This document shows positions 1-64,000 of a stretch of DNA of 64,000 bases, in pieces. The stretch's first letter is position 1. Each line of letters starts with the position of its first letter. The notes below the pieces were generated by a model that saw only the letters and a program-made list of their open reading frames with translations, was not told the DNA's origin and made no database searches. This stretch comes from Parasaccharibacter apium (GTDB lineage: Bacteria; Pseudomonadota; Alphaproteobacteria; Acetobacterales; Acetobacteraceae). The translations under genes were made by a program, and so were the position numbers. The stretch is from the NCBI RefSeq assembly GCF_002592045.1, contig NZ_MEJG01000003.1, forward strand, positions 1 to 64,000, read 5' to 3'.

Positions 1-1
1 T

Positions 2-26
2 AAAAGTAGCGAACGCTACAAAAAAA
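2..26 (-). terminator. Small intrinsic terminator after ymdB
   Basis: A perfect 6-bp stem (GTAGCG / CGCTAC, 2-nt loop, positions 6-19) lies directly downstream of the minus-strand YmdB gene. On the minus strand it is followed by TTTTA, and there is an A-run on the other side, so it could act in both directions. The stem is short, so termination may be weak. Confidence 0.5.
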
Positions 27-842
27 TTAAAAATCCGGCATGGAGGGCAAAAGCTCACCACCATGCCGAAAAGGACAAACCCTAATAGCAAGGCCTGTAA
101 GATCGTCCGTCTCGACCATCAAGCCTGTAACGGTGGCTTTGCCTGTTGCCGGTTGGAAACGATCTGTTGGGACTTTCTTTAACATTTTACGGATGGCATT
201 TTCCTTTTCCATCCCGATAACGCTGTCATAGTCCCCGCACATGCCTGCATCGGTTTGATAAGCGGTCCCCCCTTTTAAGATACGATGATCGGCGGTGGGA
301 ATATGCGTGTGCGTCCCCACTATCAGGGAGAAGCGGCCATCATAATGGTGACCAAAGACCATCTTCTCGCTTGTTGTTTCAGCATGGACATCCAAAATGG
401 CAGCATGAACAGTCCCACCGAGGCGATGGCGTGAGAGGATTGCATCTACAGCGCGGAAAGGATCATCCAGCGCATCCATAAAGATGCGGCCCATTACGTT
501 AATGACCAAAATTTTCCGCCCGCATGGTAGGGTTAGCACGCAACCCCCTTGCCCTGGTGTGCCCTCTGGATAATTTGCAGGACGTACAACCGCGGGGAGT
601 TGATCTAATTGACCGATTAAATCCTTACGGTCCCACGCATGATTGCCCAGTGTGATGACATCAACGCCGCCATCCAAAAGATCACGCGCAATTTGGGGAG
701 ATAGCCCAAAGCCGTGGGAGGCATTTTCGGCATTCGCGATTACGGCATCAAGAGATAGCTGCTCTCGCCAATCCTTCAAACCAGCTAAGACAGCATCACG
801 CCCGCTACGGCCAACAATATCGCCTAAAAATAAAAGTCTCAA
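27..842 (-). CDS. ymdB: YmdB/TIGR00282 family metallophosphoesterase
   Basis: This 271-residue protein belongs to the YmdB family of calcineurin-like phosphoesterases. Family members hydrolyse 2',3'-cyclic nucleotides in the cytoplasm, and in Bacillus YmdB affects biofilm and motility decisions. Visible metal-site motifs are the N-terminal [10 protein letters not shown], then [30 protein letters not shown] and [11 protein letters not shown] with a downstream [11 protein letters not shown]. Length and motif order fit a full-length enzyme. Its start codon overlaps the stop of the cyclo-ligase gene upstream (ATGA), so the two are translationally coupled. The family is clear; the physiological substrate in this organism is not known. 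Confidence 0.9.
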
Positions 843-1417
843 AACATGTCCTTCATGCTGGCTGTCTGGATGATTTCAGAGTCTGTTACGATCATGGGAA
901 GGGGCTGATCATGCTCATCCATCGGAATGTGCGCTTGCTCTTGTTGAGAGAAACCGTACCCTATCAAGCGCGCTTGCGGGTAGAGCGGTAAGGTGCGGTC
1001 ATAATAGCCCCCGCCATAACCAAGCCGCCCCCCTGCTCTATCAAAAGCGACAAGAGGAACGAGTATAACATCCGGCTTACAGCGCCGCCCTGTGGGAAAG
1101 GACGTGCCAAAACGACCTCGCCTCATGCGCGTTGTTTCTGTCCAACAGCGGAATATAAGAGGCTGTCCTTTAGGAGGGGTGTGTGGGAGGGCGACCTGAT
1201 ACCCCGCGCGCGCAAGCTGTTTACAAAGGGGACGTAAATCCACCTCCCCGGGTAAGGGCCATACGGCAGCCACTATGTTTGGTTGTATAGCCTGTACCAG
1301 CTGTGCAAGACGCGCAATAAGCTGCCGATTTTGCCGTGGTGTGACAGATAGTCTATCGGCAAGGCAGGCCTGCCGAATACGCTGTTTTTGTGCGAAAGAT
1401 GTAATGCTGTCGGGCAT
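839..1417 (-). CDS. ygfA: 5-formyltetrahydrofolate cyclo-ligase
   Basis: This enzyme converts 5-formyl-THF to 5,10-methenyl-THF using ATP, returning the inhibitory storage folate to the one-carbon pool. The C-terminal signature [25 protein letters not shown] is diagnostic, and the N-terminal half carries [12 protein letters not shown] and the [11 protein letters not shown] substrate region. I place the start at the internal ATG at 1417 ([10 protein letters not shown], 192 aa, normal family length). An upstream in-frame ATG at 1456 would begin inside the 3' end of the 6S RNA. The gene lies directly downstream of 6S RNA, an arrangement conserved across proteobacteria, and overlaps ymdB by 4 bp. 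Confidence 0.92.
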
Positions 1418-1467
1418 AAGCTTGTTCCGTGAAGCCACCTTAGCCGTTGGTCTCATCAGCCCTCCCG

Positions 1468-1632
1468 GACCTGCTAGGGCAGGTGGGCACCGGTAATAAC
1501 GTGACCACAGCCACGACAGAGCCAGTTCCCTTGGAAGTGCTTATCGGCCCAGAGGTTGATCTTGCCTGACGCGCTAGGCAGCTTCGCCCTTCATATTGCA
1601 TTACTGGCCAGAGATCACAAGCATAGACCCTG
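1468..1632 (-). ncRNA. ssrS: 6S RNA (SsrS)
   Basis: The roughly 190-bp gap between zapA and the 5-formyl-THF cyclo-ligase gene is where proteobacteria keep 6S RNA, the RNA that sequesters sigma-70 RNA polymerase by mimicking an open promoter. Read on the minus strand, it contains a hairpin TTCC-AAG-GGAA (1526-1536) that matches the GAACC-AAG-GGTTC hairpin of E. coli 6S. It also has pairing arms GTAAT and ATTAC near the two ends and a GC-rich 3' hairpin (CCTGC...GCAGG). Ends are approximate. The identity rests on synteny plus this partial structure, not on a covariance-model hit. Confidence 0.72.
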
Positions 1633-1648
1633 TGTTTCTTTACTGAAA

Positions 1649-2050
1649 TTATTGTTTGGAAGGCGCTGTCGATTTACTCGTGAGCCTAGTATCTTGCTGA
1701 GTCATTTGGAGATGCGCCTCCACCCGTTGGAGCAAATTATTAGCCATTGTAGCAGCATCAGCCAGACGACCAGAGATTTGCTCCTGCACTGCCTCTAGTT
1801 GACGACTGCGAGAAAGCAGCGCACGCTCTTCTGCTGTCATGCGTTTACTTTGAGCCTCATAAAGCTCATCAGCCATTAACAGAGCAACAAGAAAAAGTGC
1901 TTCTTTATCCCCACGTGGCGCCAATGTTTTGCGCACATCCTCCAATCGTTGGCTAATAGACCCAGCCAGAGCTTTTAGATGCTCCTCCTCACCGTCCTGA
2001 CAGCCAACTGTATAACTAACTCCCCCTAATGGAAGTGTTACCTGAGCCAT
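1649..2050 (-). CDS. zapA: Cell division protein ZapA
   Basis: ZapA is a small FtsZ-associated protein that cross-links protofilaments in the Z-ring. This 133-residue protein shows the family pattern: an N-terminal beta segment (QVTLPLGGVSYTVGC), then HLKALAGSISQRLEDVR, the conserved ALFLVALLMADELYEAQ helix, and a long C-terminal helix rich in Glu, Gln and Arg that should form the antiparallel coiled coil. It lies between a coiled-coil gene (4 bp upstream) and 6S RNA, the usual order. No abnormal features are seen. Confidence 0.9.
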   Translation of the reverse strand: MAQVTLPLGGVSYTVGCQDGEEEHLKALAGSISQRLEDVRKTLAPRGDKEALFLVALLMADELYEAQSKRMTAEERALLSRSRQLEAVQEQISGRLADAATMANNLLQRVEAHLQMTQQDTRLTSKSTAPSKQ

Positions 2051-2054
2051 AATG

Positions 2055-2300
2055 TTACTCCTTTTCTTCCTTTAGAGAGGTGCCCTCACAACCTTTAAGA
2101 TAGTCACGAAGCTGAGCTTCTAAATATTCAATCCGTTTGAGTAGAGTGCTACGCATCTCCTCCTGCTGGGTGCGTTCGGCCTCATGTTGAATTTCTTGCT
2201 GCTCCAAAGCAAAACCAAGTTGCACGAGAGCCGTTTCTAACTGCTCAAGGTCTGGATTTTTCTGCATGATAATTGGTAAGTTCCCCTCTGGCACTGACAC
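2055..2300 (-). CDS. Small coiled-coil protein upstream of zapA
   Basis: This 81-residue, acidic, Gln/Glu-rich protein is predicted to be almost entirely helical. Heptad-like leucines run from about residue 16 to 68 (LEQLETALVQLGFALEQQ ... LLKRIEYLEAQLRDYL). Only 4 bp separate it from zapA, so it is probably co-translated and may be a partner of ZapA or the Z-ring, as small coiled-coil proteins encoded beside alphaproteobacterial zapA are thought to be. No catalytic motif is visible. An internal ATG at 2267 would give a shorter 70-residue form starting MQKNPDLEQ. The function is inferred from context only. Confidence 0.7.
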   Translation of the reverse strand: MSVPEGNLPIIMQKNPDLEQLETALVQLGFALEQQEIQHEAERTQQEEMRSTLLKRIEYLEAQLRDYLKGCEGTSLKEEKE

Positions 2301-2352
2301 ACTCCCCCTTTATAATCCAATAAGATACACTCATCCGCCATGTGAGACCACC

Positions 2353-2718
2353 ATGACTGATCTTCACGACACGTCAAGCATCTTTGCCCGTTTTCCTCAT
2401 CCCTTTATCACGATTACCACCCGGCCTGTATTACTAACCATTCATCAACACGTGAACAAAGCCCCTTTTACCATCCTCTCCCCCCCTCACGCTGGGACGA
2501 GCCTAGGGCTACCTTGGTGGTTACATCTCATCTCAGGCATCCCACGCCCTTCTATCTTGGACTGTGGCGCTAATGCCGCCCTCGCTATGGAAGCCCTATA
2601 TCGCGGTGTAGATGGTGTTATTTGCCGAGAGTTCCACTCTGTTTTACCACCAGCAATGCGAGGACGCCTCTTTACTATCCGCCCTCCCGAGACGAATTAC
2701 TGGCAAAACAAACTATGA
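2353..2718 (+). CDS. Conserved hypothetical protein (121 aa)
   Basis: I do not recognise a named family. From the ATG at 2353 the protein is 121 residues (MTDLHDTSSI...). A longer reading from 2266 would overlap the divergent coiled-coil gene and add an unlikely N-terminus. The most conserved-looking parts are SPPHAGTSLGLPWWLHL and LDCGANAALAMEALYRGVDGV, which read like an alpha/beta fold with a small Gly/Ala-rich loop rather than a membrane protein. It sits 20 bp upstream of the ThiE-like gene on the same strand, so the two probably form an operon. The function is unknown. Confidence 0.65.
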   Translation: MTDLHDTSSIFARFPHPFITITTRPVLLTIHQHVNKAPFTILSPPHAGTSLGLPWWLHLISGIPRPSILDCGANAALAMEALYRGVDGVICREFHSVLPPAMRGRLFTIRPPETNYWQNKL

Positions 2719-2738
2719 TCTGCCACATCTAGTATATT

Positions 2739-3317
2739 ATGACTATGCCTGACCTCTACCCCGTATTGCCCTCGCTCCAACTATTGACGGAACTTCAAGA
2801 CCGGCTGCCGCCTATTTTAGAAATGGAGAGCGTAACGGCTGTGCGTTTATGTTTTGATAGAACCTTAAAACACAGCCTGTTAGACTCCCTTCGTCAAATG
2901 GTGTGGAGCTATAATGTAGCTCTCATCCTCGCACCATCTGACCTTGGGTTGCTTTGCGATATTCCTCTTACAGAGATTGATGGGTTGCATCTCTCCCGTC
3001 CTGCAGAGGTAAAGACCCTTATTAATCGCAAGGATAAACCTAAAAACCTGCAATTAGGATGTTCATGCCTCACATTAGACGATGCAATGAGTGCTGGGGA
3101 GCAAGGTGCAGATTATATCAGCCTCCCCGCTACGGCCCTAACAGCCATTACGCAATGGAGCCTCTTTGCGGAACTCCCTATTGTAGCAGAGCATATTACA
3201 GCCGTGGAGGACGGGGCAGCAGCGGCCAAAGCGGGAGCGGATTTTCTAGCAATTCCACTGCATAATGCAGAGGACATCACTACCCGTTTTGTCGAGATAA
3301 AAGAGGCTCTCTCTTAA
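2739..3317 (+). CDS. ThiE/TenI-like TIM-barrel protein, probably not a canonical TMP synthase
   Basis: The 192-residue protein resembles thiamine-phosphate synthase and TenI. It has a TIM-barrel repeat pattern with IDGLHLSRP (cf. ADGVHLGQ), LGCSCLTLDDAMSAGEQGADYISL (cf. IGVSxHxxxEAxxAxxxGADYI) and PIVAEHITAVEDGAAAAKAGADFLAI near the C-terminus. The QxRxK substrate loop of true ThiE is replaced by VRLCFDR, and the phosphate-binding GPxxxT loop is not intact. A TenI-like or reassigned role is therefore more likely than TMP synthesis. No TPP riboswitch is evident upstream. It is paired with the small unknown gene before it. Confidence 0.65.
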   Translation: MTMPDLYPVLPSLQLLTELQDRLPPILEMESVTAVRLCFDRTLKHSLLDSLRQMVWSYNVALILAPSDLGLLCDIPLTEIDGLHLSRPAEVKTLINRKDKPKNLQLGCSCLTLDDAMSAGEQGADYISLPATALTAITQWSLFAELPIVAEHITAVEDGAAAAKAGADFLAIPLHNAEDITTRFVEIKEALS

Positions 3318-3327
3318 AAAGAGCCTC
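3294..3327 (-). terminator. Intrinsic terminator for the minus-strand lipoprotein operon
   Basis: The 8-bp stem GAGGCTCT / AGAGCCTC (3303-3310 and 3320-3327) has a 9-nt loop. On the minus strand it is followed by TTTTATC, which fits termination of the lipoprotein gene ending at 3335. It overlaps the stop codon of the convergent ThiE-like gene. On the plus strand there is no T-run, so it is probably one-directional. Confidence 0.6.
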
Positions 3328-3334
3328 CCACCCC

Positions 3335-4030
3335 TCACCGATGCGGCAATACTGAATCAATCACAAGCAACATGCCGTTTGCTTGCTTATATTCGCTCCC
3401 CTTCAACGTCGCAGAACCATTACGCCCGATGACTTGGATACGCCCATCAGGCAAGGGCTTAAAGAGCAGGTCATAATCCGGGCCCGAGAGGGTTTTAACG
3501 CGCACTGTTCCATCCTGTGATTGAGCAGCCCGGCGGCGGATTTTCTTGACATCCCACGACCCTTTAATGATTGTCTGGCCAATCAGCTCGCGAACATAAG
3601 TATGGCGTGGACCCTCTGCAAGAGGAGCGACTTGAACGCGGTAATAGGCCTCAAACGGCTTATTAGGGATAGCAAGAACCGTATAATTATCCTCTCCCTC
3701 CAAATACTGCCAATAACCTGCCCGCTGTGTTACAACTGCATAATCGGCAAGCTCAATCGCGCTGGCTATATTATCGCTCAATGGGCGATCCTCATACGAC
3801 ATGACTGGCGGGACATGATACGCGCTGGCTGGGTTAGGTGGCTCATCAGGGCCAGCAGGTTTATATCGCTCATGGATGCTCTCCGCCTCTGGCAGGAAGG
3901 TCCCATGTGTAGAGGCTGAGACATCCAACGGGTCTTGGCGGTCGGGTTTATCGCTACAGCCTGCTACAGCGCATAATGCTACAAAAGAGCCAATCAATAA
4001 CGGTGTTTTACACCGTAGAATCCGGCGCAT
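3335..4030 (-). CDS. Predicted lipoprotein of unknown function
   Basis: From the ATG at 4030 (MRRILRCKTPLLIGSFVALC) the protein is 231 residues. It has a type II signal peptide ending in a lipobox (AVAGC), so it should be lipidated on the first Cys of the mature form. After a linker rich in Pro, Ser and Glu (about residues 25-75) it contains a probable beta-rich domain. This includes WQYLEGEDNYTVLAIPNKPFEAYYRVQVAPL and ends with GRIQVIGRNGSATLKGSEYKQANGMLLVIDSVLPHR. I do not recognise a family. It starts 2 bp after the stop of the upstream lipoprotein gene, so the two are coupled and may act together in the envelope. Confidence 0.72.
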   Translation of the reverse strand: MRRILRCKTPLLIGSFVALCAVAGCSDKPDRQDPLDVSASTHGTFLPEAESIHERYKPAGPDEPPNPASAYHVPPVMSYEDRPLSDNIASAIELADYAVVTQRAGYWQYLEGEDNYTVLAIPNKPFEAYYRVQVAPLAEGPRHTYVRELIGQTIIKGSWDVKKIRRRAAQSQDGTVRVKTLSGPDYDLLFKPLPDGRIQVIGRNGSATLKGSEYKQANGMLLVIDSVLPHR

Positions 4031-4032
4031 GT

Positions 4033-4416
4033 TCAACATCCACCCCCATGCATTTTCCACCCCACAACCTGATCAGACACAAGCTCGAAGGTGGTCTGGC
4101 AACTGCTGCTATAATAGCTGGGGGGGATTTCCACACCACCCCAGCCGCCATAGCCGTACCCATAGCCGCCACCCCAGCCCCAATCCCAACCGCCTGTACC
4201 GGGGGAATATTGGGTTGTTGTCTCGATATAAGATAAGAAATTATGGCCCTGTGTTTGGTAGCCACGGCTTGGCACGCCAAAACGGCGAATCACATCAACC
4301 GAGCTTTGCCCAATCATAGCATTCAACACTTTTGGCCGCTGAATCTCAGGGGTACTACAGGCGGCCAATAAAAGCCCTGCCCCTAAAACAACCAACATCC
4401 CCCTATAAAGCTTCAT
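4033..4416 (-). CDS. Small lipoprotein with BamE/SmpA-like start and Gly/Tyr/Trp-rich tract
   Basis: This 127-residue protein begins MKLYRGMLVVLGAGLLLAACS, a lipoprotein signal with lipobox LAAC. The segment LNAMIGQSSVDVIRRFGVPSRGYQTQGHNFLSYIE resembles the 'xxGxsxxdVxxxlGxPs' helix of SmpA/OmlA/BamE-type domains. It is interrupted by a tract of about 20 residues made mainly of Gly, Trp and Tyr, followed by a short C-terminal piece with two Cys (SSCQTTFEL...GGGC) that could form a disulphide. The assignment to the BamE-like fold is tentative. It is 2 bp upstream of the second lipoprotein gene and 47 bp downstream of epmA. Confidence 0.68.
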   Translation of the reverse strand: MKLYRGMLVVLGAGLLLAACSTPEIQRPKVLNAMIGQSSVDVIRRFGVPSRGYQTQGHNFLSYIETTTQYSPGTGGWDWGWGGGYGYGYGGWGGVEIPPSYYSSSCQTTFELVSDQVVGWKMHGGGC

Positions 4417-4463
4417 AATGCCCCCTACCCATCACATAATCATCATCACATAACATGCATTAC

Positions 4464-5453
4464 TTAACAGCTTAGCCAAAGAATCGCCTCAAGACGAGGG
4501 GCCCCGGTTGCCAACATCACGAGCCGGTCAAACCCTAAGGCGATACCTGATGTCGGCGGCATATCAGCAAGAGCCGCGAGGAAAGCCTCATCTAACGGCC
4601 AATCTTGCTCTGGCGTAAGGGCTAAACGCCGCGTGCGGTCGGCTTCAAAACGCGCTCGTTGTTCGTGAGGGTCGGTTAATTCCTCAAACGCATTGGCTAA
4701 TTCCATCCCACCAGCATAAAGCTCAAAGCGCAAAGCCACGCGTGGGTCTGCCACGTCCCGCTTAGCAAGGGCGGCTTGTGCGATAGGCCAATGGGTTAGG
4801 AAGGTAGGCCGCTCCCGCCCAATAACAGGCTCGATTCTTTCTAACAAAAGGCGGAAGAAAAGATCCTCCCACGTTTCACCCTCTCGTAACGTCACGCCAG
4901 CATCATGCGCTAAATGGGCAGCATCATCAGCCGTAGCTAATACATCCACCCCCACATAACGGGCAAAAGCCTCCTGCATGGTGAGACGCTCAAAAGGCTG
5001 GGTGAGGTCTAACACCCCATCTTTATAGGGAAGATGAGGCGGCAAAACTGCACGTAAGAGCTGCTCTGTTTCATCCATCAAAGCCGATAAGCCCGCCCCG
5101 GGATGATACCATTCTAGCATGGTAAATTCCGGCATATGCGTGGCACTGCGCTCCCCATTGCGCCACACACGCGCAAGCTGAAACAAAGGCTGCCCCGTAG
5201 CAGCGACAAGGCGTTTCATCGCGAATTCGGGACTCGTGTGAAGGTAGCGTGGCTCCGCTGTGCTATCTGGATGCTCCAACAAGCTGCGGAAACAGCGTAG
5301 ATGCACCTCCTCCCCCGGCGTTGGGACAAGGTAAGGGGTTTCCACCTCCCAATAGCCGCGTCCCTCAAAAAAGGCACGAACAGCACGAACCATCTGGGAC
5401 CGCCGCTGCAAAAAGGGCAGACGCTCTCTAATCTGGGCAGTGCTTTGGCCCAT
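4464..5453 (-). CDS. epmA: EF-P--(R)-beta-lysine ligase EpmA
   Basis: EpmA (GenX/PoxA) is a truncated class II lysyl-tRNA synthetase homologue that attaches (R)-beta-lysine to a lysine of elongation factor P. The 329-residue length, with a catalytic core and no tRNA anticodon-binding domain, is right for the family. Class II motifs are visible: FFEGRGYWEVETPYLVPTPG (motif 1), YLHTSPEFAMKRLVAATGQPLFQLARVWRNGE with EFTMLEWY (motif 2), and SGIALGFDRLVMLATG (motif 3). It is divergent from epmB, with 77 bp between them, and efp follows, so donor synthesis, ligation and target are encoded at one locus. Confidence 0.93.
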   Translation of the reverse strand: MGQSTAQIRERLPFLQRRSQMVRAVRAFFEGRGYWEVETPYLVPTPGEEVHLRCFRSLLEHPDSTAEPRYLHTSPEFAMKRLVAATGQPLFQLARVWRNGERSATHMPEFTMLEWYHPGAGLSALMDETEQLLRAVLPPHLPYKDGVLDLTQPFERLTMQEAFARYVGVDVLATADDAAHLAHDAGVTLREGETWEDLFFRLLLERIEPVIGRERPTFLTHWPIAQAALAKRDVADPRVALRFELYAGGMELANAFEELTDPHEQRARFEADRTRRLALTPEQDWPLDEAFLAALADMPPTSGIALGFDRLVMLATGAPRLEAILWLSC

Positions 5454-5530
5454 GATGCCCCCTCTTATTATGAGATGATTGCCTTGCTCCCATCTTGCCG
5501 GAATCCGTTCGCCTTCGCTAGAGCAACATT

Positions 5531-6580
5531 ATGCCTGACCCTACCACCCCCTCAGATAAAACACTCCGCAGCCCACATGCTTTGCTAGAAGCAGGCTTAA
5601 TTACAGCTGCCCAAAAAGAGGGGCTGGAAGCTGTGGCGCATCATTATGCAACAGCGATTCCTCCTGCATTCCAACAGCTCATCCAAAGCCCTGATGACCC
5701 GATTGCTCGGCAAGTCATCCCCGATGAGCGGGAATTGCAAACCCAGCCTCATGAGCAAGCTGACCCGATTGGGGATGATGCCCTCTCCCCCGTGCCGGGT
5801 ATTGTGCACCGTTATGAGGACCGAGCGTTGCTCAAGCCTTTGCTCATTTGCCCTCTTTATTGTCGCTTCTGCTTCCGGCGAGAGCATGTTGGCCCCGATG
5901 GTGGGTTGTTAAGCGATTCCGAGTTAGAAGCGGCGTTCCGCTGGATTGAGGAACATCCTGCCATTCGTGAAATCATCCTCACCGGGGGGGACCCGCTCAT
6001 GCTCTCTCCGCGCCGGATGACGCATATTATTCAGCGGCTTTCTAACATCAAGCATATAGAGATTATACGGCTCCATAGCCGTGTTCCCGTAGCCGCGCCG
6101 GAGCGTATTACCCCCGCTTTGTTAGATGCTTTAGAGACAGACCGCGCCTTATGGGTAGTCATCCATGCTAATCATGAACGTGAGATAACAAAGCAGGCTC
6201 GCCACGCTATTCGGCACATATTAGGGCGGGCCATCCCTGTACTATCCCAATCGGTTTTGCTGCGTGGGGTGAATGATACTGAAGAGGCTTTAGAAGGATT
6301 GCTCCGGGCCTTAATTGCTGCGCGTGTAAAGCCTTATTATCTGCATCATCTCGATTCTGCCCCCGGTACGGCCCATTTCCATGTCCCTGTTGAGGAAGGA
6401 CGCGCTTTGCTTGAACGACTCAGGGGGCGCGTTTCTGGGTTAGTATGGCCGACTTATGTGGTGGATATTCCCGGAGGGAAAGGGAAGGTTCCCTTAGGGC
6501 CGGATTACCTCATCCCCACTGCCCCAGACCATCACCCTCATGCACGTGGGGTGGATGGAAAACAATATCCCTTCACCTAA
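5531..6580 (+). CDS. epmB: EF-P (R)-beta-lysine synthase EpmB (lysine 2,3-aminomutase family)
   Basis: This 349-residue radical SAM enzyme converts (S)-alpha-lysine to (R)-beta-lysine for EF-P modification. The [4Fe-4S]-binding CxxxCxxC motif is CPLYCRFC (in LLICPLYCRFCFRREHVG). It is followed by EIILTGGDPLMLSPRRM, typical of the aminomutase family, and by the PLP-lysine region near YLHHLDSAPGTAHFHVPVEEG and DIPGGKGKVPLGPDYL at the C-terminus. It is short like YjeK, without the extra domains of clostridial KamA. It lies 80 bp upstream of efp on the same strand and diverges from epmA. Confidence 0.93.
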   Translation: MPDPTTPSDKTLRSPHALLEAGLITAAQKEGLEAVAHHYATAIPPAFQQLIQSPDDPIARQVIPDERELQTQPHEQADPIGDDALSPVPGIVHRYEDRALLKPLLICPLYCRFCFRREHVGPDGGLLSDSELEAAFRWIEEHPAIREIILTGGDPLMLSPRRMTHIIQRLSNIKHIEIIRLHSRVPVAAPERITPALLDALETDRALWVVIHANHEREITKQARHAIRHILGRAIPVLSQSVLLRGVNDTEEALEGLLRALIAARVKPYYLHHLDSAPGTAHFHVPVEEGRALLERLRGRVSGLVWPTYVVDIPGGKGKVPLGPDYLIPTAPDHHPHARGVDGKQYPFT

Positions 6581-6660
6581 AACCCTTGCCCCGCCCCATC
6601 GGCACGGCTAGAAGTCATCACGACACGACTTGATCTTTTGCATGCACATCAGGAGCTGAC

Positions 6661-7227
6661 ATGAAACAGCAAGCCAACCTCATCCGGGCCGGGCAGGTCA
6701 TTGAACATAATGGCCGCCGTTGGACCGTCCTTAAACAGCAGATTCTAACACCGGGTAAAGGTGGTGCCTTTATTCAGGTTGAGATGCGCGACCTTGCAAG
6801 TGGCAATAAGAGCAACGAGCGTTGGCGCACCGCTGATACAGTCGAGCGTCTGATTACAGAAGATAACGACTACATCTATTCCTACATGGATGGCGATAAC
6901 ATCGTCCTGATGGACCCAGAGACCTTTGAGCAAACCATGCTGCCAAAGGATATTTTGGGTGACCAGCTTCCCTTCTTGCAAGATAACATGACCATCAGCG
7001 TCAAGCTGGTAGAAGGCGACCCAGTGGCTGTAACACTCCCGCCGCAAGTCACGTTGGAAATTGCCGAGGCTGACCCTGTTGTAAAAGGCCAGACGGCAAG
7101 CTCCTCCTACAAGCCGGCTATGCTCTCCAACGGTGTGAAGGTCATGGTTCCGCCTTTCATCGAAGCGGGTGAGCGCATTGTTGTGCGTACAGAAGATGCC
7201 ACTTACGTTGAGCGTGCCAAGGACTGA
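6661..7227 (+). CDS. efp: Elongation factor P
   Basis: EF-P binds ribosomes stalled on polyproline and restores peptide-bond formation. The 188-residue length and three-domain layout are standard. The tip loop reads PGKGGA, with Lys33 in the position modified by EpmA, consistent with the flanking epmA and epmB genes. The C-terminal signature (SSSYKPAMLSNGVKVMVPPFIEAGERIVVRTEDATYVERA) is present. A good ribosome-binding site (AGGAG) lies 6 bp before the ATG. suhB follows after 2 bp. I see no hydroxylase gene (epmC) in the window, and it is not needed for activity. Confidence 0.97.
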   Translation: MKQQANLIRAGQVIEHNGRRWTVLKQQILTPGKGGAFIQVEMRDLASGNKSNERWRTADTVERLITEDNDYIYSYMDGDNIVLMDPETFEQTMLPKDILGDQLPFLQDNMTISVKLVEGDPVAVTLPPQVTLEIAEADPVVKGQTASSSYKPAMLSNGVKVMVPPFIEAGERIVVRTEDATYVERAKD

Positions 7228-7229
7228 TC

Positions 7230-8057
7230 ATGCGCCTCTCTCCCCATATGGCCGTCATGCAGAATGCTGCACAAAAGGCTGCGCGTTCTCTCCTGCGTGA
7301 CTTCACCGAGGTTGAACAACTTCAGGTTAGCATTAAAGGGCCGGGGGACTTTGTCTCCCAAGCCGATATGCGCGCTGAAAAGACCATCCGTGAAGAGCTG
7401 GCCCGCGCTCGCCCCGGCTATGCCTTCCTCATGGAAGAAAGCGGGGCCTCAGGTGGTGAGAACTGGACATGGCGTTGGATTGTTGACCCGTTGGATGGGA
7501 CGACAAACTTCCTCCACGGGATCCCGCATTGGGCGATTTCCATCGCGCTGCAACGCCGCCATCCCCATGGGGAGGTCGAGCTTGTGGCTGCTGTGGTCTA
7601 TAACCCGGCCTCTCATGAGATGTTCTGGGCGGAAAAAGGCATTGGGGCGTATCTCAATGAGCGGCGCATCCGTGTCTCTGCACGGCGCAAACTGGCTGAG
7701 GCTGTGTTCGCTACGGGGATTCCCTTTGCTAAAGTCCCTGCTCATCATCGGTTGCCTTTTGGCCGTGTTCTGAGCAGCCTTATGCCAAAGGTAGCGGGCA
7801 TCCGCCGTTGTGGGGCCGCGGCGTTGGACCTCGCTTGGCTCGCCGCAGGCCGCTATGAGGGCTATTGGGAGTTGGGACTAAAGCCATGGGACTGCGCGGC
7901 GGGGCTTTTACTCGTCCGTGAAGCGGGTGGCCACGCAACTGATGACCAAGGGCGTGACCTCGGTGGGCTTGATGATGATGTAAATGTTGTGGCAGGAAAC
8001 CAACACTTCCACGCCCCCCTACGGGAATTGGTCCATAACGCTATTACACAATCCTAA
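7230..8057 (+). CDS. suhB: Inositol monophosphatase family protein (SuhB-like)
   Basis: A 275-residue member of the Mg2+-dependent, Li+-sensitive phosphatase family. The metal-site motifs are MEESG (about residue 71), WIVDPLDGTTNFLHGIP (about 87-104) and ELGLKPWDCAAGLLLVREAGG (about 216-236). The protein probably hydrolyses inositol-1-phosphate or similar sugar phosphates. In E. coli SuhB also binds RNA polymerase and NusA in rRNA antitermination; whether it does so here cannot be told. It starts 2 bp after efp, so the two are co-transcribed. A second phosphatase of the same superfamily (CysQ) lies at 57.7 kb. Confidence 0.9.
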   Translation: MRLSPHMAVMQNAAQKAARSLLRDFTEVEQLQVSIKGPGDFVSQADMRAEKTIREELARARPGYAFLMEESGASGGENWTWRWIVDPLDGTTNFLHGIPHWAISIALQRRHPHGEVELVAAVVYNPASHEMFWAEKGIGAYLNERRIRVSARRKLAEAVFATGIPFAKVPAHHRLPFGRVLSSLMPKVAGIRRCGAAALDLAWLAAGRYEGYWELGLKPWDCAAGLLLVREAGGHATDDQGRDLGGLDDDVNVVAGNQHFHAPLRELVHNAITQS

Positions 8058-8076
8058 CCCGCTCGTGCTTTACATA

Positions 8077-8124
8077 GGGAGCCGGCCTATGCTTGCCGTA
8101 TAAAGATTGCAAGATGTGGCTCCC
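8077..8124 (+). repeat. Nested inverted repeat (possible structured leader or small RNA)
   Basis: Two nested stems lie in the 87-bp gap after suhB: an outer GGGAGCC (8077-8083) with GGCTCCC (8118-8124), and an inner CTTGC (8092-8096) with GCAAG (8109-8113). The internal loop contains TATAAAG. No T-run follows, so it does not look like an intrinsic terminator. It ends about 20 bp before the OmpA-family gene and could be a leader hairpin or an operator. This is seen in sequence only. Confidence 0.4.
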
Positions 8125-8144
8125 CCGCATAAGATGCCATTGAT

Positions 8145-8909
8145 ATGATAAATAGGCTGGCTATCCTTCCCTCCCTCTTATATGCGCTTTTTATTGCAAG
8201 CGGTCTCTTCCCCGCCGCATGGGCGCAGGTTTCGACCAATATAGATGCTTTGCCGGCTGCAAGCTCGTCATCATCCCCTCACGCACCGCTTGAACATCGC
8301 CAGAACAATACGGGCCACTCACAACACAGCGTAGCCACGCATGCTCCTGCTAAGCCTCCTCCACCGGCCACGCCAGCGGGCTATTCCCGTACGTTAGACA
8401 TCCCCGCTAAAGCCCCTACCCCCACGGTCATCACACCGCCGCCTTTTCCTGTTACCCTTCATCCGCCCGTTCCCGCTGCGACGGTTGTGCCATCTGCCAC
8501 AAGCCACAGCCATGCAGAACCTTTGCCTAACAACGCGTTGCGTGTGTTATTTGACCCCAATAGCACCGATCTTAATGAATCCACGATTGATGCTGTTCGC
8601 CATTTTGCCCAGAGCATGGCTCCCAAAACTGAGGTGCGGTTTATTCTCCATAGCTATGCCAATGTACCAGGCAGTGATATTTCCATGCCGCGGCGGCTAG
8701 CGCTCTCGCGCGCGCTCGCTATTCGTGGTTTACTTGTACAAAATGGCATAGCAACGACACGAATCTACCCTATTGCCCATGGCCGGCCTGATGCCACCGA
8801 TACAGCCCCGACTGAACGGCTTGATATCCTTCCTGAAAGCAATCCACCTGCAACTGACACTCCCACCCCGACAGAGACTCCTGCAGCGAAAGAAGTACCA
8901 ACACCATGA
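8145..8909 (+). CDS. Periplasmic OmpA-family protein with Pro-rich region
   Basis: The 254-residue protein starts with a Sec signal peptide (MINRLAILPSLLYALFIASG, likely cleavage after AWA). A low-complexity region rich in Pro, Ser, Ala and His follows to about residue 130. A C-terminal OmpA-like domain covers about residues 135-230 (LRVLFDPNSTDLNESTIDAVRHFAQ, then SMPRRLALSRALAIRGLLVQNGI). The tail is Pro/Thr-rich. The OmpA domain may contact peptidoglycan, but several canonical peptidoglycan-binding residues are not obvious. Its stop overlaps the start of the MotA-like gene, so it is part of a three-gene envelope operon. Confidence 0.75.
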   Translation: MINRLAILPSLLYALFIASGLFPAAWAQVSTNIDALPAASSSSSPHAPLEHRQNNTGHSQHSVATHAPAKPPPPATPAGYSRTLDIPAKAPTPTVITPPPFPVTLHPPVPAATVVPSATSHSHAEPLPNNALRVLFDPNSTDLNESTIDAVRHFAQSMAPKTEVRFILHSYANVPGSDISMPRRLALSRALAIRGLLVQNGIATTRIYPIAHGRPDATDTAPTERLDILPESNPPATDTPTPTETPAAKEVPTP

Positions 8910-9976
8910 CACGTCCTACCCGTTATCTTGTTCGTATTTGCGTGTTTCTCCTTATCATTTTAGGGATCGTCTTTGCTTTACGTGGCGTATTGCTTCACGC
9001 TTTTATGGTAAATCCTGGCCTTAATGGTGTGATTATTGCCATTTTGCTCCTCGGGATTGCTTGGAATCTCCATCTCACCATACGGCTTATCCCAGAGGTT
9101 CGCTGGGTCAATATTCTCCAGCAACCGCGTGAAGGTTTGCGTGTGCCGGAGCCCCCGCTGCTTTTGGCCCCTATGGCCCGCCTCCTCCGCGCACGGCGGG
9201 AGGAAGACCCAAAGCTGGCCCTCTCCCCCCAAACGACGCGTGCCATGCTAGAAAGTCTAGAAGCTCGCATGGATGAAGGGCGTGAGATCTCTCGCTATAT
9301 CACACAACTTCTTGTGTTTTTGGGGCTTTTAGGGACGTTCTATGGCTTAATCCTCACGGTGCGTTCTGTAGCGGATGTGATTAGTGCTATGCCCTCTGGC
9401 GGGGCGGACCTTGCTGGCATGTTTGAGCATATAAAGACGGGTTTAACAAAGCCGCTCGTGGGAATGTCCACCGCCTTTTCGGCCTCTATGTTCGGCTTGG
9501 CAGGCTCGTTAATCCTCGGCTTTTTAGACCTTACATCGGGACAAGCGCAAAATCGCTTCGCCAATGAAATCGAGGAATGGTTGGCTGATCTTACTTTCCT
9601 CGATAGCCCTGTTAACACCCCTTCTCCATCTGCCTATAGTCCAGCGCATATGGAAGAGCTAATGCGTACTAACAATGCGGCCATTATCGCCAAACTGGAT
9701 GAGCTGAACGCCACGTTGCGCCAAGTCCGCGAGCCATTACGTCAACCCCTCGCACCGCTTGAAGATATGCTCTATCAGCTTGATGAGAAAAATCAGGCAA
9801 CGTTACAGACATTACAAAATCTGACCAGTAATCTTAAACAACATCAGATGGATGATCCCACTATGGCTCATCTCATTCAAGAAATGGGTCAAAAATTAGC
9901 AAGCTTGCGCGGCGATATTGTTCATTTGTTCCAACGGGATCATAAAACGCGCTCTACCCAGCGTAGGGAAGATTAA
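8906..9976 (+). CDS. MotA/TolQ/ExbB-type proton channel family protein
   Basis: The 356-residue protein has two N-terminal membrane segments (about residues 8-27 and 36-57) and a cytoplasmic stretch. Two further helices carry the MotA/ExbB signature, ISRYITQLLVFLGLLGTFYGLILTV and MSTAFSASMFGLAGSLILGF. The last third (about residues 245-350) is predicted coiled coil. This is the layout of the stator protein of a proton-driven motor. The partner is encoded 3 bp downstream. With no flagellar or TonB gene nearby, I infer an envelope-spanning force device rather than a flagellar stator, but the substrate is unknown. Confidence 0.82.
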   Translation: MTRPTRYLVRICVFLLIILGIVFALRGVLLHAFMVNPGLNGVIIAILLLGIAWNLHLTIRLIPEVRWVNILQQPREGLRVPEPPLLLAPMARLLRARREEDPKLALSPQTTRAMLESLEARMDEGREISRYITQLLVFLGLLGTFYGLILTVRSVADVISAMPSGGADLAGMFEHIKTGLTKPLVGMSTAFSASMFGLAGSLILGFLDLTSGQAQNRFANEIEEWLADLTFLDSPVNTPSPSAYSPAHMEELMRTNNAAIIAKLDELNATLRQVREPLRQPLAPLEDMLYQLDEKNQATLQTLQNLTSNLKQHQMDDPTMAHLIQEMGQKLASLRGDIVHLFQRDHKTRSTQRRED

Positions 9977-9979
9977 GCC

Positions 9980-10948
9980 ATGGCCCGCCGCAGACGTCAC
10001 CTTGGTGCCATCAACGCATGGCCGGGCTATGTAGATGCTCTGTCCTCGTTATTGATGGTCGTCACATTTGTTTTGCTCGTCTTTATTTTGGGGCAAGAGT
10101 TCCTCTCCGCTACCATTGCCCAAAAAGAGCGTAGTTTGGATAGCCTCCGCCAAGACCTTACTAAGTTAAGCGAGATGCTCTCCCTTAGTGAAGGGAAGGT
10201 CCAAACCCTCAATAAAGCGAACCAAGAGCAAAAGCAGCTTATCGCGACGCTCAATACCACATTGGATGAAAAACAACATGCGATGGCCGCGATGGAGGCA
10301 CAATCGCGTGCTGTGGAAGGGGCACAACTTGGCAGTATTGCCACCCTATCCTCTCAAGTGACAGAGCTGACGCATCAACTCCAAGCGATTGCAGCGGCTT
10401 TGGAGGTAGAGAAAAAGAACGAGGCGGATAAAGATGCTCAGCTTGCCGCTTTAGGACAAAAACTCAACATCGCGTTGGCAAATAAGGTCAACCAATTGCA
10501 ACGCTATCGATCTGTCTTTTTTGGGCGGTTGCGTGACCTCCTTAAAGACCAACCAGGCATTGAGATTGTAGGGGACCGCTTTGTCTTTCGCTCTGAAGTC
10601 CTCTTTCCTAGTGGCAGTGCGGAGCTAACACCAGCAGGGCGGCGGGAGATTCTGACCCTTGCCCATACGTTCCGCGAGGTTGCCGCAACCATTCCTGCTG
10701 ATATACCGTGGATTCTGCGCGTGGATGGCCATGCTGACCGCCAGCCAATTCATTCTACCTCTACCAGTAATTGGGAGCTTTCTGCCGCGCGGGCTATTAC
10801 AGTGGTGAAAACCTTAATCCTCAACGGGATTGACCCGCACCATATCGCAGCAACGGCTTTCTCTAACTATCAACCGTTAGACCAAGGGCGCAGCGCTGAA
10901 GCCTTAGCTCGTAATCGCCGGATTGAGTTCCGCCTTACAGACCGCTAA
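9980..10948 (+). CDS. MotB-like OmpA-domain protein (peptidoglycan-anchored stator partner)
   Basis: This 322-residue protein has one N-terminal membrane helix (WPGYVDALSSLLMVVTFVLLVFILG) with Asp19 in the position of the proton-carrying Asp of MotB. A long coiled coil follows (about residues 45-170). A C-terminal OmpA/MotB peptidoglycan-binding domain spans about residues 200-320 (VLFPSGSAELTPAGRREI, VDGHADRQPIHS, NWELSAARA, ARNRRIEFRL). These features indicate anchoring of the MotA-like channel to the cell wall. It is the last gene of the OmpA/MotA/MotB trio; lepA starts 52 bp later. The long coiled coil is longer than in flagellar MotB and closer to non-flagellar relatives. Confidence 0.85.
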   Translation: MARRRRHLGAINAWPGYVDALSSLLMVVTFVLLVFILGQEFLSATIAQKERSLDSLRQDLTKLSEMLSLSEGKVQTLNKANQEQKQLIATLNTTLDEKQHAMAAMEAQSRAVEGAQLGSIATLSSQVTELTHQLQAIAAALEVEKKNEADKDAQLAALGQKLNIALANKVNQLQRYRSVFFGRLRDLLKDQPGIEIVGDRFVFRSEVLFPSGSAELTPAGRREILTLAHTFREVAATIPADIPWILRVDGHADRQPIHSTSTSNWELSAARAITVVKTLILNGIDPHHIAATAFSNYQPLDQGRSAEALARNRRIEFRLTDR

Positions 10949-11000
10949 CCCCTCCCTTTAAATGCTGACAGAAGCCTCCCAATCACCTAATTAGGGCGTC

Positions 11001-12803
11001 ATGACCGACACACCGCTTTCTCTCATTCGTAATTTTTCCATCATCGCGCATATCGACCACGGTAAATCTACCTTGGCGGACCGGCTTATCGAGGCATGTG
11101 GGGCTCTTACCGCACGCGAGATGAAGGGCCAAGTTCTTGATTCTATGGAGCTGGAGCAAGAACGTGGCATTACCATCAAGGCCCAGACCGTCCGGCTGAC
11201 ATACCCGGCAAAGGATGGCAATGTTTACGTCCTCAACCTCATGGACACACCCGGCCATGTGGATTTTGCTTATGAGGTCAGCCGCTCTTTAGCGGCATGT
11301 GAAGGCTCGCTTTTGGTGGTTGATGCCTCCCAAGGGGTGGAGGCACAAACACTCGCCAATGTGTATCAAGCCATTGATGCTAACCATGAAATTGTCCCCG
11401 TCCTTAATAAGATTGACCTCCCCGCGGCAGAGCCAGAGCGTGTACGCGCCCAGATTGAGGAAGTTGTCGGCATCCCCGCTGATGATGCTGTGGAGATTAG
11501 TGCCAAAACAGGCTTGAATATTGAGGGCGTTTTGGAGGCCCTCGTCCAACGTCTGCCTGCCCCTAAAGGCGATGCGGAAGCCCCTTTGCAAGGGCTATTG
11601 GTAGATAGTTGGTATGATAGCTATCTCGGTGTGATTATCCTGGTACGAATTAAGGAAGGGCGGCTGAAACGCGGCGATAAAATCCGCATGATGCAAACGG
11701 GAGCCACCTATCATGTGGACCAGGTTGGTGTGTTCCTCCCCAAAATGAAGCCTGTGGACTCCTTAGGGCCGGGGGAGATGGGCTACATCAATGCCGCGAT
11801 TAAGACTGTGGCAGATTGCAATGTGGGCGATACCATCACGCTCGATAACCGCCCGGCGGAGAAAGCTCTCCCCGGCTTTAAGCCCTCCATCCCCGTTGTG
11901 TGGTGTGGGCTCTTCCCTGTCGATGCGGATGATTTTGATAAGCTACGCACAAGCTTGGGTAAGTTGCGCCTTAATGATGCGTCCTTCCATTTTGAGGCAG
12001 AGACTTCGGCTGCTTTGGGGTTTGGCTTCCGCTGCGGGTTCCTCGGTTTGCTGCATTTAGAGATTATTCAAGAACGTCTCTCGCGTGAGTTTAATCTCGA
12101 CCTCATCGCAACAGCCCCCTCTGTTGTTTATAAAATGCACATGAATGATGGCTCTGTCGAAGAGCTGCATAACCCCGCTGATATGCCGGAAATCAGCAAG
12201 ATTGATTATATTGAGGAGCCATGGATTAAGGCCTCTATTCTTGTTCGGGATGAATATTTAGGCTCTGTCCTCACCCTCTGTACCGAGCGGCGCGGTGTGC
12301 AAATAGACCTCACCTATGTGGGGGACCGAGCAATGGCGGTGTATCGCCTACCGCTCAATGAGGTAGTGTTTGATTTTTATGACCGGTTGAAGTCCCTCAC
12401 GCGCGGTTATGCCTCTTTTGAATATCAAATGGATGGGTATGAGGAGAGCGACCTCGTCCGCATTTCCATCCTTGTTAATCATGAGCCCGTTGATGCGCTT
12501 TCCTTCATCGCCCATCGTACAGTGGCGGAATCCCGTGGCCGCGCTATTTGTGCGAAATTGAAGGACCTCATCCCCCGCCAGCTCTTTAAAATCGCCATCC
12601 AAGCCTCTATTGGCTCCAAGGTTATTGCGCGTGAGACTTTGGGGGCGTTGTCTAAAGACGTAACGGCTAAATGTTATGGCGGTGATATTTCCCGTAAGCG
12701 CAAATTGTTGGAGAAGCAAAAGGAAGGGAAAAAACGTATGCGGCAATTCGGGAAGGTCGAAATCCCACAAAGTGCCTTCCTCGCTGCTTTGAAGATGGAT
12801 TAG
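11001..12803 (+). CDS. lepA: Elongation factor 4 (LepA)
   Basis: LepA is a conserved translational GTPase that acts on ribosomes in assembly or in mispositioned states. The 600-residue length is normal. GTPase motifs are AHIDHGKST (G1), GITIKAQTV (G2), DTPGHVDF (G3), NKIDLP (G4) and SAKTG (G5). The LepA-specific C-terminal domain is present ([31 protein letters not shown] and the basic [28 protein letters not shown]). Translation begins at ATG 11001, after a 52-bp gap from the MotB-like gene. The glycosyltransferase gene follows after 3 bp. Confidence 0.97.
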
Positions 12804-12806
12804 CCC

Positions 12807-14186
12807 ATGCCCCGCACGGCCGCTCTCCTTTGCATCCATAATGAGGCGCAGAGACTTCCTTGGTGGATGGCACATCACCTCGCATTAGGCTTTTCTGCCC
12901 TTTTAGTGTGTGATGACCATTCCACCGACGGTAGCCGAGAGCTGCTCACACAAGCCGCGCGCCATTATGATATTCGCATTATAGAGACAGACGCGCAGGA
13001 TACTGATGCGCTACACCGCCGTAAGGCAGGGCTCAACAGCCTCATCCAACGCGAGCATGAACATTTTGATTGGATGCTCCCCCTCGCGATTGATGAATAT
13101 TTCCTACCGACCCAAGCGACCCTCTCCGCCTTTTTTGCTGATATAGAACAGCATATGGGGGCGGAGGCGTTTCTCCACACCACCTCTATCCCTGTCAATT
13201 GGTGCATTATGGGCTTAGGGAAAATAGACACCCAACAATGGGACGGTCCTACACCACATCCCCGTGCGCTCTTCAGCACCCATGCAGCAGAGGACTTCCC
13301 CGACCATCGCATTACGCGAGATTTTTTCCGCCCTACGGCTCAACAAACACTTCCTGATCCTTTTGCACAGCTACAAACGCCACCAGATTGGTCTCAAGCG
13401 CGCATCCTGCATGATGCCGCAGCTAATAGCCGCACGCCTCAAGCACGCCGTTATTTTGACCGTAACGACCACCGTATCTCTGAGGGGCAACGCTATCTCC
13501 CCCAAAGCATGGCAATTGCCGCACAATTTTTACAAGGGCTCATTTTAAGTGCATGTTACACACTGCAAAATCAGGATGGGTTAGAGACACCTGCCCCCTC
13601 CTCTCATGCGCATAAACAGCCTTCCTTTAAGCGGTCCCATATTCGCCATGGGGATTCGACACTCGCCCTCCATAAGGGGCATCGTAAACTTGGCTTTTAT
13701 GATGCTGAAGCCCTTCAGCGCGATGAGCAACTCACTCCCCTCTGCCTTCTCCAACTAGCGGATTCACCCAACATAGGGTGGCTTTATACGGAGGTGCCTT
13801 CCTCCACATCTTATTTACCTATTTGCGCTCCTCATGCTCTCCATGTCACAAATTTACTAGATTGCTTGCCTATTCACATCACCTCTCAAGAAGAGAGCAT
13901 ACAGTTAAAACTCCTCCCAACGGGGCAGATCATTCCTGAAAATGCTCCCCTCCCGCTCACCCTCCATACACTCCCTGACCAAGCCACCCCTGATACTATA
14001 GAGGCTAGTTTTCATCATTTCCTCGCTGAGGGCTTCACTGTAGATGGAGTAAAGAGCACTATTCGTCGCAGCCGGTGGCTCTCTCCCTCCGTCATTGGGG
14101 CCATCTACGCACATCTCCCAGAAGAAGAAGCCCACGGGCTCTTCTCACCTATCCTGTATCAGCTCTTTCACGGCGGGAAACGCTAA
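12807..14186 (+). CDS. Glycosyltransferase family 2-like protein (Glyco_tranf_2_4 type)
   Basis: The 459-residue protein begins AALLCIHNEAQRLPWWMAHHLALGFSALLVCDDHSTDGSREL. This is the pattern of family-2-like transferases that carry a 'xxKNExxxxxEWxxHHxxxGxxxxxxyDNxSxD' start. The metal-binding triad appears as IDEYF (about residue 91). The middle and C-terminal parts are less conserved and have no membrane helix. It probably adds a sugar to a surface polysaccharide or LPS, but donor and acceptor cannot be told. Its 3' end carries a long overlapping frame that belongs to the next gene only if that gene is started too early. Confidence 0.75.
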   Translation: MPRTAALLCIHNEAQRLPWWMAHHLALGFSALLVCDDHSTDGSRELLTQAARHYDIRIIETDAQDTDALHRRKAGLNSLIQREHEHFDWMLPLAIDEYFLPTQATLSAFFADIEQHMGAEAFLHTTSIPVNWCIMGLGKIDTQQWDGPTPHPRALFSTHAAEDFPDHRITRDFFRPTAQQTLPDPFAQLQTPPDWSQARILHDAAANSRTPQARRYFDRNDHRISEGQRYLPQSMAIAAQFLQGLILSACYTLQNQDGLETPAPSSHAHKQPSFKRSHIRHGDSTLALHKGHRKLGFYDAEALQRDEQLTPLCLLQLADSPNIGWLYTEVPSSTSYLPICAPHALHVTNLLDCLPIHITSQEESIQLKLLPTGQIIPENAPLPLTLHTLPDQATPDTIEASFHHFLAEGFTVDGVKSTIRRSRWLSPSVIGAIYAHLPEEEAHGLFSPILYQLFHGGKR

Positions 14187-14212
14187 TTTTCCCTCTCGGC
14201 GGAGTGTCGCTT

Positions 14213-15544
14213 GTGCTTCGATCGTCTCTCGACCGGTTTTTCCATATCAGTCAACGCCACTCTACCATTCCACGAGAGATTGTGGCCGGACTGACCATAT
14301 TTGGCTCTATGGCTTATATCATGGCCGTTAACCCCGCTGTGCTCGCAGCAGCAGGGCTGGCCCGTCATGACATGGTCATGACCACTATTGCCGGAACTGT
14401 GGCAGGGACGCTCATCATGGCCCTATGGGCACGACTCCCCCTTGCCCTCGCCCCGGCCATGAGCAGCAATGTCCTTTTTGCCCAAGTCATCGTTCAACAA
14501 GCGCATGTTAGCCCTGCTACAGCCTTTACAGTTGTCCTCTTTAGTGGGCTGTGCTTTACGCTCCTCTCCTTTACACGTTTACGCCTCGCAATTATTCGCA
14601 GTTTTCCTGCGAGCATCATGCTTGGTATTCAAGTCTCTATTGGGGCTTTTATTGCACGGATCGGCCTCATCGCCGCTGGCGTGGCTGTCCCTTCCTCCAA
14701 CGGGCTTAGCTTCGCCTCACTCGCCCATCCTTCTGTTATCCTTGCCTTATTAGGGATTTTACTATGCTTGCTGCTCCAGCTTTTGCGTATTCCTGCAGGG
14801 TTACTCATCACCATCGTAACGCTCACTCTCATAGGGATCATCACCCCTAATGGAGCTGGACAGACAATCACCCAACTCCCCACCCATATGCTAGACTGGC
14901 CCCATTACCCACGCCATCTTCTACTTCCCTTTGATTTTAAAGAATTTTTCCACCATTTAGGACTCCTTTTACCCATTACGCTTTATGTCCTGCTCAGTGA
15001 TTTCTTTGATGCGACAGGCACAATGCTCACCGTTACCCACCGCGCAGGCTTATGTGGAACAAAAGATCATCCCGACCTCAACCCACGCGCTTTTAGTGCT
15101 GATGGTGCTGCCAGCGTGATTGGCGCACTGCTTGGAACATGTACCGTCTCAGCTTATCTAGAAAGCCTAACAGGCGTTGAAGCAGGGGGACGTACTGGCC
15201 TAAGTGCGCTTGTTGTAGCGGTTCTATTTGCTGCGTCCTGCGTGTTCTGGCCGCTCTTAACTGCCATTCCTGCTTTAGCAACGGCTCCCGTTCTAATATT
15301 TGTAGGCATTACAATGCTGGGCCATTTAAGGGAACTCCCCTCCCATATGGAAGAGGCTTTTCCACCACTTTGTATGCTCCTCATTACCGTTGTAACGGGC
15401 AATTTTATGCTCTCCCTTGCTTGTGGGATGCTCCTATACACCGCCATTGCTCTCGTTAAAAAACAACGCCAACGCCTCACCCCTATCGTCTTAGGGTTAG
15501 ATGCGGCATTTTTATGTTACATGGTGCTGCAAAGCCGTTTTTAA
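14213..15544 (+). CDS. NCS2/AzgA-family purine permease
   Basis: About 443 residues with 12-14 predicted membrane helices. AzgA-type motifs include GLTIFGSMAYIMAVNPAVLAAAG near the N-terminus. There is also DFFDATGTMLTVTHRAGL and FSADGAASVIGALLGTCTVSAYLESLTGVEAGGRTGLSA. The family imports hypoxanthine, guanine or adenine with protons. I choose the GTG at 14213 (VLRSSLDRFF...) because a GGCGGAG ribosome-binding site lies 9 bp upstream. An ATG at 14075 would add a 46-residue Arg-rich extension read from within the glycosyltransferase gene. The exact purine is not predictable. Confidence 0.85.
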   Translation: MLRSSLDRFFHISQRHSTIPREIVAGLTIFGSMAYIMAVNPAVLAAAGLARHDMVMTTIAGTVAGTLIMALWARLPLALAPAMSSNVLFAQVIVQQAHVSPATAFTVVLFSGLCFTLLSFTRLRLAIIRSFPASIMLGIQVSIGAFIARIGLIAAGVAVPSSNGLSFASLAHPSVILALLGILLCLLLQLLRIPAGLLITIVTLTLIGIITPNGAGQTITQLPTHMLDWPHYPRHLLLPFDFKEFFHHLGLLLPITLYVLLSDFFDATGTMLTVTHRAGLCGTKDHPDLNPRAFSADGAASVIGALLGTCTVSAYLESLTGVEAGGRTGLSALVVAVLFAASCVFWPLLTAIPALATAPVLIFVGITMLGHLRELPSHMEEAFPPLCMLLITVVTGNFMLSLACGMLLYTAIALVKKQRQRLTPIVLGLDAAFLCYMVLQSRF

Positions 15545-15736
15545 GACCAATTAAAATAAAAATCTTTCAAGCCTTGCCAAAGCCCCCCCCTCACGCATTA
15601 TCATCAGCCACACACATTAAATATCATCTGATCTTACGACAGACAGAGGATGGGGGGTGGAAAAAATCTCCATATCCCTGTAATGGCCTGTAAGTTTCAT
15701 GCTCTGACCCTTATTCGGATAATCGTGCCCGCTTTT

Positions 15737-16030
15737 ATGACATCTGCTCCATCGCACACCACACCGCTCCATCAACTCTCCTTTGAGGCGGCCCTAGCCG
15801 AGCTTGAGCAGATCGTGCGCGGGCTAGAAACTGGCCAGATGAAGCTAGAGGATGCTATTTCTGCCTATGAGCGAGGGGCCGCCCTGCGCCGCCATTGTGA
15901 ACAGCGGTTAAGCGAGGCGGAGATGCGCGTTAAAGCAATTGTTCAAAACACTGATGGGTCTCTCTCTGAAGAATCCCTTGAGATCACGTCCCAACCAGCC
16001 TCCCATTCCCGCAAGGAGACCCCCTCATGA
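15737..16030 (+). CDS. xseB: Exodeoxyribonuclease VII small subunit
   Basis: XseB pairs with XseA to form exonuclease VII, a single-strand-specific nuclease. The 97-residue product from the ATG at 15737 carries the family signature SFEAALAELEQIVRGLETGQMKLEDAISAYERGAALRRHCEQRLSEAEMRV. An in-frame ATG at 15650 would add 29 residues unlike the family. The stop overlaps the ispA start by 4 bp. The order xseB-ispA-dxs is common in proteobacteria. The 190 bp before this gene hold no clear RNA or terminator that I can see. Confidence 0.93.
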   Translation: MTSAPSHTTPLHQLSFEAALAELEQIVRGLETGQMKLEDAISAYERGAALRRHCEQRLSEAEMRVKAIVQNTDGSLSEESLEITSQPASHSRKETPS

Positions 16031-16935
16031 CCAACAGCCACGCCCTCCCTCTTAAGGATGTTTTACGCTTGGCCTGTCAGGATATTGAGGCCAGCATTGA
16101 TGCACTCCTCCCCCCTGTACCGGGTGATGAATCCTTACTCATAGAGGCCATGCGCTATGCGGCCCTTAATGGGGGGAAACGCCTGCGGGGCTTCTTAGTG
16201 TTAGAAACAGCCGCCCTTTTTGGGGCATCGCGTGAGGCAGCCTTACGCGTTGCGGCCTCTGTAGAGTTCCTCCATGCTTATTCCCTCGTCCATGACGACC
16301 TCCCCGCCATGGATGATGATGACCTTCGCCGGGGCCAGCCCTCTACACATAAAAAGTTTAATGAGGCGTTTGCTATCCTCGCTGGCGATGCTCTGCAAAC
16401 TAGCGCGTTTGAGGTCCTTTTAGAGCCTGCTACCAGCCCAGACCCTGCCATCCGCGCTGACCTCGCCCTTGCTCTCGCACGTGCCTCTGGCAGTGCTGGG
16501 ATGGTTGGGGGCCAAGTTATTGATATTCGCGGGGAAGGCAAAGCCCTCCCGCTAGAGCAGGTCCAACGCCTCCATGCTATGAAGACCGGTGCGCTCATCC
16601 GCTATTCTGCTGAGGCGGGGGCGATTTTAGCCGGTCTTGCTGCTAATGACCCACAACGTAAGGCCATCATCCGCTATGGGGCGGATTTGGGTACGGCCTT
16701 CCAAGTCGCTGATGATATTCTCGATACCACCGCCAGCACGGAAGAGCTTGGCAAAACCGCTGGTAAAGATGAAGATGCCTGCAAATCCAACTATGTGGCT
16801 TTGTTAGGCATTGAAGGGGCACGTAAAGAAGCCCACCGTCTCAGCGAGCAAGCCCGCCAGGCTCTCTCCTCCTTTGGCCCGCAAGCTGATACACTCCGCG
16901 CCCTTGCCGCCTATTTTGTTGAACGCAGGAATTAA
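16027..16935 (+). CDS. ispA: Polyprenyl (farnesyl) diphosphate synthase
   Basis: This 302-residue enzyme condenses dimethylallyl or geranyl diphosphate with isopentenyl diphosphate. The two Asp-rich motifs are LVHDDLPAMDDDDLRRG (about residues 90-106) and FQVADDILD (about 221-229). GGKRLRG near the N-terminus binds isopentenyl diphosphate. Length and motif type point to the short-chain IspA group, making farnesyl diphosphate for ubiquinone side chains, undecaprenyl carrier and, in many relatives, hopanoids. It lies between xseB and dxs in an isoprenoid operon. Confidence 0.94.
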   Translation: MTNSHALPLKDVLRLACQDIEASIDALLPPVPGDESLLIEAMRYAALNGGKRLRGFLVLETAALFGASREAALRVAASVEFLHAYSLVHDDLPAMDDDDLRRGQPSTHKKFNEAFAILAGDALQTSAFEVLLEPATSPDPAIRADLALALARASGSAGMVGGQVIDIRGEGKALPLEQVQRLHAMKTGALIRYSAEAGAILAGLAANDPQRKAIIRYGADLGTAFQVADDILDTTASTEELGKTAGKDEDACKSNYVALLGIEGARKEAHRLSEQARQALSSFGPQADTLRALAAYFVERRN

Positions 16936-16941
16936 TCGTCC

Positions 16942-18900
16942 ATGAGCATGTCTTCCTCCATCCCGACCATGGGCCGTTATCCTCTTTTGGACCGGGTAAA
17001 CACACCGGCGGACATGAAGAATCTCTCCACCGAGCAACTCCGCACTTTGGCGGATGAGTTGCGGTCGGAGACGATTAACGCCGTCTCCACCACGGGGGGG
17101 CATTTAGGGGCCTCCCTCGGTGTGGTCGAGCTAACTGTGGCTCTCCATGCTGTGTTTAACACGCCCGATGACCGCATCATCTGGGATGTGGGCCACCAAG
17201 CTTATCCGCATAAGATTCTCACAGGGCGGCGCGAGCATATCCGTACTCTACGCCAACCGGGTGGCTTGTCCGGCTTTACCCGCCGCTCCGAAAGCCCTTA
17301 CGATCCCTTTGGTGCAGCACATTCCTCCACCTCCATCTCCGCAGGGCTAGGGATGGCTGTGGCTCATCATCTTTATGCAGAGGATCATCCCGCTTATCGG
17401 GAGCGGAATGTTATTTCCATCATCGGGGATGGCTCTATCTCCGCCGGTATGGCTTATGAAGCCATGAATAATGCCGGGGCTATGGGGGGCAAAGGGGCAG
17501 AGCGTCTCATTGTCATCCTCAATGATAATGAGATGTCCATTGCGCCTCCTGTTGGGGCGATGTCCAATTATCTGACCCGGCTCATGTCCTCCCGCCGCTT
17601 CCTCACCTTGCGGGATTTAGCCGGTAAGCTTGCCAAACGCCTCCCCTCCAGCATTGAGCGGACCGCAAAGCGTGCGGAGGAATATGCCCGCGGCATGATC
17701 ACGGGTGGCACGCTATTTGAGGAGCTTGGTTTTTATTATGTCGGCCCTGTTGATGGCCATGACATGAACCAACTTGTCCCGATTTTACGCAATCTCCGTG
17801 ATGCCGAAAATAAAGGGCCTGTCCTCCTCCATGTCATCACAGAAAAAGGGCGTGGGTATAAGCCTGCCGAATCCGCTGGTGATAAATATCATGCGGTCTC
17901 CCGCTTTAATGTCGAGACAGGTGAGCAGAAAAAAGGCCCTGCTGGCCCGCCATCTTATACCAATATCTTCTCCCGCGAGTTGCTGCATCGTGCCAAGCAG
18001 GATGAAAAGGTTGTAGCCATTACAGCGGCTATGCCCTCTGGCACGGGGCTCGACAAAATGGCCCAGCATTATCCAGAGCGTTATTTTGATGTCGGCATTG
18101 CAGAGCAACACGCTGTCACATTTGCTGCGGGTATGGCTAGCGAGGGGATGCGGCCTTTCTGTGCCATTTATTCCACCTTCCTCCAACGTGCTTATGACCA
18201 AGTCATGCATGATGTCGCCTTGCAGAATCTTCCAGTCCGTTTTGCGGTGGACCGTGCTGGGCTAGTCGGTGCGGATGGGGCAACCCATGCCGGGTCTTTC
18301 GATCTCAATTACCTCTGTTGCCTGCCTAATATGACTGTCATGGCCCCCTCTGATGAGGTGGAGCTTTTGCATATGACAGCCACCGCATGGGCGCATGATA
18401 GCGGGCCGATTGCTCTACGCTACCCGCGTGGTGCCGGCTTAGGGCTAGACCTCCCAGAGGAAGGCCAGATTTTAGACATCGGCAAGGGACGCATTGTCCG
18501 TGCCTCTGAGGGGGAAGGTGTGGCCATTCTCTCCCTCGGCACACGTTTGCAAGAGGCTCTCAAAGCTGCTGATACACTCGCTGCGGAAGGGATTGCGGTT
18601 ACCGTAGCGGATGCTCGTTTTGCTAAGCCTGTTGATGGCGCCTTAATTGAGGCCCTCGCCCGCCAACATAAAGTATTCCTCACATTAGAGGAGGGCGCGC
18701 CCGGTGGCTTCAGCACGCAGGTGGTGGAACATCTCGCCGCAACTGGATTGCTAGACCATGTACGCTTCCGCCCCATGGCATTGCCTGATACATGGATCGA
18801 CCACAACACGCCTGAGGCCCAATATGAAGAAGCTGGTCTTACAGCTCATCATATTGCTGAGCTGGCACGCCACGCTCTCGCTGGGAAGGCCAAAGCTTAA
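16942..18900 (+). CDS. dxs: 1-deoxy-D-xylulose-5-phosphate synthase
   Basis: Dxs joins pyruvate and glyceraldehyde 3-phosphate in the first step of the MEP isoprenoid pathway. The 652-residue thiamine-diphosphate enzyme shows [19 protein letters not shown] and [17 protein letters not shown] at the N-terminus. [18 protein letters not shown]...[12 protein letters not shown] is the ThDP/Mg site. Later come [18 protein letters not shown] and the transketolase C-terminal domain. It starts 6 bp after ispA. Its stop codon overlaps the tlyA start (TAATG), indicating coupled translation. Confidence 0.97.
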
Positions 18901-19652
18901 TGGCCAAACGCCGTGCCGACCAGCTCCTTGTTGAGCGAGGATTGGTGGAAACACGCAGCCGCGCGCAGGCCCTCATCATGGCCGGGTTGGTCTATGCAGG
19001 GCCACACGGGGATAAGCCTGTCAAAAAAGCGGGAGACCAACTCCCCGAAGATATGGCTTTAACCCTTAAAGGGCAGGACCATCCATGGGTCTCGCGCGGG
19101 GGGCTGAAATTAGCACACGCCTTGGAGCATTTCCCCCTCTCCACAGAGGGGAAAATCGCCGTTGATGTAGGGGCCTCAACGGGTGGATTTACTGATGTTC
19201 TGCTCCACAATGGGGCGGCGCGTGTTTATGCTGTTGATGTAGGCCATGGCCAACTCGCTTGGAAAATCCGCTCTGATGAGCGTGTTGTTGTGTTGGAGAA
19301 AACCAATGCTCGTCATCTCAGCAAAGAGCATATCCCAGAGGCCCCGGATATTATCGTTTGCGATGCCAGCTTTATTAGCCTCAAAACCGTGCTTGCCCCA
19401 GCCTTAGAGATGGCCAAGCCCGGCGCGTGGGCTGTTGCGCTCATCAAACCGCAATTTGAGGCCGGGCGTGCGGATATTGGCCCTAAAGGGGTTGTGCGAG
19501 ACCCAGCGGTGCATGAGCGCGTGTGCCAAGAGATTCACACTTGGTTTGCTGCCCTCCCCGGTTGGACGATTCTAGGCCTTGTCCCAAGCCCCATCACTGG
19601 GCCGGAGGGGAATAAAGAATTCCTCATCGCTGCCCGTAAAGAGGCCAGCTAA
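18900..19652 (+). CDS. tlyA: TlyA-family rRNA methyltransferase
   Basis: The 250-residue protein has an N-terminal S4 RNA-binding domain (RADQLLVERGLVETRSRAQALIMAGLVYAG) and a C-terminal FtsJ-like SAM domain. Motif I is VDVGASTGGFTDVLL, and the later catalytic segments are CDASFISLKTVL and ALIKPQFEAGR. The family 2'-O-methylates 16S and/or 23S rRNA; some members are mislabelled haemolysins. Genes of this family commonly follow dxs. It overlaps dxs by one base. Confidence 0.9.
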   Translation: MAKRRADQLLVERGLVETRSRAQALIMAGLVYAGPHGDKPVKKAGDQLPEDMALTLKGQDHPWVSRGGLKLAHALEHFPLSTEGKIAVDVGASTGGFTDVLLHNGAARVYAVDVGHGQLAWKIRSDERVVVLEKTNARHLSKEHIPEAPDIIVCDASFISLKTVLAPALEMAKPGAWAVALIKPQFEAGRADIGPKGVVRDPAVHERVCQEIHTWFAALPGWTILGLVPSPITGPEGNKEFLIAARKEAS

Positions 19653-19728
19653 ACCGCCCGCTCTTAGCCTCTTACTCCCTGTCAATTATCTGGCCCTTTC
19701 CGGCCCCTCCATGTTATGAGCCACCACC

Positions 19729-20940
19729 ATGACTCACCCGGCCCCCCCCTCCCCCCTTGCCTCTGATGCTATCGCTGCCCTCAATGAGAGTGAGCGCAAA
19801 CGCATCGAGGCCAAATCCGCTCTCTTTGCCCCGCCTACCCCCATCACAGAAGATGGCCGCCGCGAGCTTGTTGGCCTCTCGCGGGAGGAGCTAGCAGACG
19901 TGCTGGTCGAGATTGGGGAGAAACCCTTCCGCGCTAAGCAGCTTTGGCATTGGATATATCATCAAGGTGTGACGGATTTCTCCCGCATGTCCACCATTGC
20001 CAAGCCCCTGCAAGCAAAGTTGGAGCAGCATTTCATCGTTGGTCGCCCCAGCGTGACAACGCAGCAAACCTCTAAGGACGATACGCGTAAGTTTCTCTTT
20101 CGCTTCCGTGATGGGCAAGAGGCCGAGACGGTTTACATCCCCGACCGGCGCGAGGACCGTGGTGCGGTGTGTATTTCCTCCCAAGTTGGATGTACGCTCT
20201 CTTGCAGCTTTTGCCATACAGGGACACAAAAGCTCGTCCGTAATTTGGGAGCGGCGGAAATTGTCGGGCAATTTATGGCCGCACGGGATAGTTATGGGGA
20301 ATGGCCCAGCCCCAAAGGTGACACGCCGCGTCTGCTCTCCACCATTGTGCTAATGGGTATGGGCGAGCCGCTTTATAATTATGAGAATGTTGCCAAAGCG
20401 ATGAAAATCATCATGGATGGGGAAGGCATCGCCCTCTCCCGCCGGCGCATTACGCTCTCAACCTCTGGTGTGGTGCCGATGATGGATCGCTGTGGGGATG
20501 AGCTGGGGATTAACCTTGCCATCTCCCTCCATGCTGTCCGCAATGACCTCCGCGATCAACTTGTCCCGCTGAATCGGAAATACCCGATTGAAGAGCTTAT
20601 CGCGGCATGCCATCGTTATCCTGCAGCCTCAAACTCCCGCCGCATCACCTTTGAATATATCATGATCCGCGATGTCAATGATAGCGATGCCGAAGCGCAG
20701 GAGTTAGTACGGCTCATCCGTGGGTTGCCTGCCAAGGTGAATCTCATCCCCTTTAACCCTTGGCCGGGGTCGGAGTTCCGCCCCTCTACGAGGGAGCGTC
20801 TGGCTAGTTTTGCCCAAATTGTGATGGATGCAGGCTATGCAGCCCCCATCCGTATGCCGCGCGGGAAGGATATTCTCGCCGCTTGTGGGCAGCTTAAAAC
20901 CCAAAGTGAGCGGCAAAGACAGGCCCGGGCCACGCCTTAA
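19729..20940 (+). CDS. rlmN: Dual-specificity 23S rRNA/tRNA methyltransferase RlmN
   Basis: This radical SAM enzyme methylates C2 of adenosine 2503 in 23S rRNA and A37 in some tRNAs. The 403-residue sequence has the [4Fe-4S] motif CTLSCSFC in [18 protein letters not shown]. It also has [19 protein letters not shown] and the C-terminal methyl-carrying Cys region [14 protein letters not shown]. The N-terminal accessory domain ([25 protein letters not shown]) is typical. It follows tlyA after a 76-bp gap and may have its own promoter. Confidence 0.95.
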
Positions 20941-21040
20941 AAGGCTAGCCTCTGGCCCAACGGCCTGACACCTGTTACAAGAGCGTTATCGCGTAACGAC
21001 AGTTGATTTCTGTTTTTTTAGCAGAGGATATAGAGCAATC

Positions 21041-22273
21041 ATGGGCAAAGCCTCAGGCATTAAGAAAGTTGTTCTGGCTTATTCTGGCGGGTTGGATACA
21101 TCAGTTATCCTCCGCTGGTTACAAGAGCATTATGGCTGCGAGGTCGTCACCTTCACAGCGGACCTTGGCCAAGGTGAAGAGCTAGAACCCGCCCGCCGTA
21201 AGGCTGAATCCCTCGGCGTGAAAGAGATTTTTGTTGAGGATTTGCGGGAGACCTTCGTTAAGGATTACGTCTTCCCCATGTTCCGCGCTAATACGGTGTA
21301 TGAGGGACAATATTTGCTCGGCACCTCCATTGCCCGTCCCCTCATCTCTAAACGGCAGATTGAGATTGCCGAGGCTGTGGGGGCTGATGCCGTAGCCCAT
21401 GGGGCCACCGGCAAGGGGAATGACCAAGTCCGCTTCGAGCTAGCTTATTACGCGCTTAAGCCTGATGTAAAAGTCATCGCCCCTTGGCGGGAATGGGACC
21501 TAACCTCCCGCACGAAGCTGCTCGACTTCGCCGAAAAGAATCAAATCCCTGTCACAAAAGATAAGCGCGGTGAAGCTCCCTTCTCTGTCGATGCGAACCT
21601 GCTGCACTCCTCCTCTGAAGGGAAGATTCTAGAGGACCCCTCCCTCCCGCCTGATGAGATTGTCTTCCAACGCACAATCTCTCCAGAGGCTGCACCGGAT
21701 AAAGCAACAGAAATCACCATCGACTTCAAACATGGTGACCCGGTCGCTATTAATGGTGAGGCCCTCTCCCCGGCTAACTTGCTGGCCCGCCTCAATGAGC
21801 TTGGCAAAGCTAACGGTATTGGTCGCCTTGATATTGTGGAGAACCGCTTTGTCGGCATGAAGTCCCGTGGGATTTACGAGACACCCGGTGGGACGATTCT
21901 GCTCCAAGCTCATCGCTCTATGGAATCCATCACGTTGGATCGTGAAGCTGCGCATCTCAAAGATAGCATCATGCCGCGCTATGCAGAGCTGATTTATAAC
22001 GGCCTGTGGTTCTCCCCAGAGCGTCACATGCTCCAAGCCCTGATTGATAGCAGCCAGAAATCCGTTAATGGGCGCGTCCGGCTGAAGCTTTATAAAGGGA
22101 ATGTCATCTGCGTGGGTCGGGAAAGCCCCGATAGCCTTTATGATGCCCGTGTTGTTACCTTTGAGGATGATGAAGGCGCCTATAATCAGGTCGATGCACA
22201 AGGCTTTATCCGCCTCAATGCGCTACGCTTGCGCTTGGGCGCGAATAAAGGGCGGCGCGGCGGCACCCCCTAA
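21041..22273 (+). CDS. argG: Argininosuccinate synthase
   Basis: ArgG couples citrulline and aspartate in arginine biosynthesis. The 410-residue protein has the N-terminal ATP pyrophosphatase loop [15 protein letters not shown], then [23 protein letters not shown] and [14 protein letters not shown], all diagnostic of the family. The 100-bp gap upstream includes a small interrupted palindrome CGTTA-N5-TAACG (20984-20998), which could be an operator, but I cannot assign a regulator. The FKBP lipoprotein gene follows after 39 bp. Confidence 0.97.
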
Positions 22274-22312
22274 GCCATGTCCTTGTTGGTCGTCTTTGTA
22301 GAGAGGCATTTT

Positions 22313-22816
22313 ATGTCCCATTCCCTGCGTTCTTTCTTCCGTTATTTGCCAATATGTATCCTCGCGGGCCTTATTGGGTTGGCAGGCTGTGCAGGCAAAC
22401 CAAAACAGGAATTAAGCCCTCAGCAGTTTATGGATCAGGTCTATAAACAACCCGGTGTGCATAAGCAGCCTGATGGTCTGGCCTATAAAATCCTAAAATC
22501 TGGCCCTAAAGATTCCCCTCACCCCCAAAAAGGGGGCACGATGATGATCATCTATGAAGGCCGCTTACCTGACGGTGGCATTTTCGATTCCTCAGAGATG
22601 CACACAGGGGCCGCTTATATGGAAATGCCCCTTGATGGTGTGATTGAGGGATGGATGGAGGGCCTTCCCCTTATGCGTGTTGGCGATGTGTGGGAGCTCT
22701 ATGTACCGCCTAAATTAGGCTATGGTAAACGCTCCATGGGGGTTATCCCCCCCAATAGCCCGCTCATCTTCAAAATCCAGCTTCTCGGTGTTGAGGATGA
22801 TGCAGGCTTACAATAA
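22313..22816 (+). CDS. FKBP-type peptidyl-prolyl isomerase lipoprotein
   Basis: Starting at ATG 22313 (GAGAGG ribosome-binding site 6 bp upstream), the 167-residue protein has a lipoprotein signal (MSHSLRSFFRYLPICILAGL) with lipobox LAGC. Next come a short helical linker and one FKBP domain (about residues 45-160). This is seen in MMIIYEGRLPDGGIFDSSEM, GVIEGWMEGLPLMRVGDVWELYVPPKLGYGKR and IPPNSPLIFKIQLLGVE. It probably catalyses proline isomerisation for folding of periplasmic or outer-membrane proteins. A strong terminator follows. Confidence 0.88.
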   Translation: MSHSLRSFFRYLPICILAGLIGLAGCAGKPKQELSPQQFMDQVYKQPGVHKQPDGLAYKILKSGPKDSPHPQKGGTMMIIYEGRLPDGGIFDSSEMHTGAAYMEMPLDGVIEGWMEGLPLMRVGDVWELYVPPKLGYGKRSMGVIPPNSPLIFKIQLLGVEDDAGLQ

Positions 22817-22855
22817 TAAAGCCTATCCTTTATCAGCACCATAATGAGAGCTTTT

Positions 22856-22889
22856 GCCGCCCCCTTCCATACCAAGCGGGGCGGCTTTT
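22856..22889 (+). terminator. Intrinsic terminator after the FKBP gene
   Basis: The stem GCCGCCCC (22856-22863) pairs with GGGGCGGC (22878-22885), with a 14-nt loop, and TTTTA follows. It separates the argG-FKBP unit from trpS. It is a perfect 8-bp GC stem with a short T-tract. Confidence 0.8.
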
Positions 22890-22927
22890 ATCGTCTCCTC
22901 CCCCTTTTTTAATTCAGGACCATGCTC

Positions 22928-23917
22928 ATGCAGCGCGTTTTCTCAGGGATTCAGCCGACAGGTATCCCCCATCTTGGTAATTATCTTGGGGCCATTCGTA
23001 ACTGGGTTACCTTGCAAAAGGACCATGATTGCCTCTTTTGCCTCGTGGATATGCACTCCCTCACCATGCCATGGTCACCAGAAGCTTTGCGGGAGCAGAC
23101 CTTAGCCTCCACCGCCTGCTTACTCGCCTCTGGCATCGACCCAACCCGCCTTTACAATCAATCTGCCGTTAGTGCCCATGCACGGCTAGGTTGGATTTTT
23201 AACTGCGTCTCCCGCCTTGGTTGGCTAAACCGCATGACGCAATTTAAGGATAAAGCGGGAAAGAATCGCGAGAATCACTCCGCAGGGCTTTATGTCTATC
23301 CCAACCTTATGGCGGCCGATATTCTCGCCTTCCATGCTACGCGCGTGCCTGTAGGGGACGACCAACGCCAACATCTGGAATTAGCTAACGATATTGGCCA
23401 AAAGTTTAATCATGACATGGGCGTTGAGTTCTTCCCACAAATTGAGCCTCTCATCCCCCCCCATGCTGCCCGTGTGATGAGCTTACGCGATGGCAGTAAG
23501 AAAATGTCCAAGTCCGACCCATCGGCCCAAAGCCGCATTGTGCTGAATGACACAGCGGACGAAATTGCGCAGAAAATCCGCAAAGCCCGTACCGATGCAG
23601 AGCCTTTGCCAAGCGAGGAAGCGGGGCTAGAGGGCCGCGCAGAAGCCCGTAATTTGCTGACCATCTATGCTGCTATGTCCAACACATCCTTAGCGGATGT
23701 CCTAAACCAATTTGCAGGCCAAGGCTTTGGGACCTTTAAGCAAGCCTTAGCGGACCTGTTGGTAGAGACACTAGCCCCCGTTGCGGAGGAAACGCGCCGC
23801 CTGATGGATGATAAGGGCCATCTTCTCAATGTATTGCGCCAAGGGGCAGACCGGGCCCGCGCCGTGTCTGAACCGATTGTCAGTGAGGCGGAAAAACTCG
23901 TAGGCTTCCTACGTTAA
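22928..23917 (+). CDS. trpS: Tryptophanyl-tRNA synthetase
   Basis: This class I synthetase charges tRNA-Trp. The HIGH-type motif is [18 protein letters not shown] and the KMSKS motif is KKMSKSDPS (about residues 194-202). I prefer the second ATG, at 22928 ([12 protein letters not shown], 329 aa), because AGGA is 8 bp upstream of it but only 2 bp upstream of the ATG at 22922. The gene is convergent with lpxB; the two ends are 9 bp apart with no clear terminator between them. Confidence 0.96.
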
Positions 23918-23926
23918 GACCGCCGC

Positions 23927-25150
23927 TTACTCGTGAGCACGTAGCTCATCTAGTGGGGTCTCCATCAAAGCTAGAACCTGCTTTGCCGCTGCCATAGCGG
24001 GGAGATCCCCTTCGGGGGCCTGTAACATAGCCAGCACGGTACCAAAGGCCTCTTGCTGAGCCTTACGCTTGGCCTCGTCTGTGAGCAGGGCTGTTACTTC
24101 CTCGGCTAATTTCTGCGGTGTGCAATTATGTTGCACTAACTCCGGCACGATCTCCCGCCCGGCAAGAATATTCACAATCGAGATATATGGCACTTTGAGC
24201 AAGAACCGCCCCAACACAGCAGAGAGCGGATTGACCTTATACGTCACCGCCATCGGCACGCCTCCAATGGCGAGCTCCAAAGTCGAGGTGCCAGATTTTG
24301 TTAAAGCACAATCTGCCGCGCGGAAGGCGTCATGCTTATCCTCCGTATCCGTCACAATAGAGGGATGAACAGCCCAATGCCGCACCATCTTCCGCACGAG
24401 GGGGGCCATGCCTGATGTCGCTGGGATAACCGGCTGGAGGTCCGGGAATTGCTTATATAAAAGCTCTAACGTCTTTTCAAAAACAGGCAGTAATTTCGGC
24501 ACCTCGGAGTTACGACTACCCGGCATAAGCAGCAAAACCGGGCTTTCTGGCCTAAGGTCATGGCGTTTATAAAAACGCTCTGGCCGACCATGTGGCACGC
24601 CCGATTGCAAAATGGGATGCCCTACAAAATGAGCATGAAAGCCCCGCTCAGCAAACCATGTTGGCTCAAAGGGGAAGAGGCAAAGCAAACTATCCCATAG
24701 CCCACGATAATGCTTCACCCGCTTTTCCCGCCATGCCCAGACTTGAGGGGCAACGTAATGCAATCGCCGCACCTTCAGCCGCCTCACGCGGCGCAGGAGA
24801 CGGAACGCAAAGCCGGGACTATCAATCGTAATGACAATATCAGGGCGGCGGAGTTCAATATCCTGCTCTGCCTCCACCAAACGTTGCGAAAGCAGACGCA
24901 ACCGCGGGAGGACCTCCATAAACCCCATCACTGTGAGGTCTTCCATCGGGAAAAGGCTGCGGAGGCCGCGCGCCTCCATCCGCCCTCCCCCTACGCCTGC
25001 GAAAACCAACATCGGGTCTATCCGATGCAGAGCCTGCATCAAACGTGCCCCGATGCTATCGCCACTCGGCTCCCCCGCGAGAATCCAGATGACACGGCCA
25101 TGCTGGTAAAGGGGGACATCACCTTCTACAGGAGGGCCCGCATCTACCAT
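23927..25150 (-). CDS. lpxB: Lipid-A-disaccharide synthase
   Basis: LpxB (GT family 19) condenses lipid X with UDP-2,3-diacylglucosamine in lipid A synthesis at the inner membrane. The 407-residue sequence shows WILAGEPSGDSIGARLMQAL, GVGGGRMEARGL, MGFMEVLPRLRLL, DSPGFAFRLL, HYVAPQVWAWREKRVKH and the donor-site run CALTKSGTSTLELAIGGVPMAVTYKVN. It lies apart from the usual lpxD-fabZ-lpxA cluster, next to pheT in the same direction. The start at 25150 has GGGAG about 8 bp upstream. Confidence 0.95.
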   Translation of the reverse strand: MVDAGPPVEGDVPLYQHGRVIWILAGEPSGDSIGARLMQALHRIDPMLVFAGVGGGRMEARGLRSLFPMEDLTVMGFMEVLPRLRLLSQRLVEAEQDIELRRPDIVITIDSPGFAFRLLRRVRRLKVRRLHYVAPQVWAWREKRVKHYRGLWDSLLCLFPFEPTWFAERGFHAHFVGHPILQSGVPHGRPERFYKRHDLRPESPVLLLMPGSRNSEVPKLLPVFEKTLELLYKQFPDLQPVIPATSGMAPLVRKMVRHWAVHPSIVTDTEDKHDAFRAADCALTKSGTSTLELAIGGVPMAVTYKVNPLSAVLGRFLLKVPYISIVNILAGREIVPELVQHNCTPQKLAEEVTALLTDEAKRKAQQEAFGTVLAMLQAPEGDLPAMAAAKQVLALMETPLDELRAHE

Positions 25151-25186
25151 AATTTCCGCTCCCTTCGTCTCGTGTGACGCTGTGGC

Positions 25187-27655
25187 TTAGCGGCGCAATG
25201 TCGCGCCAGTCGCTTTATGGACGGCCGCCTCCACCGCAGCCATAACACCCTCAAGCTGTGCGTCTGTCAGACTCTCTTTTTGTGGTTGAAGAACAACCTC
25301 CACCCCCAAAGAGCGTTGACCTTTAGGCACGGTTCCACCTTCAAAAATATCAAAAAGCCGAACATCAGTAATCAATTTACGATCCGCCATACGTACGGCT
25401 TTAAGCACATCTTGAATCTGCACCGCCTTATCAGCAAGGAAGGCAAAATCCCGCCGCACAGGCTGCAAAGCCGATAAGGCTGGCGCGGCTTTGCGCTTCA
25501 TCTTCGGCTGGGGCACCGCTGCGACATTTAGCTCAAACAGAGCCACTGTCCCACTCAGGCCGAAATGACGTGCCACACGGGGATGCAGCTCTCCAAAACG
25601 ACCAAGAACAAGCTTCGGCCCCTGTCGCACCACACCGGAGCGCCCCGGATGATAATAGTCTGGTGCATCGGCTGTGCAGCTTAAAGACGCCTCTGCCATG
25701 CCAAGAGTGAGCAGAGCCGACCATAAATCAGCCTTGGCCTCCATCCATGAGGGCTCCTCAGCTACATGGCCGGGGGCGCGTGCGCTCACCCCACCACGCA
25801 CACCAGCAAGGATAAGGCGGTCCCCCTCCTGCCCGAAGCACGGCCCAAGCTCGAAGAAGGCAGCATCGCCCGCAAAGCCCTGCCCATGAGCAATATTACG
25901 CCCTAACGCCCGCAGCAGATTAATAACCGGCGTGGGACGAAGCTGGTTGAGGTCCGTTGCAATCGGGTTTAGCAAGCGGTCTTGCTCCCGCCCCTCCTCA
26001 AACAAAGCGGCATCTTGGTCTGACACAAAGGAGAAGCCAACAGTCTCCATCAAGCCCCGGCCTGCACAAAGGCGGCGTAAGAGTGCAGCGCGGCTTTGCT
26101 CTGCCGTCACCGCAGCGGGGGGGACCATATGAGGTTGTGGCAGGGGCTGAGCGGGTACCTCATCCAACCCTCTGATGCGCAAGACTTCCTCAACAAGGTC
26201 TGCTTCCGCTTCCATCTGCGTAACATGGGCAGCCGCACGTTCTGCAACGCTTTTATCCAGACTATGCGCCTGTGCAAGGACCCGACCAGAGGCCACATCA
26301 TTGCGCCATGATGGAACGGAAAAGACAGCCTGGCCCTCCCCCCGCTCTTTCACCTCAAAGCCTAAAGCCTCAAGAATCGTCACGGCCTTATCCGCATCAA
26401 TCTCCAACCCGCCAAGCGTCGCAAGCCGTGCAAAGCGTAGAGTGGCTGTACGCTGCCAGTCTGGCTCCGCTCCGGCTTCGGTCACCTCACTCGGTATGCC
26501 GCCGCATAGCTCGACAATTAATGAGGTTGCAGCCTCTAGCCCTGTGCGCACCAAAGCGGGGTCCACCCCACGCTCAAAACGATAGCGAGCATCAGTCTGC
26601 ACCCCAAGACGGCGGCCTGTCAGGGCAATGCGTACGGGGTCGAACAAAGCGGATTCAACAAAAACATCCGTTGTGTCATCCGTAACCGCGCTGGTCTCAC
26701 CGCCAATAATACCGGCAAGGGACTGCACCCCGGCTTCATCAGCAATCACAAGGTCATGCGTACCAAGGACATAATCCTGCCCATCTAGCGCACGAAACTG
26801 CTCCCGCGTGGCAGAGGTGAGCAGTAATCTGTTCCCTTTTAAACGGTTCGCATCAAAGACATGCAGCGGGCGGCCCACATGCATCATCAAATAATTTGTA
26901 ATATCAACTAACGCTGATTGGGAGCGTAGCCCGACGCTCTCTAACCGCTGCTCGAGCCAAGCCGGACTTGGGCCATTCTTCACACCGCGAATCAAACGCC
27001 CTGTAACATATGGGCAAGCGGGATGGTCCAACACCCACTGGATAGGACTCGCCCCCTCGCTCTCCACCGTAGGGACAAGCCATGGCTTAAAATGCCCTAG
27101 CCCCGCCGCTGCGAGGTCCCGCGCGATACCGCGTACACTCAACGCATCCCCCCGGTTGGGGGTAATGCCAATATCTATCACCGGGTCGTCCAGCTTGGCA
27201 TGACGGACATAATCCACCCCAAGAGGCGTACCCTCTGGCAATTCGGCAATGCCATCAGAGTCCTCACCAATGCCAAGCTCTCGTAAGGAGCAGAGCATCC
27301 CATTGCTGAGCTGCCCCCGAATCTTGCCGGGTTTAATCGTGATATCACTACCGGGAATATAAGTGCCCGGTGGAGCAAAAATAACATGCAGCCCCGTACG
27401 CGCATTTGGCGCACCACAAACGACCTGAACCTCCTCATACCCCTCGCCTGCTGTCACGCGGCATAGCTGGAGGCGGTCGGCATCAGGATGGCGCGTGGCC
27501 TCCACAATCTTTGCCGTGCGGAAGCCTGATAAACGCTCTGTCGGGTCATCAACCGATTCAACCTCAAGGCCGATACGGTTTAATGTTGCGCAAATCTCCT
27601 CCAAAGAGGCTGTAAAATCGAGATGCTCCCGCAACCATGAGAGTGAAAACTTCAT
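25187..27655 (-). CDS. pheT: Phenylalanyl-tRNA synthetase beta subunit
   Basis: The 822-residue beta chain of the (alpha-beta)2 enzyme. Domains in order: B1 with an inserted tRNA-binding EMAP-like domain (about residues 40-150), B3/B4 editing region (SALVDITNYLMMHVGRPLHVFDANRLKG), B5 (about 400-500), B6-B7 core, and C-terminal FDX-ACB anticodon domain (PVRRDFAFLADKAVQIQDVL to the end). The B5 domain carries an insertion of about 30 residues between VPSWRNDV and EADLVEEVLRIRG (about residues 453-482). It begins 1 bp after pheS and is surely co-expressed with it. Confidence 0.96.
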   Translation of the reverse strand: MKFSLSWLREHLDFTASLEEICATLNRIGLEVESVDDPTERLSGFRTAKIVEATRHPDADRLQLCRVTAGEGYEEVQVVCGAPNARTGLHVIFAPPGTYIPGSDITIKPGKIRGQLSNGMLCSLRELGIGEDSDGIAELPEGTPLGVDYVRHAKLDDPVIDIGITPNRGDALSVRGIARDLAAAGLGHFKPWLVPTVESEGASPIQWVLDHPACPYVTGRLIRGVKNGPSPAWLEQRLESVGLRSQSALVDITNYLMMHVGRPLHVFDANRLKGNRLLLTSATREQFRALDGQDYVLGTHDLVIADEAGVQSLAGIIGGETSAVTDDTTDVFVESALFDPVRIALTGRRLGVQTDARYRFERGVDPALVRTGLEAATSLIVELCGGIPSEVTEAGAEPDWQRTATLRFARLATLGGLEIDADKAVTILEALGFEVKERGEGQAVFSVPSWRNDVASGRVLAQAHSLDKSVAERAAAHVTQMEAEADLVEEVLRIRGLDEVPAQPLPQPHMVPPAAVTAEQSRAALLRRLCAGRGLMETVGFSFVSDQDAALFEEGREQDRLLNPIATDLNQLRPTPVINLLRALGRNIAHGQGFAGDAAFFELGPCFGQEGDRLILAGVRGGVSARAPGHVAEEPSWMEAKADLWSALLTLGMAEASLSCTADAPDYYHPGRSGVVRQGPKLVLGRFGELHPRVARHFGLSGTVALFELNVAAVPQPKMKRKAAPALSALQPVRRDFAFLADKAVQIQDVLKAVRMADRKLITDVRLFDIFEGGTVPKGQRSLGVEVVLQPQKESLTDAQLEGVMAAVEAAVHKATGATLRR

Positions 27656-27656
27656 G

Positions 27657-28727
27657 TTACAAGCCCTCCGTCAAAGTCGCTGGGGATAAAGCTGAGAAGC
27701 CATAATGACGCAACCAGCGTAAATCGCTCTCATAAAAAGAGCGTAGGTCAGCAATGCCGTTCTTCAACATAGCGAGCCGCTCAATGCCCATACCAAAGGC
27801 AAAACCTTGCCATTCTGCCGGGTCCAGCCCGCAATTGCTCAGCACACGGGCATGGACCATCCCCGCCCCCAAGACTTCTAGCCAATCCGCGCCTGCACCA
27901 ATAGCCCCAGTCTCGCGCGACCACCCAATATCAATCTCCATAGAAGGCTCGGTAAAGGGGAAATACGAGGCCCGGAAGCGCACTGGCAAATCAGGCTGAT
28001 TAAAAAAGGCCCGCAAGAACTCGGTCAGGCATCCTTTTAAATGGCCAAGGGTAATGCCCTTCTCAATCACCAAACCTTCACATTGATGGAACATCGGGGA
28101 ATGGGTGGCATCATGGTCGGCACGGTAAGTCCGCCCCGGGGCAATGATGCGGATAGGTGGTTTTTCCTGCAACATGGTACGCACCTGCACGCCAGAGGTC
28201 TGCGTCCTTAAAACACGCAGCTCCTCCTCACCCTCTAGGGCAGGAAGGTAGAATGTATCTTGCTCCGTCCGCGCGGGGTGGTGCTCTGGCGTATTCAGGG
28301 CTGAGAAATTATGCCATTGGCTCTCAACATCCGGCCCTTCTGCTAGATGAAAGCCCATAGCCCCAAAAATGGTTGTAATTTCCTCAATCGTACGGCTGAT
28401 GGGATGAATCAACCCTACCGGGGCCGCAGGGGTAGGTTGCGTAATGTCCACCGTCTCCTCAGCTAAACGCTGCTGGAGAGCCAAAGCCTCAATCTCTCGT
28501 CCGCGTTGCTCAATAAGATATGTTAGCTCATCCCGCAAACGATTAAGAGCCTGCCCGCGCTCTTTACGCTCCTCATGCGAGAAGGAACCAAGCTGACGCA
28601 ACAGACCAGTTAGCGTCCCAGACCGCCCCAATGTACCCACCCGCACAGCATCCCACTCACTATGTGTGCTGGCACGCTGCAAGGCCGCGATTGTGTCATT
28701 CTTTAGATTTTCAAGGTCGTTGGCCAT
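27657..28727 (-). CDS. pheS: Phenylalanyl-tRNA synthetase alpha subunit
   Basis: The catalytic chain of PheRS: an N-terminal coiled coil (about residues 1-90) followed by the class II core. Motif-like segments are HPISRTIEEITTIFGAMGFHLAEGPDVES, TQTSGVQVRTMLQEKPPIRIIAPGRTYRADHDATHSPMFHQ, and the C-terminal LDPAEWQGFAFGMGIERLAML. I start it at the ATG at 28727 (MANDLENLKND, 356 aa), which has AAGGA about 7 bp upstream. An ATG at 28760 would add 11 residues without a good ribosome-binding site. I see no attenuator-like leader peptide with Phe codons upstream. Confidence 0.96.
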   Translation of the reverse strand: MANDLENLKNDTIAALQRASTHSEWDAVRVGTLGRSGTLTGLLRQLGSFSHEERKERGQALNRLRDELTYLIEQRGREIEALALQQRLAEETVDITQPTPAAPVGLIHPISRTIEEITTIFGAMGFHLAEGPDVESQWHNFSALNTPEHHPARTEQDTFYLPALEGEEELRVLRTQTSGVQVRTMLQEKPPIRIIAPGRTYRADHDATHSPMFHQCEGLVIEKGITLGHLKGCLTEFLRAFFNQPDLPVRFRASYFPFTEPSMEIDIGWSRETGAIGAGADWLEVLGAGMVHARVLSNCGLDPAEWQGFAFGMGIERLAMLKNGIADLRSFYESDLRWLRHYGFSALSPATLTEGL

Positions 28728-28810
28728 AGCCTGTCCTTCACCCTCTACGAGCTGTTTCAAAGAGTTTTCCTATCCCCGTTGGGGCAAAAAATCTCTGAAG
28801 CAGCTTGTAA

Positions 28811-28848
28811 GAAAAACGGGCTGCCCCGACTTAATCAGAGCAGCCCGC
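28811..28848 (-). terminator. Intrinsic terminator of rpmI-rplT
   Basis: On the minus strand, CGGGCTGC pairs with GCAGCCCG (plus-strand arms 28817-28824 and 28840-28847), followed by TTTTTC. It lies 60 bp downstream of rplT and before pheS, separating ribosomal-protein transcription from pheST. Confidence 0.85.
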
Positions 28849-28906
28849 TAATCATTACGTTCCCGCCTCTCCCTCGCATTTAAGGGACTAGCGGGACGGC
28901 TCTTAA

Positions 28907-29260
28907 TTAGAGAGCCGCCTGAGCTTTACGCACAATCTCAGCAAAAGCAGCTGCATCATCATAAGCGATTGCTGCAAGGACCTTACGGTCAATCTCAATC
29001 CCAGCCTTATTAAGGCCATTGATGAAGCGGCTATAGGTCAGCCCATGCTCACGCACGGCTGCGCTGATGCGCTGAATCCACAAAGAACGGAACTCACGCT
29101 TTTTATTGCGGCGGTCACGATAAGCGTAACGCAGGGCCTTCTCGACCCGCTCCAACGCGATGCGGTAATTGGTGGAAGAACGCCCGCGATAGCCTTTAGC
29201 GAGGTCCAGAACCTTTTTATGACGGGCGTGGGTGGTCGTACCCCGTTTAACACGTGCCAT
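28907..29260 (-). CDS. rplT: 50S ribosomal protein L20
   Basis: L20 is an assembly-initiator protein of the large subunit. The 117-residue sequence is canonical: [29 protein letters not shown] at the N-terminus (basic extension reaching into 23S rRNA), [39 protein letters not shown] in the globular domain. It is 14 bp downstream of rpmI. infC is not part of the operon here. Confidence 0.98.
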
Positions 29261-29274
29261 GGTCGTTTATCTCC

Positions 29275-29478
29275 TTATGACAGCCCGTAGGGTGCCCACT
29301 GTTTGATGGTGCGTGCATCCATATCCGTCATAACCTGCGGACCACGGTTGCTACGTTTCATCTTCTGCGGACGGTTAATCAGGCCATGGCGTTTGTTACC
29401 CGGACCACACGTTACCTTACCGGTCGCGGTGATCTTGAACCGCTTTTTGACCGAAGACTTCGTCTTCATCTTGGGCAT
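29275..29478 (-). CDS. rpmI: 50S ribosomal protein L35
   Basis: A 67-residue basic protein with the L35 pattern [22 protein letters not shown] and [17 protein letters not shown]. It is the first gene of the rpmI-rplT operon. An AAGGAG ribosome-binding site is 6-7 bp upstream. A strong sigma-70-like promoter lies about 110 bp upstream, leaving a leader of about 100 nt. Confidence 0.97.
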
Positions 29479-29589
29479 TTTTATCTCCTTACAATTCAGC
29501 CGCTCTCTCTGTCATTTGCATGGTCAAAGAGAACTTACACGGCCAGGCATGCCTCATCATCGGCCCGGACGCGTGTACAACCTCCCGCG

Positions 29590-29618
29590 CTTATAGGGGC
29601 AACTGCGCCCCTCCTCAA
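29590..29618 (-). promoter_or_regulatory. Promoter of rpmI-rplT
   Basis: On the minus strand TTGAGG (plus-strand 29613-29618) and TATAAG (29590-29595) are separated by 17 bp, close to the sigma-70 consensus. The spacer contains a GGGGC/GCCCC inverted repeat. It gives a leader of about 100 nt before rpmI. Confidence 0.55.
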
Positions 29619-29742
29619 GAGAAAAGCGCGCAAGAACACCATGTTTTTTTCTCGATTGCTAATATAGTACACGAAAGATCAGATAATTGTGAATAGTATG
29701 ACAAAGCTACCTCTAATCCCCAAATTTATTACACTCAGGTGC

Positions 29743-29771
29743 TTGACCCCTGGCCCTTTCCCTGTGCTTAA
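29743..29771 (+). promoter_or_regulatory. Candidate promoter of gcd
   Basis: TTGACC (29743-29748) and GCTTAA (29766-29771) are spaced by 17 bp, about 90 bp upstream of the gcd start. The -35 element is good and the -10 is poor, so the assignment is weak. Confidence 0.3.
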
Positions 29772-29784
29772 AGACGATTGAACA

Positions 29785-29817
29785 ATGGTCCGATGCAGAC
29801 AAAGCAACAAGGACCAT
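29785..29817 (+). repeat. Inverted repeat in the gcd leader
   Basis: A perfect 7-bp inverted repeat, ATGGTCC (29785-29791) and GGACCAT (29811-29817), is separated by 19 bp and ends 43 bp before the gcd start. It lies downstream of the candidate promoter, so it could be an mRNA hairpin or an operator. No regulator can be named. Confidence 0.4.
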
Positions 29818-29860
29818 GCTACACGGTCAAACAACCATTAACAATTACTGAGGCTTCTGC

Positions 29861-32308
29861 ATGTCCTCCATGTCCCACGCGGGGGGAATCTGGTCCCGTC
29901 TGGTTGCCATTGCGATGGCAATCGTCGGCCTACTGCTGATTGCTGGGGGAATTTATTCTCTCTGCATAGGTGGTCCCCTTTACTATCTTCTCAGTGGGCT
30001 AGGCATTCTGCTTAGCGCAATCTATCTCTTCAAACGACATCCCATTGCCCTTGCTATTTATGCCGTCGTGCTACTCGGTAGCATTATCTGGGCGCTGTGC
30101 GTTGTTGGGCTCGACTTCTGGAGCTTAGTACCCCGCCTTGATGTTGTTCTCATCATCGGTATTGTGCTGCTACTGCCCTTCGTTCGGCGTCCATTAGCGG
30201 CTAATCACTTCGCAACAGGCCCGCTTGGCCTCGGTGTTGTCCTTGCAGCCTTAGCATTGATTGTCTCCGCCTTTATGGACCCGCACAATATCAGCGGCTC
30301 CCTCCCTACCGAGCAGGTTAATGCTAACCCGGCCAATCCGGAAAATGTTCCTGATAATGACTGGCCCGCTTACGCACGTACGCAAGATGGCAATCATTGG
30401 TCACCGCTGGATCAAATTAACATCCATAATGTTAATAAGCTCAAAGTCGCATGGGTCATGCGCACGGGCGATCTCCTTGATAAATCCCGCGATCCGGGCG
30501 AGGCAACCAATGAAGCCACGCCGCTTGAGTTCGACAACACGCTCTATTTTTGCTCCCTGCATCAAAAGGTCTTTGCTGTTGATGCTGTAACAGGGAAAAC
30601 GAAATGGGTGTTCGATCCCAAAATTAACGTCAACCCGACCTTCCAGCATCTAACATGCCGTGGGGTGAGTGCGCATACAACACCCGCCAATGCCCTCAAT
30701 AGCGATGGTCAGCCCGTCACAACAACCGATTGTGCAAAACGCATTATCGCTATGGTTAATGATGGTCGCATTATCGAAATTGACGCTCAGACTGGGCAGG
30801 TCTGCCAAGGTTTTGGGCAAGATGGGCAAGTGGATCTCCGCTTCTCCCACCAACCCTACACAACTGTTGGGGAATACGCTCCGACCTCTCCGCCAGTCGT
30901 TACGGATAAGCTGATCATCGTCAACAGTGCCGTGCGGGATAATGGCTCTGTCCATCAACCCTCTGGGGCAACGCGCGCGTACGATGTTTATACAGGAAAA
31001 TTGGTATGGGTATTTGATGCCGCCAATCCTGACCCGAACGAAATGCCTAGTGAAGAGCATCCGCATTTTCATCCCAACTCCCCTAACTCTTGGTCCGTAT
31101 CTTCTTACGACAAGGCGTTGAACATGGTGTACATCCCCATGGGGGTTGGCACACCTGACCAATGGGGTGGGTATCGCGATAAAGATGCTGAGCGTTATCC
31201 GCCGGGCATCATTGCTCTTAATGCAGATACAGGGAAGTTGGTTTGGTCCTATCAAACCGTTCATCATGACCTTTGGGATATGGACGTCTCTGCCCAACCC
31301 AACCTGGTGGATGTCACACAAAAAGACGGTACCCTCGTCCCGGCCATCTATGTCCCTACCAAAAGTGGTGATATTTTTGTCCTAGACCGTCGTACCGGCA
31401 CACCTATTGTCCCTGCGCCTGAAAAACCAGCCCCAGGTGGCGCTGCAACGGGCGATTATACAAGCCCAACACAGCCTCATTCTGAGCTAAGCTTACGGCC
31501 TAAAAACCCTCTCTCTGACCGAGATATTTGGGGGGCTACGATCCTTGACCAAATGGTATGTAGTATTTACTTCCATAGCCTCCGCTATGAAGGACCATAC
31601 ACACCACCATCCACCCAAGGTACGCTGGTTTTCCCTGGCGACTTAGGGATGTTTGAATGGGGCGGCTTAGCTGTGGACCCACGGCGTGAGGTGGCTTTCA
31701 CAAACCCCATCTCTATTCCATTTGTCTCCACCTTGGTGCCTCGTGGGCCAGGGAATCCCCGTTGGCCAGAGCCGAATCAAAAAGGTGGCAGCGGTGGTGA
31801 GACGGGTGTTCAGCCTAATTATGGCATCCCCTACGCTATTAACCTCCACCCCTTCTTGGATCCGCTTTTGCTGAAGCTTGGTCTGCCCATTCCTTGCCGC
31901 ACGCCACCGTGGGGTGAAGTTGCTGGTATCGACCTACGGACAAACAAGGTTGTCTGGCAGCATCGTAACGGGACATTGCGCGATTCCTTACATGGCTCCG
32001 CTCTGCCCATGCCACTGCCACCTATCAAAATTGGTGTCCCAAGCTTAGGTGGGCCACTCGCTACAGCGGGGAATCTGGCCTTCTTAACCTCCTCGCAGGA
32101 TTACTACATCCGTGCGTATGACATGACGACAGGCCATGTCATTTGGAAGGATCGCCTCCCTGCTGGGGCACAATCCTCCCCAATGACCTACAGTATTAAT
32201 GGGCGGCAATATATCGTCACTTATGCTGGTGGGCATGGGTCTTTCCTCAGCAAAATGGGCGATTACCTCATCGCCTATGCTCTGCCAGAGGAAGACATTA
32301 AAAAATAA
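29861..32308 (+). CDS. gcd: Membrane-bound PQQ-dependent glucose dehydrogenase
   Basis: This quinoprotein oxidises D-glucose to gluconolactone in the periplasm and passes electrons to ubiquinone. The 815-residue length is typical. The first ~135 residues hold five membrane helices; the rest is the eight-bladed PQQ propeller. The propeller starts at NDWPAYARTQDGNHWSPLDQIN and has repeated tryptophan-docking segments (VFAVDAVTGKTKWVFDP, IIALNADTGKLVWSYQTVHHDLWDMDVSAQPNLVD, IRAYDMTTGHVIWKDRLPAG). The HHDLWDMD run carries PQQ/Ca2+-site residues. Incomplete periplasmic sugar oxidation of this kind is a hallmark of acetic acid bacteria. A strong terminator follows. Confidence 0.94.
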   Translation: MSSMSHAGGIWSRLVAIAMAIVGLLLIAGGIYSLCIGGPLYYLLSGLGILLSAIYLFKRHPIALAIYAVVLLGSIIWALCVVGLDFWSLVPRLDVVLIIGIVLLLPFVRRPLAANHFATGPLGLGVVLAALALIVSAFMDPHNISGSLPTEQVNANPANPENVPDNDWPAYARTQDGNHWSPLDQINIHNVNKLKVAWVMRTGDLLDKSRDPGEATNEATPLEFDNTLYFCSLHQKVFAVDAVTGKTKWVFDPKINVNPTFQHLTCRGVSAHTTPANALNSDGQPVTTTDCAKRIIAMVNDGRIIEIDAQTGQVCQGFGQDGQVDLRFSHQPYTTVGEYAPTSPPVVTDKLIIVNSAVRDNGSVHQPSGATRAYDVYTGKLVWVFDAANPDPNEMPSEEHPHFHPNSPNSWSVSSYDKALNMVYIPMGVGTPDQWGGYRDKDAERYPPGIIALNADTGKLVWSYQTVHHDLWDMDVSAQPNLVDVTQKDGTLVPAIYVPTKSGDIFVLDRRTGTPIVPAPEKPAPGGAATGDYTSPTQPHSELSLRPKNPLSDRDIWGATILDQMVCSIYFHSLRYEGPYTPPSTQGTLVFPGDLGMFEWGGLAVDPRREVAFTNPISIPFVSTLVPRGPGNPRWPEPNQKGGSGGETGVQPNYGIPYAINLHPFLDPLLLKLGLPIPCRTPPWGEVAGIDLRTNKVVWQHRNGTLRDSLHGSALPMPLPPIKIGVPSLGGPLATAGNLAFLTSSQDYYIRAYDMTTGHVIWKDRLPAGAQSSPMTYSINGRQYIVTYAGGHGSFLSKMGDYLIAYALPEEDIKK

Positions 32309-32335
32309 TGATCTGATATAGATTGTTATTACACA

Positions 32336-32374
32336 AAAGAAGGGAGGTTCCTTACCTGGAGCCTCCCTTCTTTT
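32336..32374 (+). terminator. Intrinsic terminator of gcd
   Basis: A long stem, AAAAGAAGGGAGG...CCTCCCTTCTTTT (arms about 32336-32351 and 32359-32374), begins 27 bp after the gcd stop. The T-rich 3' arm serves as U-tract. The stem is extended by A/T pairs, so it may also work for the minus strand. Confidence 0.85.
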
Positions 32375-32528
32375 ATAGGAAGAACAAGATTTTAAAGAAA
32401 AGACTAACAGGCAGTAATAAACCATCTTAATTATTGAAAAATAACATAGACGTCACTATCACCTTTTTGCAGTTTTGTATAAAGTACGAACAAACATTCC
32501 CACCCCCTTTATTAAAGGAAATGCTCTC

Positions 32529-32837
32529 ATGACCTTCCGCCGTATGGCTACTTTCGCCCTTATCGCCAGTGCCCTAACAAGCCAAGCCGCTTTTGCTGCT
32601 GCCCCACACGGGAAAGCACATCCCTGCCGTAATGAAAAAGGCCAGTTTGCTAAATGCGAGAAGCCCAAAGCAAAGCCTTGCCGTAACGAAAAAGGGCAGT
32701 TCGCTAAATGTGCAAATAAAAAAGCTAACGCTGCCACAGCCGACGCTGCAAAAGACAGTGCTAATCCCATGAAGTCCGATATGCCGGCCCCAAATGCAGC
32801 AGAGCCAATGGCGCCAGCGCATTCTACAGCACAGTAA
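32529..32837 (+). CDS. Small secreted protein with duplicated Cys-motif
   Basis: From ATG 32529 (AAAGGA about 8 bp upstream) the protein is 102 residues. It has a Sec signal peptide (MTFRRMATFALIASALTSQA, cleavage near AFA-A), then two copies of the 12-residue motif PCRNEKGQFAKC, separated by a short basic spacer (EKPKAK). A low-complexity tail rich in Ala, Lys, Met and Pro follows. Each motif has two cysteines nine residues apart, suited to a disulphide or metal site. Similar small 'C..xKGxFxKC' exported proteins occur in acetic acid bacteria, but I know no function. It is a single gene between two strong terminators. Confidence 0.72.
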   Translation: MTFRRMATFALIASALTSQAAFAAAPHGKAHPCRNEKGQFAKCEKPKAKPCRNEKGQFAKCANKKANAATADAAKDSANPMKSDMPAPNAAEPMAPAHSTAQ

Positions 32838-32860
32838 ATTTTCTTACTTTATCTCTTTAT

Positions 32861-32900
32861 AAAAAAGCCCTTTGGAAGACTTTTCCAAAGGGCTTTTTTT
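32861..32900. terminator. Bidirectional terminator
   Basis: A near-perfect long hairpin, AAAAAAGCCCTTTGGAA...TTCCAAAGGGCTTTTTTT, lies between the plus-strand Cys-motif gene and the minus-strand SufE gene. Both flanks provide U-tracts in the relevant direction, so it should terminate both. Confidence 0.92.
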
Positions 32901-32921
32901 ACGGGATATACCGCGTCTAAC

Positions 32922-33365
32922 TCACACAGACGCTCTCTGCCGAATAGCCTGTGCCATGGCCTCTACCCCATTACCGCGATTGGCTGATAGAGCTTTCACC
33001 AAGCCTAAATCATGTAGAAAAGTGGGAGACGTGGCTAAAATCTCCTCCCGTGTACGGCCAGAATAAACACGCAATAATAAAGCTACTAAACCTTGTACAA
33101 TCGCTGCATCAGAGGCCCCTGCAAAAAACAAACGCCCCTCTCGTTCTTCCGCCTCTAACCAAACCTGACTTTGACACCCTGGGATGCGATGCGCTTCATC
33201 TTGCCATTCTTCTGGTAGCGGGGGAATTTTGCGTCCCAACTCAATAATATATTGATAGCGCTCCATCCAATCATCAAAAAGGGCTAACTCATCCCCAATC
33301 GCTGTAATAGCGTCTGTGGCAGTATCTTCCTGCGCTTGGACGAAACAGGATGTTTGATCGGCCAT
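32922..33365 (-). CDS. sufE: SufE-family cysteine desulfuration protein
   Basis: SufE accepts persulfide sulfur from SufS for Fe-S cluster assembly in the cytoplasm. The 147-residue protein has WMERYQYIIELGRKIPPLPEEWQDEAHRIPGCQSQVWLEAEE, with the sulfur-accepting Cys in GCQSQVW, and the later FAGASDAAIVQGLVALLLRVYSGRTREEIL. I place the start at the ATG at 33365 (MADQTSCF...), with GAGGGA 11-12 bp upstream; upstream ATGs at 33374 and 33401 are possible. No other suf genes are in the window. It ends at the bidirectional terminator. Confidence 0.9.
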   Translation of the reverse strand: MADQTSCFVQAQEDTATDAITAIGDELALFDDWMERYQYIIELGRKIPPLPEEWQDEAHRIPGCQSQVWLEAEEREGRLFFAGASDAAIVQGLVALLLRVYSGRTREEILATSPTFLHDLGLVKALSANRGNGVEAMAQAIRQRASV

Positions 33366-33454
33366 GCCTCTCATTCCCTCTAATGCGTCATGAGTAAGCA
33401 CATCATACCCAGCTCTCGTAAAATAGAAACCTCTTCCCCGCTGGTAGGATGTCT

Positions 33455-34954
33455 TTAATCCTGCAACAGAGGCAGCAAAAGACGCATGACCGTCCCTTTC
33501 CCAGGCGCACTTTCCACTTTCACATCACCATGATGAGCTAAAACGAAGCTATAAATCCCTGCCAGCCCAAGACCAGTCCCCTTTTCCGCCTGTTTTGTCG
33601 TAAAAAACGGCTCAAAAATATGGCGTTGGACCTCCTCGCTCATGCCTATTCCCTCATCACGAATCTCTAATGCCAAAGCATGATCTGCCTCGCAATCCGC
33701 TGGTGCCGCGGGCAAAGAATAAGCCACTCTATGAGCAACTAAAGTCACTATCCCCCCTGCGGGCATCGCATCCCGTGCATTGACGCATAAATTCAACAAG
33801 GCCATCTCAAGCTGCTCTGGGCATGTAACGACAGGCGGTAGAGGGTCGCTGGGGAGTTCTAACACAAAGCGAATCGCTGGGTTCGTGCCATAAAAACTCT
33901 GCCGGAACAAACTAGCCCGCTCTTTTAAAAAAGCCGCGCAATCAAACGGCCTTACCGCGCGCTCACTCTTGCCTGCACGACCAAATTGAAGCAATCGCCG
34001 CGTCAGACTCTCCCCGCGTTTTATGGTCTCATGAGCTTGCTCTAACCAAGTTTGTTGTGCTGTCTGCTCTATTTCCTCTGCTGGCTTGAGTGTTGCCAAC
34101 ATATCCAAGCAACTTGTTAAAATGGTGAGAAGATTATTAAAATCATGCGCCATCCCACCCGCTAAACGGCCTAGGGCCTCTAAACGCTCCCCTTGATTAA
34201 GCCGTGCCTCCATCAAAACACGACGGGTAACGTCGCGGTCCATACTCACTTGCCACGCTTCGGCCATTGTGGCTCCTTCCGGCCATTTTAAGGCAATGCG
34301 TGCAATCTCATGCCAAACTGTTTGTCCCTCCTCAGTTGTGACCTCCAACAACTCTTCAGCTTGACCTTCTTGCTGCACCGCCTCGCGCATACGCGCAATA
34401 ACCGCTTGTAGTGCTGGCAGATAATGATCCACCTCCTGATCACTTCTGCACTCACGATTACTCCGAATACAGCGGCCTTCAGCATCCGAAAACACCAATC
34501 CAAAGGGCAGGCTATCCATCAAGCCTCGTAGCAATGCTTGTTCTGTTTTTAACGCGCGTTGCGCCTGCCACGTCCTATGGGCCTCATGGACCAAGCTTAA
34601 TACATGGTCTGCCTCCCACGGTTTATGCACATACGCTACAATCTGCCCGTGATTGAGCGCCGCCACTACAGCATCTAAATCCGCATAGCCTGTAAGCAAA
34701 ATCGCCCGAGCATCGGAAAGCTCGCGCGCACGCTGGAGAAACTGATCACCCGTCATCCCCGGCATCCGTTGGTCGGAGATGATGACGGAAATCTCCGTAT
34801 GCGTCTCTAATAAAACAAGAGCATCACGGGGATTCGTAACCGTCAATAACGTGCAGCTATCCTCCAACAAATCTCCTAATGCGACGAGAATCTCCTCCTC
34901 ATCATCCACTAGAAGAACATGGGGCCGCTCTTCGACATCACGAAGCTTGGTCAT
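33455..34954 (-). CDS. Receiver-PAS-histidine kinase
   Basis: The 499-residue protein has an intact N-terminal receiver domain (about residues 12-130: LLVDDEEE acid pocket, phosphoacceptor Asp in IISDQRMPGMTG, HKPW lysine). A PAS-like segment follows (about 145-245). Next is an HDFNN-type dimerisation helix (LEALGRLAGGMAHDFNNLLTIL, about residue 272). A HATPase_c domain completes it (NLCVNARDAMPAGG, EIRDEGIGMSEEV, TTKQAEKGTGLGLAGI). No DNA-binding output or membrane helix is seen, so it is probably cytoplasmic. It starts 17 bp after the second kinase gene. The two likely form a phosphorelay pair; the signal is unknown. Confidence 0.85.
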   Translation of the reverse strand: MTKLRDVEERPHVLLVDDEEEILVALGDLLEDSCTLLTVTNPRDALVLLETHTEISVIISDQRMPGMTGDQFLQRARELSDARAILLTGYADLDAVVAALNHGQIVAYVHKPWEADHVLSLVHEAHRTWQAQRALKTEQALLRGLMDSLPFGLVFSDAEGRCIRSNRECRSDQEVDHYLPALQAVIARMREAVQQEGQAEELLEVTTEEGQTVWHEIARIALKWPEGATMAEAWQVSMDRDVTRRVLMEARLNQGERLEALGRLAGGMAHDFNNLLTILTSCLDMLATLKPAEEIEQTAQQTWLEQAHETIKRGESLTRRLLQFGRAGKSERAVRPFDCAAFLKERASLFRQSFYGTNPAIRFVLELPSDPLPPVVTCPEQLEMALLNLCVNARDAMPAGGIVTLVAHRVAYSLPAAPADCEADHALALEIRDEGIGMSEEVQRHIFEPFFTTKQAEKGTGLGLAGIYSFVLAHHGDVKVESAPGKGTVMRLLLPLLQD

Positions 34955-34971
34955 GCTTTTCCTTCGCTTCC

Positions 34972-36864
34972 CTACACCTTACAGCTCTTCGGCTCTCGTA
35001 CTGCCCAACCCTCTGGCGTTTCTTCCACAGGCAAGCGTATGACAAAACAGGCACCACGCCCTCCCTTGCCTCGCTGCTGACTTTCCTCCACTGTATATGT
35101 ATCCATAACATCAATTGTCCCCCCATGGGCTTGCACAATGCCGTGTACAATGGATAATCCTAGCCCCGTCCCCTCTCCTTGTGCCTTTGTGGTAAAGAAC
35201 GGATCAAAAATCCACGGTCGAACGCTCTCCTCGATTCCTGGACCATTATCGCTCACCATGATTTCATAAATATTATCATGAAGACTTGTTCTAATCCGAA
35301 TTAAGCCCTGCCCATTTAGATAACCTTTACGATCTATTTCATTTAACGCATCAGCCGCATTCGCAATCAGATTCATAACCGCTTGATGAAATAAGGTTTC
35401 TTGGCAATTTAGCTGTAAAGGGGCCTCAAGCTGACAATCCACTGTAATGGTTTTACCCAGCCTATGTCTTACTAAGGCAAGCCCTGTCTCTATCGCCTCT
35501 TCAGCATCCACCCGACACCAATGCCCCTCCTCTAAACGAGAAAAACGGCGTAACCGCACCACAAGGTCACGAATACGCCCCAAACCCGTCTTCATAGCTT
35601 CTAAACGATGGAGGATCCGTTGAATGTTAGATTGCCCGTCACTTTGTTCGGTCCCTTCCAAATGCTTAAGGCACCGCTCCACCGTCTCAGCATGAGCAAG
35701 CGTAAAAGCGAGCGGGTTATTAATTTCATGAGCAATACCCGCTACCAACTCCCCTAAAGATGCCATCTTAGCAGTTTGAACAAGACGCGCTTGTGTTTGT
35801 ACGAGCTCATCATTCATTTGTGCTAATTCACTATTCGCCTGAGCGAGAGCCTCCGCTAAAGACGCTTGCGCTTGGGCAGCCCGTAATGCCAAAGCTGATT
35901 GCTGACGCTCCATCTCGCGCTGGCGAAAGGCTTCATTTTCCCGCCGCCGCCGCACCATCGCGCGAATACGTAATGCTAAAACAACAGGCGGCATATCACT
36001 TGGGACGAGGTCCTCCAACCCAGCCTCTAAAAACGCCACGCACGATTCCCCACGAAAGCGTTTTGCTTGGATAATCCCTAACATGCGAAATGGGACATTC
36101 CCTTGCGTACGTAATGTTTGCCGTCGCTGCTCTAGCAGGTGACAAAAAGCGATATCCTCCTCATTATCCCGCATATCCTCTAAAACGATACAATCTGGCC
36201 CATCAGGTGCGGTTAGCCATTCCCCTTCCAAAAGCTCGCTGGAGCGCAAAACCGTTGTCACTGTATGTCCATCACGCCACAACAACTCGCCCAACTCCGG
36301 GGTCTCTGCCTCCGCAGAACCATCACATTCATGCTTAAATTCAGGAATGGAAGGATCATTCCAAAAATTCTGCAAGAATTCATCATCCGCTTTACGAACA
36401 ATGACCACACGCGCCCGCTTTGCCTGCCATTGCGGGTGTAGGTGCCGCTTCTCCTCAGCAAGATGTAAAAGTGTACGCACCCGCAAGACCAATAGATCAG
36501 CATGCGCCGTACTGGAGAGGTACGCATCAGCCCCACTCTCAAAACCATCCAACTCCACACGAGGCGATGCATCATCTGTCAGCATCAAAACAGGGACATC
36601 CTCCATCGCTGGAATCTCTTTTACGCGACGAACAAACTGGCCTGCACTCATCCCACGCTGCAATGTACAACAGATAACCATATCGATCCGTTTCTCTCGC
36701 CCCACGCGCTGTACAACCTCCAGCATGGCTTCCGCCCCCTGACGACAGACAACCTCCATCCCCTTGTCACGCAACACATTATAAACGCGACTCTGCTCTG
36801 ACCCTGCCGGGTCTAATAGAAGGATACGGATATTTTTCTCATCCATAGTGGGTAAGATTTGCAT
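34972..36864 (-). CDS. Hybrid sensor kinase with degenerate receiver domains
   Basis: In this 630-residue protein, residues ~10-125 fold like a receiver, but the phosphoacceptor Asp is replaced (DMVICCTLQRGM) and the conserved KP is missing (AYLSSTAH). A second receiver-like region (~150-320) contains IVLEDMRDNEED and is also atypical. A coiled coil (~325-380) leads into ASLGELVAGIAHEINNPLAF (phosphoacceptor His) and a HATPase_c domain (NLIANAADALNEI, SDNGPGIEESV, TTKAQGEGTGLGLSIV). No membrane helix is seen. It is the first gene of the operon with the receiver-PAS-kinase, whose intact receiver is a plausible phosphoryl target. Function unknown. Confidence 0.83.
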   Translation of the reverse strand: MQILPTMDEKNIRILLLDPAGSEQSRVYNVLRDKGMEVVCRQGAEAMLEVVQRVGREKRIDMVICCTLQRGMSAGQFVRRVKEIPAMEDVPVLMLTDDASPRVELDGFESGADAYLSSTAHADLLVLRVRTLLHLAEEKRHLHPQWQAKRARVVIVRKADDEFLQNFWNDPSIPEFKHECDGSAEAETPELGELLWRDGHTVTTVLRSSELLEGEWLTAPDGPDCIVLEDMRDNEEDIAFCHLLEQRRQTLRTQGNVPFRMLGIIQAKRFRGESCVAFLEAGLEDLVPSDMPPVVLALRIRAMVRRRRENEAFRQREMERQQSALALRAAQAQASLAEALAQANSELAQMNDELVQTQARLVQTAKMASLGELVAGIAHEINNPLAFTLAHAETVERCLKHLEGTEQSDGQSNIQRILHRLEAMKTGLGRIRDLVVRLRRFSRLEEGHWCRVDAEEAIETGLALVRHRLGKTITVDCQLEAPLQLNCQETLFHQAVMNLIANAADALNEIDRKGYLNGQGLIRIRTSLHDNIYEIMVSDNGPGIEESVRPWIFDPFFTTKAQGEGTGLGLSIVHGIVQAHGGTIDVMDTYTVEESQQRGKGGRGACFVIRLPVEETPEGWAVREPKSCKV

Positions 36865-36904
36865 TGCGCCTCTCTAGAAGCTAGGTGCAGACATAGAAGA
36901 TAGA

Positions 36905-36938
36905 ATGAGGCAATTATAACGCACCTGTCCTGCCTCAT
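36905..36938 (-). promoter_or_regulatory. Putative operator/promoter of the two-kinase operon
   Basis: A perfect 8-bp inverted repeat, ATGAGGCA (36905-36912) and TGCCTCAT (36931-36938), has an 18-bp spacer. Read on the minus strand, the spacer holds a consensus -10 TATAAT (plus-strand 36913-36918) with no good -35, as at an activator-dependent promoter. It lies about 40 bp upstream of the kinase start. Confidence 0.45.
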
Positions 36939-36991
36939 CCCTTTTATGTCATGATCCACATGGTTATCCTAATGGAAGGTCCAAAACATTC

Positions 36992-37420
36992 ATGAATACA
37001 TCACCCTCACCACTACACCCCCCACGCCATGACCGCCTTGCTGCTAATGCGCGTACCCCTCAACGGGGCCTTCCTATCCTCGGGCGTGTTGTACTGACCG
37101 TGATCTGGGCAATCTTCCATTTCATCTTCAGTTTCCTCATTCAATTGACAGAACTTTTTGCCCCCATCCTCCTCATCATTGGTGTGGGCTGGTCGCTCAT
37201 CCCGCATCTCATTGCGCTCGCCAGTGCTAATCTCGGCTCCCTAACCGAGGACCCGCAGACCCATGATATTGTCAGCCATATTTCTCACACGCTTCCCAAC
37301 CAACTCGTCATTGCTGGGCATCTCTTCACACCACATAGCCTGATTATGGATGGCCTATTGCTTATGGCCCTTGCAGCGGCCTCCTCCACAGCAACAGCAT
37401 GGTTAGCACGGCGTCTCTAA
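36992..37420 (+). CDS. Small predicted inner-membrane protein
   Basis: I do not recognise this 142-residue protein. After a 30-residue hydrophilic Pro/Arg-rich N-terminus it has probable membrane helices at about residues 31-65 (VVLTVIWAIFHFIFSFLIQLTELFAPILLIIGVGW), possibly continuing to 75, and at about 117-140 (DGLLLMALAAASSTATAWLA). No functional motif is visible. It lies 59 bp upstream of the FtsE-like gene on the same strand and may share its transcript. Confidence 0.65.
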   Translation: MNTSPSPLHPPRHDRLAANARTPQRGLPILGRVVLTVIWAIFHFIFSFLIQLTELFAPILLIIGVGWSLIPHLIALASANLGSLTEDPQTHDIVSHISHTLPNQLVIAGHLFTPHSLIMDGLLLMALAAASSTATAWLARRL

Positions 37421-37479
37421 GGCTTTACATTGTCATGCGGGTTATACAATCGCCCTCGCTGCATGGGGGGAAATGAGGT

Positions 37480-38223
37480 ATGATTACACTCCATAACCTC
37501 TCCCTCCCCGCAAGCCCGGCCCTCATACAAGGGGGAATGCAATCCCTCTCCCTTCAACTCCAACGAGGGGAGGCTTTATGGGTCGTTGGGCCAGCTGAAT
37601 CCGGCAAGACAGCCTTGCTTGATACCTTAGCCCTGCGCCGCCCTGTTGCTGGTCCTGCAACTATTTTAAATGAGCCACTAAACCCGCGCTTTCCTGCCCG
37701 CACGCGCCAACGCTTACGCCAGCGCATTGGCTATATTGATGCAAATCCCCTCTTTATGGACCGCCTCAGCCTTGCCGATAATGTCGCCCTCCCCCTAGAA
37801 TTAGCCCATTTTCGACATGCTGAAATCCAACGCGAGACGGAGGCAATTCTGCAATGGTTCGGCCTACAAGACCATGCACAGGCCCTCCCAACCACACTGA
37901 GCCACACAACCCGCCTCCGCGCTGCATGTGCGCGTGCCTTAATTACCCATCCTTCCTTGATTTTAGTCGATGAACCAGCTCTCACCCTATGCCCAGAGCT
38001 ACGAGAACATCTTTTATCCACCATAAAAGACCTCGTCCAAAACGGGGCAACGGCCCTCTTTGCAATCCGCACGCGCCCGCCAGAAGTCTCCTTCCCAGAG
38101 GCCACCCTCACCTTGCCTTATAATCCCCCTGCCCCCACAGAAGGCGAAAAAGAGGAAATACCTCCCTCTCTCTTTGCCCCGCTTACCCCCATGGCTCCTA
38201 CCTATGAAGGACGCTTTTCATGA
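37480..38223 (+). CDS. ftsE: FtsE-like ATP-binding protein with degenerate catalytic motifs
   Basis: Assigned to FtsE because the FtsX-like permease overlaps its stop by 4 bp. FtsE is the ATPase of the FtsEX complex that controls cell-wall hydrolases at the septum. The 247-residue protein has a good Walker A (GPAESGKT, residues 37-44) and Walker B with catalytic Glu (LILVDEP, about residue 165). However, the Q-loop Gln is absent (IGYIDANPLFM), the signature LSGGQ reads LSHTTR, and the H-loop His is missing (FAIRTRPPEV). ATP binding is plausible but hydrolysis is doubtful. The sequence NVALPLELAHF is FtsE-like. Confidence 0.78.
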   Translation: MITLHNLSLPASPALIQGGMQSLSLQLQRGEALWVVGPAESGKTALLDTLALRRPVAGPATILNEPLNPRFPARTRQRLRQRIGYIDANPLFMDRLSLADNVALPLELAHFRHAEIQRETEAILQWFGLQDHAQALPTTLSHTTRLRAACARALITHPSLILVDEPALTLCPELREHLLSTIKDLVQNGATALFAIRTRPPEVSFPEATLTLPYNPPAPTEGEKEEIPPSLFAPLTPMAPTYEGRFS

Positions 38224-39080
38224 CACGTCTTGCCCGTGCCCTCTCATGGCCAAGCAGTTGGTCGCTCCTGATTGGTGTATGCCTTCTTACATGGCTTTTG
38301 GGCCTAAGCCTTGCTCTACCTTACGGGACAAGCCGTGCAACGCACCAGTGGGAAGAGCAAGCTACATCTTATGTCGTCATCGCCTTACCGCAACAAAATG
38401 ACAAAATTGATGCACTACAACATGCCGTGTCTGCCACATTCCCCGGCACAGAGGTAACACGTCTTTCGGAGCAAGAGGTTGCACAAACACTTGCTCATTG
38501 GTCCACACCATGGCCCGGCCCGCTCCCTACCCTCATCACCCTCCATTATCGGGGGGACATCGCCACGCTTACCACACTAGCGCAGCGTTATGAGCCTGAT
38601 GCGATGGTCATCCCACCACCACATCAGCTTGAGAAGCTCGCGCCATTTTTAGCAAATATCCGCCAAGCAGCTTGCCATATTGCGCTCGCTATGGGCGGCG
38701 CTATTGCCCTTATCGCCCCAGCCTTATTGTACCTCATGGCACGCACGACCGCTCTCGCTAATGCTCAACAACGCCTCTTGCTGCTCTCATTAGGCGGTAA
38801 TCCTACCACGCTGCATCATATATTTGCGCGGCGTCTTGCCCTCATCTCCGGTCTTGGGAGCCTCATAGGCATAGCCCTGCTCCTGCCGACCTTCATAGCC
38901 CTCACTAGGGCATTACGCCCTCTCCTGCGTCTGCCTCCCCTTACAGACCCACTCCATTTTACAACCCTGCTTCCCCCTATATTATGGGGGAGCCTAGCCC
39001 TTTTGCCGGTCCTTATAATGTGCCTTAGCGGGGGCCTCGTTTACCTGCTTTGCCGCATGCAGGACCGCACAACATCATGA
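38220..39080 (+). CDS. ftsX: FtsX-like cell-division permease
   Basis: The 286-residue protein has the FtsX layout. A membrane helix near residues 13-33 (WSLLIGVCLLTWLLGLSLAL) is followed by a periplasmic domain of about 130 residues (TSYVVIALPQQNDKIDALQHAV...EVTRLSEQEV). Three C-terminal helices follow (about 157-175, 202-230 and 253-280). The extracytoplasmic loop would bind a peptidoglycan-hydrolase activator. It is translationally coupled to the FtsE-like gene before it and to the YdcF-like gene after it (both ATGA overlaps). Confidence 0.83.
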   Translation: MTRLARALSWPSSWSLLIGVCLLTWLLGLSLALPYGTSRATHQWEEQATSYVVIALPQQNDKIDALQHAVSATFPGTEVTRLSEQEVAQTLAHWSTPWPGPLPTLITLHYRGDIATLTTLAQRYEPDAMVIPPPHQLEKLAPFLANIRQAACHIALAMGGAIALIAPALLYLMARTTALANAQQRLLLLSLGGNPTTLHHIFARRLALISGLGSLIGIALLLPTFIALTRALRPLLRLPPLTDPLHFTTLLPPILWGSLALLPVLIMCLSGGLVYLLCRMQDRTTS

Positions 39081-39724
39081 AGCAAGCCCTCGCCATAATA
39101 GGGCGCGGCTGTTTTGCCGTGGCCACTATCGTAAGCTGGGTGTTGATTGGCGGGTTTGTCTATTTTTGTGCCGATGCACTCCGCCCCCCGCCGGACCTCC
39201 AAAACATCCCCGCGGATTGTGACGGGATTGTCGCCCTTACGGGAGGAAAGAACCGTATCGAAGCCGGGATTGCGCTGCTTAAACAACAACCACAACGCTT
39301 ACTGCTTATCTCAGGCGTCTCACCGCATACGGAGCTAGGCCATATCCTCTCTGCCACAGGGACAGGACCACTCCCACCTACTTTAGCCCAGCATATCAGC
39401 TTAGGCCACCAAGCGGTAACCACCATTGGCAATGCGTGGGAGACAGCGCAATGGGCTGCGCAAAAGCATCTCCATCATCTCATCATCGTCACAGCGGGCT
39501 ATCATATGCGTCGCTCTTTGTTGGAGTTCCACGATATTGCCCCACAATTACGCTTAACCCCTTACTGGGTGCAGCCCCCCGCAATGAGTCCGCCATTGCA
39601 TTTCCATACGGTTCTCCTCATGATGAACCAATATGGCAAATTAATTGGGGCGTTGCTCCGCGTTATAATTTTACGCCAAACAGACTACGCCCAAGAAGGA
39701 TTCCGCCCGCCCCCGCCTTCATAA
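39077..39724 (+). CDS. YdcF/SanA family (DUF218) protein
   Basis: From ATG 39077 the protein has 215 residues with one N-terminal membrane helix (about residues 12-36) and a DUF218 domain. Recognisable parts are DCDGIVALTGGKNRIEAGIALL, RLLLISGV, TIGNAWETAQWA and HLIIVTAGYHMRRSLLEF. Members of this family take part in envelope polysaccharide or vancomycin-resistance phenotypes, and no reaction is firmly known. The start overlaps the ftsX stop. Its position in an FtsEX operon suggests a role in cell-wall metabolism, which is inference. Confidence 0.85.
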   Translation: MKQALAIIGRGCFAVATIVSWVLIGGFVYFCADALRPPPDLQNIPADCDGIVALTGGKNRIEAGIALLKQQPQRLLLISGVSPHTELGHILSATGTGPLPPTLAQHISLGHQAVTTIGNAWETAQWAAQKHLHHLIIVTAGYHMRRSLLEFHDIAPQLRLTPYWVQPPAMSPPLHFHTVLLMMNQYGKLIGALLRVIILRQTDYAQEGFRPPPPS

Positions 39725-39797
39725 TCTGCTCCTTACGTGATGAGGGATGCATATTTCCCTTGCTCTAAAGGGAGATTCTACGTCATGAACAGGACTC

Positions 39798-40555
39798 ATG
39801 ATGAGTTTCTTACGCGGCTTTTTGTTTAATCTCTATTTGTTGGTCCTCACCCTCCTTATGGGGGTTGTGGCCTTCCCTATCCGCCTGCTCAACCGGCGCG
39901 ATGCGGCCCTTGCTTATGCAAAACTATGGTCGCGTGCCGTCCTATGGGGGTTAGAGCGGCTTTGCTCCATCCGCATTGTCATTACAGGGCAAGAGAATCT
40001 GCCTGATGGCCCGGCTTTGATTGCCTCCCAGCATCAATCCTTCTTTGATGGATTTGTGTGGATGAATCTCGTTCCCTTACCTGCTTATGTCATCAAAAAG
40101 AGCTCACCTCCATCCCCCTTGTTGGCCCTATGCTTGTGTTGAGCGGGATGATCCCCGTTAATCGCGCAGGTGGCTCCAAAGCTCTGCGTGGGATGATGGA
40201 GACTGTTGCCAAAGCCCAAACAGCAGGGCGGCAGATTATCATCTTCCCCCAAGGCACACGCACCCAACCTGGCCAGACAGCCCCCCTCCAAAATGGTGTG
40301 GTCGCTCTTGCCCGCCAAGCAACAGCTCCTATCATCCCTGTTGTTACGAATTCGGGCCTATTTTGGCCTCGCTCCCCATGGCGGAAATATCCCGGCACGT
40401 TGGAGGTCATCATTGGCCCGCCTCTCTCCCCCACAATGGCAGGGCGCGCCTTAATACCAGCTATAACAGACGCATGGACGCACCTTTCCCAAGAGCATAA
40501 CCTTCCCCTAAGCCCTGTGGAAAACTCTGTGGATGTAAAAAGCGCCCCTCTGTAA
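39798..40555 (+). pseudogene. plsC: 1-acyl-sn-glycerol-3-phosphate acyltransferase (PlsC) split by a frameshift
   Basis: PlsC makes phosphatidic acid from lysophosphatidic acid. The sequence is intact but in two frames. Frame 1 (39798-40142) encodes the membrane anchor and the catalytic HxxxxD motif (ASQHQSFFDG) up to PAYVIKK. Frame 2 continues with KELTSIPLVGPMLVLSG, the second motif IIFPQGTRT and the remaining core to 40555. The join lies at a run of five A (40095-40099); a sixth A would restore one continuous protein of about 252 residues. It may be a sequencing error, a real recent mutation, or slippage on CAAAAAG. Because PlsC is normally essential, either a second copy exists elsewhere or the frame is restored. 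Confidence 0.82.
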
Positions 40556-40680
40556 TCATCTCCTTTAATAAAGTAATGCTCCTTTAAAAACGAGCCTCTG
40601 ATACCCACCATAACACCATGAAATATAACGTTTTTTGCAGGATTTATGGTTCTTTCCCTCTTTTCCCACAGCCATCCACA
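40516..40680. other. Paired DnaA-box-like sites flanking an AT-rich gap
   Basis: Four 9-mers resemble the DnaA box TTATCCACA. On the minus strand are TTTTCCACA (40516-40524, one mismatch) and ACATCCACA (40528-40536, two mismatches). On the plus strand are TTTCCCACA (40662-40670) and CCATCCACA (40672-40680), each with two mismatches. The pairs face each other across about 125 bp that are AT-rich and non-coding after 40555. The rest of the 170-bp gap to 40726 shows no other gene. Chance is a real alternative. Confidence 0.25.
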
Positions 40681-40725
40681 ACAGGTGCATTACTGTATAG
40701 ATGCTAGAAAACAGGCTGGGGACAA

Positions 40726-41946
40726 ATGAGTATCTCCCCTTCTTTGTATTCTTATTTTAAAGCAATAGGCCGTAAATGGCCGCCTTATCGTGTTATCCGT
40801 TTTTTATGCGGCGCCATTGTCTTAGGTCTTGCAGCGTCTTGGGGGTTATATCATCACACACAGGCTGTCCTGACTCGTCAGCTTGACCAACTTGCCGTGC
40901 AATCCCTCCCCTCTGACGGGCCAGACCCTACGCTAAACATACGCCTCTCCCGTGCTAAGGGCTGGCCTTTTGGCGCGTGGCGGGAGCTCTCTGGCGTTTC
41001 CTTCCATACTCATCTTAATGGGGCGGATGTTGTAGGGGCGACCCCGACCCTCATCCTCGGAGGCAATTGGCTAGACTGGGCGCGGACCATCACCACGCAA
41101 ACCAAACTCCCCCTCCGTATGCCACAAAGCACCATTCTACGCCTCGTACGTAATGGAAATAGCCTGACGTTACGGCTTAACAAAACACGCTTGCTCATCA
41201 GTAAAAGCATGATGCCATGCCCTGCTTTAACGGCGCGCTGCCACAACCACACAATGCCCCTCTACCGCGCTTATTTTCATATAGCGCAATTAGAGATCGC
41301 CGCCTCGCATCTTCCTTATACCGTAACCCTATCGCGCCCTACAGGCAGTATTCGCTTCGCCCCGCAATCCCTCGTAAGGCCAGACCCTGCTTTACAAGAT
41401 AGAGCCCTGCTCTCCGCCTCTATCACAGCAGAGCATTTATCCTACCCCGATACTATGCTCAAAGAGTTCGACATCACGCATTTACGCACTCAATTTGCCC
41501 TTTTACCCAACCTATATTCTGCTGCGTCACACGCATCCTCCCCAACAGCCCAGCCCAATTTGCTCCTCCGCTTACGCTTGCATGAACTCAGCGCGACATT
41601 CCGCCCCCTCGCTGCTAGTGAACAAAACACCCCACCCCCGCATCTCTCCCTTGGGGGGACACTCTATGTTCCTTCATTCTCTGGGGTCATATCTGTCAGC
41701 CTGACCAATTGGCAAAGTCCGCTGCATTTATTGATGCAAAGCCAATGGTTCCAACAAAATGTGCCGATGAGCTTACGTTCTTTATGTAACAATCTCATGA
41801 CCAGCCCGCGGATGGAAACCTTAGCCACCCGCCCGCTCACTGTGAGTATCCCGCTCGACCATGGCGTACCCCCTGGTTTATCATCCTCCTCTACGAGGCT
41901 ACATTCCCTCGCAGAGCATTTACGCAAACTAGACCCAACCCCTTGA
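40726..41946 (+). CDS. DUF2125-like protein with N-terminal membrane anchor
   Basis: The 406-residue protein has one N-terminal membrane helix (FLCGAIVLGLAASWGLYHH, about residues 26-44) and a large beta-rich extracytoplasmic domain. The pattern RAKGWPFGAWRELSGVSFHTHLNGADVVGATPTLILGGNWLDWART resembles DUF2125 proteins of alphaproteobacteria ('GWP' followed by a lipid-transfer-like repeat). Their function is not established. The stop overlaps the start of the NadQ-type regulator (TGATG), although the two have no obvious functional link. The assignment to DUF2125 is from memory of the pattern. Confidence 0.68.
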   Translation: MSISPSLYSYFKAIGRKWPPYRVIRFLCGAIVLGLAASWGLYHHTQAVLTRQLDQLAVQSLPSDGPDPTLNIRLSRAKGWPFGAWRELSGVSFHTHLNGADVVGATPTLILGGNWLDWARTITTQTKLPLRMPQSTILRLVRNGNSLTLRLNKTRLLISKSMMPCPALTARCHNHTMPLYRAYFHIAQLEIAASHLPYTVTLSRPTGSIRFAPQSLVRPDPALQDRALLSASITAEHLSYPDTMLKEFDITHLRTQFALLPNLYSAASHASSPTAQPNLLLRLRLHELSATFRPLAASEQNTPPPHLSLGGTLYVPSFSGVISVSLTNWQSPLHLLMQSQWFQQNVPMSLRSLCNNLMTSPRMETLATRPLTVSIPLDHGVPPGLSSSSTRLHSLAEHLRKLDPTP

Positions 41947-42803
41947 TGACATACCAAACCCTCTGCCCGACTGACCTCATCACCGTTTTAATGACCCTCG
42001 GCCATGAGGCCCCTCATGTCACATTATTACGGCACGACCAAAACACCCCCACTTTTGAAGAAAGTCATCACTCCCTCCAACAAAGCCTATGCCATTGGGC
42101 AGAAACCCTAACACACTGCCCGATTGGCTATATGGAGCAGCTTTATACCTTCAGCTCCTTCCCCATGCAGGGGGCGATACCGCATATTCACATTACTTAT
42201 CTCGCTCTCAGCCCCAGCCATCCCCACGCCTGCCACGGCTCCCTCTATCAACATTTCCCGTGGGAGGACCGCCGGAGTGAAACGGGCAATGCTCAACTTG
42301 CGCAATTCATCACCGCTATTGAGCAATGGGCCACACACCACCCAGGCCGCCAAAGCCGCATCGCCCCCGCCTTTGGGCTATATGACCTGCCCTGGGATGA
42401 TACACGCGTCCTAGAACGCTACGAACTGCTGTGGGAATCCGGCCTTGTGCCACGCACACTCCCTACAGCACACACCACACCACACGGGGATGACCGCCGC
42501 CTCCTCGCTACGGCTCTTTCCCGCTTGCGCGCCCGCATCCGCTATAGCCCTGCAGTGTTTGAGCTCCTCCCTAAGGCCTTCACACTCTTACAACTCCAAC
42601 AAGCGATAGAAACACTCTCTGGCCGGTTTATGCATAAGCCAAACTTCCGCCGCCTTGTGCTGCATCAAAACCTCGTGGAAGAAACCGGAGCTTATGAGCG
42701 TTTTACTGCCGGACGACCTGCCAAGCTCTACCAGTTTCGCCCTGCGGCAATGGCCTCTTGTTACCTGGGGTCGGCCTTCCTCCCCATAGAGGCAGCGCAT
42801 TAA
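41946..42803 (+). CDS. nadQ: NadQ/NrtR-like transcriptional regulator of NAD biosynthesis (COG4111)
   Basis: The 285-residue protein has an N-terminal Nudix-like fold with the family marker GYMEQLYTF (about residue 58) preceded by the degenerate box region SHHSLQQSLCHWAETLTH. That region lacks the catalytic Glu pattern of real Nudix hydrolases. The C-terminal half is the winged-helix part of NrtR-type regulators (LLATALSRLRARIRYSPAVFELLPKAFTLLQLQQAIETLSG...HKPNFRRLVLHQNLVEETG...GRPAKLYQF). Such proteins sense NAD-related ligands and repress NAD synthesis genes. Here nadABC follows in the same direction, with a palindrome on its promoter. The ATG at 41946 is preferred over a TTG three bases earlier. 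Confidence 0.85.
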   Translation: MTYQTLCPTDLITVLMTLGHEAPHVTLLRHDQNTPTFEESHHSLQQSLCHWAETLTHCPIGYMEQLYTFSSFPMQGAIPHIHITYLALSPSHPHACHGSLYQHFPWEDRRSETGNAQLAQFITAIEQWATHHPGRQSRIAPAFGLYDLPWDDTRVLERYELLWESGLVPRTLPTAHTTPHGDDRRLLATALSRLRARIRYSPAVFELLPKAFTLLQLQQAIETLSGRFMHKPNFRRLVLHQNLVEETGAYERFTAGRPAKLYQFRPAAMASCYLGSAFLPIEAAH

Positions 42804-42829
42804 TCACACCATAAAATCCTATAAAACAC

Positions 42830-42875
42830 TTGCAAGGAAGCTATTGCGCCCCCTATTATGCTCATAGTGAGTATA
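42830..42875 (+). promoter_or_regulatory. nadABC promoter with overlapping operator palindrome
   Basis: TTGCAA (42830-42835) and TATTAT (42854-42859) form a promoter with 18-bp spacing. Overlapping the -10 and extending downstream is a 19-bp palindrome of form TAT-n-CTCA-nnn-TGAG-n-ATA (42857-42875), 14 of 19 positions symmetric. A bound repressor there would block initiation. The neighbouring NadQ-type gene makes it the likely site of that protein. Confidence 0.65.
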
Positions 42876-42895
42876 AATCATATAAGGACCTCTCC

Positions 42896-43885
42896 ATGAT
42901 GCAGGCCGTTGCTACGTCTCCCTCTCGTGCGGCGTTATACAGCCCTGTGGCCTCTCTTATGGCTCGGCAGGACTGGGAACGGCTCTTTGCCGAGGATATT
43001 GAGGCGATCTTAGAGCTCAAACGCAAACATAATGCGGTCATTCTCGCTCATAATTATCAAACGCCGGAAATCTTTCACTGCGTGTCCGATATTCGTGGGG
43101 ATAGCTTAGCCCTTGCTCGTGAGGCCCAAAATCTGGAGCAAGATGTCATCATCATGGCTGGTGTTCACTTCATGGCTGAGACGGTCAAGCTGTTGAACCC
43201 TACAAAAACCGTCCTCATCCCCGATGCTTTGGCGGGGTGCTCCTTAGCTGAAGGCATCACGGCAGAAAACGTCCGCACCTTGCGGGAGCGTCACCCCGGT
43301 GTGCCCGTTGTAACCTATGTAAATAGCTCCGCCGCAGTAAAGGCTGAGACGGATGTTTGCTGTACCTCTGGCAATGCGCGGCGTGTTGTGGAGAGCCTCG
43401 GCGTGCCAGAAGTCATCATGATTCCCGATGAGTTCCTCGCACGGAACATCGAGCGGGAGACGGGCATTAAGATGCATACATGGTCCGCCCGTTGTGAGGT
43501 GCATGAGCGTTTCACCCCGCAGGAAATCCGCCAATATCGGCGTATGCATGGCCCGCTCCATATCATCGCCCATCCAGAATGTTCCCCCGATGTTGTGGCT
43601 GAGGCCGATCATGCAGGCTCCACTGCCAGCATGATGGACTATATCGCCCAACATAAGCCCGAAAAGGTCATGCTCATCACCGAATGTTCGATGAGCGATA
43701 ATCTCGCTGCGATGCACCCACAAACCAACTTCATCCGCCCCTGTAATCTTTGCCCGCATATGAAGCGCATCACGCTCAAAAATATTCGTCAGGCCCTAGA
43801 GACCATGAGCACAGAAGTCACCATCCCAGCCGACCTCCAAGCCCCGGCGCGCCGTTCAGTCGAGCGCATGTTGGCCATTAAGTGA
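42896..43885 (+). CDS. nadA: Quinolinate synthase
   Basis: NadA is a [4Fe-4S] enzyme that condenses iminoaspartate with dihydroxyacetone phosphate to make quinolinate, the second step of de novo NAD synthesis. The 329-residue protein (ATG 42896, AAGGA 7 bp upstream) shows VILAHNYQTPEIFHCVSDIRGDSLALAREA, GVHFMAETVKLLNP, DALAGCSLA, HPECSPDV and PCNLCPHMKRI. The last three supply the three cluster cysteines. An earlier in-frame start at 42830 would run through the promoter and operator and is rejected. The nadB gene follows at once. Confidence 0.97.
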   Translation: MMQAVATSPSRAALYSPVASLMARQDWERLFAEDIEAILELKRKHNAVILAHNYQTPEIFHCVSDIRGDSLALAREAQNLEQDVIIMAGVHFMAETVKLLNPTKTVLIPDALAGCSLAEGITAENVRTLRERHPGVPVVTYVNSSAAVKAETDVCCTSGNARRVVESLGVPEVIMIPDEFLARNIERETGIKMHTWSARCEVHERFTPQEIRQYRRMHGPLHIIAHPECSPDVVAEADHAGSTASMMDYIAQHKPEKVMLITECSMSDNLAAMHPQTNFIRPCNLCPHMKRITLKNIRQALETMSTEVTIPADLQAPARRSVERMLAIK

Positions 43886-43896
43886 GGGCACGTCCC

Positions 43897-45360
43897 ATGC
43901 AGGGAGATAGCCTCTCCCGCTATGCTGGCTGGCCCATCATCATCGGGGCCGGTCTGGCGGGGCTTATGGCCGCGTTGGAGCTTGAGGAGCCATGCCTCAT
44001 CCTCGCCCCCAGCTTCACAGGGGAAGGCACAGCCAGCACCCTTGCCCAAGGAGGCATGGCCGCCGCTATTGGCCCAGAGGATAGCCCCGCCCTCCATGCC
44101 GCAGATACACTCAAAGCCGGGGCAGGCTTATGTGACCCCGCCATGGTCCAGCGCATCACCGAGGCCGGGCCGCACGCTGTTGAAACGCTGCTCCGCCTTG
44201 ATGTCCCCCTCGCACGTGATGAGGCAGGTCAACTCGCCCTGCATTTAGAGGCCGCCCATAGCCGTAAGCGAATTGTCTTTGCCGGGGGCGACCGTAGCGG
44301 GCACGTGATGTTGCATCACACACTCCAAGCCGCCCGCAAAAAAGAGACCATCCATTGGCTTGAAGGCACGCTAGAAGGGTTTTACGCACCCGATGGTAGC
44401 CTCCAAGGGGTATGGAGTTCCGCCGGGTTTATCCCAACAGGCCGGTGTATTTTAGCCAGCGGTGGTTGCGGCGGGTTGTATCAACATACCACCAGCCCAT
44501 TAGCAAATCGTGGCATTACACTCGCACTTGCCGCACAGGCAGGGGCCACATTACGGGATATGGAGTTTACGCAATTCCACCCCACCGCTCTTATCGCAGC
44601 AGAACCCACGCACCGCCTCGCCCTCATTAGCGAAGCCGCACGCGGGGCGGGAGCCGTACTGCGTTTGGAAGATGGTTCCCGCTTTACAGAAGAACTCGCC
44701 CCGCGCGATGTTGTTAGCCGTGCTATCGCTGCACAGCTCCAGCAAGGCCACCGCGTGTTTTTGGATGGCCGCACCCTATCGGGCAGGGCCTTTAGTGCGC
44801 ACTTCCCCGCTATTACGCAGGCATGTCACGCCGCAGGATACGACCCTGATAACCAAATGCTGCCTGTTCAACCAGCCATGCATTATCACATGGGCGGGCT
44901 AAAGGTGGATCATAAAGGCCGGACCACGCTTCCCGGCCTCTGGGCCTGTGGGGAAGTGGCCTGCACGGGGCTACATGGGGCCAATAGGCTCGCCAGCAAT
45001 TCATTGCTCGAGGCTCTCTTATGCGGGCAATGGGCAGGGCAGGATGTCAATGCGTGTGTAGCAGATGCGTCCCCTACCATCATGGCCGCACCACCCTGCC
45101 CTACCGCCTCAACGGATTGGCCTTTGCGGGTGGAGATGCAGCACCATCTTGGTATCCTCCGCACCCGTACGGGGATAGAGCAACTCTTAGAGCGGACCCT
45201 CCCTCTTGCACGGCATAATCTATGTGCCCTTACAGCCTCTTTCATCGCGTGGGGGGCTTTGCACCGCCTAGAGCAACGCGGCGCGCATTGGCGTGATGAT
45301 GCCCCCGGCCTCCAACCTGCCCGCCATTATGACTGGCACTTACACGACCTCCCCTTATAA
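43897..45360 (+). CDS. nadB: L-aspartate oxidase
   Basis: This FAD enzyme oxidises L-aspartate to iminoaspartate for NadA. From ATG 43897 it has 487 residues. The FAD-binding start is WPIIIGAGLAGLMAALELE, followed by TLAQGGMAAAIG, ASGGCGGLYQHTTSP, MEFTQFHPTAL and the C-terminal GEVACTGLHGANRLASNSLLEAL. A GTG at 43882 overlaps the nadA stop, but the ATG at 43897 has GAGGG about 8 bp upstream and is the better start. It is part of nadABC. Confidence 0.95.
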   Translation: MQGDSLSRYAGWPIIIGAGLAGLMAALELEEPCLILAPSFTGEGTASTLAQGGMAAAIGPEDSPALHAADTLKAGAGLCDPAMVQRITEAGPHAVETLLRLDVPLARDEAGQLALHLEAAHSRKRIVFAGGDRSGHVMLHHTLQAARKKETIHWLEGTLEGFYAPDGSLQGVWSSAGFIPTGRCILASGGCGGLYQHTTSPLANRGITLALAAQAGATLRDMEFTQFHPTALIAAEPTHRLALISEAARGAGAVLRLEDGSRFTEELAPRDVVSRAIAAQLQQGHRVFLDGRTLSGRAFSAHFPAITQACHAAGYDPDNQMLPVQPAMHYHMGGLKVDHKGRTTLPGLWACGEVACTGLHGANRLASNSLLEALLCGQWAGQDVNACVADASPTIMAAPPCPTASTDWPLRVEMQHHLGILRTRTGIEQLLERTLPLARHNLCALTASFIAWGALHRLEQRGAHWRDDAPGLQPARHYDWHLHDLPL

Positions 45361-45373
45361 AACGGATTTCCTC

Positions 45374-46243
45374 ATGGCTCTTGAAACTCTCTTTCTGCCC
45401 GACCTCCTTTGGGAACCTGTCATCACCACCGCCCTACGGGAGGATTTCGGCACGGGGGGTGATGTAACGACCCAATCACTCCTTGCCGGGCAACCATCCT
45501 TACGGGCCAGCTTTGTTGCTCGGCAAGCAGGACGATTAGCCGGTCTCCCCGGTGCCCGCTTGGCCTTCTCCTTGCTAGATAAGGACACACGCTTCACCCC
45601 GCTCAAGCAAGACGGTGACCACATTGCAAAAGGCGATGTCCTTGCCGAGGTAGAAGGCCCTGCTAGTGCCGTGCTAGGGGGTGAGCGCGTCGCCCTTAAC
45701 CTCCTCTCTCACCTTAGTGGCATTGCAACCATGACAGAGCAGATTGTCGAAGCCGTTGAGGGTACAGGCGTGCGGGTATGCTGCACACGCAAAACACTCC
45801 CCGGCTTACGCGCTTTGCAAAAATATGCCGTCCGCGCTGGTGGGGGGAGCAATCACCGCCATAGGCTTGATGATGCGATTATGCTCAAAGATAATCACCT
45901 TGCCCTTTTTGGCAGCACCATTCCCGCAGCCCTAAAAGCAGCACGCCAACGGGCTGGGCATCTCATGAAGATTGAATTAGAGGTCGACTCCCTCGCTCAA
46001 CTGGCCGAGGCCCTTGCATGCCCTTATGGGCCGGATGCGTATTTGCTGGATAATATGACACCGGACATGCTGCGCGAGGCTGTGCGTATGGTCCAAGGCC
46101 GCGCTATTACCGAGGCTTCCGGCGGGATTACACCAGCTACAGCCCGTAGCATGGCAGAAAGCGGGGTGGATTGTCTCTCCCTCGGCTGGTTGACCCATAG
46201 CGTCACCGCCCTTGATATTGGGCTCGACATCACCACCGCCTAA
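45374..46243 (+). CDS. nadC: Nicotinate-nucleotide pyrophosphorylase (quinolinate phosphoribosyltransferase)
   Basis: NadC converts quinolinate and PRPP to nicotinate mononucleotide. The 289-residue protein (ATG 45374) shows LREDFGTGGDVTTQSLL, NLLSHLSGIATMTEQIV, CTRKTLPGLRALQKYAVRAGGGSNHRHRLDDAIMLKDNHLAL and the C-terminal EASGGITPATARSMAESGVDCLSLGWLTHS, all diagnostic. Earlier in-frame ATGs would extend into nadB. It is the last gene of nadABC and is convergent with gloB. Confidence 0.96.
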   Translation: MALETLFLPDLLWEPVITTALREDFGTGGDVTTQSLLAGQPSLRASFVARQAGRLAGLPGARLAFSLLDKDTRFTPLKQDGDHIAKGDVLAEVEGPASAVLGGERVALNLLSHLSGIATMTEQIVEAVEGTGVRVCCTRKTLPGLRALQKYAVRAGGGSNHRHRLDDAIMLKDNHLALFGSTIPAALKAARQRAGHLMKIELEVDSLAQLAEALACPYGPDAYLLDNMTPDMLREAVRMVQGRAITEASGGITPATARSMAESGVDCLSLGWLTHSVTALDIGLDITTA

Positions 46244-46252
46244 CCCCTTTTG

Positions 46253-46963
46253 TTAGAATTGGTCCTTCTGCTGTCGTAACTGCGCTAAGGCCTCTACCGA
46301 TGGAGCGGTAAGGAAAGGGTTTGTCTGCCGCTCTACCCCTAACGTTACTGGGACAGATGGCCGCCCAGCCTCGCGCAGACGGGCAACCTCCGCCACACGC
46401 GCCTGAAAGGCAGGGCTATCCTGCCCAAGAGAGGCGATGAACTTTAAATTACCCTGCGTATATTCATGACCGGGGCATAGCATGGTCTCATCAGGGAGGG
46501 CATCAAACTGCCGAAAGCTTTTAAAAAGCTGCTCGGCTGTGCCCTCAAAGAGGCGACCACTCCCCCCGCTAAAGAGCGTATCCCCACTAAAGAGGGCAGA
46601 ATACTCCCCTTCTAGCTTATAACAAAGATGGTCCAGCGTATGGCCCGGCGTTGCAAAAACATGGAAGCTCAGCCCCGCTAGTGAGAGCCTCTCCCCACCC
46701 TTTAAGGGATGATCAATCTCGGCAATATCAGCGGGGCCATAAATGGGCGCATGATAACGCTCCCGCAATGCTGCAACACCACCGATATGATCATTATGAT
46801 GATGCGTTAATAAAATAGCAGCGGGAGGCTGCTCTCCCAACAAGGTCATCACAGGGGCCGCCTCGCCAGGGTCAATCACCACCCAAGGCATGGTCGCACT
46901 CTGACGCACACACCACACATAATTATCTTTAAACGCGCAAAGCGGCTTAATCTCTACCGTCAT
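46253..46963 (-). CDS. gloB: Hydroxyacylglutathione hydrolase (glyoxalase II)
   Basis: GloB hydrolyses S-D-lactoylglutathione, completing methylglyoxal detoxification in the cytoplasm. The 236-residue metallo-beta-lactamase fold carries the binuclear site motif LTHHHNDHIGG, then ATPGHTLDHLCY, LFSGDTLFSGGSGRLFEGT and LCPGHEYTQGNLKF. The C-terminal helical domain with TNPFLT is that of GloB rather than a generic lactamase. It is divergent from psd (130-bp gap) and ends 9 bp from nadC. Confidence 0.94.
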   Translation of the reverse strand: MTVEIKPLCAFKDNYVWCVRQSATMPWVVIDPGEAAPVMTLLGEQPPAAILLTHHHNDHIGGVAALRERYHAPIYGPADIAEIDHPLKGGERLSLAGLSFHVFATPGHTLDHLCYKLEGEYSALFSGDTLFSGGSGRLFEGTAEQLFKSFRQFDALPDETMLCPGHEYTQGNLKFIASLGQDSPAFQARVAEVARLREAGRPSVPVTLGVERQTNPFLTAPSVEALAQLRQQKDQF

Positions 46964-47093
46964 AAGGCCCTTACCTCTCCAAAACCATCAGCCCTTAAAA
47001 TGGATGTCGCCTCCCTAGGTGACAACACCCGCTCCACCATTGTTTTATGCAGCGTACCTCATAGAAAGACTTGACCCACCCGATAGGTGACGT

Positions 47094-47783
47094 ATGAGTA
47101 ATGATATGTCACTCATCAAATCATTCAAACTCGTTCTTGCGCCGCCCCACCGTGCGGCTACTCCATTCCTGACAGCGGGCCTGCTGACAGCCATTCTCGG
47201 GCGGCTGACACCGTGGCGTCTCACCCGTGCGGTAGGCACCGCCGGATTCGCCTTTACGGGCTTCTGCCTCTATTTCTTCCGCAACCCACGCCGAACATCC
47301 CCACAGGGGGATAATCTCGTCCTCTCTAGTGCTGATGGTCGCGTAACGGGCGTTTCTCTTGTTGCACCTCCAGCTGCTTTGGAGATGGGCAATGCCCCTG
47401 TATGGCGGGTTTCTACCTTCCTCTCTGTCTTAGATGTCCATGTAAATCGTATGCCCGTTAGCGGGACTGTCTCTAAAATTGCCTATCATGCAGGCCGGTT
47501 CCTCAATGCCAGCTTAGATAAAGCCTCCGAGCATAATGAGCGGAACGAGCTGCGTATTACACTTGATGATGGCCGTCAGCTTGCCGTTGTCCAAATTGCT
47601 GGTCTCATCGCACGGCGTATCCTCTGTGATGTGCAAGAAGGTGAGCGCGTAAAAGCGGGCGAGCTTTTCGGTCTCATCCGCTTTGGCTCCCGCACGGATA
47701 TCTACCTTCCCCCCGGCATCACCCCTGAAGTCTTAGAAGGGCAGACGATGATTGGTGGTGAAACCATCATCGCACGGCTCTAA
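47094..47783 (+). CDS. psd: Phosphatidylserine decarboxylase proenzyme
   Basis: Psd makes phosphatidylethanolamine. The 229-residue sequence is the short alphaproteobacterial type. It has an N-terminal membrane-associated region (TAILGRLTPWRLTRAVGTAGFAFTGFCLYFFRNPRR), then STFLSVLDVHVNRMPVSGTV. The autocleavage site IRFGSRTDIYLPPG lies near residue 202. The Ser after Gly becomes the pyruvoyl group, giving a 3-kDa alpha chain. pssA follows after 10 bp, pairing the two steps from CDP-diacylglycerol. Confidence 0.95.
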   Translation: MSNDMSLIKSFKLVLAPPHRAATPFLTAGLLTAILGRLTPWRLTRAVGTAGFAFTGFCLYFFRNPRRTSPQGDNLVLSSADGRVTGVSLVAPPAALEMGNAPVWRVSTFLSVLDVHVNRMPVSGTVSKIAYHAGRFLNASLDKASEHNERNELRITLDDGRQLAVVQIAGLIARRILCDVQEGERVKAGELFGLIRFGSRTDIYLPPGITPEVLEGQTMIGGETIIARL

Positions 47784-47793
47784 CGAGTTCGCC

Positions 47794-48660
47794 ATGCAAA
47801 AACCTACATCTGGTAAAATCATGGTCCGCCGTTACCGGCGCAAACGCCGCCGTGTTCATGGCCGTTCCTTCAATCGCCTAGTGCCGAACATCCTTACCAT
47901 GCTCGGCCTCTGCGCGGGGCTAAGCGCGATTAAGTTCTCCATGACGGGGCACTTCACCCACGCAGCAGCGGCTTTGCTCATCGCCGCTTGTATGGATGGG
48001 CTAGATGGCCGCATTGCCCGCCTCTTAAAAGGGACATCCCGTTTTGGGGCGGAGTTTGATAGCCTTTCGGACTTTGTGTGTTTTGGTGTCGTCCCGCCTT
48101 TTATCCTCATGCTATGGGCCTTACCTGCGACAGAGCGGCTCTCCTTCATCCCTTTCATTTTATTCACCGTGTGCATGGCCTTACGCCTTGCACGGTTTAA
48201 TTCTGCTTTGGATGATGATACCGCGCCGGAATATGCCGCTAACTTCTTCTCCGGTGTGCCGGCCCCTGCCGGGGCGGGGCTTGCTCTTTTCCCCGTCTTT
48301 TTGGGGTTGGAAGCCCATCGCAACCACTTAGAGGGGGTTGCTCGTTTTGCTCACTCCCCGTGGTTGGCCGCTACCTGCTTGATTGTAACGGCGTTCCTCC
48401 TTGTCTCGACCTTGCCTATTTGGTCGTTTAAGAACTTCAAGGTCCCCTCCCGCTATATTCTGCCTATGCTGGTCGGCACGGGCGCTTATGCAGCCATTCT
48501 GATCGCAGAGCCCTGGGGGGCCTTAGCCGCTGCGGGCATAATTTACCTTATTATGATCCCTCTCTCACGCCGTTCTTATTGGCGGCTACGCCGCGAGGCA
48601 GAGGATTCTTGGGAGACTGTAGAGGATGACCCGCCCTCTGCTAATTCCACCAAGGCGTGA
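47794..48660 (+). CDS. pssA: CDP-diacylglycerol--serine O-phosphatidyltransferase
   Basis: This inner-membrane enzyme makes phosphatidylserine for Psd. The CDP-alcohol phosphotransferase motif is complete: DGLDGRIARLLKGTSRFGAEFDSLSD. The protein has 288 residues from ATG 47794, an Arg-rich N-terminus (VRRYRRKRRRVHGRSF) and about eight hydrophobic segments. ATG 47821 is an alternative start. Its 3' end overlaps the 3' end of the Hyf-I-like gene on the other strand by 85 bp. Confidence 0.93.
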   Translation: MQKPTSGKIMVRRYRRKRRRVHGRSFNRLVPNILTMLGLCAGLSAIKFSMTGHFTHAAAALLIAACMDGLDGRIARLLKGTSRFGAEFDSLSDFVCFGVVPPFILMLWALPATERLSFIPFILFTVCMALRLARFNSALDDDTAPEYAANFFSGVPAPAGAGLALFPVFLGLEAHRNHLEGVARFAHSPWLAATCLIVTAFLLVSTLPIWSFKNFKVPSRYILPMLVGTGAYAAILIAEPWGALAAAGIIYLIMIPLSRRSYWRLRREAEDSWETVEDDPPSANSTKA

Positions 48661-49142
48661 AGAATAGCCTCTGGTGAAGGCGGGCAACCGGGGATAGTGC
48701 TATATACACGGCTAAGGGCAGCAATCCCACCTAGCGTTGTATAGTTACTTCCCCACAGCCCGCCATTATAAGCGCAATCCCCTATAGCAATCAGGCTGCG
48801 CCCGGGGGGCATAGCCTCCCACGCGCTGGCTAATCCCCCCGCGCTAGAGCGCGTCACTGCCCCTGTTACGAGCAACCAATCAGCATCTTGAGGGTGTTGT
48901 ACGCGCTCAAAGCCACTCGCCTCCAGCGGATAGGCACTGCCTCCCAGAGTGATCAACTCCCTTGCACAGCCTTCACAACTGCCTGTTTCCAAAGTAAAGA
49001 GCCGGATAGATCGTCCACTACGTTGTTTGGCATGAGGCCGCCATTTTTGTACATCCAAGAAAGCGAGGACCATCGTCAAAGGTGCCAATTCCATTCTATA
49101 TTCGCTCTCCTGCAAAACAACGTGTAGACTCCCCTTATACAC
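48576..49142 (-). CDS. NuoB/HyfI-like small subunit of a hydrogenase-4-type complex
   Basis: This 188-residue protein belongs to the NuoB/20-kDa family that carries the terminal [4Fe-4S] cluster in complex I and group-4 hydrogenases. All four cysteines are present: C56 and C59 (SCEGCAREL), C123 (IGDCAYNGG) and C153 (PGCPPSP). The segment PLEASGFERVQHPQDADWLLVTGAVTRSS matches the family's 'DIERFGxxxxxxPRHADxLLVTG' stretch. ATGs at 49094 and 49073 are possible alternative starts. It lies apart from the rest of the complex because a lipid kinase gene in the opposite direction comes between. The poorly conserved C-terminus overlaps pssA. Confidence 0.8.
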   Translation of the reverse strand: MYKGSLHVVLQESEYRMELAPLTMVLAFLDVQKWRPHAKQRSGRSIRLFTLETGSCEGCARELITLGGSAYPLEASGFERVQHPQDADWLLVTGAVTRSSAGGLASAWEAMPPGRSLIAIGDCAYNGGLWGSNYTTLGGIAALSRVYSTIPGCPPSPEAILHALVELAEGGSSSTVSQESSASRRSRQ

Positions 49143-49176
49143 TCAATTATCTCGTCCCCAAAGGAAGTCCCCGCTC

Positions 49177-50148
49177 ATGAGTCAATCAGCCGGCCGTCAT
49201 CTCCTACTGGTGGTCAATCCAACTGCTGGTCATTATACGGAACAAAGACTCACCAATTTTGTTCAACAGCTTGAGCATATAGGATGTGAGGTGCAGGTGG
49301 AACTCACCCGCCGCCAAGGACATAGTACCGAGATTGTCCGAAGCTATCTTGCCCGCAATACACCAGATATCATCATTGCTGGCGGCGGCGATGGCACCAT
49401 TGCCGAAATTGCTCAAGCGATGATGAAGGCTCCTTGCGCTCTTGCGCTCTGGCCAATTGGCTCGGCTAATGTCTTAGCGCGGGAGCTCCATATTCCCTTT
49501 GATGATGCTGAAAATGCAGCCCTCCTCGCCCGTGGCACGAGACGAACTGTTTGGCCTGGTCAAATCACAACGGCTGAACAAACAACCCCAACCTTATTTC
49601 TCCAAATGGCAGGGGTTGGGCTAGATGGGTGGATTGTCCAAAATCTCTCACCGATGCTCAAAAAACACACAGGGCGCGTAGCTTATGTTATTGCAGCCTT
49701 ACAGCTTGCCCTCTCCCGCCCCCTTCCGCCTTTTAAAACACGTGTCGATGGCATCTCTCATCGCACTGTTTTAAGCATCATTTCCAAAGGGCGGCTTTAT
49801 GGGGGACCATTTGCGCTCTTCCGCCATAATCTCCATCACCAACCCGCATTTTCTGTTTTGCTCCTCCACCGGCTTAACCCGTTGCTTATCATCTGGCAGA
49901 TGATCATGATGCGGCTTAAACGACGCCCTTCCTCCAACCCCGCTTTTACCATCCTTACCGGAGAGACAATTATCTGTGATCACACCAGTCCCATCCCTGC
50001 CCAAAGTGATGGAGATTTTCGCGGGGTAACACCACTGCGCATTACAAGCGCACCAACCCTCTTAAAAATTATTGCCCCCCCACAACCGGTAGCCCCATCA
50101 ACCCCATCACAACGCAGCACCAGCGGGCGAAATACCAAGAGACGTTAA
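49177..50148 (+). CDS. Diacylglycerol/lipid kinase family protein (YegS/DagK type)
   Basis: The 323-residue protein has the DAGK catalytic fold: LLLVVNPTAGH at the N-terminus, the nucleotide loop IIAGGGDGTIAEIA (about residues 67-80) and WPIGSANVLARELHIP. The C-terminal beta-sandwich is present (MAGVGLDGWIV ... ITSAPTLLKII). It phosphorylates a lipid such as diacylglycerol or a sphingoid base. It is set against the surrounding minus-strand Hyf-like genes: it starts 34 bp from the small-subunit gene (divergent) and its 3' end overlaps the large-subunit gene by 42 bp (convergent). Confidence 0.88.
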   Translation: MSQSAGRHLLLVVNPTAGHYTEQRLTNFVQQLEHIGCEVQVELTRRQGHSTEIVRSYLARNTPDIIIAGGGDGTIAEIAQAMMKAPCALALWPIGSANVLARELHIPFDDAENAALLARGTRRTVWPGQITTAEQTTPTLFLQMAGVGLDGWIVQNLSPMLKKHTGRVAYVIAALQLALSRPLPPFKTRVDGISHRTVLSIISKGRLYGGPFALFRHNLHHQPAFSVLLLHRLNPLLIIWQMIMMRLKRRPSSNPAFTILTGETIICDHTSPIPAQSDGDFRGVTPLRITSAPTLLKIIAPPQPVAPSTPSQRSTSGRNTKRR

Positions 50149-51546
50149 CATCACCTCCACCTCTTCTGGCGGTTGTCCTTCCAGCACTGTTCCCAAAACA
50201 GCCAGAAGGGGCAAAACGGGGTCGCGTATCTGTATCTTTGTAATACGCCCTGCTTCAAGCTGAAGATGGTACCATACGTCCCCATACGCACCCTCCGCAA
50301 CGCCAAGCCCTTCATCTGTGCGCGGGATAACCTCCCCCCCACTATCTTGCCCAAATGATGCGACAATCTGCTCCATAATACGAAGCGATTCCTCACATTC
50401 TACAATGCGCTGGCGATACCGTGCCCAGGCATCACCTTCATGCCGCCTCGCACCACCTAAAGCCTGCACGCGCATACCTTCATCCATCAGGCGGAAATCC
50501 ACATACCGCCCACTAGCCCGGCCAACCACCCCGCCCAAAGCGTACTCCCATGCCAGCCCAGTAGGGATGATAGCACTATTTTTCAGCCGGTTATCCAATA
50601 CACCCATGACCTGTTTGATCTGCATAAGGCGGGGGCGCACCATCAATAATAAGGCCTGTACAAAAGGTAAAATTCCTGTCTCTTCAGACGCTCGCTCTAG
50701 CACGATACTATCGGTCAAACGTCGGGACAGACCATATTCCTCACATAATGCAGCAAGAGCTTCCCGCGCATGATCGCATAAGCTTGCGATCAACCCACCT
50801 CCAACAGAATGCGCTATTTGCCGGAGGTCAAAAAGATGTGCCCCGATGCGCTCCACCTCCAGCAGAATAAGACGTCTATCCCGCTCTTGCGGGTTAGGGC
50901 GACGGCCTTCTGCTTGCTCTAACGCCCTTACAAAGGCCAAAGGGTGTGACACAAACCCACTTGCAGTGATGCGGCTTATCAGCGGCAATGCTTCTTGAGG
51001 GCTCAAACCTATCAAACGGGAGAGCACACCGCGATGCCCAGCAGCAATCTGCACCTCTATTTGCTGCATCACACCTTCAGAGAGAGCATAATCAATCGCC
51101 AACAAACCCGGCACTTGCGTCTGTGATGGCTCCATCCGACACGCAGGCAACGGCTGCCCTCCCCCATCAGCTACAGGCAATGGGTGCGTGGCTAATGGTG
51201 TTGTCAAAAACCAACTACCATCATCAAGGGCAGGGCTATCATCCCGAGCGGACCATGCTTCCACCCCCCATAAATCCCGCGCCATGCGCTCGCCCCATTG
51301 TGCTGCGGGAAAATAAGGCGACACAGCTTGATAATGCCCCTGCTCTATAGCCGTACTCACCAGCAAAGGTTGCTCCCCCGCACATAGGAACAAAGCTGTT
51401 GCCCAAGCCTCATCGGCCCAAAAGGCCAATAAAGCCACTCTACGTTCATTTTGTTGGAGGAAATGTAACCAGCCTGACGCGGATACACGGTAATGGAACA
51501 GCCCTACCCGTTCCCCTCCCTCCAAGATGGGGGCTTCTACCATCAT
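50107..51546 (-). CDS. HyfG/HycE-like large subunit lacking [NiFe] ligands
   Basis: The 479-residue protein is a fused NuoC-NuoD-type subunit. The NuoC-like part ends with FPAAQWGERMARDLWGVEAW (about residues 79-98), and the NuoD/hydrogenase part starts around residue 135 with EPSQTQVPG and IAAGHRGVLSRLIG. The N-terminal metal site, which is CxxC in hydrogenases (ICGIC), reads SRITASGFVSHPLAF (residues 191-205) and has no Cys. The C-terminal site reads RDPVLPL (441-447), again with no Cys. None of the four Ni/Fe ligands exists, so it cannot be a hydrogenase. It is translationally coupled to the HyfF-like gene (ATGA overlap). Confidence 0.82.
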   Translation of the reverse strand: MMVEAPILEGGERVGLFHYRVSASGWLHFLQQNERRVALLAFWADEAWATALFLCAGEQPLLVSTAIEQGHYQAVSPYFPAAQWGERMARDLWGVEAWSARDDSPALDDGSWFLTTPLATHPLPVADGGGQPLPACRMEPSQTQVPGLLAIDYALSEGVMQQIEVQIAAGHRGVLSRLIGLSPQEALPLISRITASGFVSHPLAFVRALEQAEGRRPNPQERDRRLILLEVERIGAHLFDLRQIAHSVGGGLIASLCDHAREALAALCEEYGLSRRLTDSIVLERASEETGILPFVQALLLMVRPRLMQIKQVMGVLDNRLKNSAIIPTGLAWEYALGGVVGRASGRYVDFRLMDEGMRVQALGGARRHEGDAWARYRQRIVECEESLRIMEQIVASFGQDSGGEVIPRTDEGLGVAEGAYGDVWYHLQLEAGRITKIQIRDPVLPLLAVLGTVLEGQPPEEVEVMLTSLGISPAGAAL

Positions 51547-52796
51547 ACGGGCCCTTTCATGGTAAAGGGGACAGGCTCTGGGATGAGACCTGTGGCTAAT
51601 AAAACAACCCCCAATAATGCTAACGCTCCTAAAAGCAATAAAAGCCCTTTTATAAGAATATCACCCCACCGCCATACGACTATTAAAGTCCGTGGCAAGG
51701 TCTCCAGCTCCAACCCCCACAATCCTGCCAATAGGCACAAAAACAGCCCACCTAAAGCAAAGGGCCTTAACAAAGATGCCAGCACCACTAACACCACCAT
51801 AAGGAGCGGCAAGGCCATTTGCATCGGTAAGACCGCTAACCCTCCGGGAGGCAGCTTGTTATGCCCTGCCCCTACACTGGTAACGGATACCCTCTCGCAC
51901 GCCACACGCAAAGATGCCGCTAATAAGACTGCACTATAGAGCAATAAAAGCACCACCATCTGCCCCGTCCCGACAGCCAGCACACCAAAGCCGATCATCC
52001 ATGATAATAAAGAGACACGCCCCCGCCTGCTTACAGCCACACTCCCAAGGGCTAAAAGCCCAGCAAGAACCATTAAAGACCGTGCCAGTGGGGTAACCCC
52101 CACTAAAGGCAGCAAAAAGAGCGGGATAAAGCGTAACCCAGCATCCAACAAAGCCAACTCTGCCCGGCTAGAGACCATAGTACCTAGCCCAGCCATCATA
52201 CACAGCCCCGTTAGCGCCATGACTTGTCCAACCTGCATGGCACTTCCCGTCGTGGCGAATATACTCCCCCCACGCATCACGACTAACCCTACACTGGCTA
52301 GCACCACACCACTTAACCGTAAGCGGACAACCTCCCACGCAGGCATAGCACGCCTTGTGGCACGCCCATCCCACCATGCCAGTAAGACCGTCCCAGCAGC
52401 ATCAAAAAACAACGCAGCTAAGGGCGGACGTAACAGCAGAGCCATAAAAATACAGCCCGTCACCAAAAATGGGATGTAGAACTCTCTAGCATTACGAAAA
52501 GACGTTTTATTCTTTTCATCAAGAAGGCGAGCCTCTCCCTTACGCCCAGCCAAAATGATGACAGCTATGCAGGATTCAAGCCCCAGACAAACCGCTTGCC
52601 CCCAACTTATATGGGAGGAGCACCCTAGCAAAGCCAGCATACTCAACCCCACGCCAAGCCACGCCATCGCCCCGGCTTCCTCTGGTCGTTTTGCAGCCCA
52701 GAGAACCCACACTACCAAAAAAGGCCAACAAAATAGCCCCAGTAAAATAGGCGAGGCGAATAAGCCCGGCGCAAACGCTGTAGCGACAAGGGCCAT
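51543..52796 (-). CDS. HyfF-like antiporter-type membrane subunit
   Basis: The 417-residue very hydrophobic protein has about 11-13 predicted helices. By position and composition it corresponds to HyfF, the NuoN/MrpD-like proton-translocating subunits. It is shorter than E. coli HyfF, and the usual Lys and Glu in the middle helices are hard to find: the helix equivalent to AYSSIEHMG reads SLLSWMIGFGVLAVG. Between helices 3 and 4 there is a charged loop, GRKGEARLLDEKNKTSFRNAREF. Homology is weak and rests on the operon order B-C-E-F-G. An ion-pumping role is uncertain. Confidence 0.62.
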   Translation of the reverse strand: MALVATAFAPGLFASPILLGLFCWPFLVVWVLWAAKRPEEAGAMAWLGVGLSMLALLGCSSHISWGQAVCLGLESCIAVIILAGRKGEARLLDEKNKTSFRNAREFYIPFLVTGCIFMALLLRPPLAALFFDAAGTVLLAWWDGRATRRAMPAWEVVRLRLSGVVLASVGLVVMRGGSIFATTGSAMQVGQVMALTGLCMMAGLGTMVSSRAELALLDAGLRFIPLFLLPLVGVTPLARSLMVLAGLLALGSVAVSRRGRVSLLSWMIGFGVLAVGTGQMVVLLLLYSAVLLAASLRVACERVSVTSVGAGHNKLPPGGLAVLPMQMALPLLMVVLVVLASLLRPFALGGLFLCLLAGLWGLELETLPRTLIVVWRWGDILIKGLLLLLGALALLGVVLLATGLIPEPVPFTMKGPV

Positions 52797-53329
52797 TAAT
52801 CATCCTCCACACGCCACCACGCTAAACGCGGCAACAAAACCAAAGCCAAAAACACCAACACACCCCATAGGGCTAAACCCATCACAAACACACCCCAAGA
52901 TGGCAAAATACTCGCTAGAACCAACAGCCCATCCACGGCCATCACTAATCCACAAAATTGGGACAGAGCCTCCCCACATACCGCCGCACATAACCCGGCT
53001 AGGACCAACCCGATGCCAAATGTAGGGACCAAGCCCAACCCTGCCCCAAAAAAAGCCAGTACAAATTGTAATAACAACGTCATGACCACCGGCAGCACAT
53101 CACGCCCCCGTGCAGCAACACGACCTTGCCCAACTGTAAAATGCCGTACCACCCCCCACAGCAATAAATTAGCAATAGGCAAAACAAGAACACATAAGAC
53201 TGCCACCCAACTCGTCCCTGATGTCCCCGCAAGTACCGCACAAACAATGCCATAAAGCGGTAACCAGCGGCCATCCCGCCCTAAGGACATCAGGACCAGC
53301 ACTAAAGCGCAGGCAAAGCCCGTCATCAT
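52796..53329 (-). CDS. HyfE-like small membrane subunit
   Basis: This 177-residue protein has about six hydrophobic helices and lies in the HyfE slot between the HyfC- and HyfF-like genes, overlapping both. HyfE proteins contain a NuoK-like part. Here the sequence around LPVVMTLLLQFVLAFFGAGLGLVPTFGIGLVLAGL could correspond to it. It is about 40 residues shorter than E. coli HyfE, and no diagnostic motif is certain. The call depends largely on gene order. Confidence 0.55.
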   Translation of the reverse strand: MMTGFACALVLVLMSLGRDGRWLPLYGIVCAVLAGTSGTSWVAVLCVLVLPIANLLLWGVVRHFTVGQGRVAARGRDVLPVVMTLLLQFVLAFFGAGLGLVPTFGIGLVLAGLCAAVCGEALSQFCGLVMAVDGLLVLASILPSWGVFVMGLALWGVLVFLALVLLPRLAWWRVEDD

Positions 53330-54204
53330 ACGGCAAATCTCCCAGCCAAAGCCATCAATCCAGCTAAACCTAGGAGCAACGCAACAAAACGCCTGTAACG
53401 CGCCACCCTTGTAAAGCGTCCTATAAGGATGAGCACCACCCCGCCCATAAACCGCCCTATAAAACCGGGCACACTTCCCAGCCCTTCCAGCCCGAATAGC
53501 ACCGGTAAAAGACTATCCCCCACAAGCAGCACCCAGCCTAGGCGATAAAGCTCTAAAATCCTCTGTTTTTGGTCACGCTCTGCACGGCTGGGCGGCCAAG
53601 CCTGCTCTATCATCTCAGCAGCCAGAACCTCACGGCGCGGCACAGGGGTGAGGAGAGCCAATGCCACAGCACAGCATAAAGCTGTCCCTGCCAAACTAGA
53701 GCCGGGGGCGGCAATAAGGAGATGATGCACCCCCAAAAAACCCGTCACGCCCGGTGCGGCAAGGACGAGGAAAGATTCCATCAAACACAGAACAAACCAA
53801 CACCGCACTACTTGCCCAAAATAAGCAGGCACAGCCCATAAAGCCCCTGTTAAAATGAGGCTCCCCACCAAAAGCGGGTCTGCAAGCCATGCCCCTACCA
53901 GCCCTAAACAGGACGGTGTAAAAAAGAACATCCCCGCTAAAATAAGCAGGGCTAAAAGGGCAAGCGTCAGCATCAACCCGCTTTCTACATCAATACCGTG
54001 CCGTAAAATCTCCCGCCCAAAATGCCCGAAACGCCGATAACGACTACCCAATGGGGCTACTGCACGCCCTATCATAAGAGCAGGTAGATCCTCCGTCACC
54101 CATACCATAAAGGGTATTAAAACAAGCAACACCACACTTTGGCTCGCAAGCTCTAACCCTAGGCGCACGCCCTCTATGAGGTATGGCATCATGGCATTCT
54201 TCAT
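53326..54204 (-). CDS. HyfC/NuoH-like membrane subunit
   Basis: The 292-residue protein with about eight helices corresponds to HyfC/HycD, the NuoH-like subunit that links the soluble arm to the membrane. The early loop IGRAVAPLGSRYRRFGHFGREILRHGIDVES aligns with the 'GRxGPxxxQxxxDxxKLxxK' loop of that family, although changed. A later cytoplasmic loop has PVPRREVLAAEMIEQAWPPSRAERDQKQRILELYRLGW, matching the Glu-rich loop of NuoH. It overlaps its neighbours on both sides by 4 bp. Confidence 0.65.
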   Translation of the reverse strand: MKNAMMPYLIEGVRLGLELASQSVVLLVLIPFMVWVTEDLPALMIGRAVAPLGSRYRRFGHFGREILRHGIDVESGLMLTLALLALLILAGMFFFTPSCLGLVGAWLADPLLVGSLILTGALWAVPAYFGQVVRCWFVLCLMESFLVLAAPGVTGFLGVHHLLIAAPGSSLAGTALCCAVALALLTPVPRREVLAAEMIEQAWPPSRAERDQKQRILELYRLGWVLLVGDSLLPVLFGLEGLGSVPGFIGRFMGGVVLILIGRFTRVARYRRFVALLLGLAGLMALAGRFAV

Positions 54205-55499
54205 TGGGTTAACCCCAACACAACCAGCACACCTCCCAAAAAGACCAGCCAGAACGCCGCGCCAGGGTCACGCAACGGCAAAGCGGATAAACACGCTGCA
54301 CCACCGCTGTGAAGCAGACGTAGCTGTTGCTGCCCACGTACTAATAATCGTCTTATAGGCCGTAAACGCAGCGGGGTAGCCTGCATACCCACTGCTAACA
54401 CGTCCATCCTAATACGCGACTGCCACGTCTTAACACGCCCGCGTGAGAGGCCCCACCACACCACAAATACTACCAACCAGAAAAGAGGGAGGGCTATCAT
54501 GCTCCCATCTCCACCGGGGAGGCGATAAAACCACGCCCCTCTATGACCTGCCTCACCGGGCATCCATTGCGTCACAAACCCACATAGGGACGGTAAAAGA
54601 GCCGCTATGATGAGGCCTATCCCCCATTCCACCCGCTTACATGGTTGGATAGAGGCAGCCTCACGGAGGCTAACCATCCCATCCCCTAATGATAAGCCCA
54701 TCACCATAATGGCTAGAATACACCCTATCACAGCCCAGCCTTCGGTTCCTCCGCTCAAACCCAATGCGGTATGCAACCCCATCCACCCAACAACAAAGCC
54801 CGGCAAGGGTGGGGCGGGGATGCTCAAACACACAGCAAATGGCCAAATAGCCGCGATAGTTTGGCAGGTTACATCCAATAGTAAGGCACAAAATGCTGTT
54901 TCTACCCCTATTGATAGGCCTTGCTGGCGGGAGATTTCCATAAGACCTAAAAGCATTAACGGCCGCAGCAAACGACAAGAGCGTAACAAAACCTCCCAAT
55001 CGCGCCCTAATTCTACTAAAAGGCCTATCGCTACAAGGGCAACGCTCCCACCCAGCCATAATAATGGATGGGCTGATGCGCCCCCATGACCCAACCCTAT
55101 AAGCAGCACTATCGCTACAACCTGCCCAACCCGGCTCATCTGCGCTTGGCCTGCCGCCCAAAGGCACAAGGCCATCAACCCCAGCCCGCCTAGCCCGGTT
55201 GGAGAGAGGCCATACCCTAATAACGCAGGTACCCCCCATATAGGGCGAAAAGCCGCCCCACCGCCAAAAAAGAGCAGGGCTAGAGCCACCAAACACGCTG
55301 CAGCCCCCGCATGCCCAACCAGCCCTAAAGCGGCAAAGGCCATGAGGAACCCCGCCATATGGCAGCCCCCTTGCCGCCATGTAACAACAGGAACAGACCG
55401 CCATAACCCACGGACAAACACGCGCACAGCCCCATCACCACAAAGCAATAGGGCTAATAATGCCAGCAAGCAGAGCAAAAAGGGATCATGAAACGGCAT
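54201..55499 (-). CDS. HyfB-like antiporter-type membrane subunit
   Basis: This 432-residue hydrophobic protein, with at least 11 helices, is the first Hyf-like gene of the run. It corresponds to HyfB/HycC (NuoL/M-like), which in E. coli is over 600 residues, so about a third is missing. The long C-terminal hydrophilic stretch RVKTWQSRIRMDVLAVGMQATPLRLRPIRRLLVRGQQQLRLLHSGG matches the region after the last antiporter helix in HycC. Canonical Lys and Glu residues are largely absent in the helices. It starts 8 bp after holC. Confidence 0.62.
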   Translation of the reverse strand: MPFHDPFLLCLLALLALLLCGDGAVRVFVRGLWRSVPVVTWRQGGCHMAGFLMAFAALGLVGHAGAAACLVALALLFFGGGAAFRPIWGVPALLGYGLSPTGLGGLGLMALCLWAAGQAQMSRVGQVVAIVLLIGLGHGGASAHPLLWLGGSVALVAIGLLVELGRDWEVLLRSCRLLRPLMLLGLMEISRQQGLSIGVETAFCALLLDVTCQTIAAIWPFAVCLSIPAPPLPGFVVGWMGLHTALGLSGGTEGWAVIGCILAIMVMGLSLGDGMVSLREAASIQPCKRVEWGIGLIIAALLPSLCGFVTQWMPGEAGHRGAWFYRLPGGDGSMIALPLFWLVVFVVWWGLSRGRVKTWQSRIRMDVLAVGMQATPLRLRPIRRLLVRGQQQLRLLHSGGAACLSALPLRDPGAAFWLVFLGGVLVVLGLTQ

Positions 55500-55507
55500 A
55501 GACTATT

Positions 55508-55999
55508 CTACCCCTTCTTCGCCCAACCTTTGGCCTGCTGCTGCCAATAGGTCATGCCGTAACCGGCTTGTTTCAGGCTTTTCCACCGCTGACGTGCTTG
55601 CTGAACCGCTTGCTCATCACGCCCATCAAAGAGGTCGAACACACGTTGAAAACCTACCAAATCGCCATCCCACGCCCCGTTGAGCCGAAAGAGGAACGTC
55701 CCTTCATTCGGTCGCTCGTCAGACTCTGTAAGCCAGATGGGTTGGCGATGTGCCTGGCCTGTTTTTGCATAACCATGCGGGAGCCACATCAAGGGAGGGA
55801 CTTTCCATAACACTTCATCCAAGGCCTTAACCTGAGCGGCATCCTCACAGCGCACAACCGCCCGCGCCCCGCTCTCTAAGGTGCGCTCCAACAAAGCGGG
55901 TAAGGCTTCCTCCAAAGTGGTGCGGGTAAGGTGGTAGAACCCGACCATCGCACGCTCTGGCGGCGCGCGCTCACCCATCCCCTCCGCCTGATGCTCCAT
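55508..55999 (-). CDS. holC: DNA polymerase III chi subunit
   Basis: HolC binds SSB and links it to the clamp-loader via psi. The 163-residue protein has FYHLTRTTLEEALPALLERTLESGARAVVRCEDAAQVKALDEVLWK and PIWLTESDERPNEGTFLFRLNGAW, followed by RVFDLFDGRDEQAVQQARQRWKSLKQAGYGMTYWQQ, all typical. The ATG at 55999 has AAGGTAAGGGA upstream; a downstream ATG at 55948 would start nearer the conserved part but lacks a site. It lies between pepA (15-bp gap) and the Hyf-like genes. pepA-holC is a known proteobacterial pair. Confidence 0.9.
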   Translation of the reverse strand: MEHQAEGMGERAPPERAMVGFYHLTRTTLEEALPALLERTLESGARAVVRCEDAAQVKALDEVLWKVPPLMWLPHGYAKTGQAHRQPIWLTESDERPNEGTFLFRLNGAWDGDLVGFQRVFDLFDGRDEQAVQQARQRWKSLKQAGYGMTYWQQQAKGWAKKG

Positions 56000-56014
56000 A
56001 ACGCGTCCCTTACC

Positions 56015-57529
56015 TTATGACGCTGTATCACTGTAAAGCTGAACAAAGCGGTCCAACAGACGCACCCCAAAGCCGCTCGCCCCCTTAGGGGTTAAGGCTG
56101 TTGCTTTTTCAGCCCATGCCGTACCGGCAATATCCAGATGCGCCCAAGGGGTCTCACCGACAAAGCGTTTGAGGAACTCCGCTGCCAAGCTAGAGCTACC
56201 CGGCCGGCCACCGATATTCTTCATATCGGCAATGTCGGAATCAATACGCCGGTTGTAAGCAGGCCCCATCGGCATACGCCATAAAGCCTCTCCTGTTTCA
56301 TCCCCTGCTTTTGTTAAAGCCTGAGCAAGCTGGTCGTTATTGCTAAATAAGCCGGCAATATCATTCCCCAACGCTACAACGATGGCCCCGGTTAGGGTCG
56401 CGAGATTCACCATCAACGCAGGCTTATAAGTTTGGCGCGTATAAGAGAGGAGGTCTGCTAAAACAAGGCGGCCTTCTGCATCCGTGTTCAACACCTCAAT
56501 GGTCTGGCCACTATGGCTTTTAACAATATCACCCGGACGTTGCGCCGCACCGGAGAGCATATTCTCCACCAGCCCAACAACCCCAATGGCATTCACTGCG
56601 GCCTTACGGCGGGCTAATGCGCTCATCACACCCACAACGGCAGCAGCCCCGCCCATATCCATCTTCATCTCATCCATCCCCGCTGCGGGCTTGATGGAAA
56701 TACCGCCAGAATCAAATGTCACGCCCTTACCGATAAAAGCCAGCGGTGCCGTCTCTGCTTTAGCGGCCCCCTGATAGCGCATAATCACCGTAAAGGGCGG
56801 TTGCTCACTGCCTTGTGCTACACCCAGCAAAGCCCCAAAGCCGAGGGCTTCCATCTGCGCGCGGTCCAACACTTCAATCTCCAAACCAAGGGCGGAGAGC
56901 TCCTGAATCCGGTCCTTAAACACAGCCGGCGTTAAACGATTTGCAGGCTCATTAACGAGGTCACGCGTAAGGAACACACTCTCCCCTAAGCCTTCCAGCT
57001 CGGCCCAACGTGCCTCAAGCTCCTTTATCGCCCCTGTAGAGGGCACAACGATGTGAAGTACCTTAAGGCTTTGCGATTTTTGGCTCACTGTTTTGTAACG
57101 GTCAAACCGATAGCCCCCCAAACGGGCTCCTAAAGCAAGCTCCGCAGCAAGAGGGGCTTGCTCCGCCTCGACCAACAAGCTGGCCTTATCCGCTTTAATT
57201 TTACTATGGGCTAAAAGACGCAGCGCATTGCCGCCTGCCAACTGCATCGCCTGCGCTGTTGTTTGGGGCTCATCATCACACGGGGCACAACCGATGAGAT
57301 GGAATTGCGCTATCGAGTCTTCTGGGGCGATGAGGCTAACACTCTCCCCCACCTTCCCCGCAAATGCCCGCAAAGAGGCCGCTCGCGCTAAAGCCCCGCC
57401 TAACATCTTATCATAATGCTGAAATAACGCGCCCTTGGTAAAACCCGCCCCATGGCACAATAACAACGCAGAAAGACCGGCTTTATCCTGCCCTTGGCGC
57501 TCTGTAGTGAAGGAAATATCAAACATCAT
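56015..57529 (-). CDS. pepA: Cytosol (leucyl) aminopeptidase
   Basis: PepA (M17) releases N-terminal residues from peptides using two metal ions, and in some bacteria also binds DNA. The 504-residue protein contains FIGKGVTFDSGGISIKPAAGMDEMKMDMGGAAAVVG (metal and active-site Lys) and the signature NTDAEGRLVLADLL. The C-terminal RPGSSSLAAEFLKRFVGETPWAHLDIAGTAW is also present. Residues 1-160 form the less conserved N-terminal domain. It heads the pepA-holC-Hyf run and is divergent from cysQ across 132 bp, where I see no clear regulatory site. Confidence 0.95.
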   Translation of the reverse strand: MMFDISFTTERQGQDKAGLSALLLCHGAGFTKGALFQHYDKMLGGALARAASLRAFAGKVGESVSLIAPEDSIAQFHLIGCAPCDDEPQTTAQAMQLAGGNALRLLAHSKIKADKASLLVEAEQAPLAAELALGARLGGYRFDRYKTVSQKSQSLKVLHIVVPSTGAIKELEARWAELEGLGESVFLTRDLVNEPANRLTPAVFKDRIQELSALGLEIEVLDRAQMEALGFGALLGVAQGSEQPPFTVIMRYQGAAKAETAPLAFIGKGVTFDSGGISIKPAAGMDEMKMDMGGAAAVVGVMSALARRKAAVNAIGVVGLVENMLSGAAQRPGDIVKSHSGQTIEVLNTDAEGRLVLADLLSYTRQTYKPALMVNLATLTGAIVVALGNDIAGLFSNNDQLAQALTKAGDETGEALWRMPMGPAYNRRIDSDIADMKNIGGRPGSSSLAAEFLKRFVGETPWAHLDIAGTAWAEKATALTPKGASGFGVRLLDRFVQLYSDTAS

Positions 57530-57661
57530 GGCCCTACATCATTATCTTTGAAAACTAGCCCCCCACGCCCTGCATAAATCAGGAGAAAGGCCTTTGTTCC
57601 CCCCTTATATCAGAGAAGAGGAGAAGTGACGAATGACCAATAATACGTTACTATCACCCAC

Positions 57662-58453
57662 ATGAACGCTTCCTCCGCCCCTGTCCCGCAAGATTGTGAC
57701 CTTTTAAACCTCGCCCTAGAGGTGATTAGCGAAGCCGCCGCGATTGTGCGTGATGTCCGCGCACGTGGCTTTCAGACAGACATAAAAGAGGATTCCTCCC
57801 CTGTAACAGAGGCTGATAAAGCCTCCGAGGCGCATATCCTCAAACGGTTGCGGGATGCCTGCCCCACCATCCCCGCTATTGCTGAAGAAGAACATGCCGC
57901 AGGCATCCATATCCAGCCGGGCAACAGCTATTGGTTGATAGACCCGCTAGATGGCACGCGCGGATTTGCCGCTGGGGGCCATGATTTTACCATCAATATC
58001 GGGTTGATTCGCGACCATCAGCCCATTCTTGGGGCGGTTGCCCTGCCTGCTCAATATGGGATTTACGGTGGGGGCAGAGGCTTAGGGGCTTTTCAACTTA
58101 TTGGAAAGCAACGCCACCCCATCAGGACGGCCCCAGTGGGGAAAGAAGGCTTACGCGTTATGGCCTCCTCCCGCCATACATCAGAAGACCTATTGCGGAA
58201 ATGGTCAGATGGCCGTCACATTCATTGCATCACACGGTTAGGCTCTGCGGCAAAAATCATCCATATTGCCGAGGGGAAAGCGGATTTCTACCCCCGGTTT
58301 GGCCCTACGATGGAATGGGACACCGCTGCCCCGCACGCGATTTTAGAAGCTGCGGGCGGTCATTTATTGGATGAAACAGGCCAACCCCTCCGTTATGGGA
58401 AGAAAGGATGGTTGAACCCACCCTTCTTCTGTACAGGCTATACCCCACATTAA
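57662..58453 (+). CDS. cysQ: 3'(2'),5'-bisphosphate nucleotidase CysQ
   Basis: CysQ degrades adenosine 3',5'-bisphosphate, the by-product of sulfate assimilation and acyl-carrier transfer. The 263-residue member of the Li+-sensitive phosphatase family has EDSSPVTEADKASEAHILKRL, AIAEEEHA, WLIDPLDGTRGFAAGGHDFTINIGLI and GPTMEWDTAAPHAILEAAGGHL. The 'DGTRGF' and 'EWDTAA' forms are those of CysQ rather than SuhB. The next gene begins 35 bp downstream. Confidence 0.92.
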   Translation: MNASSAPVPQDCDLLNLALEVISEAAAIVRDVRARGFQTDIKEDSSPVTEADKASEAHILKRLRDACPTIPAIAEEEHAAGIHIQPGNSYWLIDPLDGTRGFAAGGHDFTINIGLIRDHQPILGAVALPAQYGIYGGGRGLGAFQLIGKQRHPIRTAPVGKEGLRVMASSRHTSEDLLRKWSDGRHIHCITRLGSAAKIIHIAEGKADFYPRFGPTMEWDTAAPHAILEAAGGHLLDETGQPLRYGKKGWLNPPFFCTGYTPH

Positions 58454-58488
58454 TCCCCGCCCTTTCTTACATCTTGGTACCACATATT

Positions 58489-59511
58489 ATGCCTATGCCT
58501 CACGCCCCCTCCCACACGACAGAACGGCTCGACCATGATTATGACGGCATCCGCCGTGCTGCCCGCTTGTTACAACAAGGGGGGCTTGTCGCCTTCGGGA
58601 CGGAGACCGTCTATGGGCTGGGTGGGCTTGCGACCTCCCCTCATACGGTGGAGCGCATCTTTCAAGCCAAGGGCAGGCCAAGCTCTAACCCGCTTATCTG
58701 CCATTTTGCCACTGCTGATGCCGCATTTGCAGAGATTGATGAGACAGCCCCTCTTTATGAAATGGCTCGCTCACTCGCCAAAGCCTTCTGGCCCGGCCCG
58801 CTAACCCTCATCCTCCCCCGCCATGCAGAAAGCCGCATCTGCCCTGCTGCCACAGCGGGCTTAAAGACTCTGGCCATTCGTGTTCCTAAAGGCCGTGCGG
58901 TGGAGGAGCTACTCCAGCATGTTGGGCAGCCTATCGCTGCACCCTCTGCCAATCGCTCTGGTAGAGTGAGCCCTTCCCAAGCATCGCATGTTTTGGAAGA
59001 GCTGGATGGCCGGATTGATGCTGTTTTGGATACTGGCCCTTGCGCTGTGGGGGTAGAAAGCACCGTGCTAGACCTTACCGGCACACAACCCATCCTCCGC
59101 CGCCCCGGTGGCATCACCTTAGAAGCTTTAGAGGGCCTTTGTGGCCCAATTAACGTAGCGGACCATATGAGCGCGCACAGCCAGCCCAACGCGCCGGGGC
59201 AAGCAGCGTCCCATTATGCCCCCTCTTTACCAGTCCGCCTAAATGCAACGCATCTCTCCCCGGGTGAGGCCTTTCTTACCTTTGGCGACTATATAGCCGA
59301 GGGAGCCGCCCCAGCTCTTAACGTCAATCTCAGCCTAGAGGGTAATGTGGAAGAAGCCGCTCACCGTCTCTTTGCAGCCTTACGGCAGATAGATCGTTCT
59401 GCTGCACGCCATAACCTCACGGCCATCGCTGTAGCTCCCCTGCCGCATGATGGGTTAGGCCGTGCTTTGCAGGATAGGCTTAAACGTGCTGCGGCCCCGC
59501 GCCCTGCCTAA
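58489..59511 (+). CDS. L-threonylcarbamoyladenylate synthase (Sua5/YwlC type)
   Basis: This enzyme makes threonylcarbamoyl-AMP, the precursor of the t6A37 modification of ANN-decoding tRNAs. The 340-residue protein (ATG 58489) has the YrdC-type domain GGLVAFGTETVYGLGGLATSPHTVERIFQAKGRPSSNPLICH and IAAPSANRSGRVSPSQASHV, followed by a C-terminal Sua5 domain (APGQAASHYAPSLPVRL). It is thus the long Sua5 form, not short TsaC. An upstream in-frame ATG at 58408 lies within cysQ and is rejected. lptF follows 3 bp later. Confidence 0.93.
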   Translation: MPMPHAPSHTTERLDHDYDGIRRAARLLQQGGLVAFGTETVYGLGGLATSPHTVERIFQAKGRPSSNPLICHFATADAAFAEIDETAPLYEMARSLAKAFWPGPLTLILPRHAESRICPAATAGLKTLAIRVPKGRAVEELLQHVGQPIAAPSANRSGRVSPSQASHVLEELDGRIDAVLDTGPCAVGVESTVLDLTGTQPILRRPGGITLEALEGLCGPINVADHMSAHSQPNAPGQAASHYAPSLPVRLNATHLSPGEAFLTFGDYIAEGAAPALNVNLSLEGNVEEAAHRLFAALRQIDRSAARHNLTAIAVAPLPHDGLGRALQDRLKRAAAPRPA

Positions 59512-59514
59512 AAC

Positions 59515-60669
59515 ATGGCCCTACAGCACACTCCACCCCCCCTATTTCGCCATGTTACATCCTTAGCGTTGTTGGACCGCTACATCCTCCATCATCTCCT
59601 CATGGGGCTTATTGCCCTCACGGGCGGGGCCACAGCTTTAATCTGGCTAACACAATCGCTCCATTTTATCGGTATGGTGGTGCAACATGGGCTTTCCCTA
59701 CTCGCCTTTTTGCATCTCACCCTCCTAATGGTGCCTTCCTTCATCAGTGTCATTCTCCCCGTCACGACATTTCTTATCACCTTATGGTTCTACCATCGGC
59801 TCGCAGGGGACCGGGAACTCACCGTCTTGCAGGCTATGGGCCTCTCCCCCCTCCGCCTCGCCCGGCCGGGACTAATTGGGGCGGGGCTGGCCTGCCTCAC
59901 CGGGTACGGGCTTAGCCTTTGGGCCGCACCGCTCGCTTATCATCACTTCCACCGCTATGAGCTAGAAATCCGCAATCGCGCAACAGCTTTCTTGCTGGAG
60001 GAAGGCGTCTTTACCCCCGTAAGTAAGGGGATGACCGTATATATCCATGAACGCCGCAGCGATGATAGCTTTGACGGCATTATGATTGAGGATGACCGTA
60101 ACCCCGCTTATCCCGTCACTATTCTCGCTGAAGATGGCCTGACCACACCACAAGGCGACCTTTTGCGCTTAGTCCTTCATAATGGGTCTCGCCATACGCT
60201 AAACCGCCATACAGGCCAGATCAGCACACTTTATTTCCAGCTCGAAACAGTCGATATTGGGTCTGCTCATCATCAAACCTTTGCCCCTGATGTCGCAGAG
60301 CTTCCCCTCTCGGCTCTCTTTTTCCCACAAGGTAATCTCTCCCGCCATAGCCGTAATAAATTGCTCATTGAGGGTTGGACGCGCCTGACAAACCCGCTCG
60401 CTTGCCTCTCTTATGCTATGATAGCCCTCCTCTGCGTCTTACAAAGCCGCTTCAGCCGTCATGCGACATTCCTTCGTCCTACGCTCGCTGTCCTCATTGT
60501 GGTGTTATTGATGATTCTCTCCCTCATCCTAAAACATCTTGCAGAGGGAAATCCTGCTTTTATGCCTCTTTTATGGGCTGAGGTTCTGCTCCCTAGCCTC
60601 ATGGGCGGGGGAAGCCTCTTATGGGCGAGTATGCACCATAAAACCCCATCCACCTCCATGGCTAGGTAG
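59515..60669 (+). CDS. lptF: LPS export permease LptF
   Basis: LptF and LptG form the permease of the LptB2FGC transporter, which extracts LPS from the inner membrane. The 384-residue protein has LLDRYILHHLLMGLIALTGGATALIWLTQSLHFIGMVVQHGLS as first helices. A periplasmic jellyroll domain follows (about residues 140-260: NRATAFLLEEGVFTPVSKGMTVYIHERRSDDSFDGIMIED), then three C-terminal helices. It is followed after 8 bp by lptG. Confidence 0.92.
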   Translation: MALQHTPPPLFRHVTSLALLDRYILHHLLMGLIALTGGATALIWLTQSLHFIGMVVQHGLSLLAFLHLTLLMVPSFISVILPVTTFLITLWFYHRLAGDRELTVLQAMGLSPLRLARPGLIGAGLACLTGYGLSLWAAPLAYHHFHRYELEIRNRATAFLLEEGVFTPVSKGMTVYIHERRSDDSFDGIMIEDDRNPAYPVTILAEDGLTTPQGDLLRLVLHNGSRHTLNRHTGQISTLYFQLETVDIGSAHHQTFAPDVAELPLSALFFPQGNLSRHSRNKLLIEGWTRLTNPLACLSYAMIALLCVLQSRFSRHATFLRPTLAVLIVVLLMILSLILKHLAEGNPAFMPLLWAEVLLPSLMGGGSLLWASMHHKTPSTSMAR

Positions 60670-60677
60670 GGCATTTT

Positions 60678-61799
60678 ATGGTTCATACTGGCTTTTCCAC
60701 CACATTAGCCCGTTATGTAGGGCGGGCATTTACCCTCACCACAATACTGACCCTATGCGCCCTCACCGGACTCATTTCCCTCTTTGATTTTATCGACCTC
60801 CTCCGCCGCGCCGCGGCCCACCCAGAGGCGGGCATACAACCTGTTCTACACATCGCCGCACTTCATATCCCTTATTACAGCCTCTACATTCTTCCCTTTG
60901 CCGTTTTATTGGGCGGGATGATCTGCTTCTCTCGCCTGGCGCGCTCCTCCGAGCTTGTGGTGACCCGTGCCGCTGGCCTCTCCGTATGGCAACTTCTCCT
61001 CAGCCCGAGCTTGTGTGCAGCCCTTTTGGGGGCCTTTATGAGTGCTGCTTTGTCGCCTCTATCCTCCGCAAGCTACCGCCATGCTGTCGCATTAGAGGCC
61101 CAGTGGCTACAAGGCCCTAACCCCCAGCCACGCACGCTCTTTACCGATTTATGGCTTCGCAGTAGCGATAATATTCCCGGCCTTGGGGGGGATATTATCT
61201 TCCATATCGGGACACTCCACCAACAGGATACTGTGTTGATAGCGCAACAGTTGACCATCTTCCGACTAGACCGCGCTATGAATCTTTTAGAGCGGATTGA
61301 AGCCCCAGAGGGCACCCTCTCCCATGGGTATTGGAGAGTCCATAACGCACTTACCCTCTCTAATACGCGCATGCCTCATACACCGCATGACCTTACTTTA
61401 CCGTCTGATTTTACACCAGAAACCCTCAATCGGCGGGCTATCCCTGCCGATACACTCTCGCTTTGGGCCCTGCCTCATATCATTAAATTGTTGCATCATT
61501 CCGGTTTTTCTACGATACCCTATCAACTCCACTTCCAGGGGCTTTTAGCCCTTCCTATGCTTGCAGTTACTATGGTGCTCGTTGCGGCCGGTTTTTCCAT
61601 GCGTCCGGCAGGGCGTGGTGGCATTGCGCGAATGCTCGGCATTGGTGTAACAGCTGGTTTTGCCTTGTTTGCGGTTTCTAAAATCGCCGAACAATTGGGG
61701 AAGTCCGGAGCATTACCCCCGTTACCTGCTGCTTGGGCTCCAGCAGGTATAGGATTGTGTCTCGCTGCGGCCTTGTTGTTGCATTTGGAGGATGGCTGA
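60678..61799 (+). CDS. lptG: LPS export permease LptG
   Basis: Partner of LptF in LPS export. The 373-residue protein has the N-terminal helices LARYVGRAFTLTTILTLCALTGLISLFDFIDLLRR, the coupling-helix region FSRLARSSELVVTRAAGLSVWQLL, the periplasmic jellyroll (about 150-260) and C-terminal helices ending in LPAAWAPAGIGLCLAAALLL. The stop overlaps the lptD start (TGATG), so LptD is coupled to it. Confidence 0.92.
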   Translation: MVHTGFSTTLARYVGRAFTLTTILTLCALTGLISLFDFIDLLRRAAAHPEAGIQPVLHIAALHIPYYSLYILPFAVLLGGMICFSRLARSSELVVTRAAGLSVWQLLLSPSLCAALLGAFMSAALSPLSSASYRHAVALEAQWLQGPNPQPRTLFTDLWLRSSDNIPGLGGDIIFHIGTLHQQDTVLIAQQLTIFRLDRAMNLLERIEAPEGTLSHGYWRVHNALTLSNTRMPHTPHDLTLPSDFTPETLNRRAIPADTLSLWALPHIIKLLHHSGFSTIPYQLHFQGLLALPMLAVTMVLVAAGFSMRPAGRGGIARMLGIGVTAGFALFAVSKIAEQLGKSGALPPLPAAWAPAGIGLCLAAALLLHLEDG

Positions 61800-64000
61800 T
61801 GCCACTGTCTGTTGACTTTCCATTACGTGCTGGGCTGTTGCGTACCGCGCCACGACGTGTTGGAAAGCCCCGGTCACTGCTTAGCCAAGCTCTTGCAGGG
61901 AGTGCATTAGGGGCAATACTCCACGTTGCTCCCGCTCTAGCAACCCCAGCTCCTTATTCAACACAACCTCCCTCTCAAGAAGGGACATCTCCTGCCTCGG
62001 CTTCCCCTAGCAAGAGGACGGCACCACCTAATGCCCACCCCCTCCCTGCGGGGAAACAACCTGCCCTCTCCTCTAATGGGGGCGTATCGAACTCTGAGCC
62101 TGTTACCTACCTAGCAGACCATGAAAGTTACGATAAAACCGGTTTATTCGTCCTGCAAGGCAATGTCCGTATTTGGCAAGGTGGCCAAGCCCTCCGTGCC
62201 GATAAAGTCATTTATGACCGTGCGGCTGGCACGATCACGGCACTTCATCACGTCGCCCTTACTCAACCTGATGGCACTATCGCCTATACAGACCGCGCAG
62301 AATTCTCCCACGGGATGAAAGATGATGTCAGCTCCGCCTCTTATGCACGTATGCAAGGCAACGTCAAAATGTCCAGCAGTGGGATGCGACGTAGTAATGG
62401 GCGAATAACGGATTTTTCCAACGCTGTTTATACAGCTTGTCCTGTTTGTGCGCAGCACCCTGAGCGTCAACCCATCTGGTCCCTCACTGCACGCAATGTT
62501 ACACAGGATAAAGATAACCAAAATCTTGAATTCAACCACGCATGGTTACGGATCCTAGGCTTCCCGGTCTTTTATTTCCCATATTTACCAATCACCGATC
62601 CAAGTTCGGACCGCCATAGCGGGTTGCTCAATTTTGATGTTAGACCTCATGACCATTATCTTGGTACGGTACTCAGTGTACCTTACTACTGGGTGATTGA
62701 TGGCCATCAGGACGCTACCTTCACACCCCTCATAGGCACAAAATCTGGGCCACAATTAACAGCCAATTATCGTAATCGACTCAATAATGGTTATTTAAAT
62801 TTCACCGGTAGTGTAGCCTACGATTCATTACGTAACGAGCCATTCTATAACGCCTTTGGTGAGCGTAGCTATGGGGGGAAAGAACATGGGGCCCAAGCCT
62901 ATATTTCCAGCCAGGGGGAATTCAACCTCTCGCCACATTGGCGGGTTGGGTTTAATGCCAATCGCGCTACAGCTGCTAACTATATGCGCGATTACAGCAT
63001 CCCAGGTTATGGTAATGACACACTCAATACCAATGCCTATTTAGAAGGATTTGGTGTTGGCTCCTATCTGCGGTTGGATACGCAGATTTATCAAGGCCTT
63101 AACCAAGGTATTATTAATAATAAAGAACTCCCTTATTCTCTTCCACGCTTTACGTACGACTTCCAGGGAGAGCCAGATGCCCTTGGAGGGCGTCTTACAG
63201 TCCATACGACCGATTTTGTCATTCTACGCGATCGCGGTGCGAATGACCAACGTGGGGAACTCGCCCTCCAATGGGACCGCCCTTGGACCAATAACTGGGG
63301 CCAGCAATGGGTTCTAACCGCCCGTGTTGATTCTATGGTGTATCATGCCACACGTATGCACGAACAACCTCTCTATGAGGAATCCGGCTCGCATGTGAGT
63401 GGGCAAGTCCAACCAACCCTTGCATTAAAGATGAACTGGCCTTTCCTCCGCAGCTTTGCTAAAGGCCATGCTACGCAAATTTTTGAGCCTATTGTGCAGC
63501 TCATTGCTGCCCCCAATACAGGTAGTGCCCTACATCGGCAATTACCTAATGAGGATAGCTTCGCTTACGAATTTACCGATGCGACCCTTTTCTCCCTCAA
63601 CCGTTACATGGGAACAGACAGGCTTGATGGTGGCTTACGCGCCAATGTTGGCTTACATCAGAATTGGAGCTGGAATGGCCGCTCTATCGATATGTTAATT
63701 GGGGAAAGCTTTATCCAGCATCCCACCCGTGGGGGGCCAGCTTATATGATGTATTCTGGCGTCAATCACACCTTCTCCGACCCTGTCGGTCGTATTCAAA
63801 TGACCCCTTCACGTTATTTTGACGTAACGGCACGTGGGCGCTTTAATCCCTATAGCAAGCATTTTGACTATGGTGAGGGGCTCGTCTCTGCTGGCTTGCC
63901 CATCTTCCGCGTTATGGCTGGCTATGTTTATGAACCCAGAACAGCCTATTACTATTACTACACCCCGCGCACGAGCCGCATGGAGCATTCTCGCGTTAAT
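61799..64000 (+). CDS. lptD: LPS-assembly outer-membrane protein LptD (3' end beyond window)
   Basis: The open frame runs from ATG 61799 to the window edge, 734 codons without a stop, so the C-terminus is missing. It has a Tat/Sec-like signal region ending ALA-T (about residue 49). A Pro/Ser-rich linker and the N-terminal OstA/LptA-like domain follow (YLADHESYDKTGLFVLQGNVRIWQGGQALRADKVIYDR). The beginning of the 26-strand barrel is seen at FNHAWLRILGFPVFYFPYLPITDPSSDRHSGLLNFDV. Cysteines at YTACPVCAQHPE may take part in the disulphides that control LptD maturation. It forms an operon with lptF and lptG. Confidence 0.92.
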   Translation, partial: MPLSVDFPLRAGLLRTAPRRVGKPRSLLSQALAGSALGAILHVAPALATPAPYSTQPPSQEGTSPASASPSKRTAPPNAHPLPAGKQPALSSNGGVSNSEPVTYLADHESYDKTGLFVLQGNVRIWQGGQALRADKVIYDRAAGTITALHHVALTQPDGTIAYTDRAEFSHGMKDDVSSASYARMQGNVKMSSSGMRRSNGRITDFSNAVYTACPVCAQHPERQPIWSLTARNVTQDKDNQNLEFNHAWLRILGFPVFYFPYLPITDPSSDRHSGLLNFDVRPHDHYLGTVLSVPYYWVIDGHQDATFTPLIGTKSGPQLTANYRNRLNNGYLNFTGSVAYDSLRNEPFYNAFGERSYGGKEHGAQAYISSQGEFNLSPHWRVGFNANRATAANYMRDYSIPGYGNDTLNTNAYLEGFGVGSYLRLDTQIYQGLNQGIINNKELPYSLPRFTYDFQGEPDALGGRLTVHTTDFVILRDRGANDQRGELALQWDRPWTNNWGQQWVLTARVDSMVYHATRMHEQPLYEESGSHVSGQVQPTLALKMNWPFLRSFAKGHATQIFEPIVQLIAAPNTGSALHRQLPNEDSFAYEFTDATLFSLNRYMGTDRLDGGLRANVGLHQNWSWNGRSIDMLIGESFIQHPTRGGPAYMMYSGVNHTFSDPVGRIQMTPSRYFDVTARGRFNPYSKHFDYGEGLVSAGLPIFRVMAGYVYEPRTAYYYYYTPRTSRMEHSRVN

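Follow-up and report, generated by a model that had tools for sequence, protein, structure and literature searches.

A Hyq/Ehr-like complex of Acetobacteraceae without recognisable [NiFe] ligands or proton-channel residues

Complex I relatives are commonly viewed as pumping redox engines. Hyq, encoded by hyqRBCEFGI in Azorhizobium caulinodans and other Alphaproteobacteria, is described in the relevant parts of two papers as having a G subunit without both CxxC pairs and an I subunit with a four-cysteine N2-type site (PMC2650096, PMC3357923); the lack of the L1/L2 cysteines in HyqG is stated in the latter (PMC3357923). Ehr complexes, such as that of Geobacter sulfurreducens, are presented as group-4-like and devoid of Ni and Fe ligands in a portion of PMC6349859, and as made up of NuoL-like, HyfE-like, large and small subunits in a portion of PMC7894505. 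These subunit features, together with the Hyq gene order B, C, E, F, G, I, are found at a locus of Parasaccharibacter apium (family Acetobacteraceae), a bee-associated bacterium that is Bombella saccharophila or very close to it, contained in the window, i.e. the whole stretch of DNA analysed, corresponding to positions 1 to 64,000 of contig NZ_MEJG01000003.1. This complex is here interpreted, with reasonable though not high confidence, as a member of the complex I superfamily, from its Hyq/Ehr branch, that has given up catalysis and pumping and was retained for a different function.

Gene layout, subunit assignment and descent

The features of the locus are reported in Table 1. As anticipated by the original prediction, six minus-strand genes follow the hyf order, all with open reading frames, and the first five overlap by 4 (B/C), 4 (C/E), 1 (E/F) and 4 bp (F/G). 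The order of the six-gene cluster is as proposed, but I is not contiguous with the rest: G and I are separated by a DAGK-like gene of opposite strand, absent from the original prediction, which lies 34 bp away from I and shares 42 bp with the 3' end of G. HolC and PepA precede the cluster, with no regulator gene beside it; HyfA, HyfD, HyfH and HyfJ genes, and ferredoxin-like or Nuo input genes, were not found in the cluster.

Table 1. Coordinates of the complex genes and of neighbouring features in the window
Feature	Position	Strand	Basis
hyqB/hyfB-like membrane subunit, degenerate antiporter-like, 432 aa	54201..55499	-	profile chain
hyqC/hyfC-like (NuoH-like) membrane subunit, 292 aa	53326..54204	-	profile comparison
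hyqE/hyfE-like (NuoK-like) membrane subunit, 177 aa	52796..53329	-	profile chain
hyqF/hyfF-like antiporter-like subunit, 417 aa	51543..52796	-	profile chain and fold
hyqG/hyfG-like large subunit, fused NuoC/NuoD-like, 479 aa	50107..51546	-	Pfam, structure profile match
hyqI/hyfI-like small subunit, 188 aa, four Cys for one [4Fe-4S] cluster	48576..49142	-	Pfam
DAGK_cat / YegS-like lipid kinase gene, outside complex	49177..50148	+	domain match
nrtR-like, nadA, nadB, nadC genes, outside complex	41943..46243	+	matches/ORFs
nrtR match	41949-42797	+	
nadA ORF	42830-43885	+	
nadB	43882-45360	+	
nadC	45293-46243	+	

The large subunit G matches Complex1_49kDa (Pfam, 5.9e-11) and is the only 49-kDa match in the genome. 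It carries no cysteine at either [NiFe] site, as predicted: residues 191-205 read SRITASGFVSHPLAF and 441-447 RDPVLPL, while its cysteines lie at 55, 136, 257, 268 and 384. The small subunit I matches Oxidored_q6 (Pfam, 3.7e-20) and keeps exactly C56, C59, C123 and C153, in a CxxC...C...C arrangement. Its GTG start is doubtful: in two relatives of the same genus the protein starts at the position matching Met17, which is probably the true start. Of 81 I sequences, 76 retain all four Fe-S cysteines; one is lost in locus L199 (genome G001) and three of four in L068 (G100), with the genes still kept. I was missing near G in 8 of the first 40 loci, but a genome search found it elsewhere in all eight genomes, and loss of the Fe-S subunit, which would imply a cofactor-free complex, was rejected. 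Genome G066 contains neither G nor I, and in G126 the G gene is split.

B, C, E and F gave no Pfam match at 0.01 and no NCBIfam match at 0.1. They were joined to HyqB, C, E and F via profile chains: for B, 1.1e-9 between acetous and intermediate profiles and 4e-42 between intermediate and class profiles; for E, 1e-12 and then 8e-6; for F, 2e-21 and then 8e-10; C matched C at 3e-9. Direct class-against-acetous comparisons are weak (B 0.0014, E 0.016, F 0.066), with the cognate best in every row. Non-cognate controls in the profile chain led to the rejection of chance homology for B and F, as did, for F, the fold: the best Foldseek match of its model (pLDDT 85.5) is NuoL (8e9g, E 8e-4, TM 0.72), and MBS chain H is matched at TM 0.65. 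The AlphaFold model of B (pLDDT 77) had no significant Foldseek match, complex I and Mrp chains being found at TM 0.28-0.35 with E 0.7-2.4; the assignment of B is therefore based on profile chain and gene order. As a separate observation, absent from the original prediction, B and F are short (432 and 417 aa) relative to the 672 and 482 aa of the intact Hyq locus L124.

A class search separated G-like proteins, scoring at least 288 bits, from the next matches, at 180 bits or less, and the L1/L2 cysteines are absent in all 23 G-like sequences read outside Acetobacteraceae. Two trees were built, both quick, without bootstrap and with long branches, in which HyfG, HycE and NuoD were the known families set against the G rows. 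The first, of 107 rows, omits L067, L118, L119 and L143-L146, keeps L120 and L121 as NuoD outgroup and raised a long-branch warning among outgroup rows; in the second, 11 second-copy rows were added and 16 short loci (L167-L182) left out. In both, G of the window falls inside the alphaproteobacterial Hyq set, within an Acetobacteraceae subfamily, and the G family is split from E. coli HyfG/HycE and two NuoD rows with branch support of 98-99 (SH-aLRT). On the choice between Ehr and a separate branch, left open at the outset, these trees, with HyfG, HycE and NuoD for comparison, place the complex in an Acetobacteraceae subfamily of Hyq. By these comparisons the ancestry of the complex lies in the alphaproteobacterial Hyq/Ehr family, in which the [NiFe] ligands were already missing. 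What would be new, ligand loss being on record for HyqG in the relevant part of PMC3357923, is the additional loss of proton machinery in Acetobacteraceae.

Loss of proton-channel and quinone-loop residues

Seventeen channel and loop residues that do not vary in intact Hyq were read out. The positions considered are the TM5 Glu, TM7/8/10 Lys and TM12 Glu, which we assign as antiporter channel positions from complex I, and residues of the NuoH-like loop and the E-channel; the quinone-site loop of G was considered in addition. None of the 17 is recognisable in the window; in this and the other acetous rows such a score means that the class profiles are unmatched, so that most positions cannot be read singly. 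Only F TM7 and B TM12 are directly readable in the window, the other positions having no profile match. The TM7 Lys of F is replaced by Met and the Glu of the B TM12 motif is also replaced (PPLPGFVVGW); throughout the acetous rows the former is Met, Leu or Ile (20 of 20) and the latter Leu, Phe, Gly, Met or Val (16 of 16). In C the E-channel and TM5-6 (NuoH-type) loop residues are not recognisable, and the quinone-loop residues of G are lost. By one criterion, conserved charged or His positions in hydrophobic context number 1 (a His) in acetous B versus 12 in class B, while F retains R160 and D218, and C retains D109, D230, R251 and R289. The first part of B could not be aligned with HyqB, so that a proton path may exist in a changed position.

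At least 13 of the 17 residues are kept in 21 of 60 sampled family loci and in the class loci (B readable in 19 of 20), against 0-10 in 38 family loci and the window (39 rows, 31 genera). B and C read-outs of L167-L189 were ignored, since those stretches end before B and C, and what was read as B in L135 and L203 is in fact F. The loss is graded across living genomes, from 10/17 through 6/17 and 2-3/17 to none. Nine early degenerates retain 37 of 145 pump cells, against 1137 of 1892 other invariant cells, or 203 of 386 when only charged ones among the latter are counted: residue loss is selective for pump positions. The number of changes is two in the first tree and three in the second, with a different order of early losses; by the trees, loss of the proton machinery would have occurred two or three times in the Acetobacteraceae Hyq subfamily. 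Of 10 genomes checked for extra copies, 7 carry both an intact and a degenerate one. Same-genus intact/degenerate pairs could suggest recent losses, but the second tree shows part of this pattern to stem from two paralogous Hyq lineages.

Function of the stripped complex and alternative explanations

As far as the sequences can be read, the complex has lost the [NiFe] site, the readable Lys and Glu of F and B, the loop and E-channel of C and the quinone loop of G, and has retained the four Fe-S cysteines of I, a core of G and its genes in NuoF-less genomes. Most likely it acts neither as hydrogenase nor as pump, but as a module with a single [4Fe-4S] cluster, anchored in the membrane. The six proteins would still assemble at the membrane as an anchored complex, with one N2-type [4Fe-4S] cluster held where G and I meet. 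The cluster may serve a task other than pumping on the cytoplasmic side: it could be a one-electron relay or a docking point for a soluble redox partner, or a redox sensor or scaffold tethered to the membrane.

A working Ehr complex, as the original prediction implied, in which I is reduced by a soluble donor, electrons go on to quinone or some other acceptor and ions are pumped by the membrane arm, is considered unlikely. It would agree with the subunit set shared with Hyq, with the similar Ehr composition given in part of PMC7894505, with the Fe-S ligands and with the antiporter fold retained in F; the channel and quinone-loop residues of intact members are, however, gone, F TM7 and B TM12 being replaced throughout the acetous rows.

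Plain decay, by which a dispensable complex is heading for loss with its genes open by chance, is also quite unlikely. B and F evolve fast, residues were lost stepwise, and the split G of G126 and the absence of G and I in G066 fit this explanation, as do dN/dS values of 0.08-0.29 (L042/L044), 0.15-0.29 (L066/L067) and 0.21-0.67 (L048/L049, ORF starts uncertain). On the other hand, all six genes have dN/dS far below 1 in two pairs, L038/L039 (0.07-0.12) and window versus Bombella sp. ESL0385 (0.12-0.23), which bears out the suggestion that the open genes reflect selection, even though they are less constrained than the neighbours Psd, PssA and HolC (0-0.09). Window versus L142 gave 0.44 for C and 0.65 for I, a nearly identical pair with a handful of changes; this pair, L144 and L145, with saturated dS against the window, and the L042/L044, L066/L067 and L048/L049 values were excluded as support. 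The spread of the degenerate form over 31 genera, its maintenance beside an intact copy in seven genomes and the lack of stops inside G among the matches listed also argue against decay.

A link to NAD synthesis, with the complex as electron sink or as partner of NadB or NadA, is improbable. The I gene overlaps nrtR or sits within about 11 bp of it at 8 loci from 6 other genera; nadA and nadB follow at six of these loci, all six having G elsewhere in the genome; in the window the nrtR-nadABC genes end 2.3 kb from I. This linkage is real. Dependence on NadB was tested and is not supported: among 32 genomes, G037, G040 and G030 have the complex and no NadB at 1e-40, G066 carries NadB but neither G nor I, and in G025 and G079 NadB lies elsewhere. 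Moreover, nrtR does not adjoin the detached I genes L196 and L199, and no nad genes occur in the stretches fetched for 20 class and 20 further family loci, bar a 49-residue NadB match in L164.

A structural helper of respiratory complex I, by analogy with the deranged bc1 of Acetobacteraceae treated in part of PMC10715153, is very improbable and was rejected for the clade. The NADH input module NuoF (PF01512) has no match in the window genome, whose sole 49-kDa match is G itself; the Proton_antipo_M domain is absent in all seven genomes searched, this one included; and 12 of 13 NuoF-less genomes have G among the matches listed, nine of them read as degenerate.

A new type of hydrogenase without [NiFe] ligands is scarcely tenable: the relevant parts of the Azorhizobium papers report slowed growth on N2 after hyq deletion and assign H2 evolution in vivo to Hyq (PMC2650096, PMC3357923), but the same authors regard a Ni,Fe site in HyqG as doubtful or even unlikely, and here the pump and quinone residues are lost as well. 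The prediction that the complex is not a hydrogenase agrees with the missing ligands, with a tree position apart from HyfG/HycE and with the absence from the window genome of matches to NiFeSe_Hases and to HypD, the sole hyp family searched.

Under the favoured reading, the stripped complex may represent a third state of the complex I superfamily, an idea to which we give even chances: a six-subunit assembly, neither hydrogenase nor quinone-linked pump, selected for a non-energetic task on one [4Fe-4S] cluster, which would have arisen two or three times in one family, partly beside an intact pumping copy, and would be, by these searches, the sole complex-I-like complex in bee-associated Bombella. 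Residue-by-residue pump loss, with the subunits and mostly the Fe-S site kept, provides a natural dissection series for the debated coupling mechanism and suggests that the scaffold is selectable without pumping; as I and the G core are kept longest, the Fe-S end may be what matters in the function of Hyq/Ehr.

Comparison with known complexes

The solved structures matched by the G profile include the large subunits of the MBS sulfane reductase of Pyrococcus (6u8y chain L, 1e-35) and of complex I (2fug chain 4, NuoD, 1e-48), neither of which has a NiFe site; both complexes are working ion pumps. The best solved-structure match is formate hydrogenlyase subunit 5 (7z0s, 3e-56), of the hydrogenase-4/-3 type; E. 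coli HyfG and HycE, in contrast to G of the window, keep CGIC at the first site, and a supported branch lies between. Group 4 [NiFe] hydrogenases have two CxxC pairs, and both are missing here.

Intact Hyq has a B of about 670 aa and an F of about 480 aa, with proton-channel residues, a NuoH loop and a G quinone loop, all absent from the window form, which shares with Hyq and Ehr the six subunits in hyf order, I being detached by one gene, and shows no recognisable antiporter Glu/Lys set, NuoH-like loop, E-channel or G quinone loop; compared by description, the Azorhizobium cluster differs in its adjoining regulator gene. For Ehr, also compared by description, redox-charge coupling via antiporter-like subunits is suspected in the published passages, and these subunits are degenerate in the window. 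A report of a pump-less Hyq was not found among the open-access papers searched, a set that does not contain the founding Ehr papers. The main text of PMC10715153, in the part concerned, does not mention hyf or Ehr, and describes deranged bc1 and COX1-like proteins of Acetobacteraceae as respiratory complexes kept after ligand loss. With the complex described here, acetic acid bacteria, whose respiratory chains are unusual, would have one more deranged complex.

Gene content and relationship to the Hyq family

The six window ORFs (B, C, E, F, G and I) were re-read and all found open, with overlaps of 4, 4, 1 and 4 bp among the first five, as originally described. Cysteine is missing from both [NiFe] sites of the large subunit G, and the cysteines of the small subunit I are exactly four (56, 59, 123 and 153), in agreement with the letters quoted in the original prediction. 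Pfam and NCBIfam matches were obtained for G and I only; B, C, E and F have none in either collection.

The P. apium genome (1.85 Mb, 100% complete) contains a single Complex1_49kDa match, which is G itself, and no match to NuoF, HypD, NiFeSe_Hases or Proton_antipo_M, the last being absent from 7/7 genomes searched, with the control positive in 13/14. By these searches, the genome has no other complex-I-like complex and no hydrogenase. The claim that the complex is not a hydrogenase is upheld, both by the missing [NiFe] cysteines and by the absence of NiFeSe_Hases and of HypD, the one maturation family searched; a maturation operon had been named as counter-evidence.

Window G was matched in 130/150 genomes of the family Acetobacteraceae at 1e-3 and in 119/150 at 1e-15; the 11 genomes in between include G126, whose G gene is split. 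In a scan of named genomes, the match in Bombella saccharophila TMW 2.2558 was 100% (rounded). In a profile search of 289 alphaproteobacterial ("class") genomes, G-like proteins score at least 288 bits and the next matches, mostly NuoD-like, at most 180 bits, among the matches listed. In all 23 G-like sequences read from outside the family, the first cysteine is replaced by serine (SGD or SAD) and the second site is RDxSW. According to the available text of PMC3357923, neither CxxC motif is present in HyqG of eight microaerophilic genera, while four cysteines are retained in HyqI; the operon order is hyqRBCEFGI in the available text of PMC2650096. The bit-score gap, the shared loss of [NiFe] ligands and these published features indicate that the window complex descends from the Hyq/Ehr family. 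Ehr complexes are described as having NuoL-like, HyfE-like, large and small subunits (PMC7894505). In two trees, both quick and with long branches, window G sits within the Hyq set and is separated by a supported branch from two NuoD rows and from HyfG/HycE. On the question originally raised, Ehr or a separate branch, these trees (without Geobacter Ehr and archaeal relatives) place the complex among the Hyq sequences, as part of an Acetobacteraceae subfamily.

Loss of pump and quinone-loop residues

In L124, the single class locus scanned, B and F match Proton_antipo_M and C is an NADHdh protein. Five positions in B, four in F and eight in C (17 in all), comprising transmembrane Glu/Lys, E-channel and loop residues, were selected as pump residues from what is known of complex I. 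Across the 41 intact rows, every one of them reaches 95% invariance. With at least 13 positions kept as the rule, 21 of the 60 loci sampled in the family are intact; the 20 class loci, preset as intact, also read as such, B being readable in 19 (L135 stops before B). Another 39 rows from 31 genera, made up of the window plus 38 family loci, are degenerate, keeping 0-10 positions, and the remaining family locus, L067, with a split G gene, was left out. In the window and the other window-like ("acetous") rows, 0/17 stands for no match to the class profiles, with a threshold of 1e-5 for B and F and of 1e-3 for C; in L044 the C profile matched and no pump residue was kept. Changes to the degenerate state number two on the first tree and three on the second, the first showing a staircase of loss: 10/17 in L054, 6/17 in L157, then 2-3, then 0-2.

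In intact rows, the loop of G that in complex I binds quinone has invariant residues (two His, Glu, Gly, Ala, Ile and Phe), several of which also occur in HyfG; these are kept in 0-41% of degenerate rows. Of 134 invariant G columns, 33 are conserved at 90% or more in degenerate rows, 36 at 50-90% and 65 below 50%.

Given the risk of misaligned residues in proteins as diverged as these, the pump loss was put to four checks. Profiles link acetous to intermediate family sequences (B 1e-9, F 2e-21, E 1e-12, C 7e-21) and these to class sequences (B 4e-42, F 8e-10, E 8e-6, C 3e-36); the B-F pair (4e-7), itself homologous, is the one non-cognate comparison out of 24 to give a value under 0.02. Within aligned motifs, Met, Leu or Ile stands in place of the F TM7 Lys in 20/20 rows, of which 16 are acetous and 4 are not; the B TM12 Glu has become Leu, Phe, Gly, Met or Val in 16/16. 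A count, made without aligning to the class, of charged or His positions (90% conserved, smoothed hydropathy above 0.8) gave 1 in acetous B (His243) versus 12 in class B, 2 in acetous F (R160, and D218 at the limit) versus 11 in class F, and, for acetous C alone, 4 (D109, D230, R251, R289). Among nine loci that branch close to where the losses begin, 37/145 pump cells are kept versus 1137/1892 other invariant cells (Fisher p 5e-16, with non-independent cells and F unmatched in two of the nine) and 203/386 other charged invariant ones; the loss is thus aimed at the pump and goes beyond general drift. The window F model (pLDDT 85.5) matches NuoL and related chains, the best and only structure match below 0.001 being 8e9g (E 8e-4, TM 0.72); the B model (pLDDT 77) has no significant structure match.

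The pump therefore seems lost in the window-type complex, a feature new relative to known Hyq/Ehr: no published description of a pump-less Hyq was found in the open-access literature. A working Ehr pump, as the original reading would imply, is not supported: none of the 17 pump positions is recognisable in the window, where the class profiles go unmatched, and the quinone-loop residues of G are lost.

In L183 (G474, outside the class), F reads EMTQ versus EKKE, with the TM7 Lys, TM10 Lys and TM12 Glu all exchanged, suggesting that the pump was lost once more, independently, in a lineage beyond Alphaproteobacteria. In G317 (L108, L135), a 0.9 Mb genome rated 100% complete, a search at 1e-10 gave a single NuoD/HyfG-like match, a Hyq-type G, so that this genome may have an intact Hyq as its sole complex I relative.

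Retention, selection and second copies

I is present in 81 of 89 searched stretches, with all four cysteines in 76. The five exceptions are L055, a wrong partial match (four cysteines when read otherwise); L163, a partial match reading Ala at the fourth position; and real changes in L068 (three lost), L199 (one) and L136 (one). For the 8 stretches without I, detached copies (L192-L199) occur in the same genomes. Among 37 genomes searched with the I profile, 32/32 carrying G have a match of at least 122 bits; matches taken for NuoB reach about 106, and G029, without G, has another of 121. In L068 (G100) the altered I accompanies a membrane arm that is itself degenerate, and this version may carry no cofactor at all.

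I overlaps or nearly touches nrtR in 8 loci of six genera, followed in six by nadA and nadB, and the window nrtR-nadABC ends 2.3 kb from the complex: the linkage is real. Dependence of the complex on NadB is unsupported, since among 32 genomes the complex occurs in G037, G040 and G030, where NadB is unmatched at 1e-40, and NadB occurs in G066, which has neither G nor I.

Features located in the window and in sampled loci
Feature	Locus	Coordinates	Remark
Genes B, C, E, F, G, I	window	48576-55499	minus strand
DAGK-like gene	window		between G and I, opposite strand
Putative recombined tract	window	49177-53329	compared with L143
Split G gene	L067 (G126)	6615-8225	several ORFs
Hyq-type G	L108, L135	G317:C21:12988-14430
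I with three cysteines lost	L068 (G100)	7584-8204
I-nrtR	L041	9121-10505
I-nrtR	L046	9109-10490
I-nrtR	L192, L193, L194, L195, L197, L198

By a simple counting method, dN/dS is 0.07-0.12 for all six genes between the congeners L038 and L039, and 0.12-0.23 between the window genes and Bombella sp. ESL0385, values being higher or unusable in the remaining pairs; the proposal that the open genes are under selection is borne out by these two pairs. Neighbouring genes in the latter pair give 0.13 (DAGK), 0.15 (PepA), 0.11 (GloB), 0.09 (HolC), 0.07 (Psd) and 0 (PssA). Twelve further stretches were read, from ten genomes with more than one match (G065 and G137 in one copy only; the B row of L203 is an F read-out). 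Intact and degenerate complexes occur together in seven of the ten: G076, G083, G127, G099, G147, G047 and G062. G is also matched in 12 of 13 genomes without NuoF (exception G066); nine of these read as degenerate, and the other three, G026, G087 and G144, are less complete genomes. Mere decay of the complex is argued against by dN/dS below 1, by degenerate copies standing beside intact ones and by this retention in NuoF-less genomes, which likewise speaks against a helper of complex I.

The second copy of G143 (L204) is NiFe-like: its group-4-like large subunit reads ERICSLCSNSH, with the first cysteine pair present, and HypD occurs in the same family genome; it is probably a real membrane hydrogenase. 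Between the window and L143 (Bombella sp. ESL0385), dS is 0.6-1.05 for E, F, G and the DAGK gene, 0.16-0.27 for B, C and I, and 0.06-0.08 for PepA, HolC, Psd, PssA and GloB, which looks like a recombined tract in either genome. In L067, G is split while B, C, E and F are open and I is kept elsewhere, reflecting either a recent break or a sequencing error.

Proposed role and comparison with known systems

As read from the sequences, the window-type complex has lost its NiFe, quinone-loop and pump residues, has retained the Fe-S site and the scaffold, and is under selection. We somewhat favour a frame in which the six-subunit assembly would still form and would use one [4Fe-4S] cluster to act at the cytoplasmic face, serving as a relay, dock or sensor.

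The Hyq of Azorhizobium has been credited with H2 turnover despite the lack of NiFe ligands in its large subunit, a point made by the authors themselves (PMC3357923, available text); this assignment deserves a retest. Window G and I resemble HyqG and HyqI in their missing CxxC motifs and four cysteines, respectively, and differ from hydrogenase-4 and -3: the same reading gives CGIC at the first site of E. coli HyfG and HycE, where window G has no cysteine.
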